From Bacillota bacterium (GTDB lineage: Bacteria; Bacillota; Sulfobacillia; Sulfobacillales; JAIMBI01): a DNA stretch of 64,000 nt. The notes beneath the pieces are model-generated. The model did not search any database, was not told the DNA's origin, and worked only from the letters and a program-made list of their open reading frames with translations. A program made the translations under genes and the position numbers. Location of the stretch: assembly GCA_021846565.1 (NCBI GenBank), contig JAJZWS010000007.1, positions 1 through 64,000 of the forward strand. The letters run 5' to 3'. Below are positions 1-64,000 of this stretch, piece after piece; positions within the stretch are counted from its first letter, which is position 1, and every line of letters begins with the position of its first letter.

Positions 1-339
1 TCCCGGGATTTCCCCCCTTCGAATGGTGGTGGTTTGTCACTCCTTTCATTCGACATCAGGGCCGGAAATCCCTTTATTCATGCGGCTTTCCGGGATCTCC
101 ACTCCTCGCTTTTTTCAGGGGCCACTAGATAGGGACATGTTGGATGGGATGAGATCTGCCGGAGTCACTCTTCGTGGGACGCCCCTCATCGTCAGCCCGC
201 CGAGAGTACCTACCTGGACCGCGTGCGCCGACGACGGGCGCGAAGTCCCTCCGCATCTGCGAGCAGGCTTCGGCCCCGCCCGCACCGGGGCAGGGGCGAA
301 TTTCCGAAAAGGCTCCTGGCGAGCCGTCGCAGAGGACGT
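1..339. other. No recognisable gene
   Basis: I see no credible coding frame here. The long forward frame that starts at 23 is antisense to the transglycosylase gene and has no family signature. A reverse frame ending near 115 could be the tail of something decayed, but nothing in it can be named. Confidence 0.4.
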
Positions 340-382
340 GGCGAACACAAAAACGCGGGAGGGGATGTCCCCTCCCGCGTTT
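340..382 (-). terminator. Rho-independent terminator of the transglycosylase gene
   Basis: A perfect 15-bp inverted repeat (351-365 with 368-382) has a 2-base centre. Read on the reverse strand it is followed by TTTTTG. It lies 10 bases beyond the stop codon of the reverse-strand transglycosylase gene, which is the expected place and orientation. Confidence 0.85.
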
Positions 383-391
383 GGAATCGAC

Positions 392-1696
392 TCAGGGAGC
401 CCACTGGGAGTACTGCAGGTACAGCGCCTCGATGTTGGCCACGTACTGTTGGACCGAGGCCCCCCAGGACTGAGCAAACAGGCCCGCCAGGCTGCCGTAG
501 GCCTTGACGCTGCCGGGCCCGGCGTTGTAGCCCGCCAGCGCCTCACTGAGATACGTGCTGCTGTTGCCCGGCGGCACCGCCAGCGACGGACTGACGTTGG
601 CCGACGCGCCCGGACCGCCGAAGTAGTCCAGGAGGTAGCGCAACTCAAAGCACCCAATCAGGAGGTTGTCCTCGGCGTTGTACAGTGCCGACGGCGGCAG
701 GCCCAGCTCCGCTTCGATGGGCGCGGCGGTGCCGGGCTCTACCTGCATCAGGCCCACGGCGCCGGCGGGACTCACCGCGTGCTGGTTGCCCCCCGACTCC
801 TCGGTGATGACGCCGATGACCAGGGCCGGCGGCAGGCCGCCGCCCAGTTGAGTCGTGGCCGACTGCACCAGGGGATACAGCGCGGTGAACAGCTGGTGCT
901 GGCTCAGGTAGCCCCCGGTGTACTGCGCCAAGAGCGCCTGAATCTGGTTGACGATGCTGGTGAGCTGGCTTTTCAGCTGGCCAATATAGGTCGCCTGCTG
1001 CTGCTCCTGACTGTGCAGGCTGATGACCAGCGCGCCGGCGCTGGCCGCCGCGGCCTGCTCCGCATTGGTGGCCGCCACCGCCTGCTGTTGCAACGCCACC
1101 AGATGGTTCTTCTGCGTGACCAGCTGGGCCTGTTTTTGGTGCATCAGCGCGTCCTGGGCTTTGATCTGGTTCACCAGGTTGGTGGCCATGGTGGCCACCT
1201 GGCTCAGCATGTACAGGCGGCTCAGGAAGTCGGAGAACGACTTCGCGCCCAAAATGACATCCAGGTACCCCACCGCACCGTGTTCTTCCATCAGCCGCAC
1301 CTGTGCGGTCAGCAGGGACGCTTCGTAGTGCAGGTGGCGGTTGATGCTGGTGATCTCGTTCTGCGTGGTGGTGAGCTGGGCCTGGGTGGCTTGAATCTCG
1401 CCGTCGATCGCCGCCACCCGCGAGCGATCCTGGGCCACCTGCTGGTTGATTTGCTGGATGCGGGACTGAGTTGCCAGGATGGAGTTCTGCGTCGCTTTCA
1501 GCTGGCTTTGCTCCGCGTTGAGCTGTTGCGACGTCTGGTGCTGTTGCTGCTCCAACTGCTGAAGCGAGGCCGCATGCGCTGTCGCCAGCGGTCCCACCGC
1601 CAACAGCATCGCCGCGCACACCCCCGGCCACAATCGATGCATGCCACACCCCCGTCGTCCGACCGTCAGGAACGAACGGCTTACCAGGTTCGACAT
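392..1696 (-). CDS. Secreted coiled-coil lytic transglycosylase (SLT domain)
   Basis: Predicted exported murein-cleaving enzyme. The N-terminus has a basic stretch and a hydrophobic signal segment (AMLLAVGPLATAHAA), followed by a Gln-rich coiled coil of about 200 residues like the PcsB/CwlO type. The C-terminal part carries the SLT/lysozyme-like fold: ITEESGGNQHAVSPAGAVGL with the catalytic Glu in the first motif, then GLMQVEPGTA and the late AGYNAGPGSV motif. This start is preceded by AAGGA about 10 bases upstream; a second ATG at 1642, closer to the signal peptide, is possible. The gene stands alone on the reverse strand with its own terminator. Coiled coil plus SLT domain suggests a cell-division or cell-separation hydrolase. 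Target and timing are unknown. Confidence 0.85.
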   Translation of the reverse strand: MSNLVSRSFLTVGRRGCGMHRLWPGVCAAMLLAVGPLATAHAASLQQLEQQQHQTSQQLNAEQSQLKATQNSILATQSRIQQINQQVAQDRSRVAAIDGEIQATQAQLTTTQNEITSINRHLHYEASLLTAQVRLMEEHGAVGYLDVILGAKSFSDFLSRLYMLSQVATMATNLVNQIKAQDALMHQKQAQLVTQKNHLVALQQQAVAATNAEQAAAASAGALVISLHSQEQQQATYIGQLKSQLTSIVNQIQALLAQYTGGYLSQHQLFTALYPLVQSATTQLGGGLPPALVIGVITEESGGNQHAVSPAGAVGLMQVEPGTAAPIEAELGLPPSALYNAEDNLLIGCFELRYLLDYFGGPGASANVSPSLAVPPGNSSTYLSEALAGYNAGPGSVKAYGSLAGLFAQSWGASVQQYVANIEALYLQYSQWAP

Positions 1697-2134
1697 CGGA
1701 CAGGAGATTCCTTGTAGGCGGCCCAAATTTGTTGTCGGGCGTGTGGAGATGGCGGTCGAAGGCCAGCGACGGCGTGGCGCACATTGATGCAACCCATCCC
1801 TCCGGAGCTTTTGCATCGTCCCGGGGGGACGCCTCGGTTGCGTCGCGCGCGCCCTAAGGGATTACCGCCGCGGCCTAAAACACAATTGTCGTGGCGCCTA
1901 GCGGACCGACTGCCACGGATTCGGGGTGGCTCTTGGCACGGTCACGACGCGCCTCGGCATTTGACTCTTCGGGTGAATCGAGATGTGACGCGAGGGGTGA
2001 TTCCTATCGAGATAGCGCAGTTGGCGCTCGGTGATGGGCTTGGCCACTAACCGCCCGCGCTCGCACCTCGCGTTACCCCGGTGCGGCGGTGGAGGGTGGT
2101 CGGACCGTGCGTCCGTCCGGGGGGATCAGGTGAC
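1697..2134. other. Mostly non-coding; one small possible reverse ORF (1898-2047)
   Basis: No clear gene is seen. The best candidate is a 49-codon reverse-strand frame from GTG at 2047 to TAG at 1898. Its protein is basic and begins with the Val-Ala-Lys-Pro-Ile-Thr-Glu-Arg-Gln-Leu-Arg-Tyr-Leu-Asp pattern. It has protein-like composition but no good ribosome binding site and no family I recognise. The frame stays open upstream of the GTG, so it could be a fragment of a longer lost gene. Confidence 0.3.
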
Positions 2135-2580
2135 GTGGCTCGCCTGGACACCTCCGTGGGGGTCAAGCGGTTGATCGCGGATGCTCGAGGGACGCAGCGG
2201 CTCGGGTGATCGAGGCGTCGTGCCGTCTGATGGCGCCCGCCCTTCTCTCAGTCGAGGTCGCCAGCGTTCTCCGCCCGCCCGTGCCACGAGGCTTGCCGGA
2301 GGCCCTCCCCGGCGAGGCTCGGCACCAATGCCGAGGAGGTGCGATCACGCGGTGGAGAAGCCCCGGGGACCATGGCCCGCCCCGATTTGCGACCGGTCCT
2401 GGTCCTGCACCCCGTCGCGCTTGCGAGGCAAGCGGACTTGCAGCAACGGTCTTTCGCTGTGGTGCAGCGCTAGCTAGGGCGTGGTGGGCAAGCACCGCCA
2501 GCAGGGCTTCCGCGCCAAGCCTCCAAATCGCCGGCGAAGCATGCAACGGGCGGCGGCCCCTTGTGCGGCGGGCCGCCGCT
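2135..2580 (+). pseudogene. Decayed PIN-domain toxin (VapC-like)
   Basis: From GTG 2135 the frame reads as the first strand of a PIN domain (ARLDTSVGVKRLIADARG) and then hits a stop at 2207-2209. Coding continues in another frame from 2206 with RLMAPALLSVEVASVL, the typical second PIN motif (APALLxxEVxxVL). Further on, around 2370-2460, a piece reading RPVLVLHPVALARQADL matches the usual mid-region of VapC proteins. At least two frameshifts separate these pieces, so no intact toxin is made. Family and frameshift calls come from reading the frames by eye. Confidence 0.55.
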
Positions 2581-2590
2581 CTGATAAGAT
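2561..2590 (+). promoter_or_regulatory. Candidate sigma-A promoter of rpmE
   Basis: TTGTGC (2561-2566) and TAAGAT (2585-2590) are separated by 18 bases and lie about 45 bases before the rpmE start. The match is moderate, the position is sensible, and no other candidate was seen. Confidence 0.4.
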
Positions 2591-2634
2591 GGGCGTCGAT
2601 TCACGCGGCGGATGGAGAATCGGAAGAGGGTGAG

Positions 2635-2841
2635 ATGTTGAAGCCTGAGATTCATCCCAAGTACCAGCGGACCACCATCACGTGCTCCTGTGGGGCGGTG
2701 TACCAGGTGGGGTCGACCCGGGACAACCTGCGCATCGAGGTTTGCGGCAAGTGCCATCCGGTGTACACCGGCGGCAGCCAGCGGCTCATCGATACGGGCG
2801 GCCGGGTGGAGCGGTTCAAGCGCAAATACGGCATGAAGTAA
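2635..2841 (+). CDS. rpmE: 50S ribosomal protein L31 (zinc-binding form)
   Basis: A 68-residue small ribosomal protein of the large subunit. It is the C+ form: Cys17, Cys19, Cys37 and Cys40 make the zinc site (TCSCG and CGKCHP). The ending KRKYGMK and the MLKPEIHP start are typical. The ATG is preceded by GGAAGAGGGTGAG. It has its own promoter and terminator and sits just ahead of prfA, the usual Firmicutes arrangement. Zinc-form L31 is normally replaced by a Cys-free paralogue under zinc starvation; no such paralogue is in this window. Confidence 0.97.
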   Translation: MLKPEIHPKYQRTTITCSCGAVYQVGSTRDNLRIEVCGKCHPVYTGGSQRLIDTGGRVERFKRKYGMK

Positions 2842-2867
2842 ACAGAGCCTCGGCTCTGTTTTTCTTT
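2841..2867 (+). terminator. Rho-independent terminator after rpmE
   Basis: A 9-bp inverted repeat (2841-2849 with 2852-2860) with a 2-base centre runs straight into a T-rich tail ending at 2867. It starts on the last base of the rpmE stop codon. Confidence 0.9.
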
Positions 2868-2978
2868 CCGCGCCGGTCGAGGAAACAGCCATGGATCGGA
2901 AGCGCTGGGAATGAGCTTTAAATGGACGCGCCGGTGACGATTGGGACGGGGCGATCCGAGTAGCGGAGGAGCGAGGCG

Positions 2979-4055
2979 ATGGACAGCCGCATGACGAGCC
3001 GCCTGCAGCAGATGGTGGCCCGGGGACAGCACTTGGAGGCTGAACTGTCTCGTCCGGAGGTGGTGTCGGACCCGGTGGCGGCGCGACGTCTGGGCAAGGA
3101 ACTGGCCCGGTTGGCCCCAGTGTTGGCGCGGTTTGCCCAGCATCAGGAGAGTCGGCGCACCGAAGATGAGCTACGCCGACTGATGCGGGAAGACCCCGAA
3201 CTCCGCGGGTTGGCGGAGGCGGAGTTAGAGACGGTGCGCAGCGACTTGGCCCGCCTGGAAGCCCTGCTGGCGGAGGACCTGCTTCCGCGCGACCTCAACG
3301 ACGACAAGAACGTCATTGTCGAGGTCCGTGCGGGCACTGGCGGGGACGAAGCCGCCCTGTTTGCGGCCGATTTGTTGCGTATGTACCTTCGGTTTGCAGA
3401 GCGCGAGGGTTGGCGAGTAGAGATGCTGTCCGAGAGCCCGACGGATATTGGGGGCTTTAAAGAAGTCATTGTCCTCATCGAGGGCGACGGCGCATACAGT
3501 CGTCTCAAGTTTGAGAGCGGCGTGCACCGCGTGCAGCGGGTGCCGTCGACGGAGGCCCAGGGGCGCATCCACACGTCGGCCGCCACGGTGGCGGTGATGC
3601 CCGAAGCCGAAGAGGTGGATATGGCCATCGACCCCGAGGACCTGAAGATTGAAACCATGCGGGCTGGGGGCGCGGGCGGCCAGCACGTCAACAAGACCGA
3701 GTCCGCGGTGCGCATCACGCATCTGCCCACCGGCATCTCGGTGCATGCGCAGGATGAGCGGTCCCAGCACAAAAATCGCGACAAGGCGATGCGCATCCTG
3801 CTCGCACGGGTGCAGGACCTGCGCACCCAGACGCAGGCATCCGAACAGGCGTCGGCGCGGAGGGCGCTGGTGGGCAGCGGAGACCGCTCTGAGCGAATTC
3901 GCACCTACAATTTCCCGCAGAACCGTGTTACCGACCACCGTGTCGGCCTCACACTCCACCGCCTGGAGGCGGTGCTGGACGGGGACCTGACCGAGCTTTT
4001 GGCCGCCTTGGCGGCGGCCGAGGATCAGGCGCGCCTGGCTGAACCGGTGCCATGA
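2979..4055 (+). CDS. prfA: Peptide chain release factor 1
   Basis: RF1 recognises UAA and UAG stop codons and triggers peptide release. The 358-residue length is normal. The catalytic GGQ lies at residues 233-235 ([12 protein letters not shown]) and the class-specific tripeptide region reads [10 protein letters not shown], with P-S-T at 189-191, the RF1 type rather than the SPF of RF2. The ATG follows a GGAGGAGCGAGGCG stretch. It overlaps prmC, whose product methylates the GGQ glutamine, by 4 bases (ATGA), so the two are translationally coupled. Confidence 0.97.
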
Positions 4056-4876
4056 GGACCCTCACCGCCGCCTGGGACGCCGTGCGCCGGCAGCTGGCGC
4101 GGGCCGGGGTGCCCGACCCGGAACGTGAGACGCCTTTGCTGCTGGCGGCCGCCTTGGGGCTCCCTAAGGAAGTCCTGTACCGTGACCGGCCCCCCGTTGA
4201 CGACGCGGCGTGGGTCCGCCTCGAGGCGTGGACCGAAAGGCGCGCGCGGCGCGAGCCGATGGCGTACGTGCTGGGCCGCCAAGAATTTTTTGGCTTGGAA
4301 TTGGTGGTCACGCCCCGGGTGCTGGTGCCGCGGCCCGCCACCGAAACGTTGGTGGCGACGGCCCTGGCCGAGATTCCGGCGCGCGCAGGCCGCGTGGTGG
4401 ACGTCGGGGTGGGCTCCGGCGCGGTGGCGCTGGCGCTGGCCCGTCATGGATTTGCCGGGTGGCAGGTGGAGGGGGTGGATTCGGACCTGCAGGCGCTGAC
4501 GCTGGCCAAAATCAATCGGGAGCGGGTGGGCGTGCGGGCCCGGTTTTATCCCTCGGATCTGCTGGCGCAGGTCGAGGGAGGGCTGTTGGCCGTGGTGGCG
4601 AACCTGCCCTACGTGGGCCAGGGTGACGCCGTGGATCCGGAGGTGCACTTCGAACCTCCGCGGGCGGTGTTTGGGGGCGCCCGCGGGCCCGAACTCATCC
4701 TGCGGCTCGTGGGGCAGCTCATGGGCAAGCTCGCGCCCGACGGCCACGCGTTGCTGGAGGTGGGCGCAGGGCAGGCGGTCGAGGTGGCCCAGGCTCTGGC
4801 CGAGGCCGGCTTGACCGTGGCGCCGCCGGTGGCCGACGTCGACGGCATCGCGCGGGTGGTGTGGGGGAGGCGCTGA
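4052..4876 (+). CDS. prmC: Release factor glutamine N5-methyltransferase
   Basis: A SAM-dependent methyltransferase of 274 residues that modifies the Gln of the GGQ motif in release factors. It has the N-terminal helical domain ending in the conserved [20 protein letters not shown] segment, the SAM-binding [15 protein letters not shown], and the catalytic N(L)PY at residues 184-187. Here the usual NPPY is NLPY, a mild but notable substitution at the second position. The start overlaps the prfA stop. Confidence 0.93.
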
Positions 4877-4877
4877 G

Positions 4878-5240
4878 GTGAGGGACGAGACGCAAGCGAA
4901 AGACACCATCACGGTGCCGGAAGTCGTCGAGCGGTTGCAGCGTGGAGACCCTACGGTGTTGATTGACGTGCGCTTTGGCAAGATGGGCGAGGTGCCCGGC
5001 TCCGTCGCCGTTCCGGTCACGGATTTGGAGGATGACCCTCGCGACTGGGACCGCGAGGCGCTGTTGGTGGTGTTTTGCCAACACGGGCATGGCGCCAGTG
5101 AGTACGCACAGGAAGTGCTGCGTGAGCAGGGATATGATCAGGTGCGGCGGCTGACCGGCGGCGTGGATGCCTGGGTGCAGTTTCACCACCGCCAACGGCC
5201 GGGGAAGGAGGCGGCGCCGACTGAATGCGGGCGCCCGTAA
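4878..5240 (+). CDS. Single-domain rhodanese-like sulfurtransferase
   Basis: A 120-residue cytoplasmic rhodanese domain. The active-site loop is VVFCQHGHGASEYA with the catalytic Cys at 67. The N-terminal LIDVRF and C-terminal LTGGVDAW motifs are typical. The GTG start lies one base after the prmC stop (TGAGGTG). The gene sits between prmC and an ion permease, in the place where Bacillus has other genes. The sulfur acceptor cannot be told from sequence. Confidence 0.88.
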   Translation: MRDETQAKDTITVPEVVERLQRGDPTVLIDVRFGKMGEVPGSVAVPVTDLEDDPRDWDREALLVVFCQHGHGASEYAQEVLREQGYDQVRRLTGGVDAWVQFHHRQRPGKEAAPTECGRP

Positions 5241-5243
5241 CCC

Positions 5244-6494
5244 ATGACCGACGCCGCGCTGTGGGCCCTCGTCGTCTTTGGGCTGCTGTACGTCATGCTG
5301 GTGGGTGAATGGGTGCATCGCGCGGTCGCGGCGCTGGCGGCCGCGCTGGCAGTGGTGTTTGGCGGACTGCTGCCGCCCGCCCGGGCCGTGGCCGCGGTGG
5401 ACTGGAACACGATCCTGCTGTTGTTTGGCCTCATGGTGCTGGTGAGCCTGGGCGAAGAGGTGGGGTTGTTTCCGGCACTCGCCTCCTGGGTTCGCCGGGT
5501 GACCGGGCCGTCGCCGTGGGGAACCATTCTTGGGTTCATGATCGTGGTGGCGGTGCTGTCCAGTGTTCTGCCCAACCTGTCCGTGATCCTGATTCTGGGC
5601 CCCGCCCTGTTCACGGCGGCCGAGCACTGGGACTTGGACCCGGTGCCGCTCTTGGTGTTTGCCATTATGGCGTCCAACCTGGCGGGCCTGGCCACCCTGG
5701 TGGGCGACCCGCCCAACATCCTCATCGGCACCGCTGCCGGGCTGTCCTTTACGCAATTCGTCACGCACCTGGGTCCTTTGGCGCTGGTGTTGGTGTTGAT
5801 GGTCCTAGGCTATGCGCGCCTGGCGCTCAAGCCACCCGACCGGGCCGCGGCGCGCTGGCACCCGACGTCCATCCCGCATCTGCGCAGCGGCTGGGCGTTG
5901 GGGGTCGTGATGGGGGCCACCCTGGTGGGCTTCATCCTGCAGTCGGATCTGGGGATGCCCGTGGGCGTCATCGCCGTAGCCGGCGCGACGCTGGCGCTGT
6001 TGCTGGTGGGGGGAGACGTGGAGCACCATCTCCGCGAGGTGGACTGGGGCACGCTGGTGTTTTTCGCCGGCCTGTTCATCGTGGTGGGGGCGCTGGTGCG
6101 AGCCGGCGTCATTCGAGCGGCCGGAACCTGGCTTTTGGCGCAGCACCTGGGCGACGGGCTTCCGGTGGCCGTGTTGGTGGCGACCGCCGTCTGTTCGGCC
6201 GTATTGGACAACATACCCATTGTGGCCGCCGCCATTCCGCTGGTGTCGGGCATCGTGGCCCAGGACCCCCAATATGGCCTCACGCTGTGGCTGGCGCTGG
6301 CGGCTGGTGCCGCCGTGGGTGGCAACGCCACGCTGCTGGGCGCCTCAGCCAACCTGGTGGGGGTGAGCCTCGCCCGTACCCGGGGATACGCCCTCGGCTT
6401 TAAGACGTACCTGCGCTGGTCCCTGCCGCTGTCGGGAGCCACCCTCGCGGTGGCGGTGGCGTGGCTTTGGTGGCAAGCAGGGATCACGCGCTGA
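5244..6494 (+). CDS. ArsB/NhaD-family ion permease
   Basis: A polytopic membrane protein of 416 residues with about eleven hydrophobic segments. Family signatures are VGDPPNILIGTAAGLSF in the first half and VLDNIPIVAAAIPLV in the second half, the two inverted repeat motifs of the ion transporter superfamily that includes ArsB, NhaD and SLC13 carriers. Substrate is not determinable: arsenite, sodium/proton exchange or an organic anion are all possible. It follows the rhodanese gene by 3 bases and is probably co-transcribed with prfA-prmC. Confidence 0.82.
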   Translation: MTDAALWALVVFGLLYVMLVGEWVHRAVAALAAALAVVFGGLLPPARAVAAVDWNTILLLFGLMVLVSLGEEVGLFPALASWVRRVTGPSPWGTILGFMIVVAVLSSVLPNLSVILILGPALFTAAEHWDLDPVPLLVFAIMASNLAGLATLVGDPPNILIGTAAGLSFTQFVTHLGPLALVLVLMVLGYARLALKPPDRAAARWHPTSIPHLRSGWALGVVMGATLVGFILQSDLGMPVGVIAVAGATLALLLVGGDVEHHLREVDWGTLVFFAGLFIVVGALVRAGVIRAAGTWLLAQHLGDGLPVAVLVATAVCSAVLDNIPIVAAAIPLVSGIVAQDPQYGLTLWLALAAGAAVGGNATLLGASANLVGVSLARTRGYALGFKTYLRWSLPLSGATLAVAVAWLWWQAGITR

Positions 6495-6561
6495 CGTCGA
6501 CGGCCGTGTGGTGTAATGGAGCGGGCGGCAGGCCAGACGGCGCGGGCAGGAGGGACGCAGT

Positions 6562-7569
6562 ATGGCGGTAACACGGCTTCCAGCGAGTGCGGCGGGTATT
6601 GGGCGCGCCGGCGCCGCGCTGGCGGCAGGGGAACTGGTCGCCTTCCCTACGGAAACGGTGTATGGCTTGGGGGCCGACGGCACGAACCCCCGCGCCGTTG
6701 CCAACATCTACCTCGTGAAGGGGCGTCCTCCCGACAACCCCCTGATCCTGCACGTGGTGGACGCGGCGGCGGCCCAGGAGGTGGCGCGGGTGTGGCCGGA
6801 CGACGCGCGCCGCCTGGCGGATCGGTTGTGGCCCGGACCGCTGACCCTGGTGGTGCCGGCGCGGCCCACCGTACCCCGCGTCGTGCGGGGCGGGCTGGAT
6901 ACCGTGGCGGTGCGCTGCCCCAGCCATCCTCTGGCCCGCCGTCTGTTGGCGGCGGCCGGCCTGCCGGTGGCGGCGCCTTCCGCCAATCGGTCGGGGCAGC
7001 CCAGTCCCACCACCGCTGACGCCGTGGCTCGCGCACTTGGCGGCGCCGACGTCCCCGACGTCGGGGTGTGGCTGGTGGACGGGGGACCGTCACCCATCGG
7101 GGTGGAGTCGACGGTGGTGGATGTTTCCCGGGCTCGTCCCGTGCTGCTGCGGCCGGGCGGCCTTTCCCGGGAGGCCATCGAACAGGTGGTGGGGCCGCTG
7201 GACAGCCCGGGGGCGGGGGAGCCCGCCCGGTCGCCCGGCATGCGGTATCGCCATTACGCGCCGGACCGCCCGCTGGTGCTGCTGGCCATGGATCCCGAAG
7301 CCGCAGTGCAGGCGCTGCGTCAAAGGCCCGCAGCCCAGACTGGCCTCCTGGCGGAACGGCGTGTGGTCGAGGCGCTGGACTGGCCGGCCGCGGTGAGCTT
7401 GGGGGACAGTCCCTCCGACGCGGCCGCCGTCCTGTTCGAAGGCTTGTTGACCTTGGATCGATGGCCGGGCTTGGACCGGCTGGTGGCAGTGTGGAACAAT
7501 CGAGAGGGAGTCGGCTGGGCGGTGATGAACCGCTTGGAGCGAGCGGCCGCGGAGGTGATGCGGGCATGA
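6562..7569 (+). CDS. tsaC: L-threonylcarbamoyladenylate synthase (Sua5/YwlC type)
   Basis: Makes threonylcarbamoyl-AMP for the t6A37 modification of ANN-decoding tRNAs. The YrdC-like catalytic domain is clear: AFPTETVYGLGADG, KGRPPDNPLILHV and APSANRSGQPSPT. The C-terminal extension to 335 residues is the Sua5 domain, so this is the two-domain form. The ATG follows GCAGGAGGGACGCAGT. It overlaps the next gene by ATGA, the conserved ywlC-ywlE order. Confidence 0.95.
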   Translation: MAVTRLPASAAGIGRAGAALAAGELVAFPTETVYGLGADGTNPRAVANIYLVKGRPPDNPLILHVVDAAAAQEVARVWPDDARRLADRLWPGPLTLVVPARPTVPRVVRGGLDTVAVRCPSHPLARRLLAAAGLPVAAPSANRSGQPSPTTADAVARALGGADVPDVGVWLVDGGPSPIGVESTVVDVSRARPVLLRPGGLSREAIEQVVGPLDSPGAGEPARSPGMRYRHYAPDRPLVLLAMDPEAAVQALRQRPAAQTGLLAERRVVEALDWPAAVSLGDSPSDAAAVLFEGLLTLDRWPGLDRLVAVWNNREGVGWAVMNRLERAAAEVMRA

Positions 7570-8036
7570 GCAGGAGTCCGGCTGTCACCTCGGGCGCGGC
7601 GGTGCTGTTTGTGTGCACCGGCAACACCTGCCGCAGCGCGTTGTCAGAGGCGTTTTGGCGCGTCTGCCGGCCCGACATCCCGGCCGGGTCCGCCGGCACC
7701 CAGGCTTGGCCAGGGGTGCCGGCGGCCGCCGAGGCCGTGCTGGTGGCGGCGAGCCGCGGGGGAGATTTGTCGAGTCACCGGTCCCGGCCCCTGGACGACG
7801 TTTCAGGGGTTCCGGCTCATGTGTATGTGATGACCGCCCGGCAGCGGGACGAGGTGCTGGCGCGCCGGCCCGACTGGGCCGGCCGGGTCGAGCTGTTGAC
7901 AGAAGCGGTCGGCGAATCGGGCGATATCGCGGACCCGGCGGGCGGGACGGCGGCAGCGTACGAAACCCTGGGCGGGCACCTGTGGCGCTTGCTCACGCGG
8001 CTTGCGGACCTGCTGGAGCCCGTGCCACCGCAGTGA
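7566..8036 (+). CDS. ywlE: Low-molecular-weight phosphatase, probable protein-arginine phosphatase
   Basis: A 156-residue member of the LMW-PTP family. The P-loop is FVCTGNTCRSALSEA. The Thr in the middle of C-T-G-N-T-C-R is the residue known in YwlE to favour phosphoarginine over phosphotyrosine, and the gene context (after ywlC, before rpiB) is that of Bacillus ywlE. The catalytic Asp is in DIADPAGG, where DP is the usual general-acid motif. It probably opposes an arginine kinase of the McsB type, not seen in this window. Confidence 0.88.
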   Translation: MSRSPAVTSGAAVLFVCTGNTCRSALSEAFWRVCRPDIPAGSAGTQAWPGVPAAAEAVLVAASRGGDLSSHRSRPLDDVSGVPAHVYVMTARQRDEVLARRPDWAGRVELLTEAVGESGDIADPAGGTAAAYETLGGHLWRLLTRLADLLEPVPPQ

Positions 8037-8108
8037 GCCCACCGGGGGCCCGAATCAGGGCCCAGACAGTCAAAGACGGACGAAGACGGGCGAAGGAGGA
8101 GGCGGCAC

Positions 8109-8561
8109 ATGAGGATAGCAGTCGGCGCAGACCACGCCGGGGTGGATCTCAAGGAGGCCGTCGTGGATTGGCTGGTGGACCAGGGATACGATGTCCACGA
8201 TGTTGGCACCTTCGATCACGAGTCCGTGGACTATCCGGATTACGCCGTGAAAGTGGCGCAGGCGGTGGCGCAGGGGGAGGCCGCGTTCGGGTTCCTGTTC
8301 TGCGGCACGGGGCTGGGGATGTGCATCACCGCCAACAAGGTGCCCGGCGTGCGGGCCGTCACCTGCCACGAACCGATGTCCGCGCGGCTGGCGCGCGCGC
8401 ACAACGATGCCAATGTCCTCACGATGGGCGGGCGGTTGGTGGCGCCCGGTCTGGCGCTCGACGTGATTGGGCATTTTCTGGGATCGGACTTTTCGGGGGG
8501 ACGCCACGCGGGCCGCGTGGACAAGATTGTCGAGCTGGAGCGGCGGGGTGGCCCCAACTGA
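8109..8561 (+). CDS. rpiB: Ribose-5-phosphate isomerase B
   Basis: Interconverts ribose 5-phosphate and ribulose 5-phosphate. At 150 residues it matches the RpiB/LacAB family: MRIAVGADHAG at the start, the catalytic Cys in FLFCGTGLGM, and HNDANVLTMGGR. The ATG follows AAGGAGGAGGCGGCAC. It lies between ywlE and upp; the glyA and ywlG genes found here in Bacillus are missing. Confidence 0.95.
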   Translation: MRIAVGADHAGVDLKEAVVDWLVDQGYDVHDVGTFDHESVDYPDYAVKVAQAVAQGEAAFGFLFCGTGLGMCITANKVPGVRAVTCHEPMSARLARAHNDANVLTMGGRLVAPGLALDVIGHFLGSDFSGGRHAGRVDKIVELERRGGPN

Positions 8562-8598
8562 ACCGGTCGGCACATCGACGGCGGGCAGGAGGTTGGGT

Positions 8599-9219
8599 GT
8601 GCTGACGGTGCTGGACCATCCCCTGCTGGCGGTCCACCTGACCGCCCTCAGGGACCGCACGACAGGCGCGGCGGCTTTTCGGGGCCATTTGGATGCCATG
8701 GGGCGTCTGATGGCCTACCCTGTGCTGGCCGGACTGTCCCTCCGCGACGTTTGGGTACAGACGCCCCTGGCGCCGGCGCCCGGCGTGGTCCTAGCCGCCC
8801 AACCGGTGCTGGTGCCCATCCTGCGTGCGGGCCTCGGCCTGCTGGATGCGTTTTGTGCTGCAGCTCCGGGGGCCTCGGTGTCTCACCTGGGCCTTTATCG
8901 GGACGACGCGGCGCACCAGCCCGTGGCCTACTTCGAGAACTTCCCACCGGCCTGGAGCGGACGGCCGGTGGTGGTGCTGGATCCCATGCTGGCCACCGGC
9001 GGGTCCCTGGCCGCGGCGTTGGGCAAGCTGACCCAGTGGGGCGCTCGCGATGTGGTGGTGGCAGTTGTCCTCGCAGCCCCGGCAGGGATAGGGCGGATCG
9101 AGCGCGAATACCCAAGTGTTCGGCTGTTTGTGGCGGCGGTGGATGACGGGCTAGACGAGCGAGACTTTATCCTACCGGGACTGGGTGATGCCGGCGACCG
9201 GCAATACGGCACGCCGTGA
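8599..9219 (+). CDS. upp: Uracil phosphoribosyltransferase
   Basis: Salvages uracil to UMP using PRPP. A GTG start at 8599, preceded by AGGAGGTTGGGT, gives 206 residues, the usual length; the longer upstream frame overlaps rpiB and is not family-like. PRPP loop VVLDPMLATGGSLAAAL and the C-terminal uracil-binding GLGDAGDRQYGT are intact, as are VPILRAGLG and HLGLYRD. It is the last gene before the ATP synthase operon, as in Bacillus. Confidence 0.95.
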   Translation: MLTVLDHPLLAVHLTALRDRTTGAAAFRGHLDAMGRLMAYPVLAGLSLRDVWVQTPLAPAPGVVLAAQPVLVPILRAGLGLLDAFCAAAPGASVSHLGLYRDDAAHQPVAYFENFPPAWSGRPVVVLDPMLATGGSLAAALGKLTQWGARDVVVAVVLAAPAGIGRIEREYPSVRLFVAAVDDGLDERDFILPGLGDAGDRQYGTP

Positions 9220-9253
9220 CGACCGACTCGCGGGCTTGTGCCCGTGGTCACTA

Positions 9254-9281
9254 TTGACGGGCCCGTGGAGTCCCGTATAAT
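9254..9281 (+). promoter_or_regulatory. Strong sigma-A promoter of the atp operon
   Basis: TTGACG (9254-9259) and a perfect TATAAT (9276-9281) are separated by 16 bases. It is the best consensus promoter in the window and lies about 145 bases before the first atp gene, leaving a long leader. A small hairpin just before it (GGGC TTGT GCCC, about 9233-9244) may end upp transcription. Confidence 0.85.
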
Positions 9282-9426
9282 AAGCGACGGTAACCGCTTG
9301 TCGGTCCGTGGGGTTGGCGCGAGTCGACCGCATCTGCCCACCGTCGTCCTGAGTGAGGAGCGATGGGGTTTTTTGTGTCAGCGCGGCATCGGCCGCGGTT
9401 CGGGCAGAAGCCGGTGAGGTGTTGCG

Positions 9427-9666
9427 ATGGCGTCGGAGGGCGGAGATGAGGGCCACGGTCGGATGCCGCCCCCAGGGGGGCTTCGTCGCACCGGCCGGGC
9501 GGCCGCTGCGGGCACCGAGATGGTGGCGCTGTTCGTGGCGGGGCTTTTGGGGGGGCGCTACGTGAGCGCAGTCGCACACTGGGGGCCCTGGCCGACAGTG
9601 GTGGGCGTCCTGCTGGGGTTTGCCGCCGGCATCTGGGCCGCCTTTCGGATGCTGGCTGGGTCATGA
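9427..9666 (+). CDS. AtpZ/AtpI-family small membrane protein
   Basis: A 79-residue protein with a Gly/Pro-rich cytoplasmic head and a two-helix hairpin (ALFVAGLLGGRYVSAV and TVVGVLLGFAAGIWAAF). This is the AtpZ pattern: a small partner encoded ahead of AtpI and thought to help ion supply or rotor assembly of F1Fo. The ATG follows GAGGTGTTGCG and the stop overlaps the atpI start by ATGA. Confidence 0.75.
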   Translation: MASEGGDEGHGRMPPPGGLRRTGRAAAAGTEMVALFVAGLLGGRYVSAVAHWGPWPTVVGVLLGFAAGIWAAFRMLAGS

Positions 9667-10058
9667 CCCGCTTTCGAGCGGCGCTGGCACGGATGCGTTG
9701 GGTGGCGTGGCCGCTGTTGGGCCTGGGGGTGCTGGGGCTGGTTGTTCTGCCCAGTGCGCGGGCGTGGACGTGGGGATTTTTGTTGGGGCTCTTGGTGGGG
9801 CTCATGAACGTGAATCTGCTTGCGTCGGCCGTGTCGCGGGTGATGCGGTTGCCGAGCGGGGTGGGGGGCGCGGCCCTCACCGTGTCGGGCGTGATTCGTT
9901 TCGGCCTGGTGCTGGCGCTGTTGGCGTGGATCCTGCTGATGGGGCCTCCGGTAGCGCTGGTGCCGCTCCTGATGGGCTTGTTTCTCCCGGAGATGGTCGT
10001 GACGGCCGGCATCATGTGGGGCCACGAACCGTTTGATCTGGAAGGGGATACACGGTGA
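9663..10058 (+). CDS. atpI: ATP synthase accessory protein I
   Basis: A 131-residue protein with four hydrophobic segments, including the LLGLLVGLMNVNLLASAV segment common in AtpI, whose Gly-rich helix resembles those of the c subunit. AtpI assists assembly of the c ring. It overlaps atpZ and atpB by 4 bases on each side, so the three are tightly coupled. Confidence 0.8.
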   Translation: MTRFRAALARMRWVAWPLLGLGVLGLVVLPSARAWTWGFLLGLLVGLMNVNLLASAVSRVMRLPSGVGGAALTVSGVIRFGLVLALLAWILLMGPPVALVPLLMGLFLPEMVVTAGIMWGHEPFDLEGDTR

Positions 10059-10714
10059 CGTTCAACCTGTCGGGATTCGACCCGACACTGGCGATCTATG
10101 TATGGACTTCGGTGATCCTGACGGGGCTGGTGGCGTGGCTGATGACGCGCCGCGCCCGGGCGGACAAGCCGGGCGTCGGCCAGAGCCTCATGGAGATGGT
10201 GTTCGAGTTTATCAACGGGCTGGCGCAGGGGGCCATGGACGAGAACCCCGCGTTTTTGAGCTTTCTGGTGATGCTGTTCCTGTTTCTCCTGGTAGCGAAC
10301 TTCCAGGGCATGATTCCGGCCCTCCACTCGCCCACGACGAATCTGAATGTCACAGCCGCGCTGGCCATCCTCACCTTCGTGATGATGTGGGTGTTTGGCT
10401 TCCAGAAGAAGGGGCTCGGCTATTTTCGCCACTGGACGCACCCCGGCGGTGCCATCGGGATGGCCATGCTGCCCATCAACATCATCGAGGATTTTTCCAA
10501 GCCCTTGACCCTGGCGTTCCGGTTGTTTGGCAACATCCTGGTGGGCGAGATTTTCATGGGCATCATCGCGGCCGGCGTGGGCTATTTCCAGGGCGGCTTC
10601 GCACTCGGGTTTGTGTGGTGGGGCTTCACGGCGTTTGTGAACGTCGTGCAGGCCTTTATTTTCATGATTCTGACCCTGTCCTATGTGGGACAGGCCCAAG
10701 CGTCGGACCACTAG
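10055..10714 (+). CDS. atpB: ATP synthase subunit a
   Basis: Membrane stator subunit of Fo that forms the proton half-channels next to the c ring. At 219 residues it is short but complete. The essential Arg is in PLTLAFRLFGNILVGEI, and the last helix has the FVNVVQAFIFMILTLSYV signature with the conserved Gln. The start overlaps the atpI stop. Confidence 0.95.
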   Translation: MTFNLSGFDPTLAIYVWTSVILTGLVAWLMTRRARADKPGVGQSLMEMVFEFINGLAQGAMDENPAFLSFLVMLFLFLLVANFQGMIPALHSPTTNLNVTAALAILTFVMMWVFGFQKKGLGYFRHWTHPGGAIGMAMLPINIIEDFSKPLTLAFRLFGNILVGEIFMGIIAAGVGYFQGGFALGFVWWGFTAFVNVVQAFIFMILTLSYVGQAQASDH

Positions 10715-10767
10715 GGGTTCGGCGCCATGTGGCAAGCTTCACACGATAATCGGAGGTGCCCGACGAC

Positions 10768-11001
10768 ATGGCTTTGGACTTGACCGCGATGCGCGCGGTG
10801 GGCGACGCAATTGGGTTTGGCGTGGCGGTGGCCGGTGGCGCCATCGGCGATGGCTTGGTGTTCAGCCGCTTGGTGGAAGGGGTGGCGCGGCAGCCCGAGG
10901 CCCAGGGCCGCCTGATGCCGCTCGCGTTCATCGGGGTGGGCATCGTGGAAGCTCTGCCGATCATCAGCCTGGTGTTGTTCCTGATTCACCTGATCGGGTG
11001 A
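10768..11001 (+). CDS. atpE: ATP synthase subunit c
   Basis: The 77-residue proteolipid of the Fo rotor ring. The ATG at 10768 follows CGGAGGTGCCCGACGAC; an earlier GTG would only add four residues. Two helices flank the loop VARQPEAQGRL, and the ion-binding carboxylate is Glu61 (GIVEALPII). The first helix has the small-residue pattern GFGVAVAGGAIGDG. I see no sodium-binding signature and infer proton coupling. Confidence 0.95.
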   Translation: MALDLTAMRAVGDAIGFGVAVAGGAIGDGLVFSRLVEGVARQPEAQGRLMPLAFIGVGIVEALPIISLVLFLIHLIG

Positions 11002-11005
11002 GCGC

Positions 11006-11527
11006 ATGCAGATCAACATTGCGCTGAACCCGTTGGACATGCTGGACGCCCTGGTGGCCGTCGGCATTCTGTACGTGTTTTTGCAGAAGTATGCCTTCCC
11101 GCCCCTGCTGAAGGCGGTGCGCGACCGGCAAACCCGCATTGACGAGGATTTGGCGGCGGCGGAACGGCGGCACCAGGAGGCGGATCAGCTGAAGGCCGAG
11201 CTGGAGACGCAGTTGAGGCAGGTGAAGGCGCGCGCCGAGGTGGCGATGAGCCGGGCCCTGCGCGACGCGGAGGACGAGGCGCAGCAAATCGTTACGCGGG
11301 CGCGGCAGGAGTCGCGCCGCCTGGTAACCGATGCAGAAGCCGAAATCGCGACGGAGCGCGATCGGGCGCTTCAGTCCGTTAAGCACGATGTGGCGGATCT
11401 AGCTCTTCGCATCGCCACCAAAGTGTTGGGACAGGCGCTGTCCGACGACGTGACCCACCGTCTGGTGCAGGAGTTTGCTGACCAATTGGCCGATGGTTCC
11501 GGGGCGGGCGGGGACCCGCCGTCATGA
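11006..11527 (+). CDS. atpF: ATP synthase subunit b
   Basis: Peripheral stalk subunit, 173 residues. One N-terminal membrane helix (MLDALVAVGILYVFLQKYAF) precedes a long charged coiled coil that reaches up to F1. The F-P-P-L-L segment after the helix and the E-A-E-I-A-T-E-R region are family-like. It lies 4 bases after atpE and overlaps atpH by 4 bases. Confidence 0.93.
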   Translation: MQINIALNPLDMLDALVAVGILYVFLQKYAFPPLLKAVRDRQTRIDEDLAAAERRHQEADQLKAELETQLRQVKARAEVAMSRALRDAEDEAQQIVTRARQESRRLVTDAEAEIATERDRALQSVKHDVADLALRIATKVLGQALSDDVTHRLVQEFADQLADGSGAGGDPPS

Positions 11528-12069
11528 GAGCGGAAGCCGTCGCGCGCCGCTATGCGCTGGCGTTCCTAGAGACCGTGCCGCCCAGCCGAGGGGCTGACGT
11601 GGACGCCCGCCTCTCCAACGCGGCGGCGGTGTTGCTGGGCTGGCCCGTGGGTCCGCTGTTTTTGCACCCCGGCGTGGCGGCGGCGGACAAGATGCGCGCC
11701 ATGCGCCAGGTGTTTCCGGACGATGCGGGCATCGTGCACCTGCTGGGCGTCCTCATCCGCCATCGGCGCGAGGGCCTGTTGGCCTTGGTCGCGCGCCAAT
11801 TTCACAGTGCACGCCTGGCCCGCGACGGACGGGTGGCCGCGACGGTGCGGACGGCGCGGCCGCTGGCGGCGGGCTGGCGCGAGCGTGTGGTGGAGGGCTT
11901 GTCGCGCTATGCCGGGCGCACCGTCGAGGCGGAGTTTCAAGTGGCGGCCCATTTGATGGGCGGCATCGAAGTGCGGATGGGCGACCGGTTGTGGGATGGG
12001 ACCATCAAAGGGCGTCTCACGCGGCTCGCGCGCGAACTCAAAGATGAGGTGAAGCTGGGTGAATCTTAA
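11524..12069 (+). CDS. atpH: ATP synthase subunit delta
   Basis: Caps F1 and joins it to the b stalk. 181 residues; the start [12 protein letters not shown] and the end [20 protein letters not shown] are the conserved terminal motifs. The middle is divergent, as is common for delta. It overlaps atpA by 11 bases. Confidence 0.92.
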
Positions 12070-13573
12070 GCCGGAAGAGATTACCGAGATTCTGAAGCAG
12101 CAGATCGCCCAGTTCGATGACCAGGTTTCGCTGGACGAAGTTGGCACGGTGCTGTCCGTGGGCGATGGCATTGCCCGTGTCTATGGACTGGCGGACGCCA
12201 TGGCGGGGGAGAGGCTGTCGTTTGAGAGCGGTATGGCCGGCATGGTGCTGAACCTCGAGGAAGACAACGTCGGGGTCGTGCTCATGGGCGATGAGACCAC
12301 GATCAAAGAGGGCCAGCGCGTGCGCCGCACCGGCCACGTGATGGACGTGCCGGTGGGCGACGCGCTCGTGGGCCGGGTCGTGAACGCCCTGGGCGAACCG
12401 ATTGACGGCCAGGGGCCCATCGAGACCACGGAGCGGTGGCCCGTGGAGCGGATGGCTCCGGGCATCGTGGCGCGGCAGCCCGTCAACACACCACTGCAGA
12501 CGGGCCTCAAGGCCGTCGACTCCATGGTGCCCATTGGCCGCGGCCAGCGGGAACTGATCATCGGCGACCGGTCCACGGGTAAGACGGCACTGGCGGTGGA
12601 TGCGATTCTGAACCAGAAGGGTCAGGACGTGATCTGTGTGTACGTGGCCATTGGGCAAAAGCAGTCCACCGTGGCCCGCGTGGTGCGCATCCTGCAGGAC
12701 CGGGGCGCGATGGACTACACCATTGTGGTGAGCAGCTCCGCGTCTGAACCGGCGCCGCTGCAGTTCCTGGCCCCCTATGCGGGATGCAGCATGGCCGAGT
12801 ACTTTCGCGACCGGGGGCGGGACGTGCTCATCGTGTACGACGACCTGTCCAAGCATGCCGTGGCGTATCGGGCGATGAGCCTGTTGCTGCGCCGGCCCCC
12901 GGGGCGTGAGGCGTACCCGGGCGATGTCTTTTACCTGCACTCGCGCCTGTTGGAGCGCGCGGCGCGGCTGAACGACACCAACGGGGGTGGCAGCCTCACG
13001 GCCTTGCCGATCATCGAAACGCAGGCGGGCGACATTGCAGCGTACATTCCCACCAACGTCATTTCCATCACCGATGGTCAGATTTTCCTGGAGGCGGACT
13101 TGTTTTTCTCCGGACAGCGGCCGGCGGTCAACGTGGGGAGTTCGGTGTCCCGGGTGGGTGGCAATGCCCAGGTGAAAGCCATGCGCCAGGTGGCGGGTCG
13201 GCTTCGGCTGGACTTGGCCCAGTACCGTGAGCTCCAGGCGTTCAGCCAATTCGGGTCGGACCTGGACAAAGCCACCTTGGCCCGGCTCACGCGCGGGGCA
13301 CGTGTGGTCGAGGTGCTGAAACAGGCGCAGTACCAGCCCGAATCCGTGGCCGAGCAGGTGGTGGTCATTTATGCGGCCACCAACGGCTTCCTGGACGAAT
13401 TGCCCGTCGAGGCCGTGAGGGAGTTTGAGCGGGGATTCTTGCGTCTCTTGCATGAAGAGCAGCCCGAGATTCTGGACAGCATCCGGGACGCGCAGCAAAT
13501 CACGGCCGAAAACGAACAGCGGTTGAAACAGGCGATCGAAGAGTTCACGGCCACGCTCCAAACGGTGTCCTGA
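12059..13573 (+). CDS. atpA: ATP synthase subunit alpha
   Basis: Non-catalytic nucleotide-binding subunit of F1, 504 residues. Walker A is GDRSTGKT at 169-176, and the arginine finger region [10 protein letters not shown] is present. GTG start inside the end of atpH. The reading frame is complete with the normal C-terminal helical domain. Confidence 0.97.
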
Positions 13574-13574
13574 C

Positions 13575-15913
<2,339 letters not shown>

Positions 15914-15956
15914 TGGTTAGGCCGCATGAGGTCCGGCCCCAAGGAGGTGGGTAGTG

Positions 15957-16373
15957 ATGGCGGCGACGTACGCATTGAAGCTGGTGACTCCCGAGCGCAC
16001 CGTCTATGCGGGCCAGGTGACTGAATTGCTGTTGCGCGCCAGCGAAGGCGACATGGGTGTGCTGGCCCACCACATTCCGCTCATTACGGCGGTGAAGCCC
16101 TCGGTGGTCCGGGTGCTGGACGAAGGCGGCACGTGGCGGCGCTATGCCGTAGGAGGCGGATTTTTGGAAGTGGGTCGCCAAGTCACGGTGCTGTTGGCCG
16201 ACACGGCCGAGGGCCCCGACGAGGTGCACCGGGATCGGGCAGCGGCCGCGCGGGACCGTGCGTTGGAGCGCCTCGAGCGCGCCGGTTCCGACATGGACCG
16301 CGTGCGCGCCCGACAGGCGCTGGAGCGAGCTGAAGCTCGCCTGGCGGTGCTGGACGACAACGCGCCGGCTTGA
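15957..16373 (+). CDS. atpC: ATP synthase subunit epsilon
   Basis: Regulatory rotor subunit, 138 residues: N-terminal beta barrel (LKLVTPERTVYAG, GDMGVLAHHIPLITA) and C-terminal helical hairpin. I chose ATG 15957 because AAGGAGG at 15941-15947 gives a 9-base spacing; GTG 15954 is also possible. It ends the operon, only 8 bases before the convergent glycosyltransferase gene, with no visible terminator between them. Confidence 0.95.
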   Translation: MAATYALKLVTPERTVYAGQVTELLLRASEGDMGVLAHHIPLITAVKPSVVRVLDEGGTWRRYAVGGGFLEVGRQVTVLLADTAEGPDEVHRDRAAAARDRALERLERAGSDMDRVRARQALERAEARLAVLDDNAPA

Positions 16374-16381
16374 CGGGTCGC

Positions 16382-17476
16382 TCAGGCTTCTCTTGGAGGC
16401 AGGCCGGCAGCGGCCAGAATCTTTTGGGTCCGGGCCTTCCAGGAACGCCTATGCGCCACGGCGATCCGGCCCTGGGCGGCGGCGCCTCGGGGGTGGGCGC
16501 GGTGTTCGGCGAGCGCACTGTCGGCGGCATCCGCAAACGGCGCGCCGGACACGCCCCAGTATACAGTGCCTGCCGGCAGGGGGGCGGCGCCGGGGAGCGG
16601 CGTAGCCACGATGGGACGGCCGGTGGCCAGGTAGTCGTAGAGCTTCAGGGGATCGCTGGCCTCGGCTGCCGGCTGGCGGGTCCTTGGCAGCAGCAGCACC
16701 TCGACTCCCCGCAACACTTCAGGCAGGTCGGCATAGGGAATGGGCGGACGCCAGTCCACATTCGGGAGGGCCGTAAGCGCCCCCATCTGGGCCGCCATCG
16801 TGGGCGGGCAGGGGCCCACCAGCAGCATCCGCTCGGTCGGAAAGCGCTGGGCCACGGCCTCGAGACTTGCCATGTCGGTCCAGTTGGCGAAATTGCCCAC
16901 AAACCCAAAGGCATAGGCGTACGGTCCCTCGTGCCGCGCCGCCGCCTCAAAGTGCGCCGGGTCCACGGCCGCTCCCGCCAGCAGCGTGGGCGGCAGTGGT
17001 GTCATGGCGGCGGCCACGCGCTCGTTCAGCGCAACCCGCACCGTCGCGGCTTGCCACAAGGCCCCGTGCGCCGCCGCCAGAGGTGCATCGGGCGATACCA
17101 CGTGCTCATAAACATCATAAATAAGATGATCGGGAGCCAGCATCTCAACCAACTCGCCCCCCAGCTCGGCCGCATAGGAATTGACATACAGCACCAGCGG
17201 TCGGCCCGCCATCTCGAGATACAGCTGCCGGCCGGACAGCGGGCTCGCGATGGGCCCTCCGGGTGAGTGGCCCGTGACACGCCAGAAAACGGGAGGGATT
17301 CCTCCCGCCAGCTCGGCCGCGAGGCGGCGGTCCAGTGTACGCCGCCGCACCGGCGCGACAAACACCACATCGGCGGCGGCAAGAAAGTGCGGGGCCATCT
17401 GTTGTACGGGGTCGGACAGGGGATAGCGCCAGTCAAAAATGCCCACCGCCAGCAGCAGGGGCCGCAGGGCCGTCAT
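16382..17476 (-). CDS. Glycosyltransferase of the GT4-like fold
   Basis: A 364-residue cytoplasmic protein. The C-terminal half has the GT-B donor-site pattern DPLKLYDYLATGRPIVATPL, with the acidic residues and GRPIVAT as in family 4 enzymes. The N-terminal half is divergent but contains VGNFANWTDM, a glycosyltransferase-like turn before the second Rossmann fold. The start overlaps the stop of the upstream reverse-strand gene (ATGA), which fixes it at 17476. Sugar donor and acceptor are unknown. It is convergent with atpC. Confidence 0.75.
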   Translation of the reverse strand: MTALRPLLLAVGIFDWRYPLSDPVQQMAPHFLAAADVVFVAPVRRRTLDRRLAAELAGGIPPVFWRVTGHSPGGPIASPLSGRQLYLEMAGRPLVLYVNSYAAELGGELVEMLAPDHLIYDVYEHVVSPDAPLAAAHGALWQAATVRVALNERVAAAMTPLPPTLLAGAAVDPAHFEAAARHEGPYAYAFGFVGNFANWTDMASLEAVAQRFPTERMLLVGPCPPTMAAQMGALTALPNVDWRPPIPYADLPEVLRGVEVLLLPRTRQPAAEASDPLKLYDYLATGRPIVATPLPGAAPLPAGTVYWGVSGAPFADAADSALAEHRAHPRGAAAQGRIAVAHRRSWKARTQKILAAAGLPPREA

Positions 17477-18357
17477 GGACGCACCGCCGTGAGCCACGGC
17501 GGCTCCGCCCACGTTACACACGCGAGCGCGCGGGCGTAGTCCCGCGTGTCGCGGGCCGGAAGACCTGTGAAGGCGGCAGTGGCGCCGACCCAGGGCAGGC
17601 GTCGCGCCTCAGGCATCTGCCGCCAAGCCTCCACGGCGGCGGGATCAGCCCCCGGAGCCACCAGCATGCACGCGGCGGCGCGTACCTGCGCCAGGGCGTC
17701 GGTCCAGAGCGGCCAGCGCACGACCGTGGTGTGGGTGGGCCAGTGAGCCTCCGGCTCCGCGTCCGTGACGAGCCAGCGCCAGGCGGGAGCCCTGCGCCCC
17801 AAGTCGTGAAGCCAGGAGGCATGGTCCGCGCGTGCGCCCACAACAACCGCCAGCGGGTGCTCCGGGGCGGATGGCCAAGGAGCCGGAACGGGCGCATTCG
17901 CCGTCTCTGCGTCAGATTCGGGAGTCCAGGTCCATGTGCCCGATGGCGGAGCGCCCAGCCAGCGAGCCTCGGGATACCCGAGCACCACCTGAAACGGGGA
18001 GGTGGCGTGAGCCCCCAGCCAGTGCTCGACGGCGCCGGACACCTTTTCCAGGCGGTCTGGGTGGGTGGTGAGGCGCACCTGGTCCAGACGCGGAATCACG
18101 TAGACGCCGCGCACCCGGTGGCCAGCCAGTTGGATCCAGCGTTGCACCAGCTGGGCGACCGTGGCGGCGTCCAGCGCGGCCCCGCCTACCCCCACCTCAG
18201 GCACCCCCACTTGGGGCCCGAGATACACCACCACGTCGCGTCGGGCACGGGAGAGCGCCCACCGCTGCAGGCCTGGCTGTCGGATGCCGCCCCACGGGTC
18301 CGGACCCAGGACAAACCGGATCGCGCGGCCGCGCGGGTTTTGGTGATCTGTGTGCAT
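17473..18357 (-). CDS. Unknown protein coupled to the glycosyltransferase
   Basis: A 294-residue protein that I do not recognise. It is rich in Trp, Ala and Pro, has no signal peptide or membrane helix, and shows alternating hydrophobic strands (DVVVYLGPQVGVPEVGV, GVYVIPRLDQVRLTT) that suggest an alpha/beta fold. It overlaps the glycosyltransferase by 4 bases, so the two probably act together, perhaps as an enzyme and a partner or a second, highly diverged GT-B protein. ATG 18357 has no strong ribosome binding site, so the start is uncertain. Confidence 0.6.
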   Translation of the reverse strand: MHTDHQNPRGRAIRFVLGPDPWGGIRQPGLQRWALSRARRDVVVYLGPQVGVPEVGVGGAALDAATVAQLVQRWIQLAGHRVRGVYVIPRLDQVRLTTHPDRLEKVSGAVEHWLGAHATSPFQVVLGYPEARWLGAPPSGTWTWTPESDAETANAPVPAPWPSAPEHPLAVVVGARADHASWLHDLGRRAPAWRWLVTDAEPEAHWPTHTTVVRWPLWTDALAQVRAAACMLVAPGADPAAVEAWRQMPEARRLPWVGATAAFTGLPARDTRDYARALACVTWAEPPWLTAVRP

Positions 18358-18479
18358 GGGTCCATGGTACCGCAGCGGCAGGTGGCGCGCCTGCACGGCC
18401 AGACCTCAGTCGTCATGGACCTGAACATCGGGCACATGGCGCAGGGTGATGCGCGGGCCGCGGCAGTCAAGGCTTCCGC

Positions 18480-19470
18480 GCAAGGTGATGGCGCGCTTTA
18501 GCCGAGGGAGTTGGCCAAGGCGCCATCGGCCTCTTCCTGAATGTCTACCGCTTGAGCGGTGGCCGCCCGGTCATCCACACTGCCAGCAGCAGAGCTCCGA
18601 GCCAGAGCGGGGATTTCTGCGGCGGGCGCCGCCCCTTTCACCCTTCGGCTGATGGAGAGGATCCCTTTCGAGGCCGTATGGCTGAACTGCGCCGCCGTCG
18701 TCACGGGGGTGCGCATGGGTTGCCGGATCGCCCACGCCCCCACGTCAACGGACTGCGCTTCAGAGTCCAGCACCGCCGCCAATGCATCGCACAGGTTGGC
18801 ACGGAGACCGGCGCTGACCTGATCCGTGATGGAGGGCGTCTGGTGGCCCAAAAGGACCTTCAGCAGACAAGCCCTGAAAGAGCTGGCGCCGGTTCGACGA
18901 TTGAAAGAGTCCACGACGGATTCCGTCGTGAGCGGGCTGGTTAGGTGGAGGGACGGGGACAGTTGCGTGAGGGGTGCCGCGGGGACTTTGACGTCGATGA
19001 CATAGCCGGCTGGCCGAGACCGGTGGTCACCTCGCTGGGGGTTGTCCGGCCATGCAGAACGGGCGAGGCTGGCGAGCTGCCAGGGCAGAGGCGCTCAGGA
19101 GATCCCGGACGCTGGTGGTGACTTGTGCGGCGACGCTGACGGGCAACTCTTCCGGCGGGACGACGCGTCGAAATCGGATGAGGTCGTGGTCGACGCCGCA
19201 GAGATCGTCAATAACGTTGCCCACCGTTTGGAGTTCGACCTGGGCGATGACCCGCACGACGTCCTTGAGGCGACGTCCATGTCCGCGTACGTGGGCCCGA
19301 GCGGCACGAGCATCTCCGCCCTGTGATCGGCGTCGCGCGGCTCATAGCGGACACGCGTCCAGCGTCGTCAGACGCCCCCACGGCCCACCCGCGGCTGCGG
19401 AGGTCGATGAGGACATTGCATGGAAAGTGCTCTCAAGCTGGTGGCGTGCCCCTTCCTCGTCGGCACTCAT
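18480..19470 (-). pseudogene. Multiply frameshifted remnant of one about 330-residue protein
   Basis: Reading the reverse strand from ATG 19470, protein-like sequence passes through all three frames. It starts MSADEEGARHQLE, then FPCNVLIDLRSRGWAVGASD, then RYEPRDADHRAEMLVPLG, then VVRVIAQVELQTVGNVIDDL and VVPPEELPVSVAAQVTTSVR, then GYVIDVKVPAAPLTQLSP. The final piece runs from about 18914 to 18498 and includes VLLGHQTPSITDQVSAGLRA. At least four frameshifts are needed. I cannot assign a family. The start overlaps the end of another broken frame (ATGA), so this was once a two-gene operon. Confidence 0.55.
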
Positions 19471-19866
19471 GGATTGCCCTCCGGTTTGGTGAGCGACGCG
19501 GACACCCCCTGGGCATCGAAGAGTTGAACCCGGGGAATGTGGACCGAGTCGTCTTCGCAGCCGAAACGAGTGGGCACTTGGCTACAGCACACCCATATCC
19601 GACCGCCCCGAACTGGCTCATCAGGTCATGCAAGAAATCGTGACCCACTCGTCACCGTTGTCCGCTCGCAGAACGACAAGCCGAGCGCCGGGAATCATGG
19701 TGTTTGCCGCCCGCTGATCGTCGGCTGCTGGACTCTGTGACCTCCAGCGGGGCCAGGCCATCCGCACCGTTAGGGCCAACGGTGCGGAAGATGAGGCCCA
19801 CGCTGTTCCTGTCCCGTCCCGGCGGCCACCCGCCACGAACCCGGCCACCGCACAGACTGTCTGCAT
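19467..19866 (-). pseudogene. Broken upstream partner of the preceding remnant
   Basis: A reverse frame with ARLVVLRADNGDEWVTISCM stops, and coding resumes in another frame as RIWVCCSQVPTRFGCEDDS followed by VHIPRVQLFDAQGVSASLTK, ending at a TGA that overlaps the start of the next remnant. The two pieces together read like the C-terminal part of a small beta-rich protein. One frameshift near 19635 separates them. Family unknown. Confidence 0.45.
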
Positions 19867-20342
19867 GTAAGCTGAGGCAAGCGTCTCCTTTGGTATTAGT
19901 TAGGATGGAGGTTGGGCGTCATGGGGAATCAGCCCCCGCTGGCATGCTGGTGCCGGGCCGCCATTGTGGGTCGCGATCCCTTCACAAAAAGGGAGAGCAA
20001 GGGGTGCTGCTCCGGTCGGCGGCAAACTGTGCTCCACCACTCTCTGACACGGGCTGCCAAATTCCCGACATCTCACGGTTGACCGATCGCAGTGCGCAGA
20101 GTTCGACGTCGAGGGCAATATCTCTGCTGACCTGGAGCCGCCATGCGCACCGTCCGAGCCGAGGGGGCTCCTCGACGGCCACATCCGGAGGCCGAGGCGG
20201 TGGTCCACCGGTGAGCGCTCTGCGTCCCGCAGGCAGGAGTGCGGCCCACGGGTCGCGAAGCGGTAGGCGACGGGCAGCGTGGTGGCACGGCCCGCTCGCA
20301 AAGCAAGCAACCAGGGCGACCGAACATAGGGAGGGATGGATG
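19867..20342. other. Intergenic; possible further reverse-strand remnant
   Basis: No intact gene is seen. A reverse frame around 20060-20180 reads WRLQVSRDIALDVELCALRS, protein-like but isolated, and may belong to the same decayed block. The forward frame that enters the BNR gene from 19704 is fortuitous upstream of 20340. No convincing promoter was found for the BNR gene. Confidence 0.35.
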
Positions 20343-23300
20343 ATGAGCAACAATCAGACGGAAACCGTGCAGGACGCCGTGTCCTCGTTGGAGTGGCGGC
20401 TTATTGGCCCGTTTCGCGGCGGCCGCGCCACGGCGGTGGTGGGCCATCCCCACGACCCGCTGTGTTTCTATTTCGGTGCGTGCGCCGGCGGCGTGTTCAA
20501 AACCATGGACGGGGGCCTGCACTGGCAGAACGTCTCGGACGGCTTTTTTCGCACCGCGTCCGTGGGAGCGCTGGCACTGGCGCCGAGCCGGCCGGAGGTG
20601 GTGTACGCGGGCATGGGGGAGGCGTGCATTCGGGAAAATGTGCTGCACGGCGACGGGGTGTACCGGTCCGATGATGGTGGAGCGACCTGGCGTCATCTGG
20701 GTCTCGCCGAAACTCGCCAGATTTCGCGAATTCGGGTCCACCCCGACAACCCGGACCTGGTGTACGTGGGGGCGTTTGGCCACGCCTTTGGGGCCAATCC
20801 TGAACGGGGCGTCTACCGATCACGGGACGGGGGACAGCATTTCGAGCGCGTGCTGTTTGTGGACGACCAGAGTGGCGTGATTGACCTCAGCATGGACGCC
20901 AGCTGCCCGACCGTGCTGTATGCGGCCACCTATGAAGCCCACCGCACCCCATACAGCCTCGAATCCGGTGGGCCTGGCAGTCGCCTGTACCGCACGCGCG
21001 ACGGCGGCGACACCTGGGAGGAACTGACCGGCCGCCCCGGCATTCCGGAGGGCGTGAAGGGCCGCCTCGCGGTGGCGGCGGCGCCCCAGACCGGCCGAGT
21101 GTATCTGTCGCTGGAGATGGGCGGCAGCGACGGGGGGCTGTACCGGTCTGAGGACTACGGCGAGCACTGGCAGAAACTCACCGACAATCCCGAGTTGCGC
21201 CAGCGGCCCTGGTATTTCAGCCACCTCTTTGCGGACCCGGTGGACCCGGATCGGCTCTACGTGTTGAACTTCGAAAGCTGGCGTTCCCAGGATGGCGGGA
21301 AAACCTTCGAGAAAATGTCTGCCGGCCACGTGGATCACCACGATCTTTGGATTGATCCCCAAAACCCCCGCCGGCTCATCAATGGGCACGACGGCGGAGC
21401 CGCCGTGAGTTTTGATGGGGGGGCCTCGTGGTCTACGATCCTGAACCAGCCGACGGCGCAGTTCTACCACGTCACCACCGATGCGCGACATCCCTTTCGG
21501 GTGTACGGCGCCCAGCAGGACAACTCCACCCTGTCCGTGCCCAGCCGCACGGACAGCGCCGCCATCACGGCGTCTACGTGGCATGCCGTGGGGGGCGGGG
21601 AGAGTGGCTACATCGCCGTGCGGCCCGATGACCCCGACATTGTTTACGCGGGCAGCTACAATCTGTTGACGCGCTACCACCACAAAAGTGGCGACGTCCG
21701 CAACATCACGGCGTGGCCCGCCGATGTATCGGGCGCGGGGGCCAAGGAAGCGCGCTACCGATTCCAGTGGACATCGCCGATGTTGCTGTCCCCGCACGAC
21801 CCGAAGACTCTCTACCACGCCGCCAATGTCGTGTTTCGCTCGACCGATGAGGGCCACAGCTGGACGGTCATCAGCCCGGATTTGACGCGGGACGACAAGT
21901 CCAAGCAGGAGTCGTCGGGCGGGCCGGTGACGAAGGACAACACCAGCGCGGAGTTCTATTGCACCATCTTCGCGCTTGCGGAGTCTCCCGTCACGCCAGG
22001 CGTGCTGTGGGCCGGGTCGGACGACGGTCTCATCCACGTCACACGCGACGGGGGCACTACGTGGACCAATGTGACGCCGCGCGACATGCCCGAGTGGGCT
22101 CTGGTGGCCATCATCGAGCCGTCGCGGACCGACGCGGGCACGGCCTACGTGGCGGCCACGTGCTACAAGAGCGACCAGCTCCAGCCACTCATGTACCGCA
22201 CGCGCGACTTCGGCGCCTCGTGGACGCCGATTACGGCCGGCATCCCCGACGACGAGCCGACCCGGGTGGTGCGGGACGACCCCAGACGTCCCGGCCTGCT
22301 GTGGGCCGGGACGCTGCGCGGGGTGTACGTCTCCCGGGATGCCGGGAGCGCATGGGCGCCACTGGCGCTGAACCTCCCCGTGGTGCCCGTTTGGGACATT
22401 GCGTTTCATGAAGACGCGGTGGTTTTGGGCACGCACGGGCGGGGCTTTTACGTACTGGACGACGCCACGCCGCTGCGTGCGCTGTGGGACAACGACGAGC
22501 AGACATCGGTCGCACCACCTGTCCGCTTGTACCCGGTCGCACCGGTCGTCCGCCCGCGAGGTGGCCGCGGCGAGGGCGGCCGACGGGAAGGGGCCCGCGG
22601 CGTCGCGATGGTCGACAATGAGATGGCGGCGTGGGAGCGCACGTGGGACCGTGACGGCGAGCCAGGTATCCGCTGGCTGGACGCGGGGGCCAATCCGCCG
22701 GTCGGCGTCCCGCTGCACTACTGGCTGGCAGCGGATGCCGTCGTCACGGCCGAGACTCCTCTTACCCTCCGCGTTCTCGACGAGGCGGGCCGCGTGTTAA
22801 AGACGCTGTCCTCGCACCCCGCCGACCCCAAACCGGGCGTGAAGCCCGAGAAACAGCTGGCCACCACGCCCGGCGCACACCGGGTGCTGTGGGATGCGCG
22901 CTACCCCGACGCACTCCCAATGCCCGGTGCGGTGTATCGGGGAGGCGGCATTCGGGGTCCGCTGGCACCCCCCGGTACCTACCGCGTGGAGCTGACGCTT
23001 GGGTCTGTGCAGGTGGTGCGCTCGGTCGACCTGCGACGCGATCCCCGCGTGGAGGCGACCGACGCGGACCTGACGGCCCAGTGGGAGCTGCTGTCCACGA
23101 TTCGGGATCAGGTGACCGCGGTGCATGAGCTGGTCTTTCGCATCCGGCGCACGCGCGACGCGATTCGCTTCTATCAGGAGCTGGCCGGACAGCCCGAGCC
23201 GGCGGGCCTGACCGAGGCGGCCGCCGCGCTGTGGGCTCGGCTCGAGGCGTTGGAGGGAGAGCTGCACCAGACGAAGGCGCTGTCGCCCAAAGATCTGTTG

Positions 23301-23519
23301 AATGTGCCCGGCAAACTGGCGCAGCGGCTGGTGTCGCTGGCGGGAGCGGTGGGGACGGGCCAGGCTCGCCCCACCCGTCAGATGCGTGCAGTGCACACGG
23401 TCCTGACGGAGCGGTTCGCTGCGCTCCGAGCTCAGGCGGACAGCGTCTGGGCGGAGGAGGCCGAAAGCTTCCGCCGGGTGGTGGAGTCCCTCCACCTGCC
23501 GGTGCTGCCACCTTCATAA
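20343..23519 (+). CDS. Large BNR/sortilin-type beta-propeller protein
   Basis: A 1058-residue protein made mostly of BNR (Asp-box) repeats: YRSDDGGATWRHLG, YRSRDGGQHFERV, YRTRDGGDTWEEL, YRSEDYGEHWQKL, VTRDGGTTWTNVT and others, as in VPS10/sortilin-like glycosyl-hydrolase annotations. The last 300 residues form a separate beta domain (LRVLDEAGRVLKTL, LAPPGTYRVELTLG) followed by a helical tail. There is no signal peptide, so it is probably cytoplasmic. ATG 20343 is preceded by AGGGAGGG. No sialidase catalytic residues can be assigned from sequence alone. Function unknown; binding or scaffolding is as likely as hydrolysis. Confidence 0.85.
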   Translation: MSNNQTETVQDAVSSLEWRLIGPFRGGRATAVVGHPHDPLCFYFGACAGGVFKTMDGGLHWQNVSDGFFRTASVGALALAPSRPEVVYAGMGEACIRENVLHGDGVYRSDDGGATWRHLGLAETRQISRIRVHPDNPDLVYVGAFGHAFGANPERGVYRSRDGGQHFERVLFVDDQSGVIDLSMDASCPTVLYAATYEAHRTPYSLESGGPGSRLYRTRDGGDTWEELTGRPGIPEGVKGRLAVAAAPQTGRVYLSLEMGGSDGGLYRSEDYGEHWQKLTDNPELRQRPWYFSHLFADPVDPDRLYVLNFESWRSQDGGKTFEKMSAGHVDHHDLWIDPQNPRRLINGHDGGAAVSFDGGASWSTILNQPTAQFYHVTTDARHPFRVYGAQQDNSTLSVPSRTDSAAITASTWHAVGGGESGYIAVRPDDPDIVYAGSYNLLTRYHHKSGDVRNITAWPADVSGAGAKEARYRFQWTSPMLLSPHDPKTLYHAANVVFRSTDEGHSWTVISPDLTRDDKSKQESSGGPVTKDNTSAEFYCTIFALAESPVTPGVLWAGSDDGLIHVTRDGGTTWTNVTPRDMPEWALVAIIEPSRTDAGTAYVAATCYKSDQLQPLMYRTRDFGASWTPITAGIPDDEPTRVVRDDPRRPGLLWAGTLRGVYVSRDAGSAWAPLALNLPVVPVWDIAFHEDAVVLGTHGRGFYVLDDATPLRALWDNDEQTSVAPPVRLYPVAPVVRPRGGRGEGGRREGARGVAMVDNEMAAWERTWDRDGEPGIRWLDAGANPPVGVPLHYWLAADAVVTAETPLTLRVLDEAGRVLKTLSSHPADPKPGVKPEKQLATTPGAHRVLWDARYPDALPMPGAVYRGGGIRGPLAPPGTYRVELTLGSVQVVRSVDLRRDPRVEATDADLTAQWELLSTIRDQVTAVHELVFRIRRTRDAIRFYQELAGQPEPAGLTEAAAALWARLEALEGELHQTKALSPKDLLNVPGKLAQRLVSLAGAVGTGQARPTRQMRAVHTVLTERFAALRAQADSVWAEEAESFRRVVESLHLPVLPPS

Positions 23520-23572
23520 GCGGCGTGCCCCAGGGACTCGCCGCGATCAGCGGGGCGTCTCGTGATGCTTCT

Positions 23573-23607
23573 GAGGAAAGGGTCCGGCTCAGCCGGACCC
23601 TTTCCTC
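23573..23607 (+). terminator. Strong hairpin terminator after the BNR gene
   Basis: A perfect 17-bp inverted repeat (23573-23589 with 23591-23607) around a single central base, 54 bases after the stop. There is no T-run on either side, so it may act as a pause or RNA-stability element as well as a terminator. Confidence 0.7.
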
Positions 23608-23996
23608 ATGGGCTGGCGATGGTCTTGCGGACCGCTAGGGCGCGGCGGGTAGGCCAACATCGCGTTATCACGCGGTGGGGCGTTCCCGGTGGCATCCCTC
23701 GGATCTTGCCACCGCACAACGCCAACGGCATCCGGTGCACCACACCCGCACCACTCAGTAGCCCAAAGGGAGGGTTTTGAGGGGCCCGTTCATTTACGGG
23801 GACGCTCCGACGAACCGCCGATCCTGACCATGCCCCGGCTGCCGACAGCGTCAGCAAGTGGTTCGGTAGGGCTCCGCGCGTTCTTCGAGGAACAAACTGG
23901 CAGAGGAATCGCGCCCTCGGCGTGAGAGACCGGCGAGCTGGATGAAGAGGATGAATATGGGTCGCTATGGACATACTGGCCGCCGAGGTGATGTTC
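23608..23996. other. Upstream region of the SpoIIQ-like gene
   Basis: No gene is supported. Short frames on both strands lack family signatures. The region should hold the promoter of the sporulation gene that follows, but I could not place a forespore sigma site with confidence. Confidence 0.35.
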
Positions 23997-24695
23997 ATGG
24001 ATTCAAACACCCCGCTCGACCCGCAGCAGCCGCCCAGAGGGCGGCCTGGAGGGGCGGTGCGGAAGGGGCGGCCGATCACACAGTGGTTTGCGGGTGCGTC
24101 GCGGAGTACTCTGATGGGCATTCTCGCCGGTGTGGTGGTGGTGGGGGGGGCGGCCTACGCCGCCACGAATTTGGGCGGCTTTCGCAGCGTGCACACGACC
24201 GTTCCCGGTACGGCGGTGCGCCGCCACGCGACCACGCCGGGCAGCACGCCCGGCACCACACCGACGGCGCACCCGGGCGGCCACCCGACGATGGCCATGC
24301 TGCGGATGCCGGTGGCGGGGCGCGTGGCCGCACCGTTTGGCTGGGTGTACAGCACGCGGCTGGGCGAGTGGTACTACAACCCCGGGGTTACCCTCGCGGC
24401 GACGCCCGGCGAGCTGGTGCACGCCGGGTGGGGGGGGCGCGTCACCGCCGTGGGTCAGGAGCCGTTGATGGGGCTGACCGTGGAAGTAAATGATGGCAAC
24501 GGCTTCACCACCTTTTACGGAAGCCTAGGGCAGGCGAACGTCAAGGTGGGACAGGTGTTGAGTCAGGGCGCCGTCATTGGCACCGTGGCTGCACCGAGCC
24601 TTTACACGCGGGTCGCGGGATCTCACCTGGACTTCCAGGTGTTTCAGAAGAACCAGGCCGTGAACCCGGCCCACTTTGTGAAAGCTTCGTCGTAG
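23997..24695 (+). CDS. SpoIIQ-like membrane protein with degenerate LytM (M23) domain
   Basis: A 232-residue protein: basic cytoplasmic tail, one membrane helix (LMGILAGVVVVGGAAYAAT), a Thr/Pro/His-rich linker, then an M23 fold. The metal ligands are lost: the HxxxD position reads N-P-G-V-T (residues 128-132) and the HxH position reads H-L-D (210-212), so it cannot be an active zinc peptidase. This matches SpoIIQ, which uses a LytM domain to hold SpoIIIAH across the forespore membranes. Its place just before spoIIID supports that. ATG 23997 follows GAGGTGATGTTC; ATG 23967 is an alternative. Confidence 0.75.
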   Translation: MDSNTPLDPQQPPRGRPGGAVRKGRPITQWFAGASRSTLMGILAGVVVVGGAAYAATNLGGFRSVHTTVPGTAVRRHATTPGSTPGTTPTAHPGGHPTMAMLRMPVAGRVAAPFGWVYSTRLGEWYYNPGVTLAATPGELVHAGWGGRVTAVGQEPLMGLTVEVNDGNGFTTFYGSLGQANVKVGQVLSQGAVIGTVAAPSLYTRVAGSHLDFQVFQKNQAVNPAHFVKASS

Positions 24696-24778
24696 CCTGC
24701 GCAGTCCGCCAGGGAGGCGGGCGGTCGGACGATGGACGCCGGGGCCGCTCCGCGGACCACTGGGGGATGACAGAGAGC

Positions 24779-24815
24779 GCATGCCAGGGCCCAAGCCCTG
24801 GCATGCTTTGATTTT
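24779..24815 (+). terminator. Rho-independent terminator between spoIIQ-like gene and spoIIID
   Basis: A 12-bp perfect stem (24779-24790 with 24795-24806) with a CCAA loop is followed by TTTGATTTT. spoIIID must therefore have its own promoter or rely on read-through. Confidence 0.85.
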
Positions 24816-24864
24816 GCGGCTCATAGATTCAACCAATCCGCGGGGGGAGAAAGGGGCCGCAAGG

Positions 24865-25122
24865 GTGAAAGACCACATCTGGCAGCGCGTGGTGGACGTG
24901 GGCAACTACATCTTGCGTAGTCGGGCCACCGTCCGCGACACCGCCCGGGTGTTTGGGGTTTCTAAAAGCACCGTGCACAAAGACGTGACGGAACGACTGC
25001 CTAAGGTTAATGCTCAGCTTGCCGATCAGGTGAAGAAGGTGTTGGAAATCAATAAAGCGGAACGGCATTTGCGCGGTGGGGAGGCCACCCGGCAAAAGTT
25101 TCGCCACCAGCCGACCGCCTGA
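24865..25122 (+). CDS. spoIIID: Sporulation transcriptional regulator SpoIIID
   Basis: An 85-residue DNA-binding protein that switches mother-cell gene expression from sigma-E to sigma-K control. The helix-turn-helix (TARVFGVSKSTVHKDVTERL) and the C-terminal basic HLRGGEATRQKF are nearly identical to known SpoIIID. GTG 24865 with AAAGGGG eight bases upstream gives the family length. It is direct evidence of an endospore former. Confidence 0.95.
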   Translation: MKDHIWQRVVDVGNYILRSRATVRDTARVFGVSKSTVHKDVTERLPKVNAQLADQVKKVLEINKAERHLRGGEATRQKFRHQPTA

Positions 25123-25131
25123 TCCCCCGCC

Positions 25132-25161
25132 AGCTCCCGCCCCTCTTAAGGGGCGGGAGCT
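25132..25161. terminator. Bidirectional hairpin between spoIIID and the htrA cluster
   Basis: A 13-bp perfect inverted repeat (25132-25144 with 25149-25161) with a CTTA loop lies exactly between two convergent genes. No T-run is present on either strand. Confidence 0.7.
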
Positions 25162-26396
25162 CACGCCACGGGCGCGGGAATGAGCGTGACGGTGGCGGTT
25201 TGCTGCGTATGCGCGGGGGTGACCCACGTCACCGTGATCCGGGACCCCGGCCGGCGAGCCTTGATGAGCTGATTCAAGCTTTGAATGTTGGCCACTTGGG
25301 CCCCGTCCACGGCCACCACCACATCCAAGGCGGACAGGCTCGTCCCGGCGGCCGGAGTGTTGGGCAGCACGCGCACGACGACAGCCCCTCGGGTGGTACC
25401 CAGACGGCGTTCCTCTGCGGGGCGCAGACTGCCGGGATTGACCATTTCTACGCCGAAAAACCCCTGCCGCTGCAGAAGTATGGTGGCGCTGCCGTGTCCG
25501 TCCTCGATCGCGCGGACAATTCGGAGGGCCCGGTCGATCGGAATGGCAAAGCCCGCACGCATGGGCGCCGAGCTTCCCCCGATGATGGGGGCCACCGCGC
25601 TACCGGTGGCGGTTTGGCCCGCCGTGTCCATGCCGATCACCTGACCGGCGCGGTCGAGCAACGGTCCGCCAGAGTCGCCGGGCTCGAGCGCGGCATCCAT
25701 CTCCAGCATGTTGGTGAGGTGCTCGGTGGGCACCGTGTAGCCCGTGGCGGTGATGGCTTGGCCCTCCGCGGTGATCACGCCCGCCGTGACCGCCGGTGTT
25801 CCCCCGAGCCCCAGCGCGTTGCCAATGGCCACCACGCCGTTTCCCACGCCCACGGTACTGGACTGGCCCAGCGGGACGGTGGGAAGGCCGCTCGACCCCT
25901 CCAGCTGGAGCACGGCGACATCGTCGGTGGGGTCTACGCCCAGGACTCGCGCGGCGTAGGTGCCGTGGTGGGGGACAGCCACCCGGATGGTTCCGGCACC
26001 GGCCACCACGTGGTTGTTGGTGAGCACCACGCCGGTGGAGGTGAGAACCATGCCCGTGCCGGCCACCTGCCCCCGACCGTAGGCGAGGGTCACATTGATG
26101 TCGACAATGGCAGGGTCCACACGGGCAGCGATGGCCGCCGCAGGCATCGGGGCGGCCCTCCGCACGGCCAGCGGCTCGCGCAGCAGGTGCCCCCACCCCA
26201 CCGGGGGACTGCTGGCGGCAAAGCTGGAGAGCGTGCTGGCCACGGCCAGCCCGGCGGCGGCGACGGCGGCCGCTCCCAATGCGGTGCGGCCCCACGGGGG
26301 CCGGCGCAGCGACCCGCGTCTCGGCGGGGCCGGCGGCGACTCGTCGAGGGCACGCCGGGGCCCGGCGTTGCTGGTGTTGTTGTCCACTGGCTCCAC
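25161..26396 (-). CDS. HtrA-like serine protease with PDZ domain (copy 1)
   Basis: A membrane-anchored DegP/HtrA protease of 411 residues: short Pro/Arg-rich cytoplasmic tail, one membrane helix (about 38-60), trypsin-like domain with His129 (TNNHVV), Asp159 (DDVAVL) and Ser242 (GDSGGPL), then one PDZ domain with GVEMVNPGSL and VVVRVLPNTPAAG. It should degrade misfolded extracytoplasmic proteins. GTG start; the final gene of a three-copy tandem set on the reverse strand, each with its own upstream gap. Confidence 0.92.
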   Translation of the reverse strand: MEPVDNNTSNAGPRRALDESPPAPPRRGSLRRPPWGRTALGAAAVAAAGLAVASTLSSFAASSPPVGWGHLLREPLAVRRAAPMPAAAIAARVDPAIVDINVTLAYGRGQVAGTGMVLTSTGVVLTNNHVVAGAGTIRVAVPHHGTYAARVLGVDPTDDVAVLQLEGSSGLPTVPLGQSSTVGVGNGVVAIGNALGLGGTPAVTAGVITAEGQAITATGYTVPTEHLTNMLEMDAALEPGDSGGPLLDRAGQVIGMDTAGQTATGSAVAPIIGGSSAPMRAGFAIPIDRALRIVRAIEDGHGSATILLQRQGFFGVEMVNPGSLRPAEERRLGTTRGAVVVRVLPNTPAAGTSLSALDVVVAVDGAQVANIQSLNQLIKARRPGSRITVTWVTPAHTQQTATVTLIPAPVA

Positions 26397-26429
26397 CCCG
26401 CTTTCCCGCCTTCCGATCCGACCGCGCCA

Positions 26430-26446
26430 CCCCTATCATGCCAGAC
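26430..26446 (-). promoter_or_regulatory. Candidate extended -10 promoter of htrA copy 1
   Basis: On the reverse strand the sequence reads TCTGGCATGATAGGGG, with TGG followed by CATGAT as an extended -10 element, 34 bases before the start codon. Almost the same element, at nearly the same distance, precedes copy 2. Confidence 0.4.
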
Positions 26447-26482
26447 TCGGGCCATGGCAGGCCTCCCGGCTCCATCGGCCGG

Positions 26483-27631
26483 TCAGGCCATCGGCGCCGA
26501 GGTGAGGAGCACCGTGGCCGACGTCCGCTGGCCCATCGGCGTGACCCAGGTAATCCGCAGAGGCGTGCCCGGCCGATGGTCGGCGATGTCCGTTGCCAGC
26601 TGCTGAATGTTGGCGACGGTCTGGCCGTTCACGGCCACCAGCACGTCACGGGGCGCGAGCGCCGCCTCGGCGGCGGGCGTGTGGGGGATGACGGCCACCA
26701 CGACGGCCCCCCTCTGAGTGCCCAGGCGCCTCGCCTGCGTAGCGGACAGGGTACGGGCGTTCACCACTTCGACCCCCAAGAACCCGTGGCGGGCCAGGAT
26801 CACCGTGGCACTGCCTCGGCCGCGCAGCATCTGCCTGGCCACGGCTCGCGCGCGACCAATGGGAATGGCAAATCCCACGGGGACGAGTCCCCGGCGGCCC
26901 GTGGCCGCTGCGGTGTCCATACCCACCACAGCCCCCCACCGCACCACCACCGGCCCACCGGAGTCTCCGGGCTGCAGCGCGGCACTGATTTGCAGCATGT
27001 CGCGCAGATGCTCCACGCCGCCCGCATCGTTGGTGGCCGTCACCGCGCGGTCCTCGCCGGTGATCATCCCGGTGGTCAGGGAGAGCGGGCCCCCAAGCCC
27101 CAGCGCGTTGCCGATGGCCACCACGCCGGTGCCCAGCGTAGCGCCGGCCGGATCGCCGAAAGCCATCACCGGAAGCGGCGGGGCGCCAACCACCTGCAAC
27201 AGTGCCACGTCGACGGTGGGATCCACACCCACCACGCGCGCCAGGTAGGTGCCCCCGTGCTGCACCGCCACCGTGAGAGCGGCCGCCCCCGCCACCACAT
27301 GGTTGTTGGTGAGCACGAGCCCCCCCGCCGTGAGAATCATCCCCGTGCCCTGAGCTTCACCGGCTCCGTTGGCCAGGATCGCATTGATGTCGACGACGGC
27401 GGGTTCAATGCGGGCCGCGATGGCCTCGGTCGTGAGGCGGCGGAATTGGGAGGAGGCCAGCGGTTGGCCGGATACCGGCGTGACCCTCGGATGCGGCGCG
27501 TGTGCGACGAGGAGCCCTGCCAGGATGGCGGCCACCATCAGGGCGGCCAGGGTGCGCCACGAGCGGCGCCATCCCCGCCATTGCAGGCGGGGGCCCAACC
27601 CCGGGTCGCCGCCCCTGCCATGCACCTTCAT
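26483..27631 (-). CDS. HtrA-like serine protease with PDZ domain (copy 2)
   Basis: A 382-residue paralogue of copies 1 and 3. Membrane helix at about 27-45; catalytic His111 (TNNHVV), Asp141 (TVDVALL) and Ser224 (GDSGGPV); C-terminal PDZ with GVEVVNARTL and VVVAVIPHTPAAE. It is the most divergent of the three, with DVALL in place of DDVAVL. I chose ATG 27631, which follows GGGAGGG at 10 bases; the longer frame upstream runs into the promoter-like element. Confidence 0.92.
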   Translation of the reverse strand: MKVHGRGGDPGLGPRLQWRGWRRSWRTLAALMVAAILAGLLVAHAPHPRVTPVSGQPLASSQFRRLTTEAIAARIEPAVVDINAILANGAGEAQGTGMILTAGGLVLTNNHVVAGAAALTVAVQHGGTYLARVVGVDPTVDVALLQVVGAPPLPVMAFGDPAGATLGTGVVAIGNALGLGGPLSLTTGMITGEDRAVTATNDAGGVEHLRDMLQISAALQPGDSGGPVVVRWGAVVGMDTAAATGRRGLVPVGFAIPIGRARAVARQMLRGRGSATVILARHGFLGVEVVNARTLSATQARRLGTQRGAVVVAVIPHTPAAEAALAPRDVLVAVNGQTVANIQQLATDIADHRPGTPLRITWVTPMGQRTSATVLLTSAPMA

Positions 27632-27666
27632 GGTTACCGGTCCCTCCCGCGCTCGACCGCCGTCTA

Positions 27667-27683
27667 TCCCCATGATGCCAGAT
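27667..27683 (-). promoter_or_regulatory. Candidate extended -10 promoter of htrA copy 2
   Basis: On the reverse strand it reads TCTGGCATCATGGGG, 36 bases before the chosen start, sharing 13 of 14 aligned positions with the element before copy 1. Confidence 0.4.
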
Positions 27684-27802
27684 TCCGCTGTCGGTGCACG
27701 GTCGCAGACGACCCCTGAGGACGCATCGTGCCGCCGGCACGCCAAGGGGGCGGCCGACGCCGCCCCCGGTTGGGAATTCCTCTGCGAGTCCGTCCGCGAG
27801 AC

Positions 27803-29071
27803 TTACTGGACGGGTGCCGCAGTCAGATTGGCCGTCCCCGACTGGTCGGTGCCTCCGGGCGTGACCCACGTGAACGAAATCTCAGTGCCTGGGGAGTGAC
27901 TTTGAATCGCATGGCCCAGCTGGCTGATGTTGCTGACCGTGTGTCCATCAACCGACACGATGACGTCCCCGGCCTGCAGGCCGCTCTGGGATGCCGGGGT
28001 GCCGGGCAAAATCTTCACCACGGCGGCTCCGGTCTGCGAACCCAACTGCTGTGCTTGCACCGGCGAGAGGTTGCTGGGATTCACCACTTCCACCCCCAGG
28101 AAGCCCGCCCGGTGGAGTAGCACCGTGGAGCTGGCCTGCCCGTGCTCAATCTCCGACGCGATGCGCAGCGCGCGGTCGATGGGGATGGCGAACGCTACGC
28201 TGGACGGGGAGGTGTTGGGGACCCCGATCGGCGCGTAGGCGCTGCCTCCGGACGTTTCCGCCGCAGTGTCCATGCCCACCACCTGTCCTTGGCGGTTCAC
28301 CAGCGGGCCGCCGGAGTCACCGGGTTGCAGCGATGCGTCGGTCTGCAGCATGTTGGTGAGGTGTTCCGAACTACCGGCCCCGTTGGTGGCGGTGATGGCC
28401 CGCCCTTCCGCCGTGATGGCGCCCGCCGTCACCGACGGGGGGCCGCCGAGGCCCAAGGCGTTGCCGATGGCAACGACCTGGGTCCCGATGGGCGTGGTGG
28501 CGGAATTGCCAAACGGCATGACCGGAAGATTGCTGGCCCCGACGAGCTGCAGGACCGCCACGTCATCCTTGGGATCTACGCCCAGCACGTGGGCGCGGTA
28601 GGTGCCGTGGTGCGGCACCACCACTTGAATCGTGCCCGCGCCCTCGACGACGTGGTTGTTGGTCAGCACCTTGCCGGAGGCAGTGAGAATCATCCCCGTG
28701 CCCTCAGCCTTGCCCTGGCCATACGCCAGGGTCACGTTGACGTCCACGACTGAGGGCTCAATGCGGGCCGCGACCGCCGCGGTCGACAGCTGGCGGCTCG
28801 TGGTCACGCCCAGCGGGTGGTGGAGCAGGCTCGTCAGGTGGCCAGCGCCTCCCGAGTTGAGATAGGTGGCCACGACCCCGCCGGTAGCTCCCGCTGCCAC
28901 GACGAGCGCCAGGATGCCCACGAGAGCGCGGCCGCGCCGACGCGGCGGCGGAGACGACGGCCCGGACGGTCCCGACTGCCACGTGTCCACCGGTGTTGTC
29001 GGGTTCATGGGCGGATTCTCACGGCTGGCTGTGTCCGGGTTGGCCTTGGAGTCCTGGAAGTCCTGGTCCAT
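27803..29071 (-). CDS. HtrA-like serine protease with PDZ domain (copy 3)
   Basis: A 422-residue member of the set, closest to classical HtrA. Cytoplasmic Pro-rich tail, membrane helix at 49-70, catalytic His140, Asp170 and Ser253 (GDSGGPL), PDZ with GVEVVNPSNL, VVKILPGTPASQSGLQAGD and VDGHTVSNI. ATG 29071 follows GAGGTG by five bases. It is divergent from the two-component system, the arrangement expected for a CssRS-type secretion-stress response. Confidence 0.94.
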   Translation of the reverse strand: MDQDFQDSKANPDTASRENPPMNPTTPVDTWQSGPSGPSSPPPRRRGRALVGILALVVAAGATGGVVATYLNSGGAGHLTSLLHHPLGVTTSRQLSTAAVAARIEPSVVDVNVTLAYGQGKAEGTGMILTASGKVLTNNHVVEGAGTIQVVVPHHGTYRAHVLGVDPKDDVAVLQLVGASNLPVMPFGNSATTPIGTQVVAIGNALGLGGPPSVTAGAITAEGRAITATNGAGSSEHLTNMLQTDASLQPGDSGGPLVNRQGQVVGMDTAAETSGGSAYAPIGVPNTSPSSVAFAIPIDRALRIASEIEHGQASSTVLLHRAGFLGVEVVNPSNLSPVQAQQLGSQTGAAVVKILPGTPASQSGLQAGDVIVSVDGHTVSNISQLGHAIQSHSPGTEISFTWVTPGGTDQSGTANLTAAPVQ

Positions 29072-29100
29072 CGGAGCACCTCGCTTTCGTCCTTGTTCAT

Positions 29101-29179
29101 GGCCATTCTGCCAGGAGAACCTGAGAGTGTCCTGAGAGATGACTTAATCGTCCCCTGCAATAGAAAGCCTGGCTCTCAG
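29101..29179. promoter_or_regulatory. Divergent htrA3 / response-regulator control region with CTGAGAG repeats
   Basis: Two direct CTGAGAG repeats (29121-29127 and 29132-29138) are 11 bases apart, one helical turn, as OmpR-family regulators prefer. An inverted copy CTCTCAG lies at 29173-29179 on the regulator side. On the htrA3 side, TCCTGGCAGAAT (reverse strand, about 29105-29116) resembles the extended -10 elements of copies 1 and 2, and the direct repeats would cover its -35 region. I infer an activator site for the adjacent response regulator. Confidence 0.5.
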
Positions 29180-29265
29180 CGCACTCACAGATTTCGTGGT
29201 TAGATTGAATCGGATGAGGGTGTGGACGGGGGACCAGCACCCGAGCCGAATCACAGCGAGGGCAG

Positions 29266-29973
29266 GTGGAGGTCGTGGCGGATGGAGAGGCGCAGCACAT
29301 TTTGGTCGTGGACGACGAGCCGTCGATTGTGGACGCGGTCGCGACCACGCTGCGCTATGAAGGATACCGTGTGTCCCAGGCGTCCAGCGGGCAGGCGGCG
29401 CTCTCGGCCGCCCAGGACACTGCGTTTGACCTCGTGGTTTTAGACGTCATGCTGCCGGATATCGATGGCTTTCGGGTGACGCGGCGCCTCCGCGAGGACG
29501 GCATACGCGTTCCGGTGCTGTTCCTGACGGCCCGTGACGCCGTCGATGACAAAATCAGCGGGCTTACGGTCGGCGGCGACGACTACGTGACCAAGCCGTT
29601 CGCGCTGGCCGAAGTGGTGGCCCGCATTCGCGCCATCCTTCGGCGTACCGGCGACGAGGCGGCCGCCCAGTCGGCCCTGCGCTTCGCTGACCTCGTGTTG
29701 GACGAGGACACGCACGACGTGTCGCGGGGTGGCCAGCCGGTGCAGCTGTCCGCCACCGAGTTCCGGCTGCTGCGGTTCTTCATGCAAAACCCGCGGCGGG
29801 TGCTGTCCAAAAGCCAAATCATCGACCACGTGTGGCACTACGATTTCGGCGGGGATGTGGCCATTGTGGAAACCTACGTGAGCTACCTGCGCAAGAAACT
29901 GGACCGCCTGGGACCACCCTTGATCCAAACGGTGCGCCTGGTCGGATATCGGCTGCGCGAGCCGGAGGCGTAG
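29266..29973 (+). CDS. OmpR-family response regulator
   Basis: 235 residues: receiver domain with phospho-acceptor Asp60 (VVLDVMLPD), acidic pocket VVDDEP and the KPF lysine, then a winged-helix domain with LSATEFRLLRFFMQNPRRVL and VETYVSYLRKKLD. GTG 29266 is used; GTG 29275 is possible. The stop overlaps the kinase start by one base, so the pair is coupled. Likely targets are the divergent htrA3 and itself. Confidence 0.93.
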   Translation: MEVVADGEAQHILVVDDEPSIVDAVATTLRYEGYRVSQASSGQAALSAAQDTAFDLVVLDVMLPDIDGFRVTRRLREDGIRVPVLFLTARDAVDDKISGLTVGGDDYVTKPFALAEVVARIRAILRRTGDEAAAQSALRFADLVLDEDTHDVSRGGQPVQLSATEFRLLRFFMQNPRRVLSKSQIIDHVWHYDFGGDVAIVETYVSYLRKKLDRLGPPLIQTVRLVGYRLREPEA

Positions 29974-31397
29974 TGACGCTGCGCAACCGTCTCTTGTGGG
30001 CTGCCGCCGGGGTGGCGCTCTTGGCCGTGCTCGCGACGGGGCTCATCACCTACTCGGCGGTGAGCTCTTTTCTGTACAGCCAGGTGGACCAGACCCTGGT
30101 GGCGGCCCAGGGCCCGCTCCGCCAGACGCTGCTGGCGGGTCGGCCGGTGAGCCTGTCCGTCGTGGGACGACTCGCGCCCGGCATGTTTGTTCAGGTGCGC
30201 GCCCCTTCGGGTGCTGTGCTCGGGACCGTGGAAGCGGTGACACCCGGGGGCCCGGCGCTGGCTCCCCGTGTGCCCGCCGACCTGCCGCTGGGTCGGCCGG
30301 GCCCAGCGGGGATGAACCGCGGCCTGCTGCTCACGCTGCCGGCCATGACGTCGGGCGGGCCGCTGTTTCGCGTGCTGGTGGCGCCGCTCACCGGGGGTGG
30401 GCGTTTGATTCTTGGGTACCCCCTGTCCGCCGTGACCACGGTGCTGCGCGAGTTGGAGTACGCGCTCATTGTGGTGGCGGCGGCGGCCCTTCTGGGGGCG
30501 GAAACCCTGGGCTGGTGGCTGGTGGGCATTGGGCTCCGGCCCTTAAAGGCGATGGAGCGCACCACGGCCGCTATCGCCTCGGGCCAGCTGGACGAGCGGG
30601 TGCCCGAAGGACATCCCGCTTCCGAACTGGGCCATCTGGCCCGGTCGTTCAACGTCATGCTGGATCGCATTCAAGAGGCCTTCCGCCACCGCGACGCCGT
30701 CGAGGATCGGCTGCGCCGGTTTGTGGCCGACGCGTCGCACGAGCTGCGCACCCCGGTGGCCGCTGTCGCCGCCTACGCGGAACTGTTTCACCGGGGCGCG
30801 GAAAACCGGCCCGAGGATCTGACCCGCGTGATGCACGGCATCCAGGGTGAAACGGCGCGCATGACCCGCCTCGTAGAAGACCTGATGCTGTTGGCGCGGC
30901 TGGACGAGGGACGCGCCCTGGAGTCCCAACCAGTGGAGCTTTTGTCGCTCGCGCTGGAAGCGGCCGACACGTCGCGGGCCGTGGGACCGGCTTGGCCGGT
31001 GGAGGTTGTGGCGCACGAGCCGGTGGAGGCTTGGGGCGACCCGCTGCGCCTGCGACAGGTGCTGGACAACCTCCTGGGCAACGTGCGCGCGCACACCCCG
31101 CCCGGCACGCGCGCTCGCATCACGGTGCGGGCAGACGACCGCTGGGCGTCGGTGGCTGTGGCCGACAACGGACCTGGCATGCCTCCGGAGCAAATGGATC
31201 GAGTTTTCCAGCGCTTCTATCGGGCGGATCCCTCGCGCTCACGGCACACCGGCGGCGCCGGCTTGGGTTTGGCCATTGTCGACGCGATTGTGAGCGCGCT
31301 GGGCGGCCGGGTGACGGTCGACTCCTCCGCTGAGGGCGGACTGGAGCTCTCGGTGCGGCTGCCGCGGGCACCGCGACCCGACGAGGGCGACACCTGA
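29973..31397 (+). CDS. Membrane sensor histidine kinase
   Basis: 474 residues: membrane helix at the N-terminus (LLWAAAGVALLAVLATGLIT), an extracellular domain of about 130 residues, a second helix (ALIVVAAAALLGAETLGWWL), HAMP linker, dimerisation domain with the phosphorylated His256 (DASHELRTPV), and an ATPase domain with N box LLGNVRAHTPPG, DNGPGMP and GGAGLGLAIV. GTG start after GCCGGAGGCGTA. The layout is that of CssS/PrrB-type envelope-stress sensors. Confidence 0.93.
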   Translation: MTLRNRLLWAAAGVALLAVLATGLITYSAVSSFLYSQVDQTLVAAQGPLRQTLLAGRPVSLSVVGRLAPGMFVQVRAPSGAVLGTVEAVTPGGPALAPRVPADLPLGRPGPAGMNRGLLLTLPAMTSGGPLFRVLVAPLTGGGRLILGYPLSAVTTVLRELEYALIVVAAAALLGAETLGWWLVGIGLRPLKAMERTTAAIASGQLDERVPEGHPASELGHLARSFNVMLDRIQEAFRHRDAVEDRLRRFVADASHELRTPVAAVAAYAELFHRGAENRPEDLTRVMHGIQGETARMTRLVEDLMLLARLDEGRALESQPVELLSLALEAADTSRAVGPAWPVEVVAHEPVEAWGDPLRLRQVLDNLLGNVRAHTPPGTRARITVRADDRWASVAVADNGPGMPPEQMDRVFQRFYRADPSRSRHTGGAGLGLAIVDAIVSALGGRVTVDSSAEGGLELSVRLPRAPRPDEGDT

Positions 31398-31514
31398 TAG
31401 GCGCGAGAGTCGCGGCCAGCGCGGCATGAATCAACGGTTCGGACTTGCGCGGGGTTATCATCAGAGTCGGGCGGCGCGGTCGCCACCCATGACACACGAG
31501 AGGGGTGGCCAGCG

Positions 31515-32624
31515 GTGGAGACACCGTCGATCGGAGGGAGCGGGCATCGTGGTCCGGCGCTGACGGTCGTTATGGTGGGCACCAACACAGGCCTCTTTCG
31601 ATTTGCCTCGACGGATCGGCTGCATTGGGAGGCGTTGGGGCCGGTGTTGCCAGGCACGAGTATCCACTGCAGGGCCTACCATGCGCCGACGCGGACGGCG
31701 TTCGCGGGCGCGAACTCGGTGTTGTGCGGTGCGGCGGTTCGTCGGTCCCGAGACGGGGGGGCGACTTGGGATCGTGGCGGCGAGGGGCTCGCCTACGGGG
31801 CGGAGGACCCCGAGCGCGTGACGGCGGTGTGGTCGCTGGCGGTAGCGGACGAACATGGTCCGGGCACAATTTACGCCGGTGTGGAGGCCAGCGGGCTGCT
31901 TCGGTCGTGGGACGGCGGGGACTCCTGGGCCGAGGGGGCCGCGCTGCGGCGCCAGCCCACGCACGAGGTGTGGAATGCGGACTTCGGCGGGAAGTGCCTG
32001 CATACCATCGCGGTGGATCCCCAGGACGCCAACAACATGTATATCGCCCACTCGAGCGGCGGCATCTATGGGTCCGGGGACGGCGGCGAGACCTGGGATC
32101 CCGTCAACCAGGGGATTCGCGCCGAGTTTATGCCGGAAGGGCAACAGTACCCGGCCGCGGGCCAGGGCGTCCACCAGTTTGGGCCGTCGGCCGCCCGCGC
32201 GGACCGAATCTGGCTGCCGAATCACGGCGGGTTGTACCGGTCCGACGATGCGGGTTGGCTCTGGCAGCCTATCTCGGCATCGCTGCCGGACGACTTTGGG
32301 TTTCCGGTGAGGCTGCAGCCGCGCCGGGCCGAGACCGCCTTCGTGGCGCCCCTCACGTCGACGTCGGACTGGGGGCACCCCGAGGAGCGCATGGCGGTGC
32401 ACCGCACGGACGACGGCGGCCAGACGTGGAACCGACACCATAAGGGCCCGCCGGACCGGGTGTACAGCGGCGTCTTGCGGGACGCTTTTCGGGCAGATAC
32501 CCAGGACCCGCTGGGACTGTACGTCGGCACCACGAACGGCCAGCTGTTTGGGTCAGCGGATGAAGGGGTCGTGGACCCCGATTGCCGAGCGGCTGCCGCG
32601 GATTCTCTCGGTGCAGGTGCTTGA
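31515..32624 (+). CDS. BNR/WD40-like propeller protein, C-terminus frameshifted
   Basis: A 369-codon frame with Asp-box repeats (VRRSRDGGATWDRG, LLRSWDGGDSWAEG, IYGSGDGGETWDPV, LYRSDDAGWLWQPI, VHRTDDGGQTWNRH) and no signal peptide. The last repeat is broken: after GSADEG an extra G in the run at 32565-32568 shifts the frame. Removing one G restores SWTPIAERLPRILSVQVLEG and a TGA at 32641-32643 that overlaps the ATG of the MoaD-like frame. The intact gene was therefore 31515-32643 and coupled to moaD. Start GTG 31515 is a choice; an internal ATG at 31572 is possible. Confidence 0.75.
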   Translation: METPSIGGSGHRGPALTVVMVGTNTGLFRFASTDRLHWEALGPVLPGTSIHCRAYHAPTRTAFAGANSVLCGAAVRRSRDGGATWDRGGEGLAYGAEDPERVTAVWSLAVADEHGPGTIYAGVEASGLLRSWDGGDSWAEGAALRRQPTHEVWNADFGGKCLHTIAVDPQDANNMYIAHSSGGIYGSGDGGETWDPVNQGIRAEFMPEGQQYPAAGQGVHQFGPSAARADRIWLPNHGGLYRSDDAGWLWQPISASLPDDFGFPVRLQPRRAETAFVAPLTSTSDWGHPEERMAVHRTDDGGQTWNRHHKGPPDRVYSGVLRDAFRADTQDPLGLYVGTTNGQLFGSADEGVVDPDCRAAAADSLGAGA

Positions 32625-32639
32625 GGGCGACCCATTCTC

Positions 32640-32914
32640 ATGATTACGGTGCACTGGGCCGCGCGACCTGGCTGCGGAATTGTCATGCCGGAACACCCTC
32701 ATGGTGGACGGCGTGGGGGATCTGGTGGAGCTGTGGGCGGCCCTGGACCATCGCCATCCCGGCCTGGTACCGGTGGCTCCGCGAGCCGGACGGCGTGCTG
32801 CGCCAGCACCTCTCCTTGTTTGTGACTGCCCGGCGGGTCGCTTGGGCGGACGAGCCTCTCGCGTTCCACGCCGGCCAGGAGGTGTGGATTCTGCGGGCCG
32901 TGTCCGGGGGATAG
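32640..32914 (+). pseudogene. MoaD/ThiS-like ubiquitin-fold sulfur carrier, two frameshifts
   Basis: From ATG 32640 frame 0 reads MITVHWAAR. Near 32665 coding moves to the next frame with LMVDGVGDLVELWAALDHRH. Near 32760 it moves again with WYRWLREPDGVLRQHLSLFV and ends EVWILRAVSGG at 32914. The reassembled 90-residue protein has the beta-grasp pattern and the terminal Gly-Gly needed for adenylation. It sits between a BNR gene and its likely E1 enzyme. Either the gene is newly broken or the assembly has indel errors here; a third frameshift lies 100 bases upstream. Confidence 0.7.
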
Positions 32915-32935
32915 CGAGCGGGACAGGAGGGCGCG

Positions 32936-34102
32936 GTGAACGAACACGGGAACCCACAGCGGGCGGAAACGGATCAGGCGCGGGCGGAAAGCCACGTCGC
33001 GCGCTACCACCGCCAAATTATCCTGCCGGAGCTTGGTCTGGCGGGCCAGCGTGCCCTGTCCGCGAGCCGCGTGCTGGTGGTGGGGGCCGGGGCACTCGGG
33101 TCGGCGGCCGCGCTTTACCTGGCGGCCGCCGGCGTCGGCACCATCGGGATCGCCGACGGCGACCGGGTGGACCTCTCGAACCTCCACCGGCAGGTCCTGC
33201 ATGGGACCAGTGACATCGGGCGGCTGAAAACCGCCTCCGCCAAAGATCGTTTGGCCGCCCTGAACCCGGAGGTGCGCGTGGTGGAGCACGTGGGCTACCT
33301 GAACAGTGACAACGTGCTGGACGTCATGGCGGGATACGACGTGATCGTGGACGGGAGCGATTCGTTTGCTGCGCGCTATCTGGTCAACGACGCGGCGGTG
33401 CTGCTGGCCAAGCCGTTGGTGACGGCCGCCATCCTGCGCTTCGAGGGCCAGCTGATGGTGTTTCGCCCGGGGGAAGGCTGTTATCGCTGCGTGTTTCCCG
33501 AGCCGCCCCCGGCCGGCACGGTGCCCAACTGCGCCGAAGCCGGTGTGCTGGGCGCTGTCGCAGGGGTCCTCGGCTCCACTCAGGCAGTGGAGGCGCTGAA
33601 GCTCATGGGCCGCATGGGAGAACCTGCGGTGGGGCGGCTTGGGCTGTACGACGCCTGGAGGGGCCGATGGCAGCAGGTCCAGGTGGCCCGGGACCCTGCG
33701 TGCGCAGTGTGTGGCGACCATCCGACGATTACCGGGCCGATCGACTACGACGCCTGGTGTGGCGTGCCCGCGCCGGCAGCTGGCCCCGGGGCGCCGGAGG
33801 TGTCGGTCGCGGAGGCCGAGCGCCTCATGCACCAGGGGGTCCCATTCGTGGACGTGCGCCCCGAGGCGGAGTACGCGCGGGGCCACATCCCGAGTGCCGT
33901 CTTGGTGGGGCCCGACCCCTCGGCTACCCAGTTGCCCGGGACGGCGGACGCGGCGGTGGTGTGCGTCTGCCTCCAGGGCGTGCGCAGTGCGGCCGTGGCC
34001 GCGCGGTTGGAATCCCAGGGCCGCTCCGCCGTGAGCCTCGCGGGAGGGCTCCTGGCTTGGGCTCAAGCGGGGCTGCCTTGGGAGGGCCAGCTGCCGACCT
34101 AG
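32936..34102 (+). CDS. MoeB/ThiF-type adenylyltransferase fused to rhodanese
   Basis: 388 residues with the architecture of MoeZ and MOCS3: an E1-like domain (VLVVGAGALGSAAALYLAAA, DGDRVDLSNLHRQVLH, the Asp of DGSDSFAARYLVND), zinc cysteines in CYRC and CAVC, a catalytic-type Cys in GTVPNCAEAGVLG, and a C-terminal rhodanese domain with VVCVCLQGVRSAA. It would adenylate the Gly-Gly end of a MoaD-like protein and then load sulfur. GTG 32936 follows ACAGGAGGGCGC. It is intact, unlike its neighbour's carrier gene. Confidence 0.9.
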   Translation: MNEHGNPQRAETDQARAESHVARYHRQIILPELGLAGQRALSASRVLVVGAGALGSAAALYLAAAGVGTIGIADGDRVDLSNLHRQVLHGTSDIGRLKTASAKDRLAALNPEVRVVEHVGYLNSDNVLDVMAGYDVIVDGSDSFAARYLVNDAAVLLAKPLVTAAILRFEGQLMVFRPGEGCYRCVFPEPPPAGTVPNCAEAGVLGAVAGVLGSTQAVEALKLMGRMGEPAVGRLGLYDAWRGRWQQVQVARDPACAVCGDHPTITGPIDYDAWCGVPAPAAGPGAPEVSVAEAERLMHQGVPFVDVRPEAEYARGHIPSAVLVGPDPSATQLPGTADAAVVCVCLQGVRSAAVAARLESQGRSAVSLAGGLLAWAQAGLPWEGQLPT

Positions 34103-34290
34103 GCGGAGTCTCGGGGGCGACGCCAAGCCAACGCCAAATCGGCGGCGCCCAGCGCACGCTGGGCGTCCTCCGCACGGTAGGCCACCGTGGGGATGCAGTC
34201 CAAATCGCCATGACCAGCATCTCCTTACGCTTGCGCTCTTCTGCCTGACGGCCTCCCCGGTCGTGTCGCCCCAACGCCTTTCACAGCCAT
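34099..34290 (-). pseudogene. Small decayed reverse-strand ORF
   Basis: Reverse-strand coding-like sequence from ATG 34290 reads MAVKGV, then in a second frame RHDRGGRQAEERKRKEMLVM, then in a third frame LDCIPTVAYRAEDAQRALGA ending at a TAG that overlaps the moeB stop region. Two frameshifts are needed. No family is recognised. It lies 17 bases downstream of the DUF2325 gene and could have been its operon partner. Confidence 0.3.
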
Positions 34291-34307
34291 TGTATCGCTC
34301 GTGGCCG

Positions 34308-35378
34308 CTATCCGGCATCGTCGTCGACGTCCTCCAACTGGGTTGTGATGAGTGTGACGGCCCAGTCGGCCACGCTCTTGATCCCGTCGGTGCCAATGCG
34401 CCGCACCGGGATCCCCAGTTGCTTGCCCAGCTGAGTGGCGCTTTCGCTGGCATGGTGAGAACAGTGGTTTTTCAAGATGAGGGCGGCATCGACCCGTCGC
34501 AGAGCGGCGGCGAGGCGGTCGTCGCCGTCGTCGCCTGAACTCCATTCCATAGCGCCGCCTCTAAGCTCAATCGCTTTCGCGTATTGGCTTTGGCGGGGCT
34601 CGTTGCCCACGACCAGCACGCGTTTGCCATCCAACACGGGGTCAGGCCGCTCGCGCTTGACGCGGGGTGCCTTGGGCTTGGGCTTGGCTGACTCTGCGGT
34701 CGCCAACGCCTGCTCCTCCTCCGCAGAGCCCAGGTGATGAACCCAGGCCACCCGCACTGTCTGGGGATCGTCTGCCCAATAGGCCAAGTCCACCACGCTG
34801 CCCTCGTGAAAGTGCAGGGCGGCCGCGTCCTCGGGCCGCAGGGCGACCGGCGGATCCCACGGCCGCCCATCGGCGAACCGCCTGACCACCAGCGCATCCC
34901 CCTCCAACTCCACCAGGGCCATCTGTTCTTCGCGGCGCTCCCGGGGTTCAATGCTGGATCCACGTGTCAGGACCGTAAAGTCATAGTGTGGCGGCCCTTC
35001 CGAGTAGTTCGGCAACGCACGGTGGCTGAGGCGATCGCCCGTGGCGAGGTGGAGTTCCCGGACCACGGTTTCCGGCACGCGGACGTGTCCCGGCCAAAGC
35101 ACGCCGCCACGCAGACGGCGGTGGAACTCTTGCCCGAGATCGCGTTCGACCCGCGCCGGAGGGGAGGACAGCGCGGGCACCGGATCGGCATCGGGGGTCA
35201 CGCCATCCGGCGCGGCGGCCAACACGGCGTTGCGAAGCTCCGGCGGCAGCGCGTCGGTGAGCCGGATCCAGGCGGCAATGGCCTCCAACTCACTTGCAAC
35301 TTGAGGTAGACCCTCGGGACTCAGCCGGTCCAGCCGGCTTTGCAGGTACTGCGCCAACAGTTTGGCGAGGGAAGGCAT
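34308..35378 (-). CDS. DUF2325 domain protein with long N-terminal extension
   Basis: 356 residues. The C-terminal 100 residues are a DUF2325 domain: VLVVGNEPRQSQYAKAIEL, a GG before the variable part, then ALILKNHCSHHASESATQLG with the conserved His pair. The rest is an unrecognised region of about 240 residues, with an acidic, strand-rich middle and a basic Lys/Pro linker. ATG 35378 follows AAAGGAGTTTTT. The role of DUF2325 is unknown; members often sit in mobile or stress-related loci. Confidence 0.72.
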   Translation of the reverse strand: MPSLAKLLAQYLQSRLDRLSPEGLPQVASELEAIAAWIRLTDALPPELRNAVLAAAPDGVTPDADPVPALSSPPARVERDLGQEFHRRLRGGVLWPGHVRVPETVVRELHLATGDRLSHRALPNYSEGPPHYDFTVLTRGSSIEPRERREEQMALVELEGDALVVRRFADGRPWDPPVALRPEDAAALHFHEGSVVDLAYWADDPQTVRVAWVHHLGSAEEEQALATAESAKPKPKAPRVKRERPDPVLDGKRVLVVGNEPRQSQYAKAIELRGGAMEWSSGDDGDDRLAAALRRVDAALILKNHCSHHASESATQLGKQLGIPVRRIGTDGIKSVADWAVTLITTQLEDVDDDAG

Positions 35379-35564
35379 AAAAACTCCTTTCACAGGGGAA
35401 CCATAGGCCCGAGACAGCCTCCTTGAGCGCATGGCGGGTCGGATCCACATAGTGCGCTGCCGCCACCTTAGCACGGAGATCCCACTTATAGGAAGGGCAA
35501 TCGGTCGCAAGCGGGTCGCGTTATTTGTTGGGTGCAGCGCTGCTAAGCGGGTTCAGCGATCAAT

Positions 35565-35804
35565 TCACCCGTCAGAGCGCTCGTGCAACTGGTCTCGAGT
35601 CCAGTTTCGTTGGCCACCGTCGGCGGGCATCTTCGCGAGGGTGTCCAGGAAGCTTTCCCATTCGCTGCGTTGGCTCCGGGTGTGCTGGGCGTAGGCGTCC
35701 AGTGCCTCCCGCAGGACCTGGCCCTCCGACTTGCCGCTGCAGGACGCCCGCTTTTTCAGCCAGTGCTCCTGGTCTCGCCGCAAGAACAATTGCTTGCGAA
35801 CCAT
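35565..35804 (-). CDS. Small ribbon-helix-helix-like protein, orphan antitoxin type
   Basis: 79 residues: MVRKQLFLRRDQEHWLKKRA followed by KSEGQVLREALDAYAQH, the strand-helix-helix order of RHH/CopG antitoxins. ATG 35804 follows ATAGGAGGTGGACCG, an excellent site. No toxin gene lies downstream on the same strand before DUF2325, so it may be a solitary regulator or the survivor of a lost toxin-antitoxin pair. Confidence 0.65.
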   Translation of the reverse strand: MVRKQLFLRRDQEHWLKKRASCSGKSEGQVLREALDAYAQHTRSQRSEWESFLDTLAKMPADGGQRNWTRDQLHERSDG

Positions 35805-35985
35805 CGGTCCACCTCCTATGTTGGTGTGGAGGCGTAGTGTACATCGGTGATGCAAAAGGTCAAGCGCCTCGGCCCACGGCGTTGTCGTTGACGAGACGTC
35901 GCCGTCGTGATAGTTTCATCGCGTTTGACGTCGACTTCGTCATGGTTGGGGCCGCTTGAGCGGCAGCCACTGGAACGGGCCGGCG

Positions 35986-36147
35986 CCTCTTATCGAGAGC
36001 GGTGGAGGGTTCGGGCCCGATGAAGCCCGGCAACCGGGGGCGACCCACGGTGCCAAGCCCCGCACGGGTGGCCGTGAGGGATGAGAGGATAGGGGGATCG
36101 CGCGTGCGCCCGCCATTCTTCCATCCGGGAGGGCAGGGCGTTTTTTC
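35986..36147 (+). promoter_or_regulatory. SAM-I (S-box) riboswitch with terminator, upstream of metK
   Basis: The aptamer spans about 35986-36088: P1 CCTCTTATC pairs with GATGAGAGG, and the core has GAGAGCGGTGGAGGG, GGCCCGATGAAGCC, CGGCAACC and the CGGTGCCAAGCCC strand. The expression platform is a CGCCC...GGGCG hairpin (about 36107-36140) followed by TTTTTT (36141-36146). High SAM would stop transcription before metK. A possible -35 TTGACG at 35888 has only a weak -10. Confidence 0.93.
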
Positions 36148-36192
36148 TTGTGCATGAGCACGTACGCGTGGCCACGTGAAGGAGGCAGTGCC

Positions 36193-37386
36193 GTGAGCGG
36201 TCGGTATCTGTTTACGTCGGAGTCGGTGACGGAGGGGCATCCGGACAAGGTGGCCGATCAGATTTCCGACGCCATTCTGGATGATCTCCTGGCCAAGGAC
36301 CCGATGGCGCGGGTGGCGGCCGAGACGGTCGTGGCCACGGGCCTCACGCTGGTGGCGGGCGAAATCTCGACCACGGCCTACGTGGACATCCCGCGGGTGG
36401 TGCGGGACACCATCCGCCAGATTGGCTACACCCGTGCCAAGATGGGCTTTGACAGCGACACCGTGGCGGTTCTGACCAGCATTGACGAACAGTCCGGGGA
36501 CATTGCCCAGGGCGTCGATCGCTCCTGGGAGGAACGGGAGGGGGCGGATGGGGACGAGCTGTCCCTGCAGGGGGCGGGCGACCAGGGGCTGGTGTTTGGG
36601 TACGCCTGCCGGGAGACCCCTGAACTCATGCCGCTGCCAATTGCCCTAGCCCATCGTCTGGCACGGCGACTGGCCGACGTTCGCAAGGACGGCACCCTGC
36701 CGTTTCTGTGGCCCGACGGGAAGACCCAGGTGACCGTCGCGTATGAGAACCATCGGCCCGTAGCGGTCGACACGGTCGTGGTTTCGGCTCAACATCAGCC
36801 GGAAACGAGCCAGCGGGATCTCGCGGACGCGCTGTGCGCGGCCGTGGTGCGGCCCGTCCTGGGCGATTTGGCCACGCGCGACCTGAAGGTGCTGGTCAAC
36901 CCCACGGGTCGATTTGTGGTGGGCGGTCCCCGGGGAGATACCGGACTCACGGGGCGGAAGATTATTGTCGACACGTATGGTGGAATGGCACGGCACGGCG
37001 GTGGCGCATTTTCGGGGAAAGACCCCACGAAAGTGGACCGGTCGGCCTCGTATGCGGCGCGGTGGGTGGCCAAGCACCTCGTAGCCGCGCGGCTGGCGGA
37101 GCGCGCCGAGGTGCAGGTGTCCTACGCCATCGGGGTGGCCCGGCCCCTGGCGGTTTCGGTCGACACATTCGGGACCGGGGTGCTGCCAGACGACCGTCTG
37201 GCGGCTGCGGTGCAGGACGTGTTTGATCTCCGTCCGCTCGCCATCATTCGTGCCCTCGATTTGAGGCGGCCCCTGTATCGGCAGACTGCGGCTTACGGCC
37301 ACTTCGGCCGCCCGGACCTGAACCTGCCGTGGGAGCGGCTGGATCGCCTAGACGCGCTGGCGGCGGCCACACGCGCCCGCGCGTAA
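36193..37386 (+). CDS. metK: S-adenosylmethionine synthetase
   Basis: Makes SAM from methionine and ATP. 397 residues with [15 protein letters not shown] near the start, the [12 protein letters not shown] loop and [22 protein letters not shown] 36193 with AAGGAGG eight bases upstream fits family length; the longer frame runs into the riboswitch terminator. Expression is controlled by the S-box just upstream. Confidence 0.96.
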
Positions 37387-37445
37387 CTCCGGAAGTGGAA
37401 CCACGCCATGGCCGCCGCATAGGGTGACCCCGAGGGGGGTTGCCC

Positions 37446-37796
37446 GTGCGGAGCGCGCCAGTGTGGGTGTGGGTACTCGCGCTCGTCGGCACCGTGACCC
37501 TGGTTCAAGGGTGGCTTCTCCGTCGCCCCGCGCGCCTTTGGGTGATCTGCCCGCACGTGGACGCAGGCGCCGCCGGCACGGAGCCACTGGAGCTGGTTGT
37601 GCGGCGCGTATGGCGTGAGCTGTCGCCGCGCGACCGTGTGGTAGTCGTGGCCAGTGAGTTCTGGCCCGACGAGGTGCGGCGGGGCGTAACCCTGCTGCGC
37701 CGCCGCTTTCCCTTCAGCATCGCAACCACCATGCCGGCCGAAGGAACACGCGACGTCGTGATCCTGCGCCCGTACTTGGCTGCACCCTCTGCATGA
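37446..37796 (+). CDS. Hypothetical membrane-anchored protein
   Basis: 116 residues with one N-terminal helix (VWVWVLALVGTVTLVQGWLL) and a basic soluble domain of alternating strands (RDRVVVVASEFWPDEVRRGV, RDVVILRPYLA). GTG 37446 follows GAGGGGGG; a TTG at 37440 is an alternative. I do not recognise the family. It follows metK by 59 bases and may be read from it. Confidence 0.5.
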   Translation: MRSAPVWVWVLALVGTVTLVQGWLLRRPARLWVICPHVDAGAAGTEPLELVVRRVWRELSPRDRVVVVASEFWPDEVRRGVTLLRRRFPFSIATTMPAEGTRDVVILRPYLAAPSA

Positions 37797-37901
37797 CGCT
37801 TTCTGCTCCATCGTCACACTTCGTGCAGAGTGGTTGACGAAATGCATCCCGTTCTCGCCGACAACTTGGCTATCCCCACCCCAAACCCGTGGAACCAAGC
37901 C

Positions 37902-37922
37902 TTATCAACAGAGTTATCCCCA
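37902..37922. promoter_or_regulatory. Two DnaA-box-like 9-mers
   Basis: TTATCAACA (37902-37910) and TTATCCCCA (37914-37922) each differ by one base from TTATCCACA. They lie in an AT-richer 270-base gap between two operons. A single pair is not an origin; it could be a DnaA titration or regulatory site, or chance. Confidence 0.25.
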
Positions 37923-38003
37923 GTATCCCCAACTGAGAATGGAGATCGCTGTCGACTGGCGTCGGTGCCCCGGGGCCGGCCCAGTCAGCGTGGGACTCAT
38001 GCT

Positions 38004-38009
38004 ATAATG
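38004..38009 (+). promoter_or_regulatory. Extended -10 promoter of hpf
   Basis: TGC followed by a perfect TATAAT 62 bases before the hpf start. No good -35 element is visible, which is common for extended -10 promoters. Confidence 0.6.
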
Positions 38010-38070
38010 CTGGCACTCGCTGGCAAAGGGCCCTAGCTGGCGGTGGTACGAGCGAGGGAGGCGGTGCTGG

Positions 38071-38589
38071 ATGGACATTCGCGTCCGCGGGAAGAACGTG
38101 CCCCTGACCGATGCGTTGCGAGACCATGTGGAAAAGAAGCTCGGGAAGTTGTCGCGGCACTTCGGCCACGATCCCGTCGTGGCCGAAGCGGTTCTGTCCG
38201 TCGAGAAAGATCGCCAGATGATCGAGGTCACCTTGCCGCTCCCCCACGGACGCGTGCTCCGCGGCCAGGAGTCGACGGAGGACATGTATGCGTCCGTCGA
38301 GATCGTGGTCCAGAAGCTGGAACGTCAGTTGGACAAGCTCAAGTCGCACGCCAAGGCGCGGACGGCGCATAGCGCCGCCGAGCGTCCGACGCCCGGCGAT
38401 GAGCCCACGGACGGCACGGTGGTGCGCCGCAAGACGTTTCCCGACAAGCCCATGACCCTGGAGGAAGCTATCTTGCAGATGGATTTGGTGAGCCACGACT
38501 TTTTCGCCTTCACCAATGCGGAGAGCGAGCGCATCAACGTACTTTACCGCCGCAGAGACGGCAACCTAGGGCTCCTGGAACCGGACTAG
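38071..38589 (+). CDS. hpf: Ribosome hibernation-promoting factor, long form
   Basis: 172 residues: an N-terminal S30AE domain (MDIRVRGKNVPLTDALRDHV) that binds the ribosome, a linker, and the C-terminal dimerisation domain (KPMTLEEAILQMDLVSHDFF, NVLYRRRDGNLGLLEPD) that joins two 70S ribosomes into 100S dimers. This long form is typical of Firmicutes, where it lies just upstream of secA, as here. Confidence 0.95.
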   Translation: MDIRVRGKNVPLTDALRDHVEKKLGKLSRHFGHDPVVAEAVLSVEKDRQMIEVTLPLPHGRVLRGQESTEDMYASVEIVVQKLERQLDKLKSHAKARTAHSAAERPTPGDEPTDGTVVRRKTFPDKPMTLEEAILQMDLVSHDFFAFTNAESERINVLYRRRDGNLGLLEPD

Positions 38590-38681
38590 CCTGCGGTTTA
38601 GTCCGGTCAACAAATATTTTCGTGGCGAAAGCAGGAAATGACAGCGGCGGTGGCGAAGAGCAAGGGTCCCGGAGGTGAGCG

Positions 38682-39317
38682 ATGGCGCTGCCAACGAAAG
38701 CGGCGGAGGCCGAAGAGGTTCTGGGCCGCCTGGCTGGGGTTGAAGCGGTCCGCGTCGAGTGGCAGGGTGACGCGGTGACGCGGGTGCACGTTTTGTCGAG
38801 GGGCTTTCGCGACACGGGCAACCTGGAGCACGACGTGACCACCGTCTTTGAAAAGCACTTCGGGGTGGAGTTGGACCCGGCCGCGTTGTCGGTGGTGGCG
38901 CTGTACGGCGAGGGCACCGACGCGTCGAGCCGTCCTCGTCTAGTGGCTGTGTCCTGGACCCGAACCCGCGGTTTTGTCGAGGTAAGGTGCCGGTTGCGGG
39001 CGGGCGCCATCACCACGGAAGGGCGCGGGCGGGACGCGGCGGCCGGTCGTGCAGGGGCCAAGGCGGCACTGGCGGCGGCGGAGTCGCTGGTGGCCGGACT
39101 GGTGCGGCTGGAGCTGGTGGACCTGGTGGAGGCCGACACGCCGATTGGCACGGTGGCGCTGGCGGTGGCCCGGCTGGGTGGGGATCTGATCATCACCGGC
39201 TCGTCGGTAATTGAGGGCGATTTCGTGGAGTGTGCGGCCAAGGCGGCGTTGGATGCGGTGAACCGGCGGCTCTTATGGGTGGCGCTGGCGGCTGGGCAGG
39301 AAGCCGAGAGTGCCTGA
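38682..39317 (+). CDS. Conserved-looking hypothetical protein
   Basis: 211 residues, no signal or membrane helix. Three similar alpha/beta sections: VTRVHVLSRGFRDTGNLEHD followed by VTTVFEKHFGVELDPAALSV; RPRLVAVSWTRTRGFVEVRC with an Ala-rich helix; and a final part ending ECAAKAALDAVNRRLLWVAL. The repeated pattern suggests an internal duplication of a small ferredoxin-like fold. Good ribosome binding site GGAGGTGAGCG. Function unknown; placement next to hpf and an HD-GYP protein is the only context. Confidence 0.65.
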   Translation: MALPTKAAEAEEVLGRLAGVEAVRVEWQGDAVTRVHVLSRGFRDTGNLEHDVTTVFEKHFGVELDPAALSVVALYGEGTDASSRPRLVAVSWTRTRGFVEVRCRLRAGAITTEGRGRDAAAGRAGAKAALAAAESLVAGLVRLELVDLVEADTPIGTVALAVARLGGDLIITGSSVIEGDFVECAAKAALDAVNRRLLWVALAAGQEAESA

Positions 39318-39605
39318 GGGAGCGACCCGATCGATGGGAGGAGAAACTAACTTTTTAAAAGTCTGACCGACCGAAACTACCCCTGAGAGAAGCGAATGGA
39401 TCGGGTGTGGTGCATGAGCGAGCACCCTGACCGATAAGTGTGGGGGTACACTTTACAAATGCAGCGGGTTTACAAGGCGTTGTTGACGGTAGTCGACGTG
39501 CTGACCAGTGGTTCGTTTTTTAGCTTCGACTAAGCTGCAGGTCGGTCAGCCATTTTGACTCGGTGGCCAGTCGCGGGATGTCCGAGATTGAGACGGGAGG
39601 ATGAC

Positions 39606-40937
39606 ATGTATCCCAAGCCACTGGTGCGATACATGACGGCCGTGGAGGTGGCGGCCGGGCTGGTTCTGGTGTGGTCTGTGTTTCGTATCGGACCCAGCCT
39701 CACCCTTGACAATATTTTGGTGTTTTTTGGTTTTGGAGCGGTTTGCCTCATTGCTTCGCTTTTTCCTGTCCCGATGATCCGGAAGCATGGACACGTGTCT
39801 GTGCAACTTCCGATGCTTTTTGCCGCCTCGATTATTTTGGGTCCCTGGCTGGCTGTATGGATAGGCTCTGTTTTTTCGATCAATTACCCAGAAATAAGAG
39901 GCCAGGTAAAGCGCCGTTCCATGTGGTTCAACCGAGCCCATGGAGGCCTCATGGCGTTTTTAGCCGCGGGAACATTTACGCTCCTAGGGGGAAACCCCGC
40001 GCACCTCAACCCAGGGACCATCAGTCTACCACTGTTTGTCGGCGGTTTGGTGGCCTTCTTTTCCAACATGTTCTTCGTCATGTTCGCCGTGAAGTTCCGC
40101 ATCGACCGGTCCATCCGCGAGGTTTACAAGGTTTACTTCAAGTGGGCGTCGCTGAACTTCTTTGGGATGTTCCCCATCGCGTACCTGATGGCCGTGATTT
40201 TCCACTCGGCCGGCGTGCTGCCGGAGATTTTCATCATGGTGCCCTTGGCCATGACGCGCTGGATCTTTGCGATCGCCCATCGCATTCGGGCGGCCTACCA
40301 GTCCACGGTGCGGACGCTGTTGACGGCCATGGACGCCAAGGACCCGTACACCAAGGGCCACTCGTTTCGGGTGGGGCGCTACGCGCTGACGCTGGCGCAC
40401 TTCATGAAGGTGCCCGAGGACGAAGCCGAAGAAATCGAGCGGGCGGGGACGTTGCACGACATCGGCAAGCTCGCGATTGTCGACGAGGTGCTGAACAAGC
40501 CTGGCGAGCTGGACTACGAGGAAATGCTGTCGATGCAACGGCACACGGTGATGGGTAGCACGATGCTGGGCAACATCGGCGGGGTGGGTCCGGCCCGGGA
40601 CTGGGTCCTGCACCACCACGAGCGGTTTGACGGGCAGGGCTATCCCCACGGCATCAGCGGTGACGAGATCCCGTTGGCCGCGCGCATCATCTCGGTGGTG
40701 GACTCTTACGACGCCATGACCAGTGACCGCCCCTATAGAAAGGCGATGCCGCACGAGAAGGCCGTGGACGAGATTCTGAAAAACGCGGGCGGTCAGTTTG
40801 ACCCGCGGGTGGTGCGCGCCTTTATGGACATGCTCCGTATCATGGGCGACTTTGCCGACGAGGTGAGCATCGGCGAGGACTTCGAGGAGGCGTTGGGCCG
40901 CGATCCCAATCGACGGCACTACGACGGCCCTCGTTAG
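39606..40937 (+). CDS. Membrane-bound HD-GYP domain protein
   Basis: 443 residues. Six or so membrane helices in the first 230 residues form a MASE-like sensor, followed by a complete HD-GYP domain: AMDAKDPYTKGHSFRVGRYA, HDIGK with His284, and HHERFDGQGYPHGISGDEIP, AARIISVVDSYDAMTSDRPY. These metal-binding residues are those of cyclic-di-GMP phosphodiesterases. ATG 39606 follows GGGAGGATGAC. The 288-base gap before it holds a GGGTG...CACCC hairpin but no recognised riboswitch. Confidence 0.88.
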   Translation: MYPKPLVRYMTAVEVAAGLVLVWSVFRIGPSLTLDNILVFFGFGAVCLIASLFPVPMIRKHGHVSVQLPMLFAASIILGPWLAVWIGSVFSINYPEIRGQVKRRSMWFNRAHGGLMAFLAAGTFTLLGGNPAHLNPGTISLPLFVGGLVAFFSNMFFVMFAVKFRIDRSIREVYKVYFKWASLNFFGMFPIAYLMAVIFHSAGVLPEIFIMVPLAMTRWIFAIAHRIRAAYQSTVRTLLTAMDAKDPYTKGHSFRVGRYALTLAHFMKVPEDEAEEIERAGTLHDIGKLAIVDEVLNKPGELDYEEMLSMQRHTVMGSTMLGNIGGVGPARDWVLHHHERFDGQGYPHGISGDEIPLAARIISVVDSYDAMTSDRPYRKAMPHEKAVDEILKNAGGQFDPRVVRAFMDMLRIMGDFADEVSIGEDFEEALGRDPNRRHYDGPR

Positions 40938-41082
40938 CGTTGCGCGGTGCGGGACGCTAGCCACTGGGCCGAGCGTCTTTTTCGGCGTTGCAGCCCCGGG
41001 GGGCAGAATGGTAATATAAATCACCAAGCGCGTGAGGTGGGGGACCGAGGGCGGTCCCTTTGTTATGGGAGGACCTAACGAG

Positions 41083-43632
41083 ATGGCAAACTTTCTCACC
41101 AATTGGCTGAACCGGTTTTCTGAGCGAGAGGTGCGGCGCTACCAAGTGTGGGCGCGGCAGGTGAACGCGCGAGAGCCGGAATTTCAAGCGTTGTCGGACC
41201 AAGAGCTGGCGGAGAAATCCGCCGAGTTTCGGCAGCGGCATCAGGACGGGGAGACGCTCGACCAGCTGTTGCCGGAAGCTTTTGCCGCCGTGCGGGAAGC
41301 GGCGGTCCGAGCCATCGGCCAGCGCCCCTTCGATGTGCAGCTGGTGGGGGGCATGGCGCTGCACGACGGACGGGTGGCGGAGATGAAAACCGGTGAAGGC
41401 AAAACGCTGGTGGCGACGTTGCCGGCGTACCTGAATTCGCTCACGGGCGAAGGCGTGCACGTAGTGACCGTGAACGACTACCTGGCGCGGCGCGACGCTG
41501 AGTGGATGTCGGGGATTTATGCCCGGCTCGGGTTGTCGGTAGGCGTGATACAGCACGACCTGGACTCGGACCAGCGGCGGGTGGCCTACGGCGCCAACGT
41601 GACGTACGGGACCAACAACGAGTTTGGCTTTGACTATCTCCGGGACAACATGGTGGTGGACGCCAGCGAACGGGTGCAGCGCTCTCTGCACTACGGCATT
41701 GTCGACGAGTGCGACTCCATCCTGATTGACGAGGCGCGGACGCCACTGATCATCTCCGGGCAGGCGGACCGGCCGACCGAGCTTTACTACCAGTTTGCCC
41801 GCATGGTCAAAAACCTCAAGCTGGAGACCGACTACACCGTGGACGAGAAGCTGAAGACGGTGGCGCCGACCGAGGCCGGGATCGCCAAGGTGGAGCGGAT
41901 GATGGGTGTGCCCAACCTTTACGACCATCAGCACCTGGATCTGTCCCGCTATCTGAACCATGCCCTGCGCGCCAGGGCGCTCATGATCCGTGACCGCGAC
42001 TACGTCGTCAAAGATGGCGAGGTTATCATCGTGGACGAGTTCACCGGCCGCTTGATGATTGGGCGGCGGTACTCGGACGGCTTGCACCAAGCGATCGAGG
42101 CCAAAGAGGGCGTCAAAATCATGGATGAGACCCAGACGCTGGCCACCATCACGTTCCAGAACTACTTCCGGATGTACAAGAAGCTGTCCGGCATGACCGG
42201 CACCGCCATCACCGAAGAGGAAGAATTCCGCAAGATTTACGGGTTGGACGTCATCGTGGTGCCCACGAACGAGCCGATGATCCGCGTGGATCACCCCGAC
42301 GAGGTATACAAGACCGAGGCCGCGAAGTTCCGCGCCGTGGTGCGGGAGATCGTGGAGTTGTATCAGCGGGGCCAGCCGGTGCTGGTGGGCACCGTGTCCA
42401 TTGAAAAGTCGGAGCGGCTGTCCGAACTGTTGAGTGAGGCCGGTATTCCCCACAACGTCTTAAACGCCAAGCAGCATGAACGCGAAGCGCACGTCATCGA
42501 GTCGGCGGGCCAGCGCGGCCAAGTGACCATCGCCACCAACATGGCGGGCCGGGGCACGGACATCAAGCTGGGCGACGGCGTGGTGGCTCTGGGCGGTCTG
42601 CACATCATCGGGACGGAGCGCCACGAAGCGCGGCGCATTGACAACCAGCTGCGAGGGCGGTCCGGGCGCCAGGGCGACCCGGGTTCCAGTCGTTTTTACC
42701 TGTCTCTGGAGGATGACTTCCTGCGCTTGTTTGCCGCGCCGGCCATTGCCGGGCTCATGAACCGCATGGGGGTGGAGGAGGACGAGCCCATCTCCCATCC
42801 AATGCTGACGCGGGCCATTGAAACCGCTCAGAAGAAGATGGAGGCGCGGAACTTCGAGATTAGAAAGCAGCTTCTGCAGTACGACGACGTCATGAACGCT
42901 CAGCGGGAGATTGTTTACAAGCAACGGTTTGAGATTCTTACCAACGACAGTCTCCGAGAGCAGATTTTGGGGCTCGTGCGCGAGGTGGTCAACGACGCGG
43001 TGGCCATCCATTGTCCGCCGAATCAGCACGCCGAAGAATGGGACTTGGCCCCCCTGATCGAGAGCCTCACCGAGTTTTGCCTGTACCCGGGCCAGGTGGA
43101 TCCCGAATCCCTGCAGGGCGTCGGACGGGACACGCTGGCTGACGAGATCATGACCATCGCTGAGCAGAACTACGCCGCCAAAGAACAGGAAATTGGCGAG
43201 GAGAATATGCGCCAGCTGGAGCGGGTGGTATTCCTGCGGGTGGTGGACAGCAAGTGGATGGAACATCTGGATGCGATGGACGCCCTGCGCGACGGGGTGG
43301 GGCTCCGGGCGTACGGTCAGATGGATCCGCTGGTCGAGTACAAGCGCGAAGCCTACGACATGTATCACGAGATGTTGGGCGCGATGCGTGAAGAGCTGGT
43401 GCGGATTCTTTACCACATTGAGGTGGCGGAGGCGGAGCCCACCATCGAACAGGGCGAGGAATTGCCGCAGATCCTTGAGGAGCGCCACGGCGACGACGTG
43501 GAAACCCCGGCTCATCCGTTCCAGGTGATTCAGGGCGGCTTGGTGGACGAGGGTCCGGGTCGCAACGACCCGTGCTGGTGTGGAAGTGGCAAGAAGTACA
43601 AGCGTTGCCACGGCCTCCAGAAAGCAAAGTAG
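41083..43632 (+). CDS. secA: Preprotein translocase ATPase SecA
   Basis: Motor of the Sec export pathway, 849 residues. Walker A GEGKT at 104-108, [13 protein letters not shown], the substrate-crosslinking region, [19 protein letters not shown], and the C-terminal zinc tail [17 protein letters not shown] that binds SecB or ribosomes. ATG 41083 has GGGAGG ten bases upstream; earlier starts in the same frame lack sites. A GGACCGAGGGCGGTCC hairpin lies about 30 bases before the start. Confidence 0.97.
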
Positions 43633-43642
43633 GCGGCCGAGC

Positions 43643-44774
43643 ATGTTGTACGACGAACTGCTTGAGCGCCAGCGCGCCTTGGAATCCCTCTTGCGGCGCA
43701 TTAGGGGGTCTCTTTGACCCGGTTGCGCGCACTGAAGAATTAGCGCGGCTGGAGACTGCCATGGCCGCCCCCACCCTGTGGGACGACCCCGACGCCGCGC
43801 GCACGCTGCTAAAGCGGACCCGGCTCCTGCAGGAGCCACTGCAGCGCTTTACGGGCGCGGAGCAGCGTGTGGCTGACTTAGGCGAGCTACTGCAGCTGGT
43901 GGCGGCGGACGGGGGCGACGATGAGACCCTGCGCGAGCTGGACCGGGAGGCAGCCGCGCTCCACGAAGACCTTCGTGCGCAGGAGCTGGCACTCATTCTG
44001 AAGGGCCCCCACGACGGTGACGATGCGCTGGTGACGTTGCATGCCGGGGCGGGTGGCACCGATGCGCAGGACTGGGTCGAGATGCTCTTGCGGCTGTATC
44101 TCCGATGGGCGGAACGCCATCGGTTCTCTACGGAAATTTTGGACAGCCTGGCGGGCGAAGAGGCCGGCTTGAAAAGCGTGGTGGTGGCCGTCCGAGGGGA
44201 CAACGCCTATGGTTACCTGCGTCCCGAGCAGGGGGTCCACCGGTTGGTGCGGATGTCGCCGTTTGACGCCTCGGGTCGGCGGCACACCTCCTTTGCGGCG
44301 GTGGAGGTGAACCCCGATGTGCCCGACGACGGGGAGATCGTCATCCGGCCGGAAGACGTCAAGGTGGACACGTTCCGGGCCAGCGGCGCCGGCGGCCAGC
44401 ATGTGAACAAGACCGAGTCTGCCGTGCGCCTGACGCACCTGCCCACCGGAATCATCGTGTCGTGTCAGAACGAACGCTCGCAGCACTCCAATCGGGAAAT
44501 TGCGTGGCGCCTCCTCAGGGCCAAACTGGCGGCGCGCCAGGAGCAGGAGTTGCAGCGGCAGAAGGATGCAGTGCGCGGCAGCCAGGCGGAGATTGGCTGG
44601 GGCAGTCAAATCCGGTCGTACGTGCTGCAACCCTACACGGTGGCGCGGGACCACCGCACCCGCGTAGAAGTGGGCAACGTGCAAGGCGTGCTGGACGGCG
44701 ACATCGATCCCTTTATCCAAGCGTATCTGGAGGCTGAGGCCACGGGCGGGTTCAACCCCGAGACCCCCGCATGA
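43643..44774 (+). CDS. prfB: Peptide chain release factor 2, by programmed +1 frameshift
   Basis: RF2 reads UGA and UAA. ATG 43643 starts a 24-codon frame that meets UGA at 43715-43717; ribosomes shift +1 there and continue to 44774, giving about 376 residues. The class motif SPF (VRMSPFDASGRRHTS) and GGQ ([12 protein letters not shown]) are intact. Only in this way does the known RF2 N-terminus (MLYDELLERQRALESLL) join the body. It lies 10 bases after secA, the conserved Firmicutes order. Confidence 0.95.
43703..43718 (+). promoter_or_regulatory. prfB autoregulatory frameshift site
   Basis: AGGGGG acts as an internal Shine-Dalgarno just before the slippery CTT-TGA-C. Low RF2 lets the ribosome pause on UGA and slip one base to read GAC. 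The arrangement is the classic one. Confidence 0.93.
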
Positions 44775-45451
44775 ATGCGCTGCGGGTTGCCCTCGTGGTG
44801 ATCCTAGTGGCTGTACTGGGCCAGGTGCTGGTGCCCCCGGTGGTGGCCGGCCGCGCGGCGGCGGCCCTGCACGGTGTCACCGGCGCCGGGAGCACGGACC
44901 AGGTGGCGGTGACGGCCGTTCCCTTTTGGACGCTCGCGTTCGGGCAGACCCAGGATGTCCGCGTGCTGGTAGACAGCGCCACTGTGCCCGTGGATGGACA
45001 GCCGCTCCGCATCGCCCAGATGACGCTCAACTGGCAAGACGGACAGGTGGCGGTGGGGGCTCTCTTGCGGCAGGGGCGCTTGGTGGCCGCCCGGGCGGGT
45101 CGGGTGCGCTTCACGCTCAAGGTGGACGGGCCCGCGGTGGCACAGTTTCTGGACGCCTCCGGCCGCGTGCAGGGAGCCGTCGTGACCGTCGGGGCCCACC
45201 AGGTCACCCTAACCGGCCAGGTGGCGTTGGGCTCGCTGCGTGGTCACGTGTCGACCCGCGGGCGGCTGGCCATTTCGCCCAACGGGCAGGAACTGCTGTT
45301 TGTGCCCCAGGAGCTGGATGGCTTGTCGTTGCCCTTGGCTGCGTCCCTGCCGCTCTTTGACCTGCCGAGCTTGAATCTGCCGCTGCCTATGCACCTCACG
45401 TCAGTCGTGCTGGCCCCGCCCGATATCGTCGTCCAGGCGGCCTCGCCGTGA
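44771..45451 (+). CDS. DUF2993-like exported lipid-binding protein
   Basis: 226 residues with an N-terminal membrane helix (ALRVALVVILVAVLGQVLVP) and a beta-rich extracellular part with VAVTAVPFWTLAFGQTQDVR, the pattern of the LmeA/DUF2993 family. It overlaps the prfB stop (ATGA) and the next gene (GTGA). Members are thought to bind lipids or polyprenols at the cell surface; the role here is inferred. Confidence 0.7.
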   Translation: MNALRVALVVILVAVLGQVLVPPVVAGRAAAALHGVTGAGSTDQVAVTAVPFWTLAFGQTQDVRVLVDSATVPVDGQPLRIAQMTLNWQDGQVAVGALLRQGRLVAARAGRVRFTLKVDGPAVAQFLDASGRVQGAVVTVGAHQVTLTGQVALGSLRGHVSTRGRLAISPNGQELLFVPQELDGLSLPLAASLPLFDLPSLNLPLPMHLTSVVLAPPDIVVQAASP

Positions 45452-46317
45452 GTGGCCGGCCGCTCGCGGCCCCCGTGTGGGCCGACGTGGGCGAGTGGGC
45501 CCTCATCGCGCTGGGAACGGCCACCACGGCGCTGGGCGTAAACCTTTTCTATGTGCCCAATCACATTGCGGACGGCGGCGTCACGGGCATCGGGATCATG
45601 GTGCTGTACGCCTGGCACATCCCGTTGTGGGTGACGCTGGCGGTCCTGAATCTGCCCCTCTTGTGGCTCGCGCACCGGCTGTGGGGCGGCCGAGTGAGCC
45701 TGCGCACGGTGGTGGGCGCCGCGCTGCTGTCCTTGTTTGTGGGGGTGCTGACGTTTCCGCCGGCCACGCACAATCTCCTGCTGGCCACCGTGTATGGCGG
45801 TCTCCTGTCGGGCGTAGGGCTTGGCCTGGTGTTTCGCAGCCGGGGCACCACTGGCGGGACGGACATTGTGGCCCGCTTCCTGGCTCATGTGCTTCCCGTG
45901 TCCACAGGCCAGGCCATGCTGGCCGTCGACTTTGTCGTGATTGCCGGGCTGGGGCTCATGTTCAGCCCCACGGCGGCTATGTACTCGCTCATCGCGCTCT
46001 TCATCTCGACGCGCGCGCTGGACGTGGTGCAGGAAGGCATCGCGTATGAGCGTGCCGTCCTGATCCTGTCCCACCACGGGGACGCCATGGGGCGGCGCCT
46101 GCTGGACGAGCTGGGCCGGGGCGTCACCCGGTGGCCCGTGACCGGGCTTTATACCGGGGATACCCGGCCAGCCCTCTACGTGGTGGTCAGCCGCTCCGAG
46201 CTGACCCGCTTGAAGGCGCTGGTTCACGATGTCGACCCGACCGCCTTTTTGGTCGTATCGCCTGCGCACGAGGTGCTGGGCGAAGGATTTCGGTCGTTTC
46301 CTCGCGACCTTGGTTAA
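45448..46317 (+). CDS. YitT family membrane protein
   Basis: 289 residues: five membrane helices (ALIALGTATTALGVNLFYVP, the GGVTGIGIMVLYAWHIPLWV segment, GLLSGVGLGLVFRSRGTTGG) and a C-terminal cytoplasmic DUF2179 domain (RPALYVVVSRSELTRLKALV). The order and motifs are those of YitT/YqfU proteins, common in Firmicutes and of unknown transport role. GTG start overlaps the DUF2993 gene. Confidence 0.9.
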   Translation: MSGRPLAAPVWADVGEWALIALGTATTALGVNLFYVPNHIADGGVTGIGIMVLYAWHIPLWVTLAVLNLPLLWLAHRLWGGRVSLRTVVGAALLSLFVGVLTFPPATHNLLLATVYGGLLSGVGLGLVFRSRGTTGGTDIVARFLAHVLPVSTGQAMLAVDFVVIAGLGLMFSPTAAMYSLIALFISTRALDVVQEGIAYERAVLILSHHGDAMGRRLLDELGRGVTRWPVTGLYTGDTRPALYVVVSRSELTRLKALVHDVDPTAFLVVSPAHEVLGEGFRSFPRDLG

Positions 46318-46605
46318 ATGGCGCCGTCCCCCCATGATTTGTTCGCCATCAACAGACGCCGCCCGCGAGCCCAGCTGTGGATTCGGCTCCGGTCGCTTGA
46401 CCCATGAGGGGCACGCAGTCGACCAAAGGGGCTCCGACGTGCTATTTGTCCGAAACCAGCGGCCCTCATCACAAGGAAAATACTGTCAGTCACTCGAAGG
46501 TGTCCGTGCCTGAGGGCCGCCGGCTTCGGCCGTCGGCGCGGGCACGGCCCGACAAGCGTGTGACCGACCGGTCACCGTGTGGTCCAGAAGAGGCTTAGAG
46601 AAAGG

Positions 46606-47982
46606 ATGCTGATCCTGCTTATGTTCATGACGAAGATGCGGCGCTCTTCGGCGCGCTGGGTGGGGGCCGCCCTGGGGGTGCTCGGGCTCGCAGCGTTGGC
46701 GATCCCCGGCAGCACAGCGGTGGCAGCCGGCCCATCCACGGCGCCCATCGTGGCGCAGGTGCACCCGTTGGTGAAGCTCGGGGTGGTGGACCCGGCTCAC
46801 AACGTGGTGCCGTTGCCCAACCTGGGCGAATGCGTGGCGCAGGTGGGTCTCGCCTGCTACACCCCCCGGCAAATCCGCACCGGCTACGACATGCCGGACA
46901 ACCTGACCGGCGCGGGGCAGACCATCGTGATTATCGACGCGTACGGGTCCCCGACCATCGGGCAGGACCTGGCGACGTTTGACCACCAGTTTCAGTTGCC
47001 GACGCCGACCCTGCACATCTATGAGCCCACTGGCCGGGTCATCTTTCACAGCCACAACGCCCTGATGAAGGGGTGGGCCTTTGAAACCTCCTTGGACGTG
47101 GAATGGGCGCATGCCATGGCCCCGATGGCCACCATTGACCTGGTGGCGGCCGCCAACCCCCAGTTCAACACGCTGGCGCTGGCCGAAGCCTGGGCGCTGC
47201 GCAACCTGCCGGGCCAGGTGATGTCCATGAGCTTCGGTGCGCCGGAAAACGAGATTCTGGCCGCCGGGACGCAGGGTCTCCAGGTGTTTCAGCGGGACCA
47301 CGCGGTGTTCCAGCAGGCGGCCATGCAGGGGTGGACGGTGCTGGCTTCGGCGGGCGATTCCGGGGCCAACAACCTCACCGGGGTGGCGGCCCCCAACTAC
47401 CCGTCCTCGGATCCGCTGGTGACGTCGGTGGGAGGCACCGATCTGTTTCTGAACCAGGGAGGCCATTATTTTGGAGAGACGGTGTGGAACGACTCGGTGC
47501 CTGCGCTCTGCCCGTTCGGCTGCGCCGATGGCCCGATTGGGGCAACCGGCGGAGCACCGAGCCTGTACTGGCCAACACCCAGCTACCAGATGGGCGTGCA
47601 GAATCACGGCATGCGCACCACGGCGGATGTCGCGTGGAACGCTAGTGTGTACACGGCCGTGTGGGTGTACATGTCTGTTCCCGGAACCGTACCGGGATTC
47701 TACTTCGTGGGGGGGACCAGTGAGGGGGCGCCCTCGTGGGCCGGGGTGGTGGCGGATGCCGACCAGATGGCGGGCCATCCGCTGGGACAGCTGAACCCGC
47801 GGCTGTACCAGATTGCCCAGAACCCCATCCTGTACGCGCGCGACTTCCACAACATCACGGTGGGCCAGAACGCGTACCTGTTCGGCCCGGGGTTCAGCGC
47901 TCACGCGGGCTACAACGTCCCCAGTGGGTTGGGCTCGCCCAATGTGAAGTACCTGGTGTGGTCGCTGGCCGGGCGCTTCTGA
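46606..47982 (+). CDS. Secreted sedolisin (S53) serine-carboxyl peptidase
   Basis: About 458 residues with a signal peptide (AALGVLGLAALAIPGSTAVA). The Ser-Glu-Asp triad is visible: Glu160 and Asp164 in FETSLDVEWAHAMAP, four residues apart as in sedolisin, oxyanion Asp251 in ASAGDSGA, and Ser372 in GGTSEGAPSWAG. Unlike most relatives the activation propeptide is very short, about 60 residues. Family members work at acid pH. ATG 46606 follows AGAAAGG; a later ATG at 46627 also fits the signal. A strong hairpin terminator follows. Confidence 0.88.
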   Translation: MLILLMFMTKMRRSSARWVGAALGVLGLAALAIPGSTAVAAGPSTAPIVAQVHPLVKLGVVDPAHNVVPLPNLGECVAQVGLACYTPRQIRTGYDMPDNLTGAGQTIVIIDAYGSPTIGQDLATFDHQFQLPTPTLHIYEPTGRVIFHSHNALMKGWAFETSLDVEWAHAMAPMATIDLVAAANPQFNTLALAEAWALRNLPGQVMSMSFGAPENEILAAGTQGLQVFQRDHAVFQQAAMQGWTVLASAGDSGANNLTGVAAPNYPSSDPLVTSVGGTDLFLNQGGHYFGETVWNDSVPALCPFGCADGPIGATGGAPSLYWPTPSYQMGVQNHGMRTTADVAWNASVYTAVWVYMSVPGTVPGFYFVGGTSEGAPSWAGVVADADQMAGHPLGQLNPRLYQIAQNPILYARDFHNITVGQNAYLFGPGFSAHAGYNVPSGLGSPNVKYLVWSLAGRF

Positions 47983-48004
47983 GCGGCACGCGGACCGTAC
48001 GACG

Positions 48005-48035
48005 CGAGAGAGCCCGGCTTGCCCGGGCTCTCTCG
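48005..48035. terminator. Bidirectional terminator between the sedolisin and ABC genes
   Basis: A 13-bp perfect stem (48005-48017 with 48023-48035) with a 5-base loop lies between convergent genes, 3 bases from the reverse-strand stop. Confidence 0.75.
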
Positions 48036-48037
48036 GT

Positions 48038-48826
48038 CTAGTCCGTCAGTCGGCGCGAGAGCCGACGGCCCGGCAGCGCCATGAACAAAATCGTATAGCC
48101 GACGATCCACAGGATGTCCTGCCACAGCGTGGGCGGGAACTGGCCCAGGATAAGGGCCCGCGTCAGGTTCACCACATGCACCAGCGGCGTGAGCAGGATC
48201 AGATCCCGGATGACAACCGGCAGATGCGCCAGTGGGAAAAACACGCCGGAAAACATGAACATGGGGGTGACGACCAGCGTAAAGTAGTAAAAGAGTTGCT
48301 CGTGATTCTTGGCGGCGGTGGCCACCCACAGCGCTGGACCGGCAAACAGCATCCCGGTGACCAGCAGTGGCAGCGGCAGCAAGAGCGCCCACCAACTGTG
48401 GACGATCCCCAACGGGAGCAGCACCACCAGAAACACCAGGCCGTACAGCAGGCTCCGACACGCCTCCCACAGGTACTCGCCCCCCACGATTTCGGCCGGG
48501 TGCAGCGGGGCCGTGATCATCGAGAGATAGATGCCGTTTTCGTTCAGACGGTCATATGCCTCAAAGCTCATGTCGAAGGTCACGGCATTCATAGCCGTCA
48601 CCGCCAACAGGCCCGGGCCAATGAAGTCCACGAACGGATCGCCGCTCATCTTGGTCACATAGGCGCCGAGGCCAAACCCCAGCGCCAGCAGATTCGTCAG
48701 CGGCTCGCCAAAGTTCAGCAGCACGGAACTCTTATAATATTTGACCCAGGACAGGAAGTCCCGGCGAAACACCATGAGCGCCCCCTTGGTAAAGCGCGGC
48801 CACACCATTCCGTTCACCCCGTCCAT
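48038..48826 (-). CDS. ABC-2 type transporter permease
   Basis: 262 residues with six membrane helices, of the NodJ/DrrB type: LNFGEPLTNLLALGFGLGAY, MFMFSGVFFPLAHLPVVIRD and LTPLVHVVNLTRALILGQFP. The ATG overlaps the ATPase stop (TGATG), so the pair is coupled. Substrate unknown; drug, polysaccharide or lipid export are typical. Confidence 0.9.
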   Translation of the reverse strand: MDGVNGMVWPRFTKGALMVFRRDFLSWVKYYKSSVLLNFGEPLTNLLALGFGLGAYVTKMSGDPFVDFIGPGLLAVTAMNAVTFDMSFEAYDRLNENGIYLSMITAPLHPAEIVGGEYLWEACRSLLYGLVFLVVLLPLGIVHSWWALLLPLPLLVTGMLFAGPALWVATAAKNHEQLFYYFTLVVTPMFMFSGVFFPLAHLPVVIRDLILLTPLVHVVNLTRALILGQFPPTLWQDILWIVGYTILFMALPGRRLSRRLTD

Positions 48827-49806
48827 CAGTCTCGCAGCTCCCTGCCCGTGAGGCGCAGGAATACGTCCTCCAGCCCGGCCGGGCGGCGATACGCCAGAGA
48901 CGGTGCGATGCCGGCCGTATCCCAGCGGTCCAGAATGGCCGAGAGGTTGGGGCTGAACAGCACCCACGAATCGCTCTGCCATTCGTGCCAGGCCTGGTCT
49001 TCCGGCCGAAGGGTGGCGGTGAGCCCATCCACCACGGCGGGCGCGATGTCGGGACACTCCAGGCACTCGCGGCCCACGAGTCGCAGGATGAGCTCGCGCG
49101 GCCGGCCGGACTCCAGAATGCGGCCGTGGTCGATAACCACCAGCCGGTCGCACAGGCGCTGCGCCTCGTCCATGTAGTGGGTGGTTAAGAGCACCGTCAC
49201 CCCCTCGGCCTTGAGCTCGCGCACCTTCCGCCACACCAGGATGCGTGCCTGCGGGTCGAGGCCGGTGGTGGGCTCGTCCAACACCAGCAGGCGCGGCCTG
49301 CCCATGAGCGCGCGCGCAATGACGAGCCGACGCCGCATCCCGCCCGACAGCGAGCGTACCTGTTCGTTCGTTTTCCCGTCGAGCTGCATGAACTCCAACA
49401 GTTCGGTGGCGCGGAGCGCGGCCACCTCGGGGCTCTGTCCGTAAAACCGGCCGTGAATCTCGATGTTCTCGCGCACCGTGAGAGCGGGATCCAGATAATC
49501 TTCCTGCGATACGACGCCTAGCTGCCCCTTGATGGTGCGCTGGCCGGGCGCGGCCGGCTCCCCCAGCACCGTGAGCGAGCCCGCCGTGCGTGCGGTGAGG
49601 CAGCAGATCATGCGGATAGTGGTGGATTTTCCGGCCCCGTTCGGGCCCAGGAGACCAAAGCACTCGCCTTCATACACGTCGAAGTCCATGCCGGCGACCG
49701 CCTCGAAGTTGCCAAATTGCTTCGTGAGCCCGCGCGCCGACACCGCGACCGCGGGGGTGGCGGGGACTGATGGGTTGGCAATCGTGGTTGGCGCGTTGGT
49801 TGTCAT
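48826..49806 (-). CDS. ABC transporter ATPase (NodI/DrrA type)
   Basis: 326 residues: Walker A GLLGPNGAGKSTTIRM, signature LSGGMRRRLVIARAL, Walker B LLVLDEPTTGLDP, and a C-terminal extension of about 90 residues typical of DrrA/NodI. The N-terminal 20 residues are Thr/Ala/Pro-rich and precede the true domain. ATG 49806 is chosen; an in-frame GTG at 49854 cannot be excluded because neither has a strong ribosome site. Confidence 0.9.
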   Translation of the reverse strand: MTTNAPTTIANPSVPATPAVAVSARGLTKQFGNFEAVAGMDFDVYEGECFGLLGPNGAGKSTTIRMICCLTARTAGSLTVLGEPAAPGQRTIKGQLGVVSQEDYLDPALTVRENIEIHGRFYGQSPEVAALRATELLEFMQLDGKTNEQVRSLSGGMRRRLVIARALMGRPRLLVLDEPTTGLDPQARILVWRKVRELKAEGVTVLLTTHYMDEAQRLCDRLVVIDHGRILESGRPRELILRLVGRECLECPDIAPAVVDGLTATLRPEDQAWHEWQSDSWVLFSPNLSAILDRWDTAGIAPSLAYRRPAGLEDVFLRLTGRELRD

Positions 49807-49927
49807 CCGAATCAGGTTCGCGCCCTCGCCGGGAATTCCTGCTGGCGGCGCCACGGATTCAACTGGACGGATGTGGTAGGGTGGACGTCAGGTGGGTGGA
49901 CATCACCCGGCTGAAGGGAGTGATCGC

Positions 49928-51328
49928 ATGGCGGAGTGGACACATCATCGGCAGCGTCACGTGATGCGGCCGGAAATCAACATCAATCCCCTGTATGCGC
50001 GTGAAGGCGAGGATGCGGTGCCGCGCTTCCGGCTGGCTCGGGAGGGCCTTCTGCCTGAGACGGCGTATCAAATTGTGCATGATGAGCTGGCACTCGATGG
50101 CAATGCCCGCCTCAACCTGGCCACGTTTGTGGGCACCTGGATGGAGCCCGAAGCGCGCCAGCTGTACGCCGAATCTGCGGACAAGAACATGATCGACAAA
50201 GACGAGTACCCGCAGACCGCCGCCATCGAAGATCGATGCCTGCACATCTTGGCGGACCTGTGGCACGCGCCGAACCCCGCCGAGACCATTGGCGTGTCCA
50301 CGACCGGGTCGTCGGAGGCATGCATGCTGGGGGGCCTGGCGTTAAAGCGCCGGTGGCAACAAGCGCAGAAGGCGCAGGGCCGTTCTACGGCGCACCCCAA
50401 CATCGTGTTCAGCTCGGCGGTCCAGGTGGTGTGGGAGAAGTTTGCGAACTACTTCGAGGTGGAGCCGCGCTATGTCAATGTCACCCCCGAGGCGCCCTAC
50501 TTGACACCCGAGGGGGTGCTGGGAGCCGTCGACGAAAACACCATCGGTGTGGTGCCCGTCTTGGGCGTGACCTACACCGGCGTGTACGAGCCCGTGGCGA
50601 AGATTGCGGCGGCGCTCGACGACCTCCAGGCGCGCACGGGACTCGACATTCCTATTCACGTGGACGGCGCGTCGGGCGCCTTTGTGGCGCCGTTTCTGCA
50701 GCCGGATCTGGTGTGGGACTTTCGGTTGCCGCGCGTGCACTCGATCAACACGTCGGGACACAAGTACGGGCTCGTGTTTCCCGGCCTGGGCTGGGTCCTT
50801 TGGCGCGACGCGTCGCTGCTTCCCCAGGAGCTGGTGTTTGACGTGTCGTATCTCGGCGGCCACATGCCGACGTTTGCACTGAACTTTTCCCGTCCCGGCG
50901 CTCAGGTGCTGCTCCAGTACTACAACTTCCTGCGACTGGGCTTTGACGGGTACTACCAAGTCCAGAAGGCGTGCCAGGACGTCGCCCGCCACTTGGCCGC
51001 CCGGTTGGGCAGCCTGGGGCCGTTTGACATCATCACGGATGGGTCCGACATTCCCGTGCTGGCATGGCGGCTCCGGCCGGGCGTTGACGGGTGGGACTTG
51101 AACCACCTCTCGCGAGTGTTGCGCGAGCGGGGGTGGCAGGTGCCGGCGTACCCGCTGCCGCCATCCATGGAGGAGACCACTATCATGCGGGTGGTGGTGC
51201 GCAACAGCTTTTCGTTGGACATGGCGGAGCTGTTGCTGGACGACGTGCGCCGGTCCATCGAGTACCTGGAGGGGCTGGACCATCCGCTGCCGGATGCGCC
51301 GCACCCCGGCAAGGCGTTTCATCACTGA
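49928..51328 (+). CDS. gadB: Glutamate decarboxylase
   Basis: PLP enzyme converting glutamate to GABA and consuming a proton. 466 residues; Lys279 in NTSGHKYGLVFPGLGW holds PLP, with TTGSSEACMLGGLA and HVDGASGAFVAPFL as family motifs. ATG 49928 follows GAAGGGAGTGATCGC. There is no GABA antiporter beside it. It would help acid tolerance, in keeping with the sedolisin, or feed a GABA shunt. Confidence 0.93.
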   Translation: MAEWTHHRQRHVMRPEININPLYAREGEDAVPRFRLAREGLLPETAYQIVHDELALDGNARLNLATFVGTWMEPEARQLYAESADKNMIDKDEYPQTAAIEDRCLHILADLWHAPNPAETIGVSTTGSSEACMLGGLALKRRWQQAQKAQGRSTAHPNIVFSSAVQVVWEKFANYFEVEPRYVNVTPEAPYLTPEGVLGAVDENTIGVVPVLGVTYTGVYEPVAKIAAALDDLQARTGLDIPIHVDGASGAFVAPFLQPDLVWDFRLPRVHSINTSGHKYGLVFPGLGWVLWRDASLLPQELVFDVSYLGGHMPTFALNFSRPGAQVLLQYYNFLRLGFDGYYQVQKACQDVARHLAARLGSLGPFDIITDGSDIPVLAWRLRPGVDGWDLNHLSRVLRERGWQVPAYPLPPSMEETTIMRVVVRNSFSLDMAELLLDDVRRSIEYLEGLDHPLPDAPHPGKAFHH

Positions 51329-51342
51329 GCCGAACACCGGAA

Positions 51343-51564
51343 CTAGACGCTGAGCGCAGGGCAGGTCGGCGTCAATCCGACGGGGCCCGAGCGGACGAGA
51401 ACCGCCGGGCCTCGATGCGCCGGAACCGGAGGTTTGGGCAGTGAGGCCATCTGCTGCGCCTGCTGGTCGCCGAGCTTCTTGGCCAAGGCGCAGCCCCGGG
51501 TGATGGGCCACACCAAAAAGACCCCACAGAAGGCGGCCCCCAACACCAAAGCGACAAGCTCCAA
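51343..51564 (-). CDS. Small single-helix membrane protein
   Basis: 73 residues starting at TTG 51564, which follows a strong GGAGGAGGCGGCTGG site. One helix (LVALVLGAAFCGVFLVWPIT) then a basic, Pro-rich tail (KLGDQQAQQMASLPKPPVP). Convergent with gadB, 14 bases apart. No family recognised. Confidence 0.5.
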   Translation of the reverse strand: MELVALVLGAAFCGVFLVWPITRGCALAKKLGDQQAQQMASLPKPPVPAHRGPAVLVRSGPVGLTPTCPALSV

Positions 51565-51842
51565 CCAGCCGCCTCCTCCAACGACTGCGGCGAAGCATCA
51601 GGCCCGGCAGCAGGAAACGGCCAAAAACGGCCTGGCCGGGCCGAGAATATCTGACGACGGCCCGGGCCTGGCCCCAAGCCCGGGATCGGGAAGCGGAATC
51701 GCGCCCTTGACCGTTGGGTGCCCGCTCAAACACTGGCCGCCCGCGGAGTTCGGCGCCGCCCCATCGTCCGCGCGTGATCGACTCTGCTGGCTCCAACGTA
51801 CGGGGCCGGGTCGGAAAGCCACGCGTGCAGTGGCCGAGGCAC

Positions 51843-53042
51843 TCAGGCGCTCAAGCTCTGGACCGACCCGCGGCTTTGGCGTACCAAGAGAGCGGCGCCC
51901 ACCCCCGCCACCATCACCGTGACGGCCAGCCATGGGGCAGCGCCGTGCGCCAGCAGCGCCCCGCCCATCACCGGACCCAGGGCCGAGCCACAGCGCGACG
52001 CCAGCGACTGAAATCCCATGTAGCGGCCGCGCAGTTCGGTGGGGGCATGGGTGGCCACCCATGTGGCGGCCGCCGGGTTCAAGACATTTTCCCCCAGGGT
52101 GATCACCACGACGGCCAGCGCAAAGCCGGCCAGGCCGTTGGCCAGCAGCATGACCAGGAACCCCAGGCCGTACCCGCTGAGACCCAGCGCCATGGCGCTG
52201 AACGGGGGCAGGCGTTTGGACCATCGAGCCAGGGGGATTTGTAGGGCGACCACCAGCAAGGCGTTTTCGGCCGCCAAATAGCCGAAAATGCCGGCGGGAA
52301 AATGCAAGTCGATGTGCAGGTACGCCGGCAGCACCTGGTACAACTGGCTGTACACCAGCCAGGCAATGGCCCACAGCACGGCGAATCCCACGAAGGCGCG
52401 GTCCCGCCCCACGCTTTTGAGGCCCCCAACGGTTGTGGCCAGCGTCTCGCGATGGCCCGTGGGCCGGGTTTCGGGGATGTTGGTCCAGATGAGGACCCAA
52501 AACGCCGCCAGGCTCACTGCGTCCAGGGCAAACAGCCAATAAAAGGAATGATCCGCCAGCAATCCGCCCACCATCGGACCAATGATGATGCCGGCATTGG
52601 AGGCCATGCGCAGCAAGGCGTAGGATTCGTTGAGCTTGTCTTTGGGCACGAGATCTGCAACCAGCGCCATAGACGCCGGCTGAAAGAGGGGCAGGGCAAA
52701 GCCCATGCACGCGAGTGCCACAAACAGCGCCCACAGCGGTCCGACGACGCCGACCACATAGGCGGCCACAGCGCCGGCGGACAAAGACACCAGCATCACA
52801 CGGCGTCGGCCCCAGGCGTCAGCGAAAATGCCGCCAGACAGCACGCTCATCACCTGGATGACGCCATACGCCCCCATGGCCAATCCCACCGAGGCCAGCG
52901 ATCCGCCCAGCCGGCTCGCCAGGAACACGGCCAGGAAGGGGAACACGAGCGAGTTGCCCACCATGTTGACGAAGCGGCCCGCCAGGAGCACATAAAACAG
53001 GCGCGGCAGCTCTGGGTCCACCACCTTGTCCAGGATGCGCAA
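51843..53042 (-). CDS. Major facilitator superfamily transporter
   Basis: 399 residues, twelve predicted helices, with the MFS loop motif FADAWGRRRVMLVSL between helices 2 and 3 and MRILDKVVDPELPRLFYVLL at the N-terminus. I start it at TTG 53042, six bases after GGGAGGAGG; the longer frame is antisense to the ribokinase start. Drug/proton antiport is typical for this shape; substrate unknown. It is divergent from rbsK across about 110 bases. The 278-base gap downstream (51565-51842) holds no gene, only GC-rich hairpins. Confidence 0.88.
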   Translation of the reverse strand: MRILDKVVDPELPRLFYVLLAGRFVNMVGNSLVFPFLAVFLASRLGGSLASVGLAMGAYGVIQVMSVLSGGIFADAWGRRRVMLVSLSAGAVAAYVVGVVGPLWALFVALACMGFALPLFQPASMALVADLVPKDKLNESYALLRMASNAGIIIGPMVGGLLADHSFYWLFALDAVSLAAFWVLIWTNIPETRPTGHRETLATTVGGLKSVGRDRAFVGFAVLWAIAWLVYSQLYQVLPAYLHIDLHFPAGIFGYLAAENALLVVALQIPLARWSKRLPPFSAMALGLSGYGLGFLVMLLANGLAGFALAVVVITLGENVLNPAAATWVATHAPTELRGRYMGFQSLASRCGSALGPVMGGALLAHGAAPWLAVTVMVAGVGAALLVRQSRGSVQSLSA

Positions 53043-53154
53043 GACGACCCTCCTCCCGGCGGCGCGCTTCGCGGGCTCAGCCGCCGTGAGTGTATCATGG
53101 CGGTGAAGCGCCAAGTGGCAAAGAGAGGCAGACGGCGCGGCGGGAGGCGCGAAC

Positions 53155-54069
53155 ATGGTGGTCGTGGTGGGCAGTGTCAACGTCGATGTCGTCGCCCAGC
53201 TGGATCGGCTCCCGACGGAAGGCGAAACCCGGCCGGCGCAGGCGGGATGGATCGCTCCTGGGGGCAAGGGGGGCAATCAGGCGGTGGCGGCGGCACGGCA
53301 GAGCGCCGCCGTGACGCTGGTGAGCGTTGTGGGTCAGGACGCGCTGGCCGCAACCGCGCTGGCCACGCTGCGGGAAGTCGGCGTCCGGCTGGCGGTCCCC
53401 GAGCGCCCAGATGTTCCGACCGGGATGGCGCTGGTGTGGCTGGACGCGGCCGGCCGCAACACGATTGCGGTCGTGCCCGGGGCGAATGCTTCGGTGGATG
53501 CGTCCCAGCTGGAAGCGCTGGATCCCCTGCAGCCGAGGGATGTGGTGCTCATCTCCCTCGAGATCCCGCTGGCCACGGCGGTCGCCGCGGCCGAGTGGGC
53601 GCGGGCCGGCGGGGCGCGTGTGCTGGTCGACCCCGCACCCGCCCCGGCCGCTCTGCCGGCCGCACTGTGGCACGTGGACGTCCTGATGCCCAATCAGGGG
53701 GAGGCTGAACACCTGCTGGGTCATGATGTGGTCGAGGGGCACGAAGAAGAAGCGGCGCGGGAGCTGCACAGGCGCGGGGCGCAGCTTGCGATTGTGAAGC
53801 TGGGCGGACGGGGCCTCGTGTGGAGCACGCGCGAGCGCACGGGACGCATCGACGCGTGGCCCATTCCCGTGGTAGATACCACGGGGGCAGGAGACGCCTT
53901 CGCCGGAGCGCTGGCGGCCAATCTGGCCACGGGACGAGAATTCGAGGACGCCCTGTGGCGCGCCACGCGCGTGGCCGCCCTGGCGTGCACGAGGGCCGGT
54001 GCCCAGACGGTGCCGACGTGGGCGGACGTCCAGCGTCGTCTGGGCCAAGAGACTCGCCACGACAAATGA
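53155..54069 (+). CDS. rbsK: Ribokinase
   Basis: PfkB-family sugar kinase of 304 residues. Substrate motifs GSVNVDVVAQLDRLP and PGGKGGNQAVAAARQ, and the catalytic DTTGAGDAFAGALAA with its anion hole and Asp base, are intact. Ribose is inferred from the close fit to RbsK; deoxyribose or another pentose remains possible as no transport genes are nearby. Confidence 0.9.
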   Translation: MVVVVGSVNVDVVAQLDRLPTEGETRPAQAGWIAPGGKGGNQAVAAARQSAAVTLVSVVGQDALAATALATLREVGVRLAVPERPDVPTGMALVWLDAAGRNTIAVVPGANASVDASQLEALDPLQPRDVVLISLEIPLATAVAAAEWARAGGARVLVDPAPAPAALPAALWHVDVLMPNQGEAEHLLGHDVVEGHEEEAARELHRRGAQLAIVKLGGRGLVWSTRERTGRIDAWPIPVVDTTGAGDAFAGALAANLATGREFEDALWRATRVAALACTRAGAQTVPTWADVQRRLGQETRHDK

Positions 54070-54202
54070 TCGCACAGATTGTTCCGGGCCATGCAACCCT
54101 TCGGTGACTGGGCACGTTTGACTAGGTGGATGCCGATCGGGACCGGCCAACATCGGTTTGGTCCTGGAACAGAGAGGTAGCCACTCGAGGAGGGGAACGC
54201 GC

Positions 54203-54391
54203 ATGCAGACCAAGCGCCCCAAAAACCAGCGCCGTGCGGACTATTTTTTATACACGTGGCAGATTCACGCGATTCGTCGGCTGGCGGCCGAGACCCATCG
54301 CCATCCAAGCGAGGTGGTGCGCGATCTTTTGAACGAAGCGCTTCCTCATCGCGACGAGGCCGACGGGCCGCCTCAATTGATGAGTTCGTGA
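54203..54391 (+). CDS. Small RHH-like DNA-binding protein
   Basis: 62 residues: basic start, RADYFLYTWQIHAIRRLAAE then HRHPSEVVRDLLNEALPH, the ribbon-helix-helix order. ATG 54203 follows GGAGGGGAACGCGC. The last codons lie within an 11-bp tandem repeat. No toxin gene follows. Confidence 0.6.
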   Translation: MQTKRPKNQRRADYFLYTWQIHAIRRLAAETHRHPSEVVRDLLNEALPHRDEADGPPQLMSS

Positions 54392-54422
54392 TGAGTTCGT
54401 GATGAGTTCGTGATGAGTTCGT
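54379..54422. repeat. Tandem repeat, 4 x 11 bp
   Basis: GATGAGTTCGT is repeated four times without change (54379, 54390, 54401, 54412). It starts inside the RHH gene, and the stop codon of that gene is at 54389-54391 across the first two copies. A recent slippage expansion is the simplest explanation. Confidence 0.9.
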
Positions 54423-54434
54423 GAGTCACGACGT

Positions 54435-54466
54435 GCAGAAGGCACCGATGAGTCGGTGCCTTCTGC
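54435..54466. terminator. Bidirectional terminator between the RHH and peroxiredoxin genes
   Basis: A 14-bp perfect stem (54435-54448 with 54453-54466) with a TGAG loop lies between convergent genes. Confidence 0.75.
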
Positions 54467-54488
54467 GATCCCGTAGGGACCGGAAGGA

Positions 54489-54971
54489 CTATGTACCCAG
54501 GTGACTGACGGCCTCCAGCACGGCTTCATACGCTGCCGGGTCGTTGGCGGGAAACGAACGATTCTCGTATCGAAGGATGCCGTTGCCGTCAATGACAAAC
54601 ATTGACCGCTGCGCGAAGGCCTGCGCCTCGCGCAGCACGCCGTAGGCGCGGGCCGCCGTGCGCGTCAAATCCGAACCCAGGGGGAATGGCAAGCCGCCCA
54701 GGCTGGCCTGAAAGACGGTCAGAGTGGGTTTCGAGTCGACGGAGCACAACAGCAGGTTGGCCCCCAGTCCCTCGATGCGGGACCATAAACCTCGCCATGA
54801 GGTGAGTTCGGAGATTCAGCCGCCAGTGAACGCCAGCGGGAAAAACCCGAAGAGCAGCGGCCGATCGCGATAGTCGATGAGTCGTTGCGTGCGACCCTCC
54901 GTGGTTTCCACCTCAAAGTCCGGGGCCGCTTCGCCAACCCACGATGCCGAGGCTTGCGATGCCAAAGCCAT
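54489..54971 (-). CDS. AhpE-like peroxiredoxin with UGA at the peroxidatic cysteine (probable selenoprotein)
   Basis: Read through one in-frame TGA (54816-54818), this is a 160-residue thioredoxin-fold peroxiredoxin. It starts MALASQASASWVGEAAPDFE, and the active-site segment is FFPLAFTGG-U-ISEL, where relatives have T-x-x-C; the UGA is codon 52. After it come LLLCSVDSKPTLTVF, FPLGSDLTRTAARAYGVLRE and RSMFVIDGNGILRYENRSFP, all in the same frame. ATG 54971 has a perfect GGAGGTGATTCC site. A small hairpin (ACCTC-ATGGC-GAGGT) begins 12 bases after the UGA, with its loop 17 bases away, within the range of bacterial SECIS elements. Selenocysteine is the best reading; a nonsense mutation of the active-site Cys is the alternative. 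Confidence 0.8.
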
Positions 54972-55059
54972 GGAATCACCTCCGTGCGCCATTGTGCCAT
55001 AGACGCGGTGGGCTTTGTCGGCGCGGACCAGGCCTATAATGGCCGCGAGGGGGTGTCGG

Positions 55060-55230
55060 ATGCGACGTCGAGCCTTTCGCCGGGGCATGCCGGCGCCGTG
55101 GAAGGCCGAGCATGCACGGCAGACGCGGGAGAGGGAAGCGCGGGCCGTGCACTGGTTCAGCGTCATTATGCTCGCGACCATCGTGGCGTGGGTCGTCGGC
55201 CTCAGCTGGATGGTGTTCCACATCATCTAG
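55060..55230 (+). CDS. Small single-helix membrane protein
   Basis: 56 residues: a very basic N-terminus (MRRRAFRRGMPAPWKAEHAR) and one C-terminal helix (FSVIMLATIVAWVVGLSWMV). ATG 55060 follows GAGGGGGTG, and TATAAT at 55035-55040 lies just upstream with no good -35. Divergent from the peroxiredoxin gene. Function unknown. Confidence 0.5.
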   Translation: MRRRAFRRGMPAPWKAEHARQTREREARAVHWFSVIMLATIVAWVVGLSWMVFHII

Positions 55231-55646
55231 CCGCCGGGCAGGCATCGCGAACCGCATTCCGCTCTCGAATCGCACGAGGTCCACGGGGGTGCCAAGTCCC
55301 GCACGGAGCGCGTGCGCCTACGGCTTCTGGGTGGCCCCCGTGGCGGCGTCTGGGCGACCGCCTGCACATAGCCCCACTTGGTGCGGAACGCAAGCATCTG
55401 GTAGGTTCGGTGCCCCGAAATCGCCCAAGGATCACGAACGACGGCAGGCGCGGGGGCAGACGCACTCCAGTTGAACGGCGGCCCGACGGACCCGACGCGA
55501 ATGTTGGTGACGCGATAGGTCACACCGAGCAACCGGAAATGGTTGGGCGCGGCCCACGGCCCTGGTGAAATCACCCAGGTGCCGATCCGCGTCAGCGCAA
55601 TCGCCAACACGACGACGGCTGAGCCACGGTACCAGATCAGAAACAC
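55227..55646 (-). CDS. Hypothetical exported or membrane protein, end possibly frameshifted
   Basis: 139 codons from GTG 55646 with one N-terminal helix (SAVVVLAIALTRIGTWVISP) and a soluble part with LLGVTYRVTNIRVGSVGPPF and YQMLAFRTKWGYVQAVAQ. After this the sequence becomes Arg/Pro-rich and unlike protein. A shift of one frame near 55355 would instead end it RPDAATGATQKP at 55318. The start lacks a well-spaced ribosome site. Family unknown. Confidence 0.4.
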   Translation of the reverse strand: MFLIWYRGSAVVVLAIALTRIGTWVISPGPWAAPNHFRLLGVTYRVTNIRVGSVGPPFNWSASAPAPAVVRDPWAISGHRTYQMLAFRTKWGYVQAVAQTPPRGPPRSRRRTRSVRDLAPPWTSCDSRAECGSRCLPGG

Positions 55647-55835
55647 CTTCCTCGCTCAAGCGGGCCTGGAGGGGGGAAGGTCAAAACCCCGTTGGCGGGA
55701 ATGGCCCGCCATCCCGCCCCTGGGGTGCTTCGGAACCTCCGCGCCCGGCACCGGCTTCCCTTGGACAGGGTCGCCCTGTGCGGTGCGCTAGTAGTACGCT
55801 ATGATACCACGGAGTGCAAGAGAGGTGGAGACCAG

Positions 55836-56459
55836 ATGGGTGAGGCTGGGGTGCCAAAGGTGTCGCGTGGCGGGACGGTCCCTCGCGACCGGGTGGTGAA
55901 TGTGCGACAGGCAGAACAGGCGATTCGGAGTTTGCTGCGGGCCATCGGGGAGAACCCCGACCGGGAGGGGCTGCGCGACACGCCGCATCGAGTGGCGGCG
56001 TATTACGACGAATTTTTCGGTCAGGGGGAGGACCCCGGCGACGCGCTGGCCACCGTGTTTCATGAAGCGTACGACGACGTCATTCTGGTGCGGGACATCC
56101 CGTTCACATCGCTGTGCGAGCACCATCTGTTGCCGTTCATGGGCGTGGCCCACGTGGCTTATCTCCCGCGTGACGGCCGTGTGACGGGATTGTCCAAGCT
56201 TGCACGCGTCGTTGACGGCGTGGCCCATCGACTGCAGCTGCAGGAGCGCATGACGCGGGCGGTGGCCGACGTCATCGCGGAGCGCCTCGGGGCGGCGGGC
56301 GTGCTGGTGGTGGTGGAGGCCGAGCACCTGTGCATGTCGATTCGCGGTGTGCACAAGCCCGGCAGCCGCACCGTTACGGAAGCCGCCGCCGGCCTGTTGA
56401 CAGAGGATCGCGCCCGGCGCCAGCAGGTGATGTCCCTGATGCTGGGCCACCGGGGATGA
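55836..56459 (+). CDS. folE: GTP cyclohydrolase I
   Basis: First enzyme of folate synthesis. 207 residues with the zinc ligands in SLCEHHLLPFMG and EAEHLCMSIRG, and RDTPHRVAAYYDEFF and GLSKLARVVDGVAHRLQLQE motifs. ATG 55836 follows AGAGAGGTGGAGACCAG. It overlaps the next regulator gene by ATGA. Confidence 0.95.
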   Translation: MGEAGVPKVSRGGTVPRDRVVNVRQAEQAIRSLLRAIGENPDREGLRDTPHRVAAYYDEFFGQGEDPGDALATVFHEAYDDVILVRDIPFTSLCEHHLLPFMGVAHVAYLPRDGRVTGLSKLARVVDGVAHRLQLQERMTRAVADVIAERLGAAGVLVVVEAEHLCMSIRGVHKPGSRTVTEAAAGLLTEDRARRQQVMSLMLGHRG

Positions 56460-57205
56460 TGGCCATGGGCAGCGACCAGCCCGACGTTTTAGACGGCTTG
56501 CAGCACCTCGGCTTTTCGGCCCTGGAGGCACGCATTTATGCGGCGTTGGCGATGACGAGCGCTATGGAGACCGGTTATGAGCTGGCCAAGCAACTGGGGG
56601 TGTCGCGGTCCAACGTGTACGCGGCGCTCGCTACGCTGGCACGCCGAGGAGCCGTCTGGCAGGAGCCCGGCCGGCCCGGCGTGCGCTATCGGGCGGTGCC
56701 GTTTACGACCCTGGCCGAGCGCGCGCGGCGCGAGTTGGAGGCACAGGTCGGGCGGGTGTCGTCGCGGCTGTACGCAGGGGAGGCCCGCACGGGCGTATGG
56801 ACCGGGCACGGCCTGCCCCTGTTTGTGGCGGAGGCGCGGCGACTGTGGCGCACCGCGCGGACGTCGCTCATGATCGGCGTGAGCCCCGTCCCCATTCGGG
56901 CGGTGCTTGACGATCCAGCGTGCACTGCGGATAGCGACCTGTCCGTCCGCATGGTGTGCTGGGCGGGCTGCGCTCCTCCGGGTTGCGGCATCTGTCCACC
57001 GGCGGCGGCGGCGACTGCGGCGCCGCCGGGACTGCATGGGACCGCGTGTGTGATTGCCGACCGCTCTCATGCCGTGGTGGCCTACGGGGCGGCGGATGAC
57101 CCCGCAGTCCTCACTACGGATGCCCTCCCGCTCGTGGCGGGGCTTTTGGCCTTGACCCAGGGCACGACGCCGGCGCTCGACGCGCCGGGGCAAGGCGGTT
57201 CTTGA
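56456..57205 (+). CDS. TrmB-family transcriptional regulator
   Basis: 249 residues. An N-terminal winged helix (GFSALEARIYAALAMTSAME, GYELAKQLGVSRSNVYAALA, LARRGAVW) matches TrmB. The C-terminal part contains a Cys/Pro-rich loop (WAGCAPPGCGICPP) with four Cys that could bind a metal or respond to redox. Coupled to folE by overlap and followed by fumC; targets unknown. Confidence 0.8.
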   Translation: MMAMGSDQPDVLDGLQHLGFSALEARIYAALAMTSAMETGYELAKQLGVSRSNVYAALATLARRGAVWQEPGRPGVRYRAVPFTTLAERARRELEAQVGRVSSRLYAGEARTGVWTGHGLPLFVAEARRLWRTARTSLMIGVSPVPIRAVLDDPACTADSDLSVRMVCWAGCAPPGCGICPPAAAATAAPPGLHGTACVIADRSHAVVAYGAADDPAVLTTDALPLVAGLLALTQGTTPALDAPGQGGS

Positions 57206-57291
57206 CGGCGTCTCGCGCTTGGAGTGGTATGGCAAGGTATCGGATGAGAAGACGTCGGCGCCTTTCGGGTGCTGAGGCAGGAGGCAGAGCC

Positions 57292-58695
57292 GTGGCAACA
57301 GGAGACAGCGAGGCCTTTCGTACGGAGCGCGACTCCATGGGTGAGATGCAGGTGCCCAAAGCGGCCTACTACGGGGCGCAGACCCAGCGCGCCGTGTTGA
57401 ACTTCCCCATCAGTGGGATTCGGTTTTCGCGGCCATTTATTCGGGCCCTCGGGCTGGTCAAGCAGGCCGCCGCGGACGTCAACCACGACCTGGGCCAGCT
57501 GGACGATCCCACGTGGCGCACCATCGCCACGGCAGCCGCGGAAGTTGTGGAGGGCCAGTGGGACGACCAGTTTGTCCTGGACATTTTTCAGACGGGCTCG
57601 GGCACCTCGACGAACATGAACGCCAACGAGGTGATTGCCCACCGGGCCGCCGAGCTGGCGACGGCAGGCTCTGCCCGTGTCCACCCCAATGACCACGTGA
57701 ACATGGGTCAGTCGTCCAACGATGCCATTCCGACTGCCATTCACGTGGCGGCGCTGGAGGCACTCCACCGGGACCTGCTCCCGGCTCTGGCAGGCCTCCA
57801 GGTTTCCCTGGAGCAGAAGGCCCAAGAGTTTGACCCCATCGTCAAGATTGGTCGCACGCATCTGCAGGACGCGACGCCGATTCGACTGGGCCAGGAGTTT
57901 TCCGGGTACGCCAGCCAGGTGGCGCATGGAGTGCGCCGCCTCCAGCAGGCGAGCCACGACGTGGAAGAGCTAGCCATCGGGGGCACCGCGGTGGGCACCG
58001 GCATCAACACGCACCCGGAATTTGGGGCCCGCATGGCGGCGCGGCTCTCGACCCTAACCGGACTCCCGTTCCGAGAGGCGGAAAACCACTTTGAGGCGCA
58101 GGCGGCCAAGGACGCGGCGGTGCAGCTGTCGGGCACGTTGAAGACGCTGGCCGTGAGCCTGATGAAAATTGCCAACGACATTCGCCTGTTGGGATCGGGA
58201 CCCCGGTGCGGCATCGGGGAGCTCGTTATTCCTGAGACCCAGCCGGGGTCCAGCATCATGCCGGGCAAGGTCAACCCCGTCATCGCCGAGTCCGTCATGA
58301 TGGTGGCCGCCCAGGTCATGGGCAACGATGTGGCCATCACGATTGCTGGGGAGCGCGGCAACTTTGAGCTGAACGTCATGATGCCGGTGCTGGCGCACAA
58401 CCTGCTGTCGTCCATCCAGCTGTTGGCGGCCTCGGCCGAAAACTTTGACCGTCGCCTGGTGCAGGGATTGGCCGCCGACCGGTCGCGGGCCGAGGGCCTG
58501 GTGGAGCAGAGCCTCGCGATGGTGACGGCGCTGGCGCCGGTGATTGGGTACGACCGGGCCGCCGAGATTGCGAAAACCTCACACAAGACGGGCCGCACGG
58601 TGCGCGAGCTGGTGCTGGAGCAACAAGTCCTGCCGGCCGATGAGGTGGAGCGCCTGCTGGACCCCTGGAGTCAAACCACCCCCGGGCGAGGCTAG
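57292..58695 (+). CDS. fumC: Class II fumarase
   Basis: Iron-free fumarate hydratase of the TCA cycle. 467 residues with GSGTSTNMNANEV, NMGQSSNDAIPTAIHV, KIGRTHLQDATPIRLGQEF and the superfamily signature GSSIMPGKVNP. GTG 57292 follows AGGAGGCAGAGCC. The SS loop and THLQDATP are those of fumarase rather than aspartase. Confidence 0.93.
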   Translation: MATGDSEAFRTERDSMGEMQVPKAAYYGAQTQRAVLNFPISGIRFSRPFIRALGLVKQAAADVNHDLGQLDDPTWRTIATAAAEVVEGQWDDQFVLDIFQTGSGTSTNMNANEVIAHRAAELATAGSARVHPNDHVNMGQSSNDAIPTAIHVAALEALHRDLLPALAGLQVSLEQKAQEFDPIVKIGRTHLQDATPIRLGQEFSGYASQVAHGVRRLQQASHDVEELAIGGTAVGTGINTHPEFGARMAARLSTLTGLPFREAENHFEAQAAKDAAVQLSGTLKTLAVSLMKIANDIRLLGSGPRCGIGELVIPETQPGSSIMPGKVNPVIAESVMMVAAQVMGNDVAITIAGERGNFELNVMMPVLAHNLLSSIQLLAASAENFDRRLVQGLAADRSRAEGLVEQSLAMVTALAPVIGYDRAAEIAKTSHKTGRTVRELVLEQQVLPADEVERLLDPWSQTTPGRG

Positions 58696-58697
58696 TC

Positions 58698-59498
58698 GTG
58701 CGTGTTCAGGCGTGGGACGCCGCGGGCGTCCATGGCCTTAGGCAGTTCGGATCCCACGGCGCGACGATGGCCCCTATCGGCGGCGGGCCGCTGACGGGGC
58801 TGTCGGTAAATTTTGTGCGACTGGAGGCGGGGGGGCGGCTTGCGCGCCACGCCGCCTCCAGTCGCCAGTGGCTCCTGGTCGTGTCGGGCACCGGGGAGGC
58901 CCTTGGCGCCGACGGTGAGCCCGTCGACATTGGGGCCGGGATGCTCGTGTCGTGGCAGACCGGGGAGATGCACGAAACCCGAACGGCCGCTGGCCTCACG
59001 GGACTCATTCTGGAGGGTGACGCCTGGCGGCCGCTTGCTCCGTGGCGCTGGCTCGCGGCCGGCGAGTCGCGGGAATCCTGGGAGTGCCTCCTGCGCGAGG
59101 CCGATGAGGACGAGAGGCATCGGGAGTCTTACCGCGACCGGGGACGCATGCTGGTTCGCCGGGACTGGGATGGTGAGCCGGTGGTGGAGGCGCTGTGGGC
59201 CGACACGCCCGACGGGCCGGAGCTGCTGAGTGTGGCGGTCGTGGCGAGCCTGAGGGGCCAGGGCCTGGGAAGCGAGGCACTGCACCGCGTGGCGCGCGAC
59301 GTGGCGTCGCACGGCCGCAGCACGCTGGCCGTGGCCACGACGCCCGACGGGCTCGGCTTCTATCTCCGACTGGGCTTTCGCCCCCTCGCCGTGCGGCGCG
59401 ATGAGTTCGCGGCCGGGACGGTGGTGGAGCGCGGCGTCGTGATTCGGGATCAGGTGGTGCTGCGGGCGTCGCTGCCGCTGATGGGTGCGGATCCGTAA
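58698..59498 (+). CDS. Cupin-GNAT fusion protein
   Basis: 266 residues. The first 120 form a small cupin (LEAGGRLARHAASSRQWLLV, GEPVDIGAGMLVSWQTGEMH); the rest is a GNAT acetyltransferase with the acetyl-CoA loop VASLRGQGLGSEALHRVARD and a late GFYLRLGFRP. GTG start 2 bases after fumC. Cupins can bind a small ligand, so the protein may sense or hold a substrate for acetylation. The pair of domains in one chain is unusual to me. Confidence 0.75.
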   Translation: MRVQAWDAAGVHGLRQFGSHGATMAPIGGGPLTGLSVNFVRLEAGGRLARHAASSRQWLLVVSGTGEALGADGEPVDIGAGMLVSWQTGEMHETRTAAGLTGLILEGDAWRPLAPWRWLAAGESRESWECLLREADEDERHRESYRDRGRMLVRRDWDGEPVVEALWADTPDGPELLSVAVVASLRGQGLGSEALHRVARDVASHGRSTLAVATTPDGLGFYLRLGFRPLAVRRDEFAAGTVVERGVVIRDQVVLRASLPLMGADP

Positions 59499-59511
59499 TC
59501 GAGCGGCGGCG

Positions 59512-59919
59512 CTAGGGATACTGGAACACGGCCTGGGCAAATTTGCGCAGATCGGACAGGTGGACGTCCAACACGTCGCGCAGCAGGCTCACGTCGATGT
59601 CCTGGTAATTGTGGACACACAGGTTGCGAAAGCCCACCATCGCCTTGAGGTTGGTGGCCAGCGCACGGTCCACTACGCCGTGTGCGGCCACGAGGTCAAA
59701 CGCATCGCGGCTGTTGGCGGGCAGACCCCACCGTCGGTCGCTCACGACGTGCATCGCCAAATCAATGGCGGCTTCGCAGGCGCGCTGCACGTTCAGCACG
59801 ACGGAGTCCTGACGGCGGATGTCCTCCAGGTTTTCGGGGTCGCTGGCATACTCTTCAGCCACACGGGCCAGACAACGCCCGATCACCTGCGCCTTGCCGA
59901 GAACGACGTCGTCGGTCAA
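59512..59919 (-). CDS. hepT: HepT-like toxin (HEPN fold)
   Basis: 135 residues. The HEPN RNase motif is RNLCVHNY, exactly R-X4-H-X-Y, where the Tyr is the residue AMPylated by the antitoxin. TTG 59919 overlaps the mntA stop (TTGA) and follows GAGAAGGGAG. It would cleave RNA when free. Confidence 0.88.
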   Translation of the reverse strand: MTDDVVLGKAQVIGRCLARVAEEYASDPENLEDIRRQDSVVLNVQRACEAAIDLAMHVVSDRRWGLPANSRDAFDLVAAHGVVDRALATNLKAMVGFRNLCVHNYQDIDVSLLRDVLDVHLSDLRKFAQAVFQYP

Positions 59920-60341
59920 AACGGGCTCCCTTCTCTCTGCATGCGCTCTAAGATGGGGGCGCGCTCTTCGTTCAACAGCGCGTAGGACTTCAGGGCCCGC
60001 ATTTCGAACCAGGCCACGGGCGACGCGTCGCGCACCCAGAGGCGGCTGCCCCGCGAGACGACGAGCGCCTGAAGCACGGTACTGGCCCGCCGCAGATCCA
60101 CGAGGTCCACGTCGCGTCGCACCAGGTTGGCCAACTGCGCCGTGAGGGCCCACCGCTGCGCCGGGGTTATAGGGTCTGGCACCAGGACAGCCAAGTCGAC
60201 GTCGCTGTCGGGGCGCAGACGACCCTCGTCCGCCGACCCAAACAGGTACACGGCGTCCGGCGACAGCGCGTGCACCAGGGCATCCACCACCAGCGCCCGG
60301 ACGTCTGCCGGCAGCGTCAACTCTCCGGAGGTCCTGTGCAT
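59916..60341 (-). CDS. mntA: MntA-like nucleotidyltransferase antitoxin
   Basis: 141 residues with the minimal nucleotidyltransferase signature GSADEGRLRPDSDVD, which fits GSX10DXD. Members AMPylate the Tyr of HepT to silence it. ATG 60341 is 8 bases after AGGAGG; the GTG at 60347 is too close to the site. Confidence 0.88.
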   Translation of the reverse strand: MHRTSGELTLPADVRALVVDALVHALSPDAVYLFGSADEGRLRPDSDVDLAVLVPDPITPAQRWALTAQLANLVRRDVDLVDLRRASTVLQALVVSRGSRLWVRDASPVAWFEMRALKSYALLNEERAPILERMQREGSPF

Positions 60342-60545
60342 GCCCACTGCCTCCTGTTGTCCCCTGGGACACGACCACGTGCATCGGGCCGTGGTCGAGG
60401 ATTGGCCCCAAGTCTAAGGAAATCCTGGATAGACGTCAACGCGTGACGCGCATCCCCGGTGGCCGCCCAATGAGCGTCGCCGCAAATTTATGGGTGCTGA
60501 AACAAAACCGTCCCGAAGGCAGTCTGTCAGGCGGAGGCTTCGGAT

Positions 60546-61061
60546 GTGAGCATGTCGGTGGACGCAGGGGGCGGGACGACGATAGAAGCGGGGGATGGGT
60601 CCCTCCGGCGGGACGACATGCTGTCGACCTGGATGGCCCGATGGGGAGATCGCCTGGTGCGCTATGCGCACTTTCTGATCAATGACCCGGACATGGCCCA
60701 AGACATTGCGCAGGAAGCGTTTCTCCGCCTCTATGTGCACATGGGGCGCACGGGGGAGGAACCCCGGGTGGCGTGGCTGTTCACCGTCGCGAAAAACCTG
60801 GCGCACGATGCCCGGCGCCGCACGAGGCCATCAGCACCGGTGGCCGACCTCCCCGATCCGAACGCCGACCGCGGGCTCTTGGCCGCCACCGTGCGCGACG
60901 CGCTGGACCGGCTGAAGCCAGAAGACCGGGAGTGCCTTTATCTCTTTTATTACGCGGAACTGCCCACCGACGCCATCGCGGCCCATTTGAAACTGCCGGC
61001 CGCCACCGTCCGCACTCGGCTGAGGCGGGCGCGGCAACGACTTCTGGCCGCCTGGAATTGA
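60546..61061 (+). CDS. ECF-type RNA polymerase sigma factor
   Basis: 171 residues: region 2 (ARWGDRLVRYAHFLINDPDM, AQDIAQEAFLRLYVHM) and region 4 (LKPEDRECLYLFYYAELPTD, LPAATVRTRLRRARQRLL). GTG 60546 is 8 bases after GGAGG; ATG 60552 is possible. The N-terminal 25 residues are Gly-rich and extra. It is followed by a membrane protein in the place of an anti-sigma factor. Confidence 0.9.
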   Translation: MSMSVDAGGGTTIEAGDGSLRRDDMLSTWMARWGDRLVRYAHFLINDPDMAQDIAQEAFLRLYVHMGRTGEEPRVAWLFTVAKNLAHDARRRTRPSAPVADLPDPNADRGLLAATVRDALDRLKPEDRECLYLFYYAELPTDAIAAHLKLPAATVRTRLRRARQRLLAAWN

Positions 61062-61095
61062 AGCATCCGCAGGAGAAGAATCAGGAGGACGCATG

Positions 61096-62406
61096 ATGCC
61101 GCATGATGATCCCGAAACCTGGCGCGTCGACTTGAAGCAGAGCGGCTTGCCGCACGAGGTGCCCCTCACCTTTGACCACGAGCGGTGGACGCGCGACACC
61201 GTGATTCGGGCGGAAACGGCGCTCCGCCGGGGCTCCCGCCCTCGGCGTTGGCCGTACGGGGTGTTGGCCACCGCGGCGGCGGCGGCGGTCGTGGCCCTCT
61301 CCATTGTCGGGCATCCCGCTGCCCAACGCCCACCGACGACCCAAGCCATGCCCGTCTGGGACGGCAGCGGCCCGCTCTCTCAGCTGGACATGGTCACTCC
61401 CAAGGTCGGGTGGGCGACGTCTTGGCGGTCGCCGTCCTGGGTGATGTACACGTCCACCGGGTTGAGCGGCTTCCATCCGGTGGTGCAGGTCCGGCCCCGC
61501 ACCGACGCCACGACATGGACGCCCGTCGGAACCACCAGCCTCGTGGTGACCGCCAGTGCGCCGGGAACGGGCATGGTCCAAGTGCTGCGCATCAGCGGAA
61601 CCGGGCGGCCCGTCATCCGGACCGATGTGGCCCCGCCCGGAGCGGCCGGACAGTTTGTTGAGGGCTGGACATCGTGGACCTCTTCTCAGCAAGGCGTGTT
61701 GTACGTGGTGACCAACGTGGCCCACGGCCGTCGGACGTGGGTCTACCGGACGCAGTCCGGGGGGCGGCAGTGGCAGGCGCAGACGTTGGCGGCCAGCCAT
61801 CTGCCCCACCCAAGCGTGGAGGGCGTCATGACCGGGCACGTGTTGCTGGTAGAATCCGGCGGTCGGCTGTATCGATCGACCGATTGGGGTCACGTTTTTT
61901 CGCGCGCCGCACTGCCAGCGCCGCCTGGGTGGACGGGTGTGTGGTCGCTGCCGTCGGCAACCCTGCTGCGACCGCTCGGAACCGGAACTATGGGTGTGCT
62001 TTTGGTGTCCGCCCATCACAACGCGTATGTGTACTCGACCGGCGATGCTGGGGCGGCCTGGCGGTTTCAGGCGACGCTGCCAAACGCCAGGTCACTGGAG
62101 GTCACCACGTGGGGTTCGCACAATCTCTGGGTGTATTCCGTGGCGACGGGGGCCATCTGGGTGTCCACGGACCGAGGCGTCACGTGGCGATCGCTGGGCG
62201 TGCCCAAGACGTTTGGGCGCCTCGTCACGCAGTGGTCACTCACCAATGTGCAGTTTGCCAGCGCCACCACGGGGTACGCGGGGTGGCAACGGCATGAGGT
62301 CGTGGGCAGCCAAGCGGGTACGGCCTTTTATGAAACCGTGGATGGCGGAGTAGAATGGTTCCCGGTACGCCGGTTTGACGAAGCGACCGCGCCCGTCAAA
62401 CCGTAA
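61096..62406 (+). CDS. Membrane-anchored BNR propeller, putative anti-sigma partner
   Basis: 436 residues: a cytoplasmic head of about 55 residues (ERWTRDTVIRAETALRRGSR), one membrane helix (YGVLATAAAAAVVALSIVG) and an outside domain of Asp-box repeats (LYRSTDWGHVFSRA, VYSTGDAGAAWRFQ, IWVSTDRGVTWRSL, ETVDGGVEWFPV). The head lacks the HxxxCxxC zinc motif of common anti-sigma factors. Position 35 bases after the ECF gene and this topology suggest it senses an outside signal and controls the sigma factor. This is inference. Confidence 0.75.
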   Translation: MPHDDPETWRVDLKQSGLPHEVPLTFDHERWTRDTVIRAETALRRGSRPRRWPYGVLATAAAAAVVALSIVGHPAAQRPPTTQAMPVWDGSGPLSQLDMVTPKVGWATSWRSPSWVMYTSTGLSGFHPVVQVRPRTDATTWTPVGTTSLVVTASAPGTGMVQVLRISGTGRPVIRTDVAPPGAAGQFVEGWTSWTSSQQGVLYVVTNVAHGRRTWVYRTQSGGRQWQAQTLAASHLPHPSVEGVMTGHVLLVESGGRLYRSTDWGHVFSRAALPAPPGWTGVWSLPSATLLRPLGTGTMGVLLVSAHHNAYVYSTGDAGAAWRFQATLPNARSLEVTTWGSHNLWVYSVATGAIWVSTDRGVTWRSLGVPKTFGRLVTQWSLTNVQFASATTGYAGWQRHEVVGSQAGTAFYETVDGGVEWFPVRRFDEATAPVKP

Positions 62407-62491
62407 GGAGCGGCGCAAGCTCCGTGTGCCCAGAGACCCAGGGTTGTTGCCGATAGCGAACACCTGTGCTAAATTCGTGCAGGGTGGTCTG

Positions 62492-63364
62492 GTGCCGCGC
62501 GAGATTCGCGAGGTTTTGGTGAAAACGGCATTGAACCGGGTGGCGGGCATGCCGTTCGAATGGTCCTTAAACCCGTATCGCGGATGCCAGCATGCCTGCG
62601 TGTATTGCTACGCGCGCGCGACCCACCGGTTTTTGGACCTCGGGGCGGGTGACGACTTCAGCGAAATCCTGATGGTGAAAACCAACCTGCCGCAGCTTTT
62701 GGACCACGAGCTGGCCCGCCGGCGCTGGCGCCCAACGCGGGTGGCGGTGGGGACGGCCACGGACCCGTATCAGCCCATCGAGGGGCGCTGGCGGATCACG
62801 CAGCAATGCCTCGAAGTGCTGCACCGCCATCGCGTGCCCGTTGAGGTCATCACCAAGGGCACGCTCATTCGCCGCGACGTGGCCCTGTTGCGACGCATGA
62901 CAGCGGCTGCGGGGGTGACGGTGTGCGTCAGTGTGCCCACCGTGGATGAGACTATCTGGCGAGAGACCGAGCCGGGCACCCCGGCGCCGCGGCACCGCCT
63001 GGCGAACGTCCGTACGCTGGTGGCGGCGGGCATCCGGGCAGGCGTGCTCATGGCGCCCATTCTTCCGGGGCTGACAGACGACCCGGTACATCTGCGGCAG
63101 GCCCTGCAGGCGGCTCGGGATCACGGGGCGGCTTTCATCCATGCCGACGTCGCGCGCCTGTCGGCCGAGGTGCGTCCGGTATTCACCGCGTATTTATCCG
63201 AGCGACACCCTCAGTTGCTAGCCGACTATGCGCGGTGGTACCGGGGCGCCGCCGGGCTTGCCCCAGGGCATCTGCGGCAGCATGTGGCCACCGTTGTGCC
63301 TAAAGGAACGGAGCGGGCGCGGCCGGACAGTCCACCGGCTGTCCAACTGACGTTTGACTGGTGA
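62492..63364 (+). CDS. Radical SAM protein of the SplB-like (Rv2578c) family
   Basis: 290 residues. The 4Fe-4S motif is CQHACVYC (Cys32, Cys36, Cys39), in the SPL-family CX3CX2C spacing, preceded by FEWSLNPYRGCQHACVYC. GTATDPYQPIEGRW and LMAPILPGLTD are family motifs. True spore photoproduct lyase needs a further Cys near the C-terminus; none is visible there, so this is the relative of unknown function. GTG 62492 gives family length; a TTG at 62375 would overlap the previous gene. Confidence 0.82.
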   Translation: MPREIREVLVKTALNRVAGMPFEWSLNPYRGCQHACVYCYARATHRFLDLGAGDDFSEILMVKTNLPQLLDHELARRRWRPTRVAVGTATDPYQPIEGRWRITQQCLEVLHRHRVPVEVITKGTLIRRDVALLRRMTAAAGVTVCVSVPTVDETIWRETEPGTPAPRHRLANVRTLVAAGIRAGVLMAPILPGLTDDPVHLRQALQAARDHGAAFIHADVARLSAEVRPVFTAYLSERHPQLLADYARWYRGAAGLAPGHLRQHVATVVPKGTERARPDSPPAVQLTFDW

Positions 63365-63411
63365 CCGCGCGCGACGGCAGGATGTTCCGTCGGCTTGCAC
63401 CTCGCCTCGGT

Positions 63412-63427
63412 GTGATACATGTATCAC
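63412..63427. promoter_or_regulatory. 16-bp palindrome before the antitoxin gene
   Basis: GTGATACATGTATCAC is a perfect palindrome ending at the base before the antitoxin ATG. It is the likely operator for autoregulation by the antitoxin or the complex. Confidence 0.7.
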
Positions 63428-63703
63428 ATGAACACCGTGGGAGTGCGAGAACTGAGGCACCATGCCACCCAGCTCCTTCATCGCGTGCAAGCGGGCGAGC
63501 CCATCGAAATCACCCTGCAGGGCCGGCCCATCGCCGTACTGGCGCCGCTCGCGGCCGGGGATGCTTGGGAGCGGCTGGCCTCCACGGGCGACTTGGCGTT
63601 GGCCGAGCGTCCCGGCGACCCGTTGCCCGAGCCCCTGCCGCTGGGTCCTGGCGAACGGCCCCTGTCAGGGATCCTTGAGGACTTGCGCCGCCATGAGCGG
63701 TGA
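63428..63703 (+). CDS. Phd/YefM-family antitoxin
   Basis: 91 residues: MNTVGVRELRHHATQLLHRV then GEPIEITLQGRPIAVLAPL, the standard Phd DNA-binding fold, with an acidic, Pro-rich C-terminal tail that would wrap the toxin. ATG 63428 lies right after the palindrome; ATG 63419 would be inside it. Overlaps the toxin gene by 11 bases. Confidence 0.88.
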   Translation: MNTVGVRELRHHATQLLHRVQAGEPIEITLQGRPIAVLAPLAAGDAWERLASTGDLALAERPGDPLPEPLPLGPGERPLSGILEDLRRHER

Positions 63704-64000
63704 CCGCGCGACGTATCTTGACTCGTCCGCGCTGGTCAAGCTCATCGTGGCGGAGCCCGAGACGGTCGCCCTTCGTGCCTATCTGCGCGGGCGCCAACGC
63801 CTGGTATCCAGCGCGTTGGCTCGCATCGAGGTGGCCCGGGCGGGGGCGGGGGGCGGGAGCGCGATGCTGGCCAAGGCGCATGAGCTGTTCCGCCAGGTGG
63901 CCGTGCTGAGAATAGGCGACGGGGTGCTCAACACCGCAGGGAGTCTGCCACCGGCGACGCTGCGCAGTCTCGACGCGATTCATCTGGCCACGGCAAGCCT
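63693..64000 (+). CDS. PIN-domain toxin (VapC-like), cut by window end
   Basis: The first 102 codons are present: ATYLDSSALVKLIVAEPETV with the first catalytic Asp, SSALARIEVARA with the second acidic residue, and SLDAIHLATASL with the third Asp. It would be a tRNA- or rRNA-cleaving nuclease held by the Phd protein. Confidence 0.88.
   Translation, partial: MSGDRATYLDSSALVKLIVAEPETVALRAYLRGRQRLVSSALARIEVARAGAGGGSAMLAKAHELFRQVAVLRIGDGVLNTAGSLPPATLRSLDAIHLATAS

Follow-up and report, generated by a model that had tools for sequence, protein, structure and literature searches.

The propeller-carrier-E1 locus

The window, that is the whole 64,000-nucleotide stretch that we analysed (Bacillota bacterium, assembly GCA_021846565.1, contig JAJZWS010000007.1, positions 1 to 64,000), carries a series of genes in the order three HtrA-like proteases, response regulator, histidine kinase (HK), Asp-box (BNR) beta-propeller, MoaD/ThiS-like carrier, E1-like adenylyltransferase and DUF2325 protein. 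This order is preserved in the congeners G001 and G002, and in G003 from the kinase on, where the G003 contig begins. The features of the central part are collected in Table 1. A scan of 31300-34300 for promoters and terminators returned no sites, and no second copy of 32400-32960 was found in the window genome (G000), where this segment gave a single match only.

Table 1. Coordinates of the propeller-carrier-E1 locus in the window.
Feature	Position	Strand	Basis or remark
Histidine kinase (HK), intact upstream flank, control gene	29832-31397	+	listed ORF start probably too early
Asp-box (BNR) beta-propeller pseudogene	31515-32640	+	frame change, lost constraint, changed invariant sites
First frame break, propeller	32560-32572	+	2 bases fewer than in three congeners; G run of equal length
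MoaD/ThiS-like carrier gene	32640-32914	+	in three frames; intact congener copies have 90 codons and a Gly-Gly end
Second frame break, carrier	32654-32660	+	1 base more than in three congeners
Third frame break, carrier	32765-32772	+	1 base more than in three congeners
E1-like adenylyltransferase with C-terminal rhodanese domain (MoeB type), intact	32936-34102	+	

Several neighbours of the locus are of interest in their own right. The three tandem HtrA/DegP-like trypsin-PDZ proteases at 25161-29071 lie beside the response regulator and the histidine kinase, and the middle one is the most different from its G002 counterpart. The DUF2325 protein (34308-35510) is fast-evolving, with 82:100 altering:silent codons against G002 and 93:92 against G003. 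Another BNR-repeat protein, with an ORF of 1271 amino acids whose start is probably too early, is encoded at 19704-23519 and is present in G001 too.

The intact orthologue of the propeller is predicted, from profile and structure modelling, to be an Asp-box beta-propeller of the 3b7f type. A profile of 30 intact family members matched the PDB 3b7f chain over positions 1-352 of 353 (E 1.2e-98), and the structure model of the unaltered G002-type protein consisted mainly of strands, with a pLDDT of 91.5. The 3b7f protein is Ralstonia eutropha YP_299179.1, a seven-bladed Asp-box propeller whose function is given as 'not known' (PMC2716378). Although the family profile matches this chain over nearly its full length, the window copy differs from it as a pseudogene that is deprived of the closing strands.

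Three frame breaks private to the window

The propeller frame opens at 31515 and runs into a stop at 32622-32624, and the conserved C-terminus goes on in another frame after about 32567; this out-of-frame part contains the final two strands of the modelled fold. The carrier changes frame near 32656 and again near 32768, with its conserved Gly-Gly end present. When the region was aligned with G001, G002 and G003, the window lacked 2 bases relative to all three at about 32567 and had 1 additional base at each of two places, about 32656 and about 32768. Of the four sequences aligned, only the window has these length changes; all of them shift the frame in the same direction modulo three, and together they leave the length equal to that of G002, the nearest congener. 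None of them alters a homopolymer run of four or more bases.

An earlier, sequence-only reading of this DNA had described three frameshifts within about 200 bases across the BNR end and moaD, two of them breaking the 90-residue carrier, with an intact E1 just downstream, and had proposed a comparison with sister genomes. The congener alignment confirms this picture, including the single frame of the E1. One detail did not hold. The first break had been attributed to an extra G in a run of four, and the G run at this site is equally long in all four sequences; the two-base shortfall that adjoins the run gives the same frame through another kind of event.

Open reading frames were compared between the window and each congener as a background for these breaks. 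With the ORFs of G001, 32 matches were kept (two of them propeller pieces) and three were flagged, namely the carrier and two others. G002 gave 11 matches with three flags (propeller, carrier and one ORF antisense to the proteases, judged on strand only), and G003 gave 11 with two (carrier and one other). Two of the three other flags from G001 and G003 reflect a stop upstream of an open window ORF (5244-6494 and 38071-38589), and the third is antisense to two open frames, which we take to be ATP synthase subunits c and b. In the reverse direction, 32 matches of window ORFs were kept against G001 and four were flagged there, namely the propeller and three ORFs interrupted by a single stop, at residues 8, 12 and 210 of the window ORFs; these three we read as over-long ORF starts. 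Within the compared parts of the window there were no further broken genes, the remaining flags being antisense ORFs or over-long starts.

Loss of constraint in the propeller gene

We polarised codon changes with G003 as outgroup and counted altering and silent codons on each branch, with the propeller counted up to 32558 and the HK over 247 of its 521 codons, since the G003 contig begins there. On the window branch the propeller showed 41:17 altering:silent changes, a fraction of 0.71 that equals the neutral expectation of 0.71, as compared with 3:11 on the branch of the sister G002. The window branch gave 8:25 for the E1 (9:25 in another count), 7:24 for HK and 21:33 for DUF2325. Polarisation by G001 led to the same picture, with 24:8 on the window branch against 2:5 on the sister branch, as did the full propeller gene, at 42:18 (3 of 376 codons skipped). 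The number of silent changes, 18, was lower than even the 24-36 that the control genes predict in the absence of errors.

Conserved positions were lost as well. Among 92 sites that are invariant in 11 outgroup propellers, the window has changed 13, ten of which are kept in both G002 and G003; the count is 3 of 92 in G002 and likewise in G003, and 4 of 91 in the two G001 pieces taken as one. If conservation in 10 of the 11 outgroups is taken as sufficient, 29 of 150 sites differ in the window, 15 in G002 and 12 in G003. The altered invariant residues include Cys, Trp and Arg, and the BNR and Sortilin Pfam scores of the window copy fall below the cut-offs that the G002 copy exceeds.

A joint maximum-likelihood codon model over propeller, carrier and E1, from which the first 17 E1 codons were omitted and in which the G001 branch is saturated (length 6.2), yielded a propeller omega of 0.39 on the window branch against a background of 0.055 (2dlnL 66, p 4e-16). 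A value of 1 over the entire window branch was rejected (p 3e-4), so the gene must have drifted for only part of the branch and been functional for part of the time; simple mixing arithmetic of our own assigns about one third of the branch to free drift. The single-gene fit of the propeller gave an omega of 0.49 and did not reject 1 (p 0.12). For HK the single-gene fit returned a window omega of 0.11 against 0.035 (p 0.0035), a smaller rise that is still far from 1. Four other single-gene fits (DegP, 25161, 26483 and 23967), for which the distant G001 was the only outgroup, produced unstable or raised window omegas, and for this reason we rely on the polarised counts and the joint three-gene fit instead; the response regulator, fitted with the same outgroup, was normal. 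In pairwise comparison with G002, the HtrA-like gene at 26483 has diverged about as much as the propeller (61:59 and 61:45, respectively), but its divergence is symmetric, with 7:12 and 6:10 on the two branches.

Since neutral-type substitutions occur throughout the open part, the silent rate is not raised and 13 of the 92 invariant sites are broken, the propeller is a genuine pseudogene whose inactivation is not fresh. The sequence-only reading had named a freshly inactivated operon as one of two possibilities. Inactivation stands, freshness does not for the propeller, and 'operon' was too wide a term, because what has decayed is the propeller-carrier pair and the E1 is under clear constraint.

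The carrier

The intact congener carriers have the features of ThiS/MoaD proteins, namely a match to PF02597 (30.9 and 31.8 bits in the G002 and G003 copies, above the cut-off of 22.5) and a C-terminal Gly-Gly. The three window ORFs that cover the carrier gave no Pfam match up to an E value of 1. Polarised counts were 6:4 altering:silent on the window branch and 2:4 on the sister branch; these numbers are too small to carry an argument, so the case for decay of the carrier rests mainly on its two shifts. In the joint fit, the carrier omega was 0.30 on the window branch against 0.09 elsewhere (p 0.006), and it also differed from 1 (p 4e-4). For a test of conserved sites we took the last 85 residues of 16 outgroup carriers, out of 21 from outside the congeners (L080, L095, L100, L101 and L103 were omitted), and selected the positions conserved in 80% or more of them; the readable pieces cover 21 such positions, and none was changed. 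Because the readable pieces keep all of these positions, the carrier would appear to have broken later than the propeller or, less likely, one of its shifts is an error.

The retained E1

The E1 is one open frame of 388 amino acids, and we take the stretch immediately 5' of its GTG start to resemble a ribosome-binding site. It matches the Pfam domains ThiF (260.9 bits) and Rhodanese (53.7 bits) and passes the MoeB subfamily model NF004281 (282.7 bits, cut-off 266); it lies over the cut-off of none of the equivalog models PRK08762, PRK07878, PRK07411 and moeB. Its omega in the joint fit was 0.11 on the window branch against 0.058 (p 0.057), and a value of 1 was rejected with p 9e-9. Decay is thus confined to the propeller-carrier pair.

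Two E1 proteins of the window genome exceed the ThiF cut-off, and a further, partial match stays below it. The other E1, on contig 128, directly follows thiS and thiG in a thiamine cluster. It scores higher against MoeB models (198 and 187 bits) than against the ThiF model (152 bits), none of them over its cut-off, and by these scores it could be an activator of MoaD too. A separate moaD-moaE pair lies on contig 96, where neither of two E1 searches gave a match. The MoaD of this pair scores 48.8 against the moaD equivalog cut-off of 66.15, and is thus below it, and exceeds the cut-off of PF02597; a search with the latter model missed the G001 carrier, and its silence therefore does not prove that a carrier is absent. 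We infer that the window E1 activates the contig-96 MoaD, a prediction from gene content. The E1 was probably kept because the genome has just two, of which the other sits in the thiamine cluster, and because the moaD-moaE pair has no adjoining E1.

A precedent for an E1 with several clients is mycobacterial MoeZR, which is reported to sulfurate both MoaD and CysO (PMC3227635). The window E1 resembles it in its ThiF plus rhodanese architecture and in passing the MoeB subfamily model, and by analogy with MoeZR it is plausibly common to several carriers. It differs in scoring below the MoeZ model (357.9 against 647) and PRK08762 (407 against 449) and in sitting in a propeller-carrier operon, its carrier specificity being a prediction.

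Probable decay and its alternatives

Taken together, we favour ordinary decay, with a probability of roughly 75%. The propeller would have been inactivated on the window lineage after the split from G002, the nearest sampled sister, and would have drifted since; the adjoining carrier is out of frame as well, a change that probably came later. Selection would still act on the downstream E1 because it has more than one carrier to activate, among them most likely the molybdenum-cofactor MoaD whose gene lies elsewhere. In the intact relatives, the E1 would adenylate the carrier at its Gly-Gly tail, sulfur would come from the rhodanese domain, and the charged carrier would work with the propeller protein.

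An account that overlaps with this one accepts the propeller as a true pseudogene and holds that one or both of the carrier shifts are errors, with the carrier still being made. The unchanged conserved positions of the carrier and its departure from an omega of 1 speak for it, as does the precedent of G001, in which the propeller is broken and the carrier open. Against it stand the raised omega of the carrier on the window branch and its two private shifts, which, together with the one in the propeller gene, fit a decay that is still under way. We regard a carrier that is still made as unlikely, if worth keeping in mind.

If instead the contig were wrong throughout this region and all genes were intact in the cell, then random errors should have lifted the silent changes in the propeller to 37-47, depending on the control gene, against the 18 seen. 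Constraint was moreover lost in the still open 1 kb that precedes the first shift, the flanking HK and E1 show no such burst, and no homopolymer run of four or more is altered. Error could account for three length changes within about 200 bases and for the unchanged conserved sites in the readable pieces of the carrier, and it would also be in keeping with the fragmentation of the genome (134 contigs) and with the assembler coverages of just 2.5-4.3 in the public records of the congeners. The sequence-only reading had offered a faulty assembly as the alternative to inactivation. As the main explanation it is contradicted by the silent rate and the flanks, and we consider it improbable.

Positive selection on a propeller with a new role and a shorter C-terminus would account for the many amino-acid changes in a frame that stays open up to 32558. 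An altering proportion of 0.70 of 60 changes is the neutral one, however, omega lies below 1, invariant Cys, Trp and Arg residues are altered and the last two strands are out of frame, which makes functional divergence very hard to believe. Programmed frameshifting, to which the shared direction of the shifts might point, is rejected, since G002 and G003 read the same proteins with no shift at all and the two genes would require three recoding events between them.

The intact system in relatives

We examined 32 public propeller loci, three congeners included. Over the matched range 31 of the 32 propellers are open (among them L104, with a stop at residue 361 of 362); the sole exception is L099, the G001 locus (L099 4001-5082; G001:C80 about 4068-5140), whose propeller has breaks of its own, one frame change and, close by, an in-frame TAG, and whose carrier and E1 are open. 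Intact loci occur, for example, in the culturable relatives Alicyclobacillus ferrooxydans (L081) and Sulfobacillus harzensis (L085). The G001 propeller omega was not raised in the joint fit (0.048, p 0.24), so this loss would be recent or partly an error. A Gly-Gly carrier, defined as an open stretch of at least 55 residues ending in Gly-Gly within 700 bases of the propeller, follows in 24 of the 32 loci, and a match to the window E1 in 12 of 32, in counts for which some loci end too early and distant E1s are missed. The fact that a carrier follows the propeller more often than an E1 relative does suggests that propeller and carrier form a functional unit and that the E1 is a shared resource.

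Other arrangements were seen among these loci. In L089 and L091 (G006:C201 and G004:C12) the E1 lies directly after the propeller, with no space for a carrier. Second, divergent propeller copies, of about 52% identity, occur in L046 (G003:C163) and L047 (G004:C65); the G003 copy is followed by a carrier on a 5.4 kb contig that showed no match to the window E1, and the G004 copy lies at a contig end.

Operons of ThiS/MoaD proteins with E1-rhodanese proteins outside the thiamine and molybdenum pathways have been described by Iyer et al. 2006 (PMC1779556). The likeness to our locus consists in a carrier and an E1-rhodanese protein in one predicted operon, with the thiamine and molybdenum loci lying apart from it in the genome. 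The subtypes described in section 12 of that paper differ in carrying a JAB peptidase, cysteine synthase, ClpS, sulfate or siderophore genes; no propeller is named in that section, and the words 'sialidase' and 'glycosyl hydrolase' are absent from the running text. A literature search, mostly at the level of listings, found no description of a propeller-MoaD link or of a propeller-carrier-E1 operon.

We tentatively propose, as a conjecture that may well prove wrong, that the propeller and its Gly-Gly carrier constitute a dedicated, undescribed two-gene module that uses the MoeB-type E1 of the cell and has been lost more than once in the genus. Such a module might perform carrier-dependent sulfur transfer or ubiquitin-like conjugation, with the propeller as partner or target. 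As a pseudogene, the propeller is a case of ordinary decay. The decay of propeller and carrier with the E1 kept is at the same time a natural experiment that points to the genes that belong together, and it offers a testable handle on a propeller family for which a solved structure exists.

Follow-up and report, generated by a model that had tools for sequence, protein, structure and literature searches.

Introduction

Peroxiredoxins that carry selenocysteine (Sec) at the peroxidatic position are an established enzyme type. PrxU of Eubacterium acidaminophilum has been known since 2001 (Soehling 2001, as cited in PMC13188914), and Sec peroxiredoxins with a TxxU motif are a listed family with an experimental basis (PMC13188914; PMC1794560). 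Passages of PMC7409299 report that a 'selenocysteine-containing peroxiredoxin PrxU' is raised in Sulfobacillus thermotolerans; the sole peroxiredoxin in the table passage of that paper is BXT84_15685, which at 178 residues is longer than the members of the clade described here, and these passages hold no evidence for Sec itself. Little else on the use of Sec in acid-mine Bacillota or in Bacillus-type bacteria was found in the searchable literature. Here we describe a gene from a Bacillota bacterium of the Sulfobacillus order, located in a stretch of 64,000 nucleotides (the window) on contig 41 of a 134-contig draft genome of 3.4 Mb. It almost certainly codes for a selenoenzyme, a small 1-Sec peroxiredoxin in which a single in-frame UGA specifies Sec.

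Results

One UGA at the catalytic codon of a peroxiredoxin gene

The gene lies on the minus strand, a point that the earlier note on this DNA had left unstated while correctly describing a single frame around one TGA. With that TGA (the only internal one) read as Sec, the translation runs MALASQ...FFPLAFTGG-U-ISELTSW...HLGT and ends at the stop (Table 1). The strong ribosome site said to precede the start is present as a Shine-Dalgarno sequence. Past the stop, between convergent genes, a perfect inverted repeat is a candidate terminator, and the DNA flanking the gene is collinear with that of the two closest species; those relatives that bear names are Bacillota MAGs and Sulfobacillus species. 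On the plus strand, an 11-bp unit (atgagttcgtg) occurs four times in tandem at positions 54380-54423, at and past the 3' end of a small ORF (54158-54391), and elsewhere in the window there is a SAM riboswitch (35987-36087, plus strand, 77.4 bits).

Table 1. Coordinates of the peroxiredoxin gene, its associated elements and the other UGA-containing AhpC/TSA genes
Feature	Position	Strand	Remarks
Sec-containing peroxiredoxin CDS	54489..54971	minus	ATG at 54971, UGA at 54818-54816, TAG stop at 54491-54489; 160 residues if TGA is translated as Sec
Sec52 UGA codon, peroxidatic position (PLAFTGG-U)	54816..54818	minus	TGA in all orthologues found (Sulfobacillus order, Bacillaceae)
Ribosome-binding site GGAGGTGAT	54975..54983	minus	3 bases 5' of the ATG
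SECIS-like hairpin ACCUC-AUGGC-GAGGU	54789..54803	minus	5 bp; homologous hairpins in sister families are stronger
Inverted repeat gcagaaggcaccga-tgag-tcggtgccttctgc	54435..54466	.	Perfect, 14-bp; read directly from the sequence
Four further AhpC/TSA genes with in-frame TGA	G000:C16:7120-7497; C89:10213-10626; C21:2786-3151; C96:41069-41374		

Ordinary gene callers split or drop a gene of this kind, and the mechanical list of open reading frames contains a downstream piece with a TTG start (54489-54749). That entry is what a reading as two separate products, one a fragment of 51 residues and the other made from a downstream in-frame start, has in its favour; we regard this reading as extremely improbable, in that neither product would hold a complete peroxiredoxin fold or the catalytic residue, and invariant residues lie on either side of the UGA. 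The annotation is corrected here to one continuous gene. When the window was scanned by GC3 for further TGA-split genes, the hits were mostly gene junctions and antisense frames, and since the scan also missed the peroxiredoxin gene, it is no test of the absence of others.

Family, fold and active site of the product

The 160-residue protein matches the Pfam AhpC-TSA model with 98.4 bits (cut-off 26). Its AlphaFold model has a peroxiredoxin fold (mean pLDDT 93.2), which aligns to solved peroxiredoxins with TM scores of up to 0.85, the top match being a BCP. Sec52 is the first residue of the active-site helix in the model (residues 52-61), and the pattern PxxxTxxU is accompanied by a distal Arg (R122). 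In an alignment of 21 sequences P45, T49, Sec52 and R122 do not vary, and outside the Sec52 column there is no conserved Cys; C76 is confined to the genus and to one further genome, G005, in the orthologue alignment. The label 'AhpE-like' proposed for the protein holds for the motif and for the missing conserved resolving Cys, but E-values against AhpE and against Prx1/2 types are similar, and by sequence and fold the protein is about equally near to Prx1 and BCP types. It is an AhpC/TSA peroxiredoxin whose anatomy is of the 1-Cys, AhpE-like kind, and it looks like a functional enzyme for the removal of peroxides.

The genome encodes the Sec decoding machinery

The genome has a tRNA-Sec with anticodon TCA (67.8 bits, over the cut-off), SelA (511 bits), SelB (320.9 bits) and SelD (349.8 bits), the latter with a UGA of its own within an SG-U-GCK motif, as well as an FdhA-like protein with the usual Sec site (NRT-U-HAPSV). 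All the components that the earlier note had proposed to look for, and whose absence it had named as fatal to its reading, are thus present. More widely, 20 of the 22 genomes that carry an orthologue gave a SelA match, as did all seven of the Bacillales-type genomes tested. The two genomes without a match are G040 (63% complete) and G004 (97% complete). G004 carries a UGA orthologue (L026) with a strong hairpin, and SelB, but yields neither a SelA match nor a tRNA-Sec over the cut-off; this may reflect a gap in the assembly or a loss in the recent past.

The UGA is conserved and the codons after it are under purifying selection

Each orthologue from 21 other genomes of the same order contains a single TGA, which occupies the corresponding codon, and the TGA is found at that codon in orthologues from Alkalicoccus, Neobacillus and Bacillus, too. 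Among Bacillus-type bacteria, which include Alkalicoccus and Neobacillus, the loci with the Sec form are L058, L060, L068, L070-L073 and L076. A further 49 homologues are more distant and come, with few exceptions, from Gemmatimonadota; in these the codon is TGC or TGT. No residue other than Sec or Cys was seen at position 52 among the homologues compared, which answers the earlier suggestion that they be aligned. In a quick tree the window's sequence falls into a clade of 30 rows from the Sulfobacillus order and from Bacillaceae and their allies, which comprises Sec forms only (SH-aLRT 96). Downstream of the UGA, dN/dS is 0.23 and 0.08 for the window's gene against the two closest species, 0.11 between these two and 0.21 against G001, all four comparisons being within the genus; the pair L024/L026 gives 0.09. 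Selection after the UGA is purifying.

These data bear on the view that the gene is a pseudogene, in which the catalytic codon was hit by chance, either by a nonsense substitution or by an error of sequencing. A fresh nonsense mutation would likewise leave the frame intact but for one TGA, the genome is a draft in 134 contigs, and the hairpin of the window's copy is weak (see below). However, the TGA recurs in 21 relatives, assembled separately, and in Bacillaceae, the machinery for its decoding is complete, and a dead gene is not expected to show such low dN/dS values past the UGA. An error in the reads, which the earlier note had said would appear as TGC or TGT at 54816-54818, is excluded because the assemblies of the sister species, made independently, carry the TGA themselves. 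A pseudogene is accordingly a very improbable account of the locus.

A hairpin follows the UGA in the Sec forms

A short hairpin lies 3' of the UGA with its loop 17 nt away, as described beforehand. In the window's copy it has 5 bp and an energy of -5.9 kcal/mol, with competing folds. Its stretch (nt 12-38 after the UGA) does not stand out from synonymous recodings (p=0.29), and the whole 42 nt after the UGA give no signal either (p 0.96). Among the rules set out for bSECIS elements (PMC13188914), the loop (3-9 nt), stem (4-16 bp) and spacing (16-37) fit, whereas the G within the first two loop positions and the energy (<= -7.5) do not. Across the homologues, in a comparison that ignores kinship among sequences, nt 12-38 of 40 Sec sequences reach a mean z of -1.80 against synonymous recodings (19 with p<0.05), and the same region of the 49 Cys homologues a mean z of -0.08. 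The Sec homologues have a common hairpin after the UGA that exceeds the coding expectation and the Cys homologues do not. The helix surrounds a conserved TGG codon, with a register that shifts slightly by lineage, and some of its pairs have changed on both sides, for example from A-U to U-A at 16/30 in the family to which the window's gene belongs, and from C-G to U-A at 21/27 in Bacillaceae as well as in f3. The claim of a SECIS-like hairpin is therefore upheld for the orthologues, in which the element is conserved, and less so for the window's own copy, which we infer to be a degenerate form of a genuine element.

The same comparison helps to weigh whether the UGA stands for another residue, either because UGA has been reassigned throughout the genome (to Trp, Gly or Cys) or through simple near-cognate read-through. 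Read-through, too, would hold the frame under selection. Against this, the SelD and FdhA of the genome have UGA at canonical Sec sites, homologues show Cys at the position and neither Trp nor Gly, TGA terminates the peroxiredoxin gene itself in relatives (for example, L023 and L030-L032), and the hairpin excess is limited to the UGA forms. There is, in our judgement, very little chance that a residue other than Sec is inserted. The selenoprotein reading first put forward for this gene is supported by the Sec machinery, the conserved UGA and the restriction of homologues to Sec or Cys.

In-frame TGA codons in most AhpC/TSA genes of the genome

The genome has eight AhpC/TSA genes, and in five of them, that of the window included, a TGA lies in frame. 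The motifs of the other four are CYPLAWTPVU, AATUTACQ, LFUPYCR and YULSCLE, and their products are read, from these motifs, as putative AWTPVU or UxxC-type proteins.

Discussion

The mechanism that we propose draws on established peroxiredoxin chemistry. SelA would convert tRNA-Sec (anticodon UCA) with selenophosphate supplied by SelD, and SelB would deliver it to the UGA, with the hairpin directly past the codon possibly assisting decoding. In the folded protein the selenolate of Sec52, placed at the N-terminal end of the active-site helix and together with P45, T49 and R122, would attack H2O2 or organic peroxides, presumably as part of a response to oxidative stress, and Sec52 would become a selenenic acid. 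Because a second conserved Cys is missing, the reductant would be an outside thiol, which may be thioredoxin, a glutaredoxin-like protein or a low-molecular-weight thiol. By analogy, a 1-Sec cycle with an external thiol reductant is most likely.

It seems reasonably likely that the protein belongs to a separate AhpE-like 1-Sec subfamily, in which all members found have Sec and which acidophilic relatives of Sulfobacillus share with Bacillaceae, in genomes whose AhpC/TSA proteins mostly contain Sec. The distribution points to heavy use of selenium in peroxide defence by acid-mine Bacillota and Bacillus-type bacteria. Moreover, an all-Sec clade that stands beside more distant, all-Cys homologues is well suited to testing what advantage Sec confers on a peroxidase.

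With PrxU (NCBIfam NF040737) the protein shares the AhpC/TSA family, the PxxxTxxU pattern and a peroxidatic Sec, but it is shorter (160 residues against a 233-position model) and scores 47.3 bits where the cut-off is 270, so that it is a new member of the known Sec peroxiredoxins and perhaps of a separate subfamily. The thiol peroxidase Prx-SUH selenoprotein (NF045827) is likewise a Sec-containing thiol peroxidase, but the match to its model is only partial (28 of 298 bits) and its listed CxxU motif (PMC13188914) does not occur in the window's protein. AhpE of Mycobacterium tuberculosis (Rv2238c; PDB 1xvw, 4x0x) resembles it in the FFPLAFTG segment, in length and in having no conserved resolving Cys; it has Cys in place of the Sec, however, and in sequence is only about as near as Prx1/Prx2 types. 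The enzyme type is already known, and what this locus adds to it is a new, well-supported branch.
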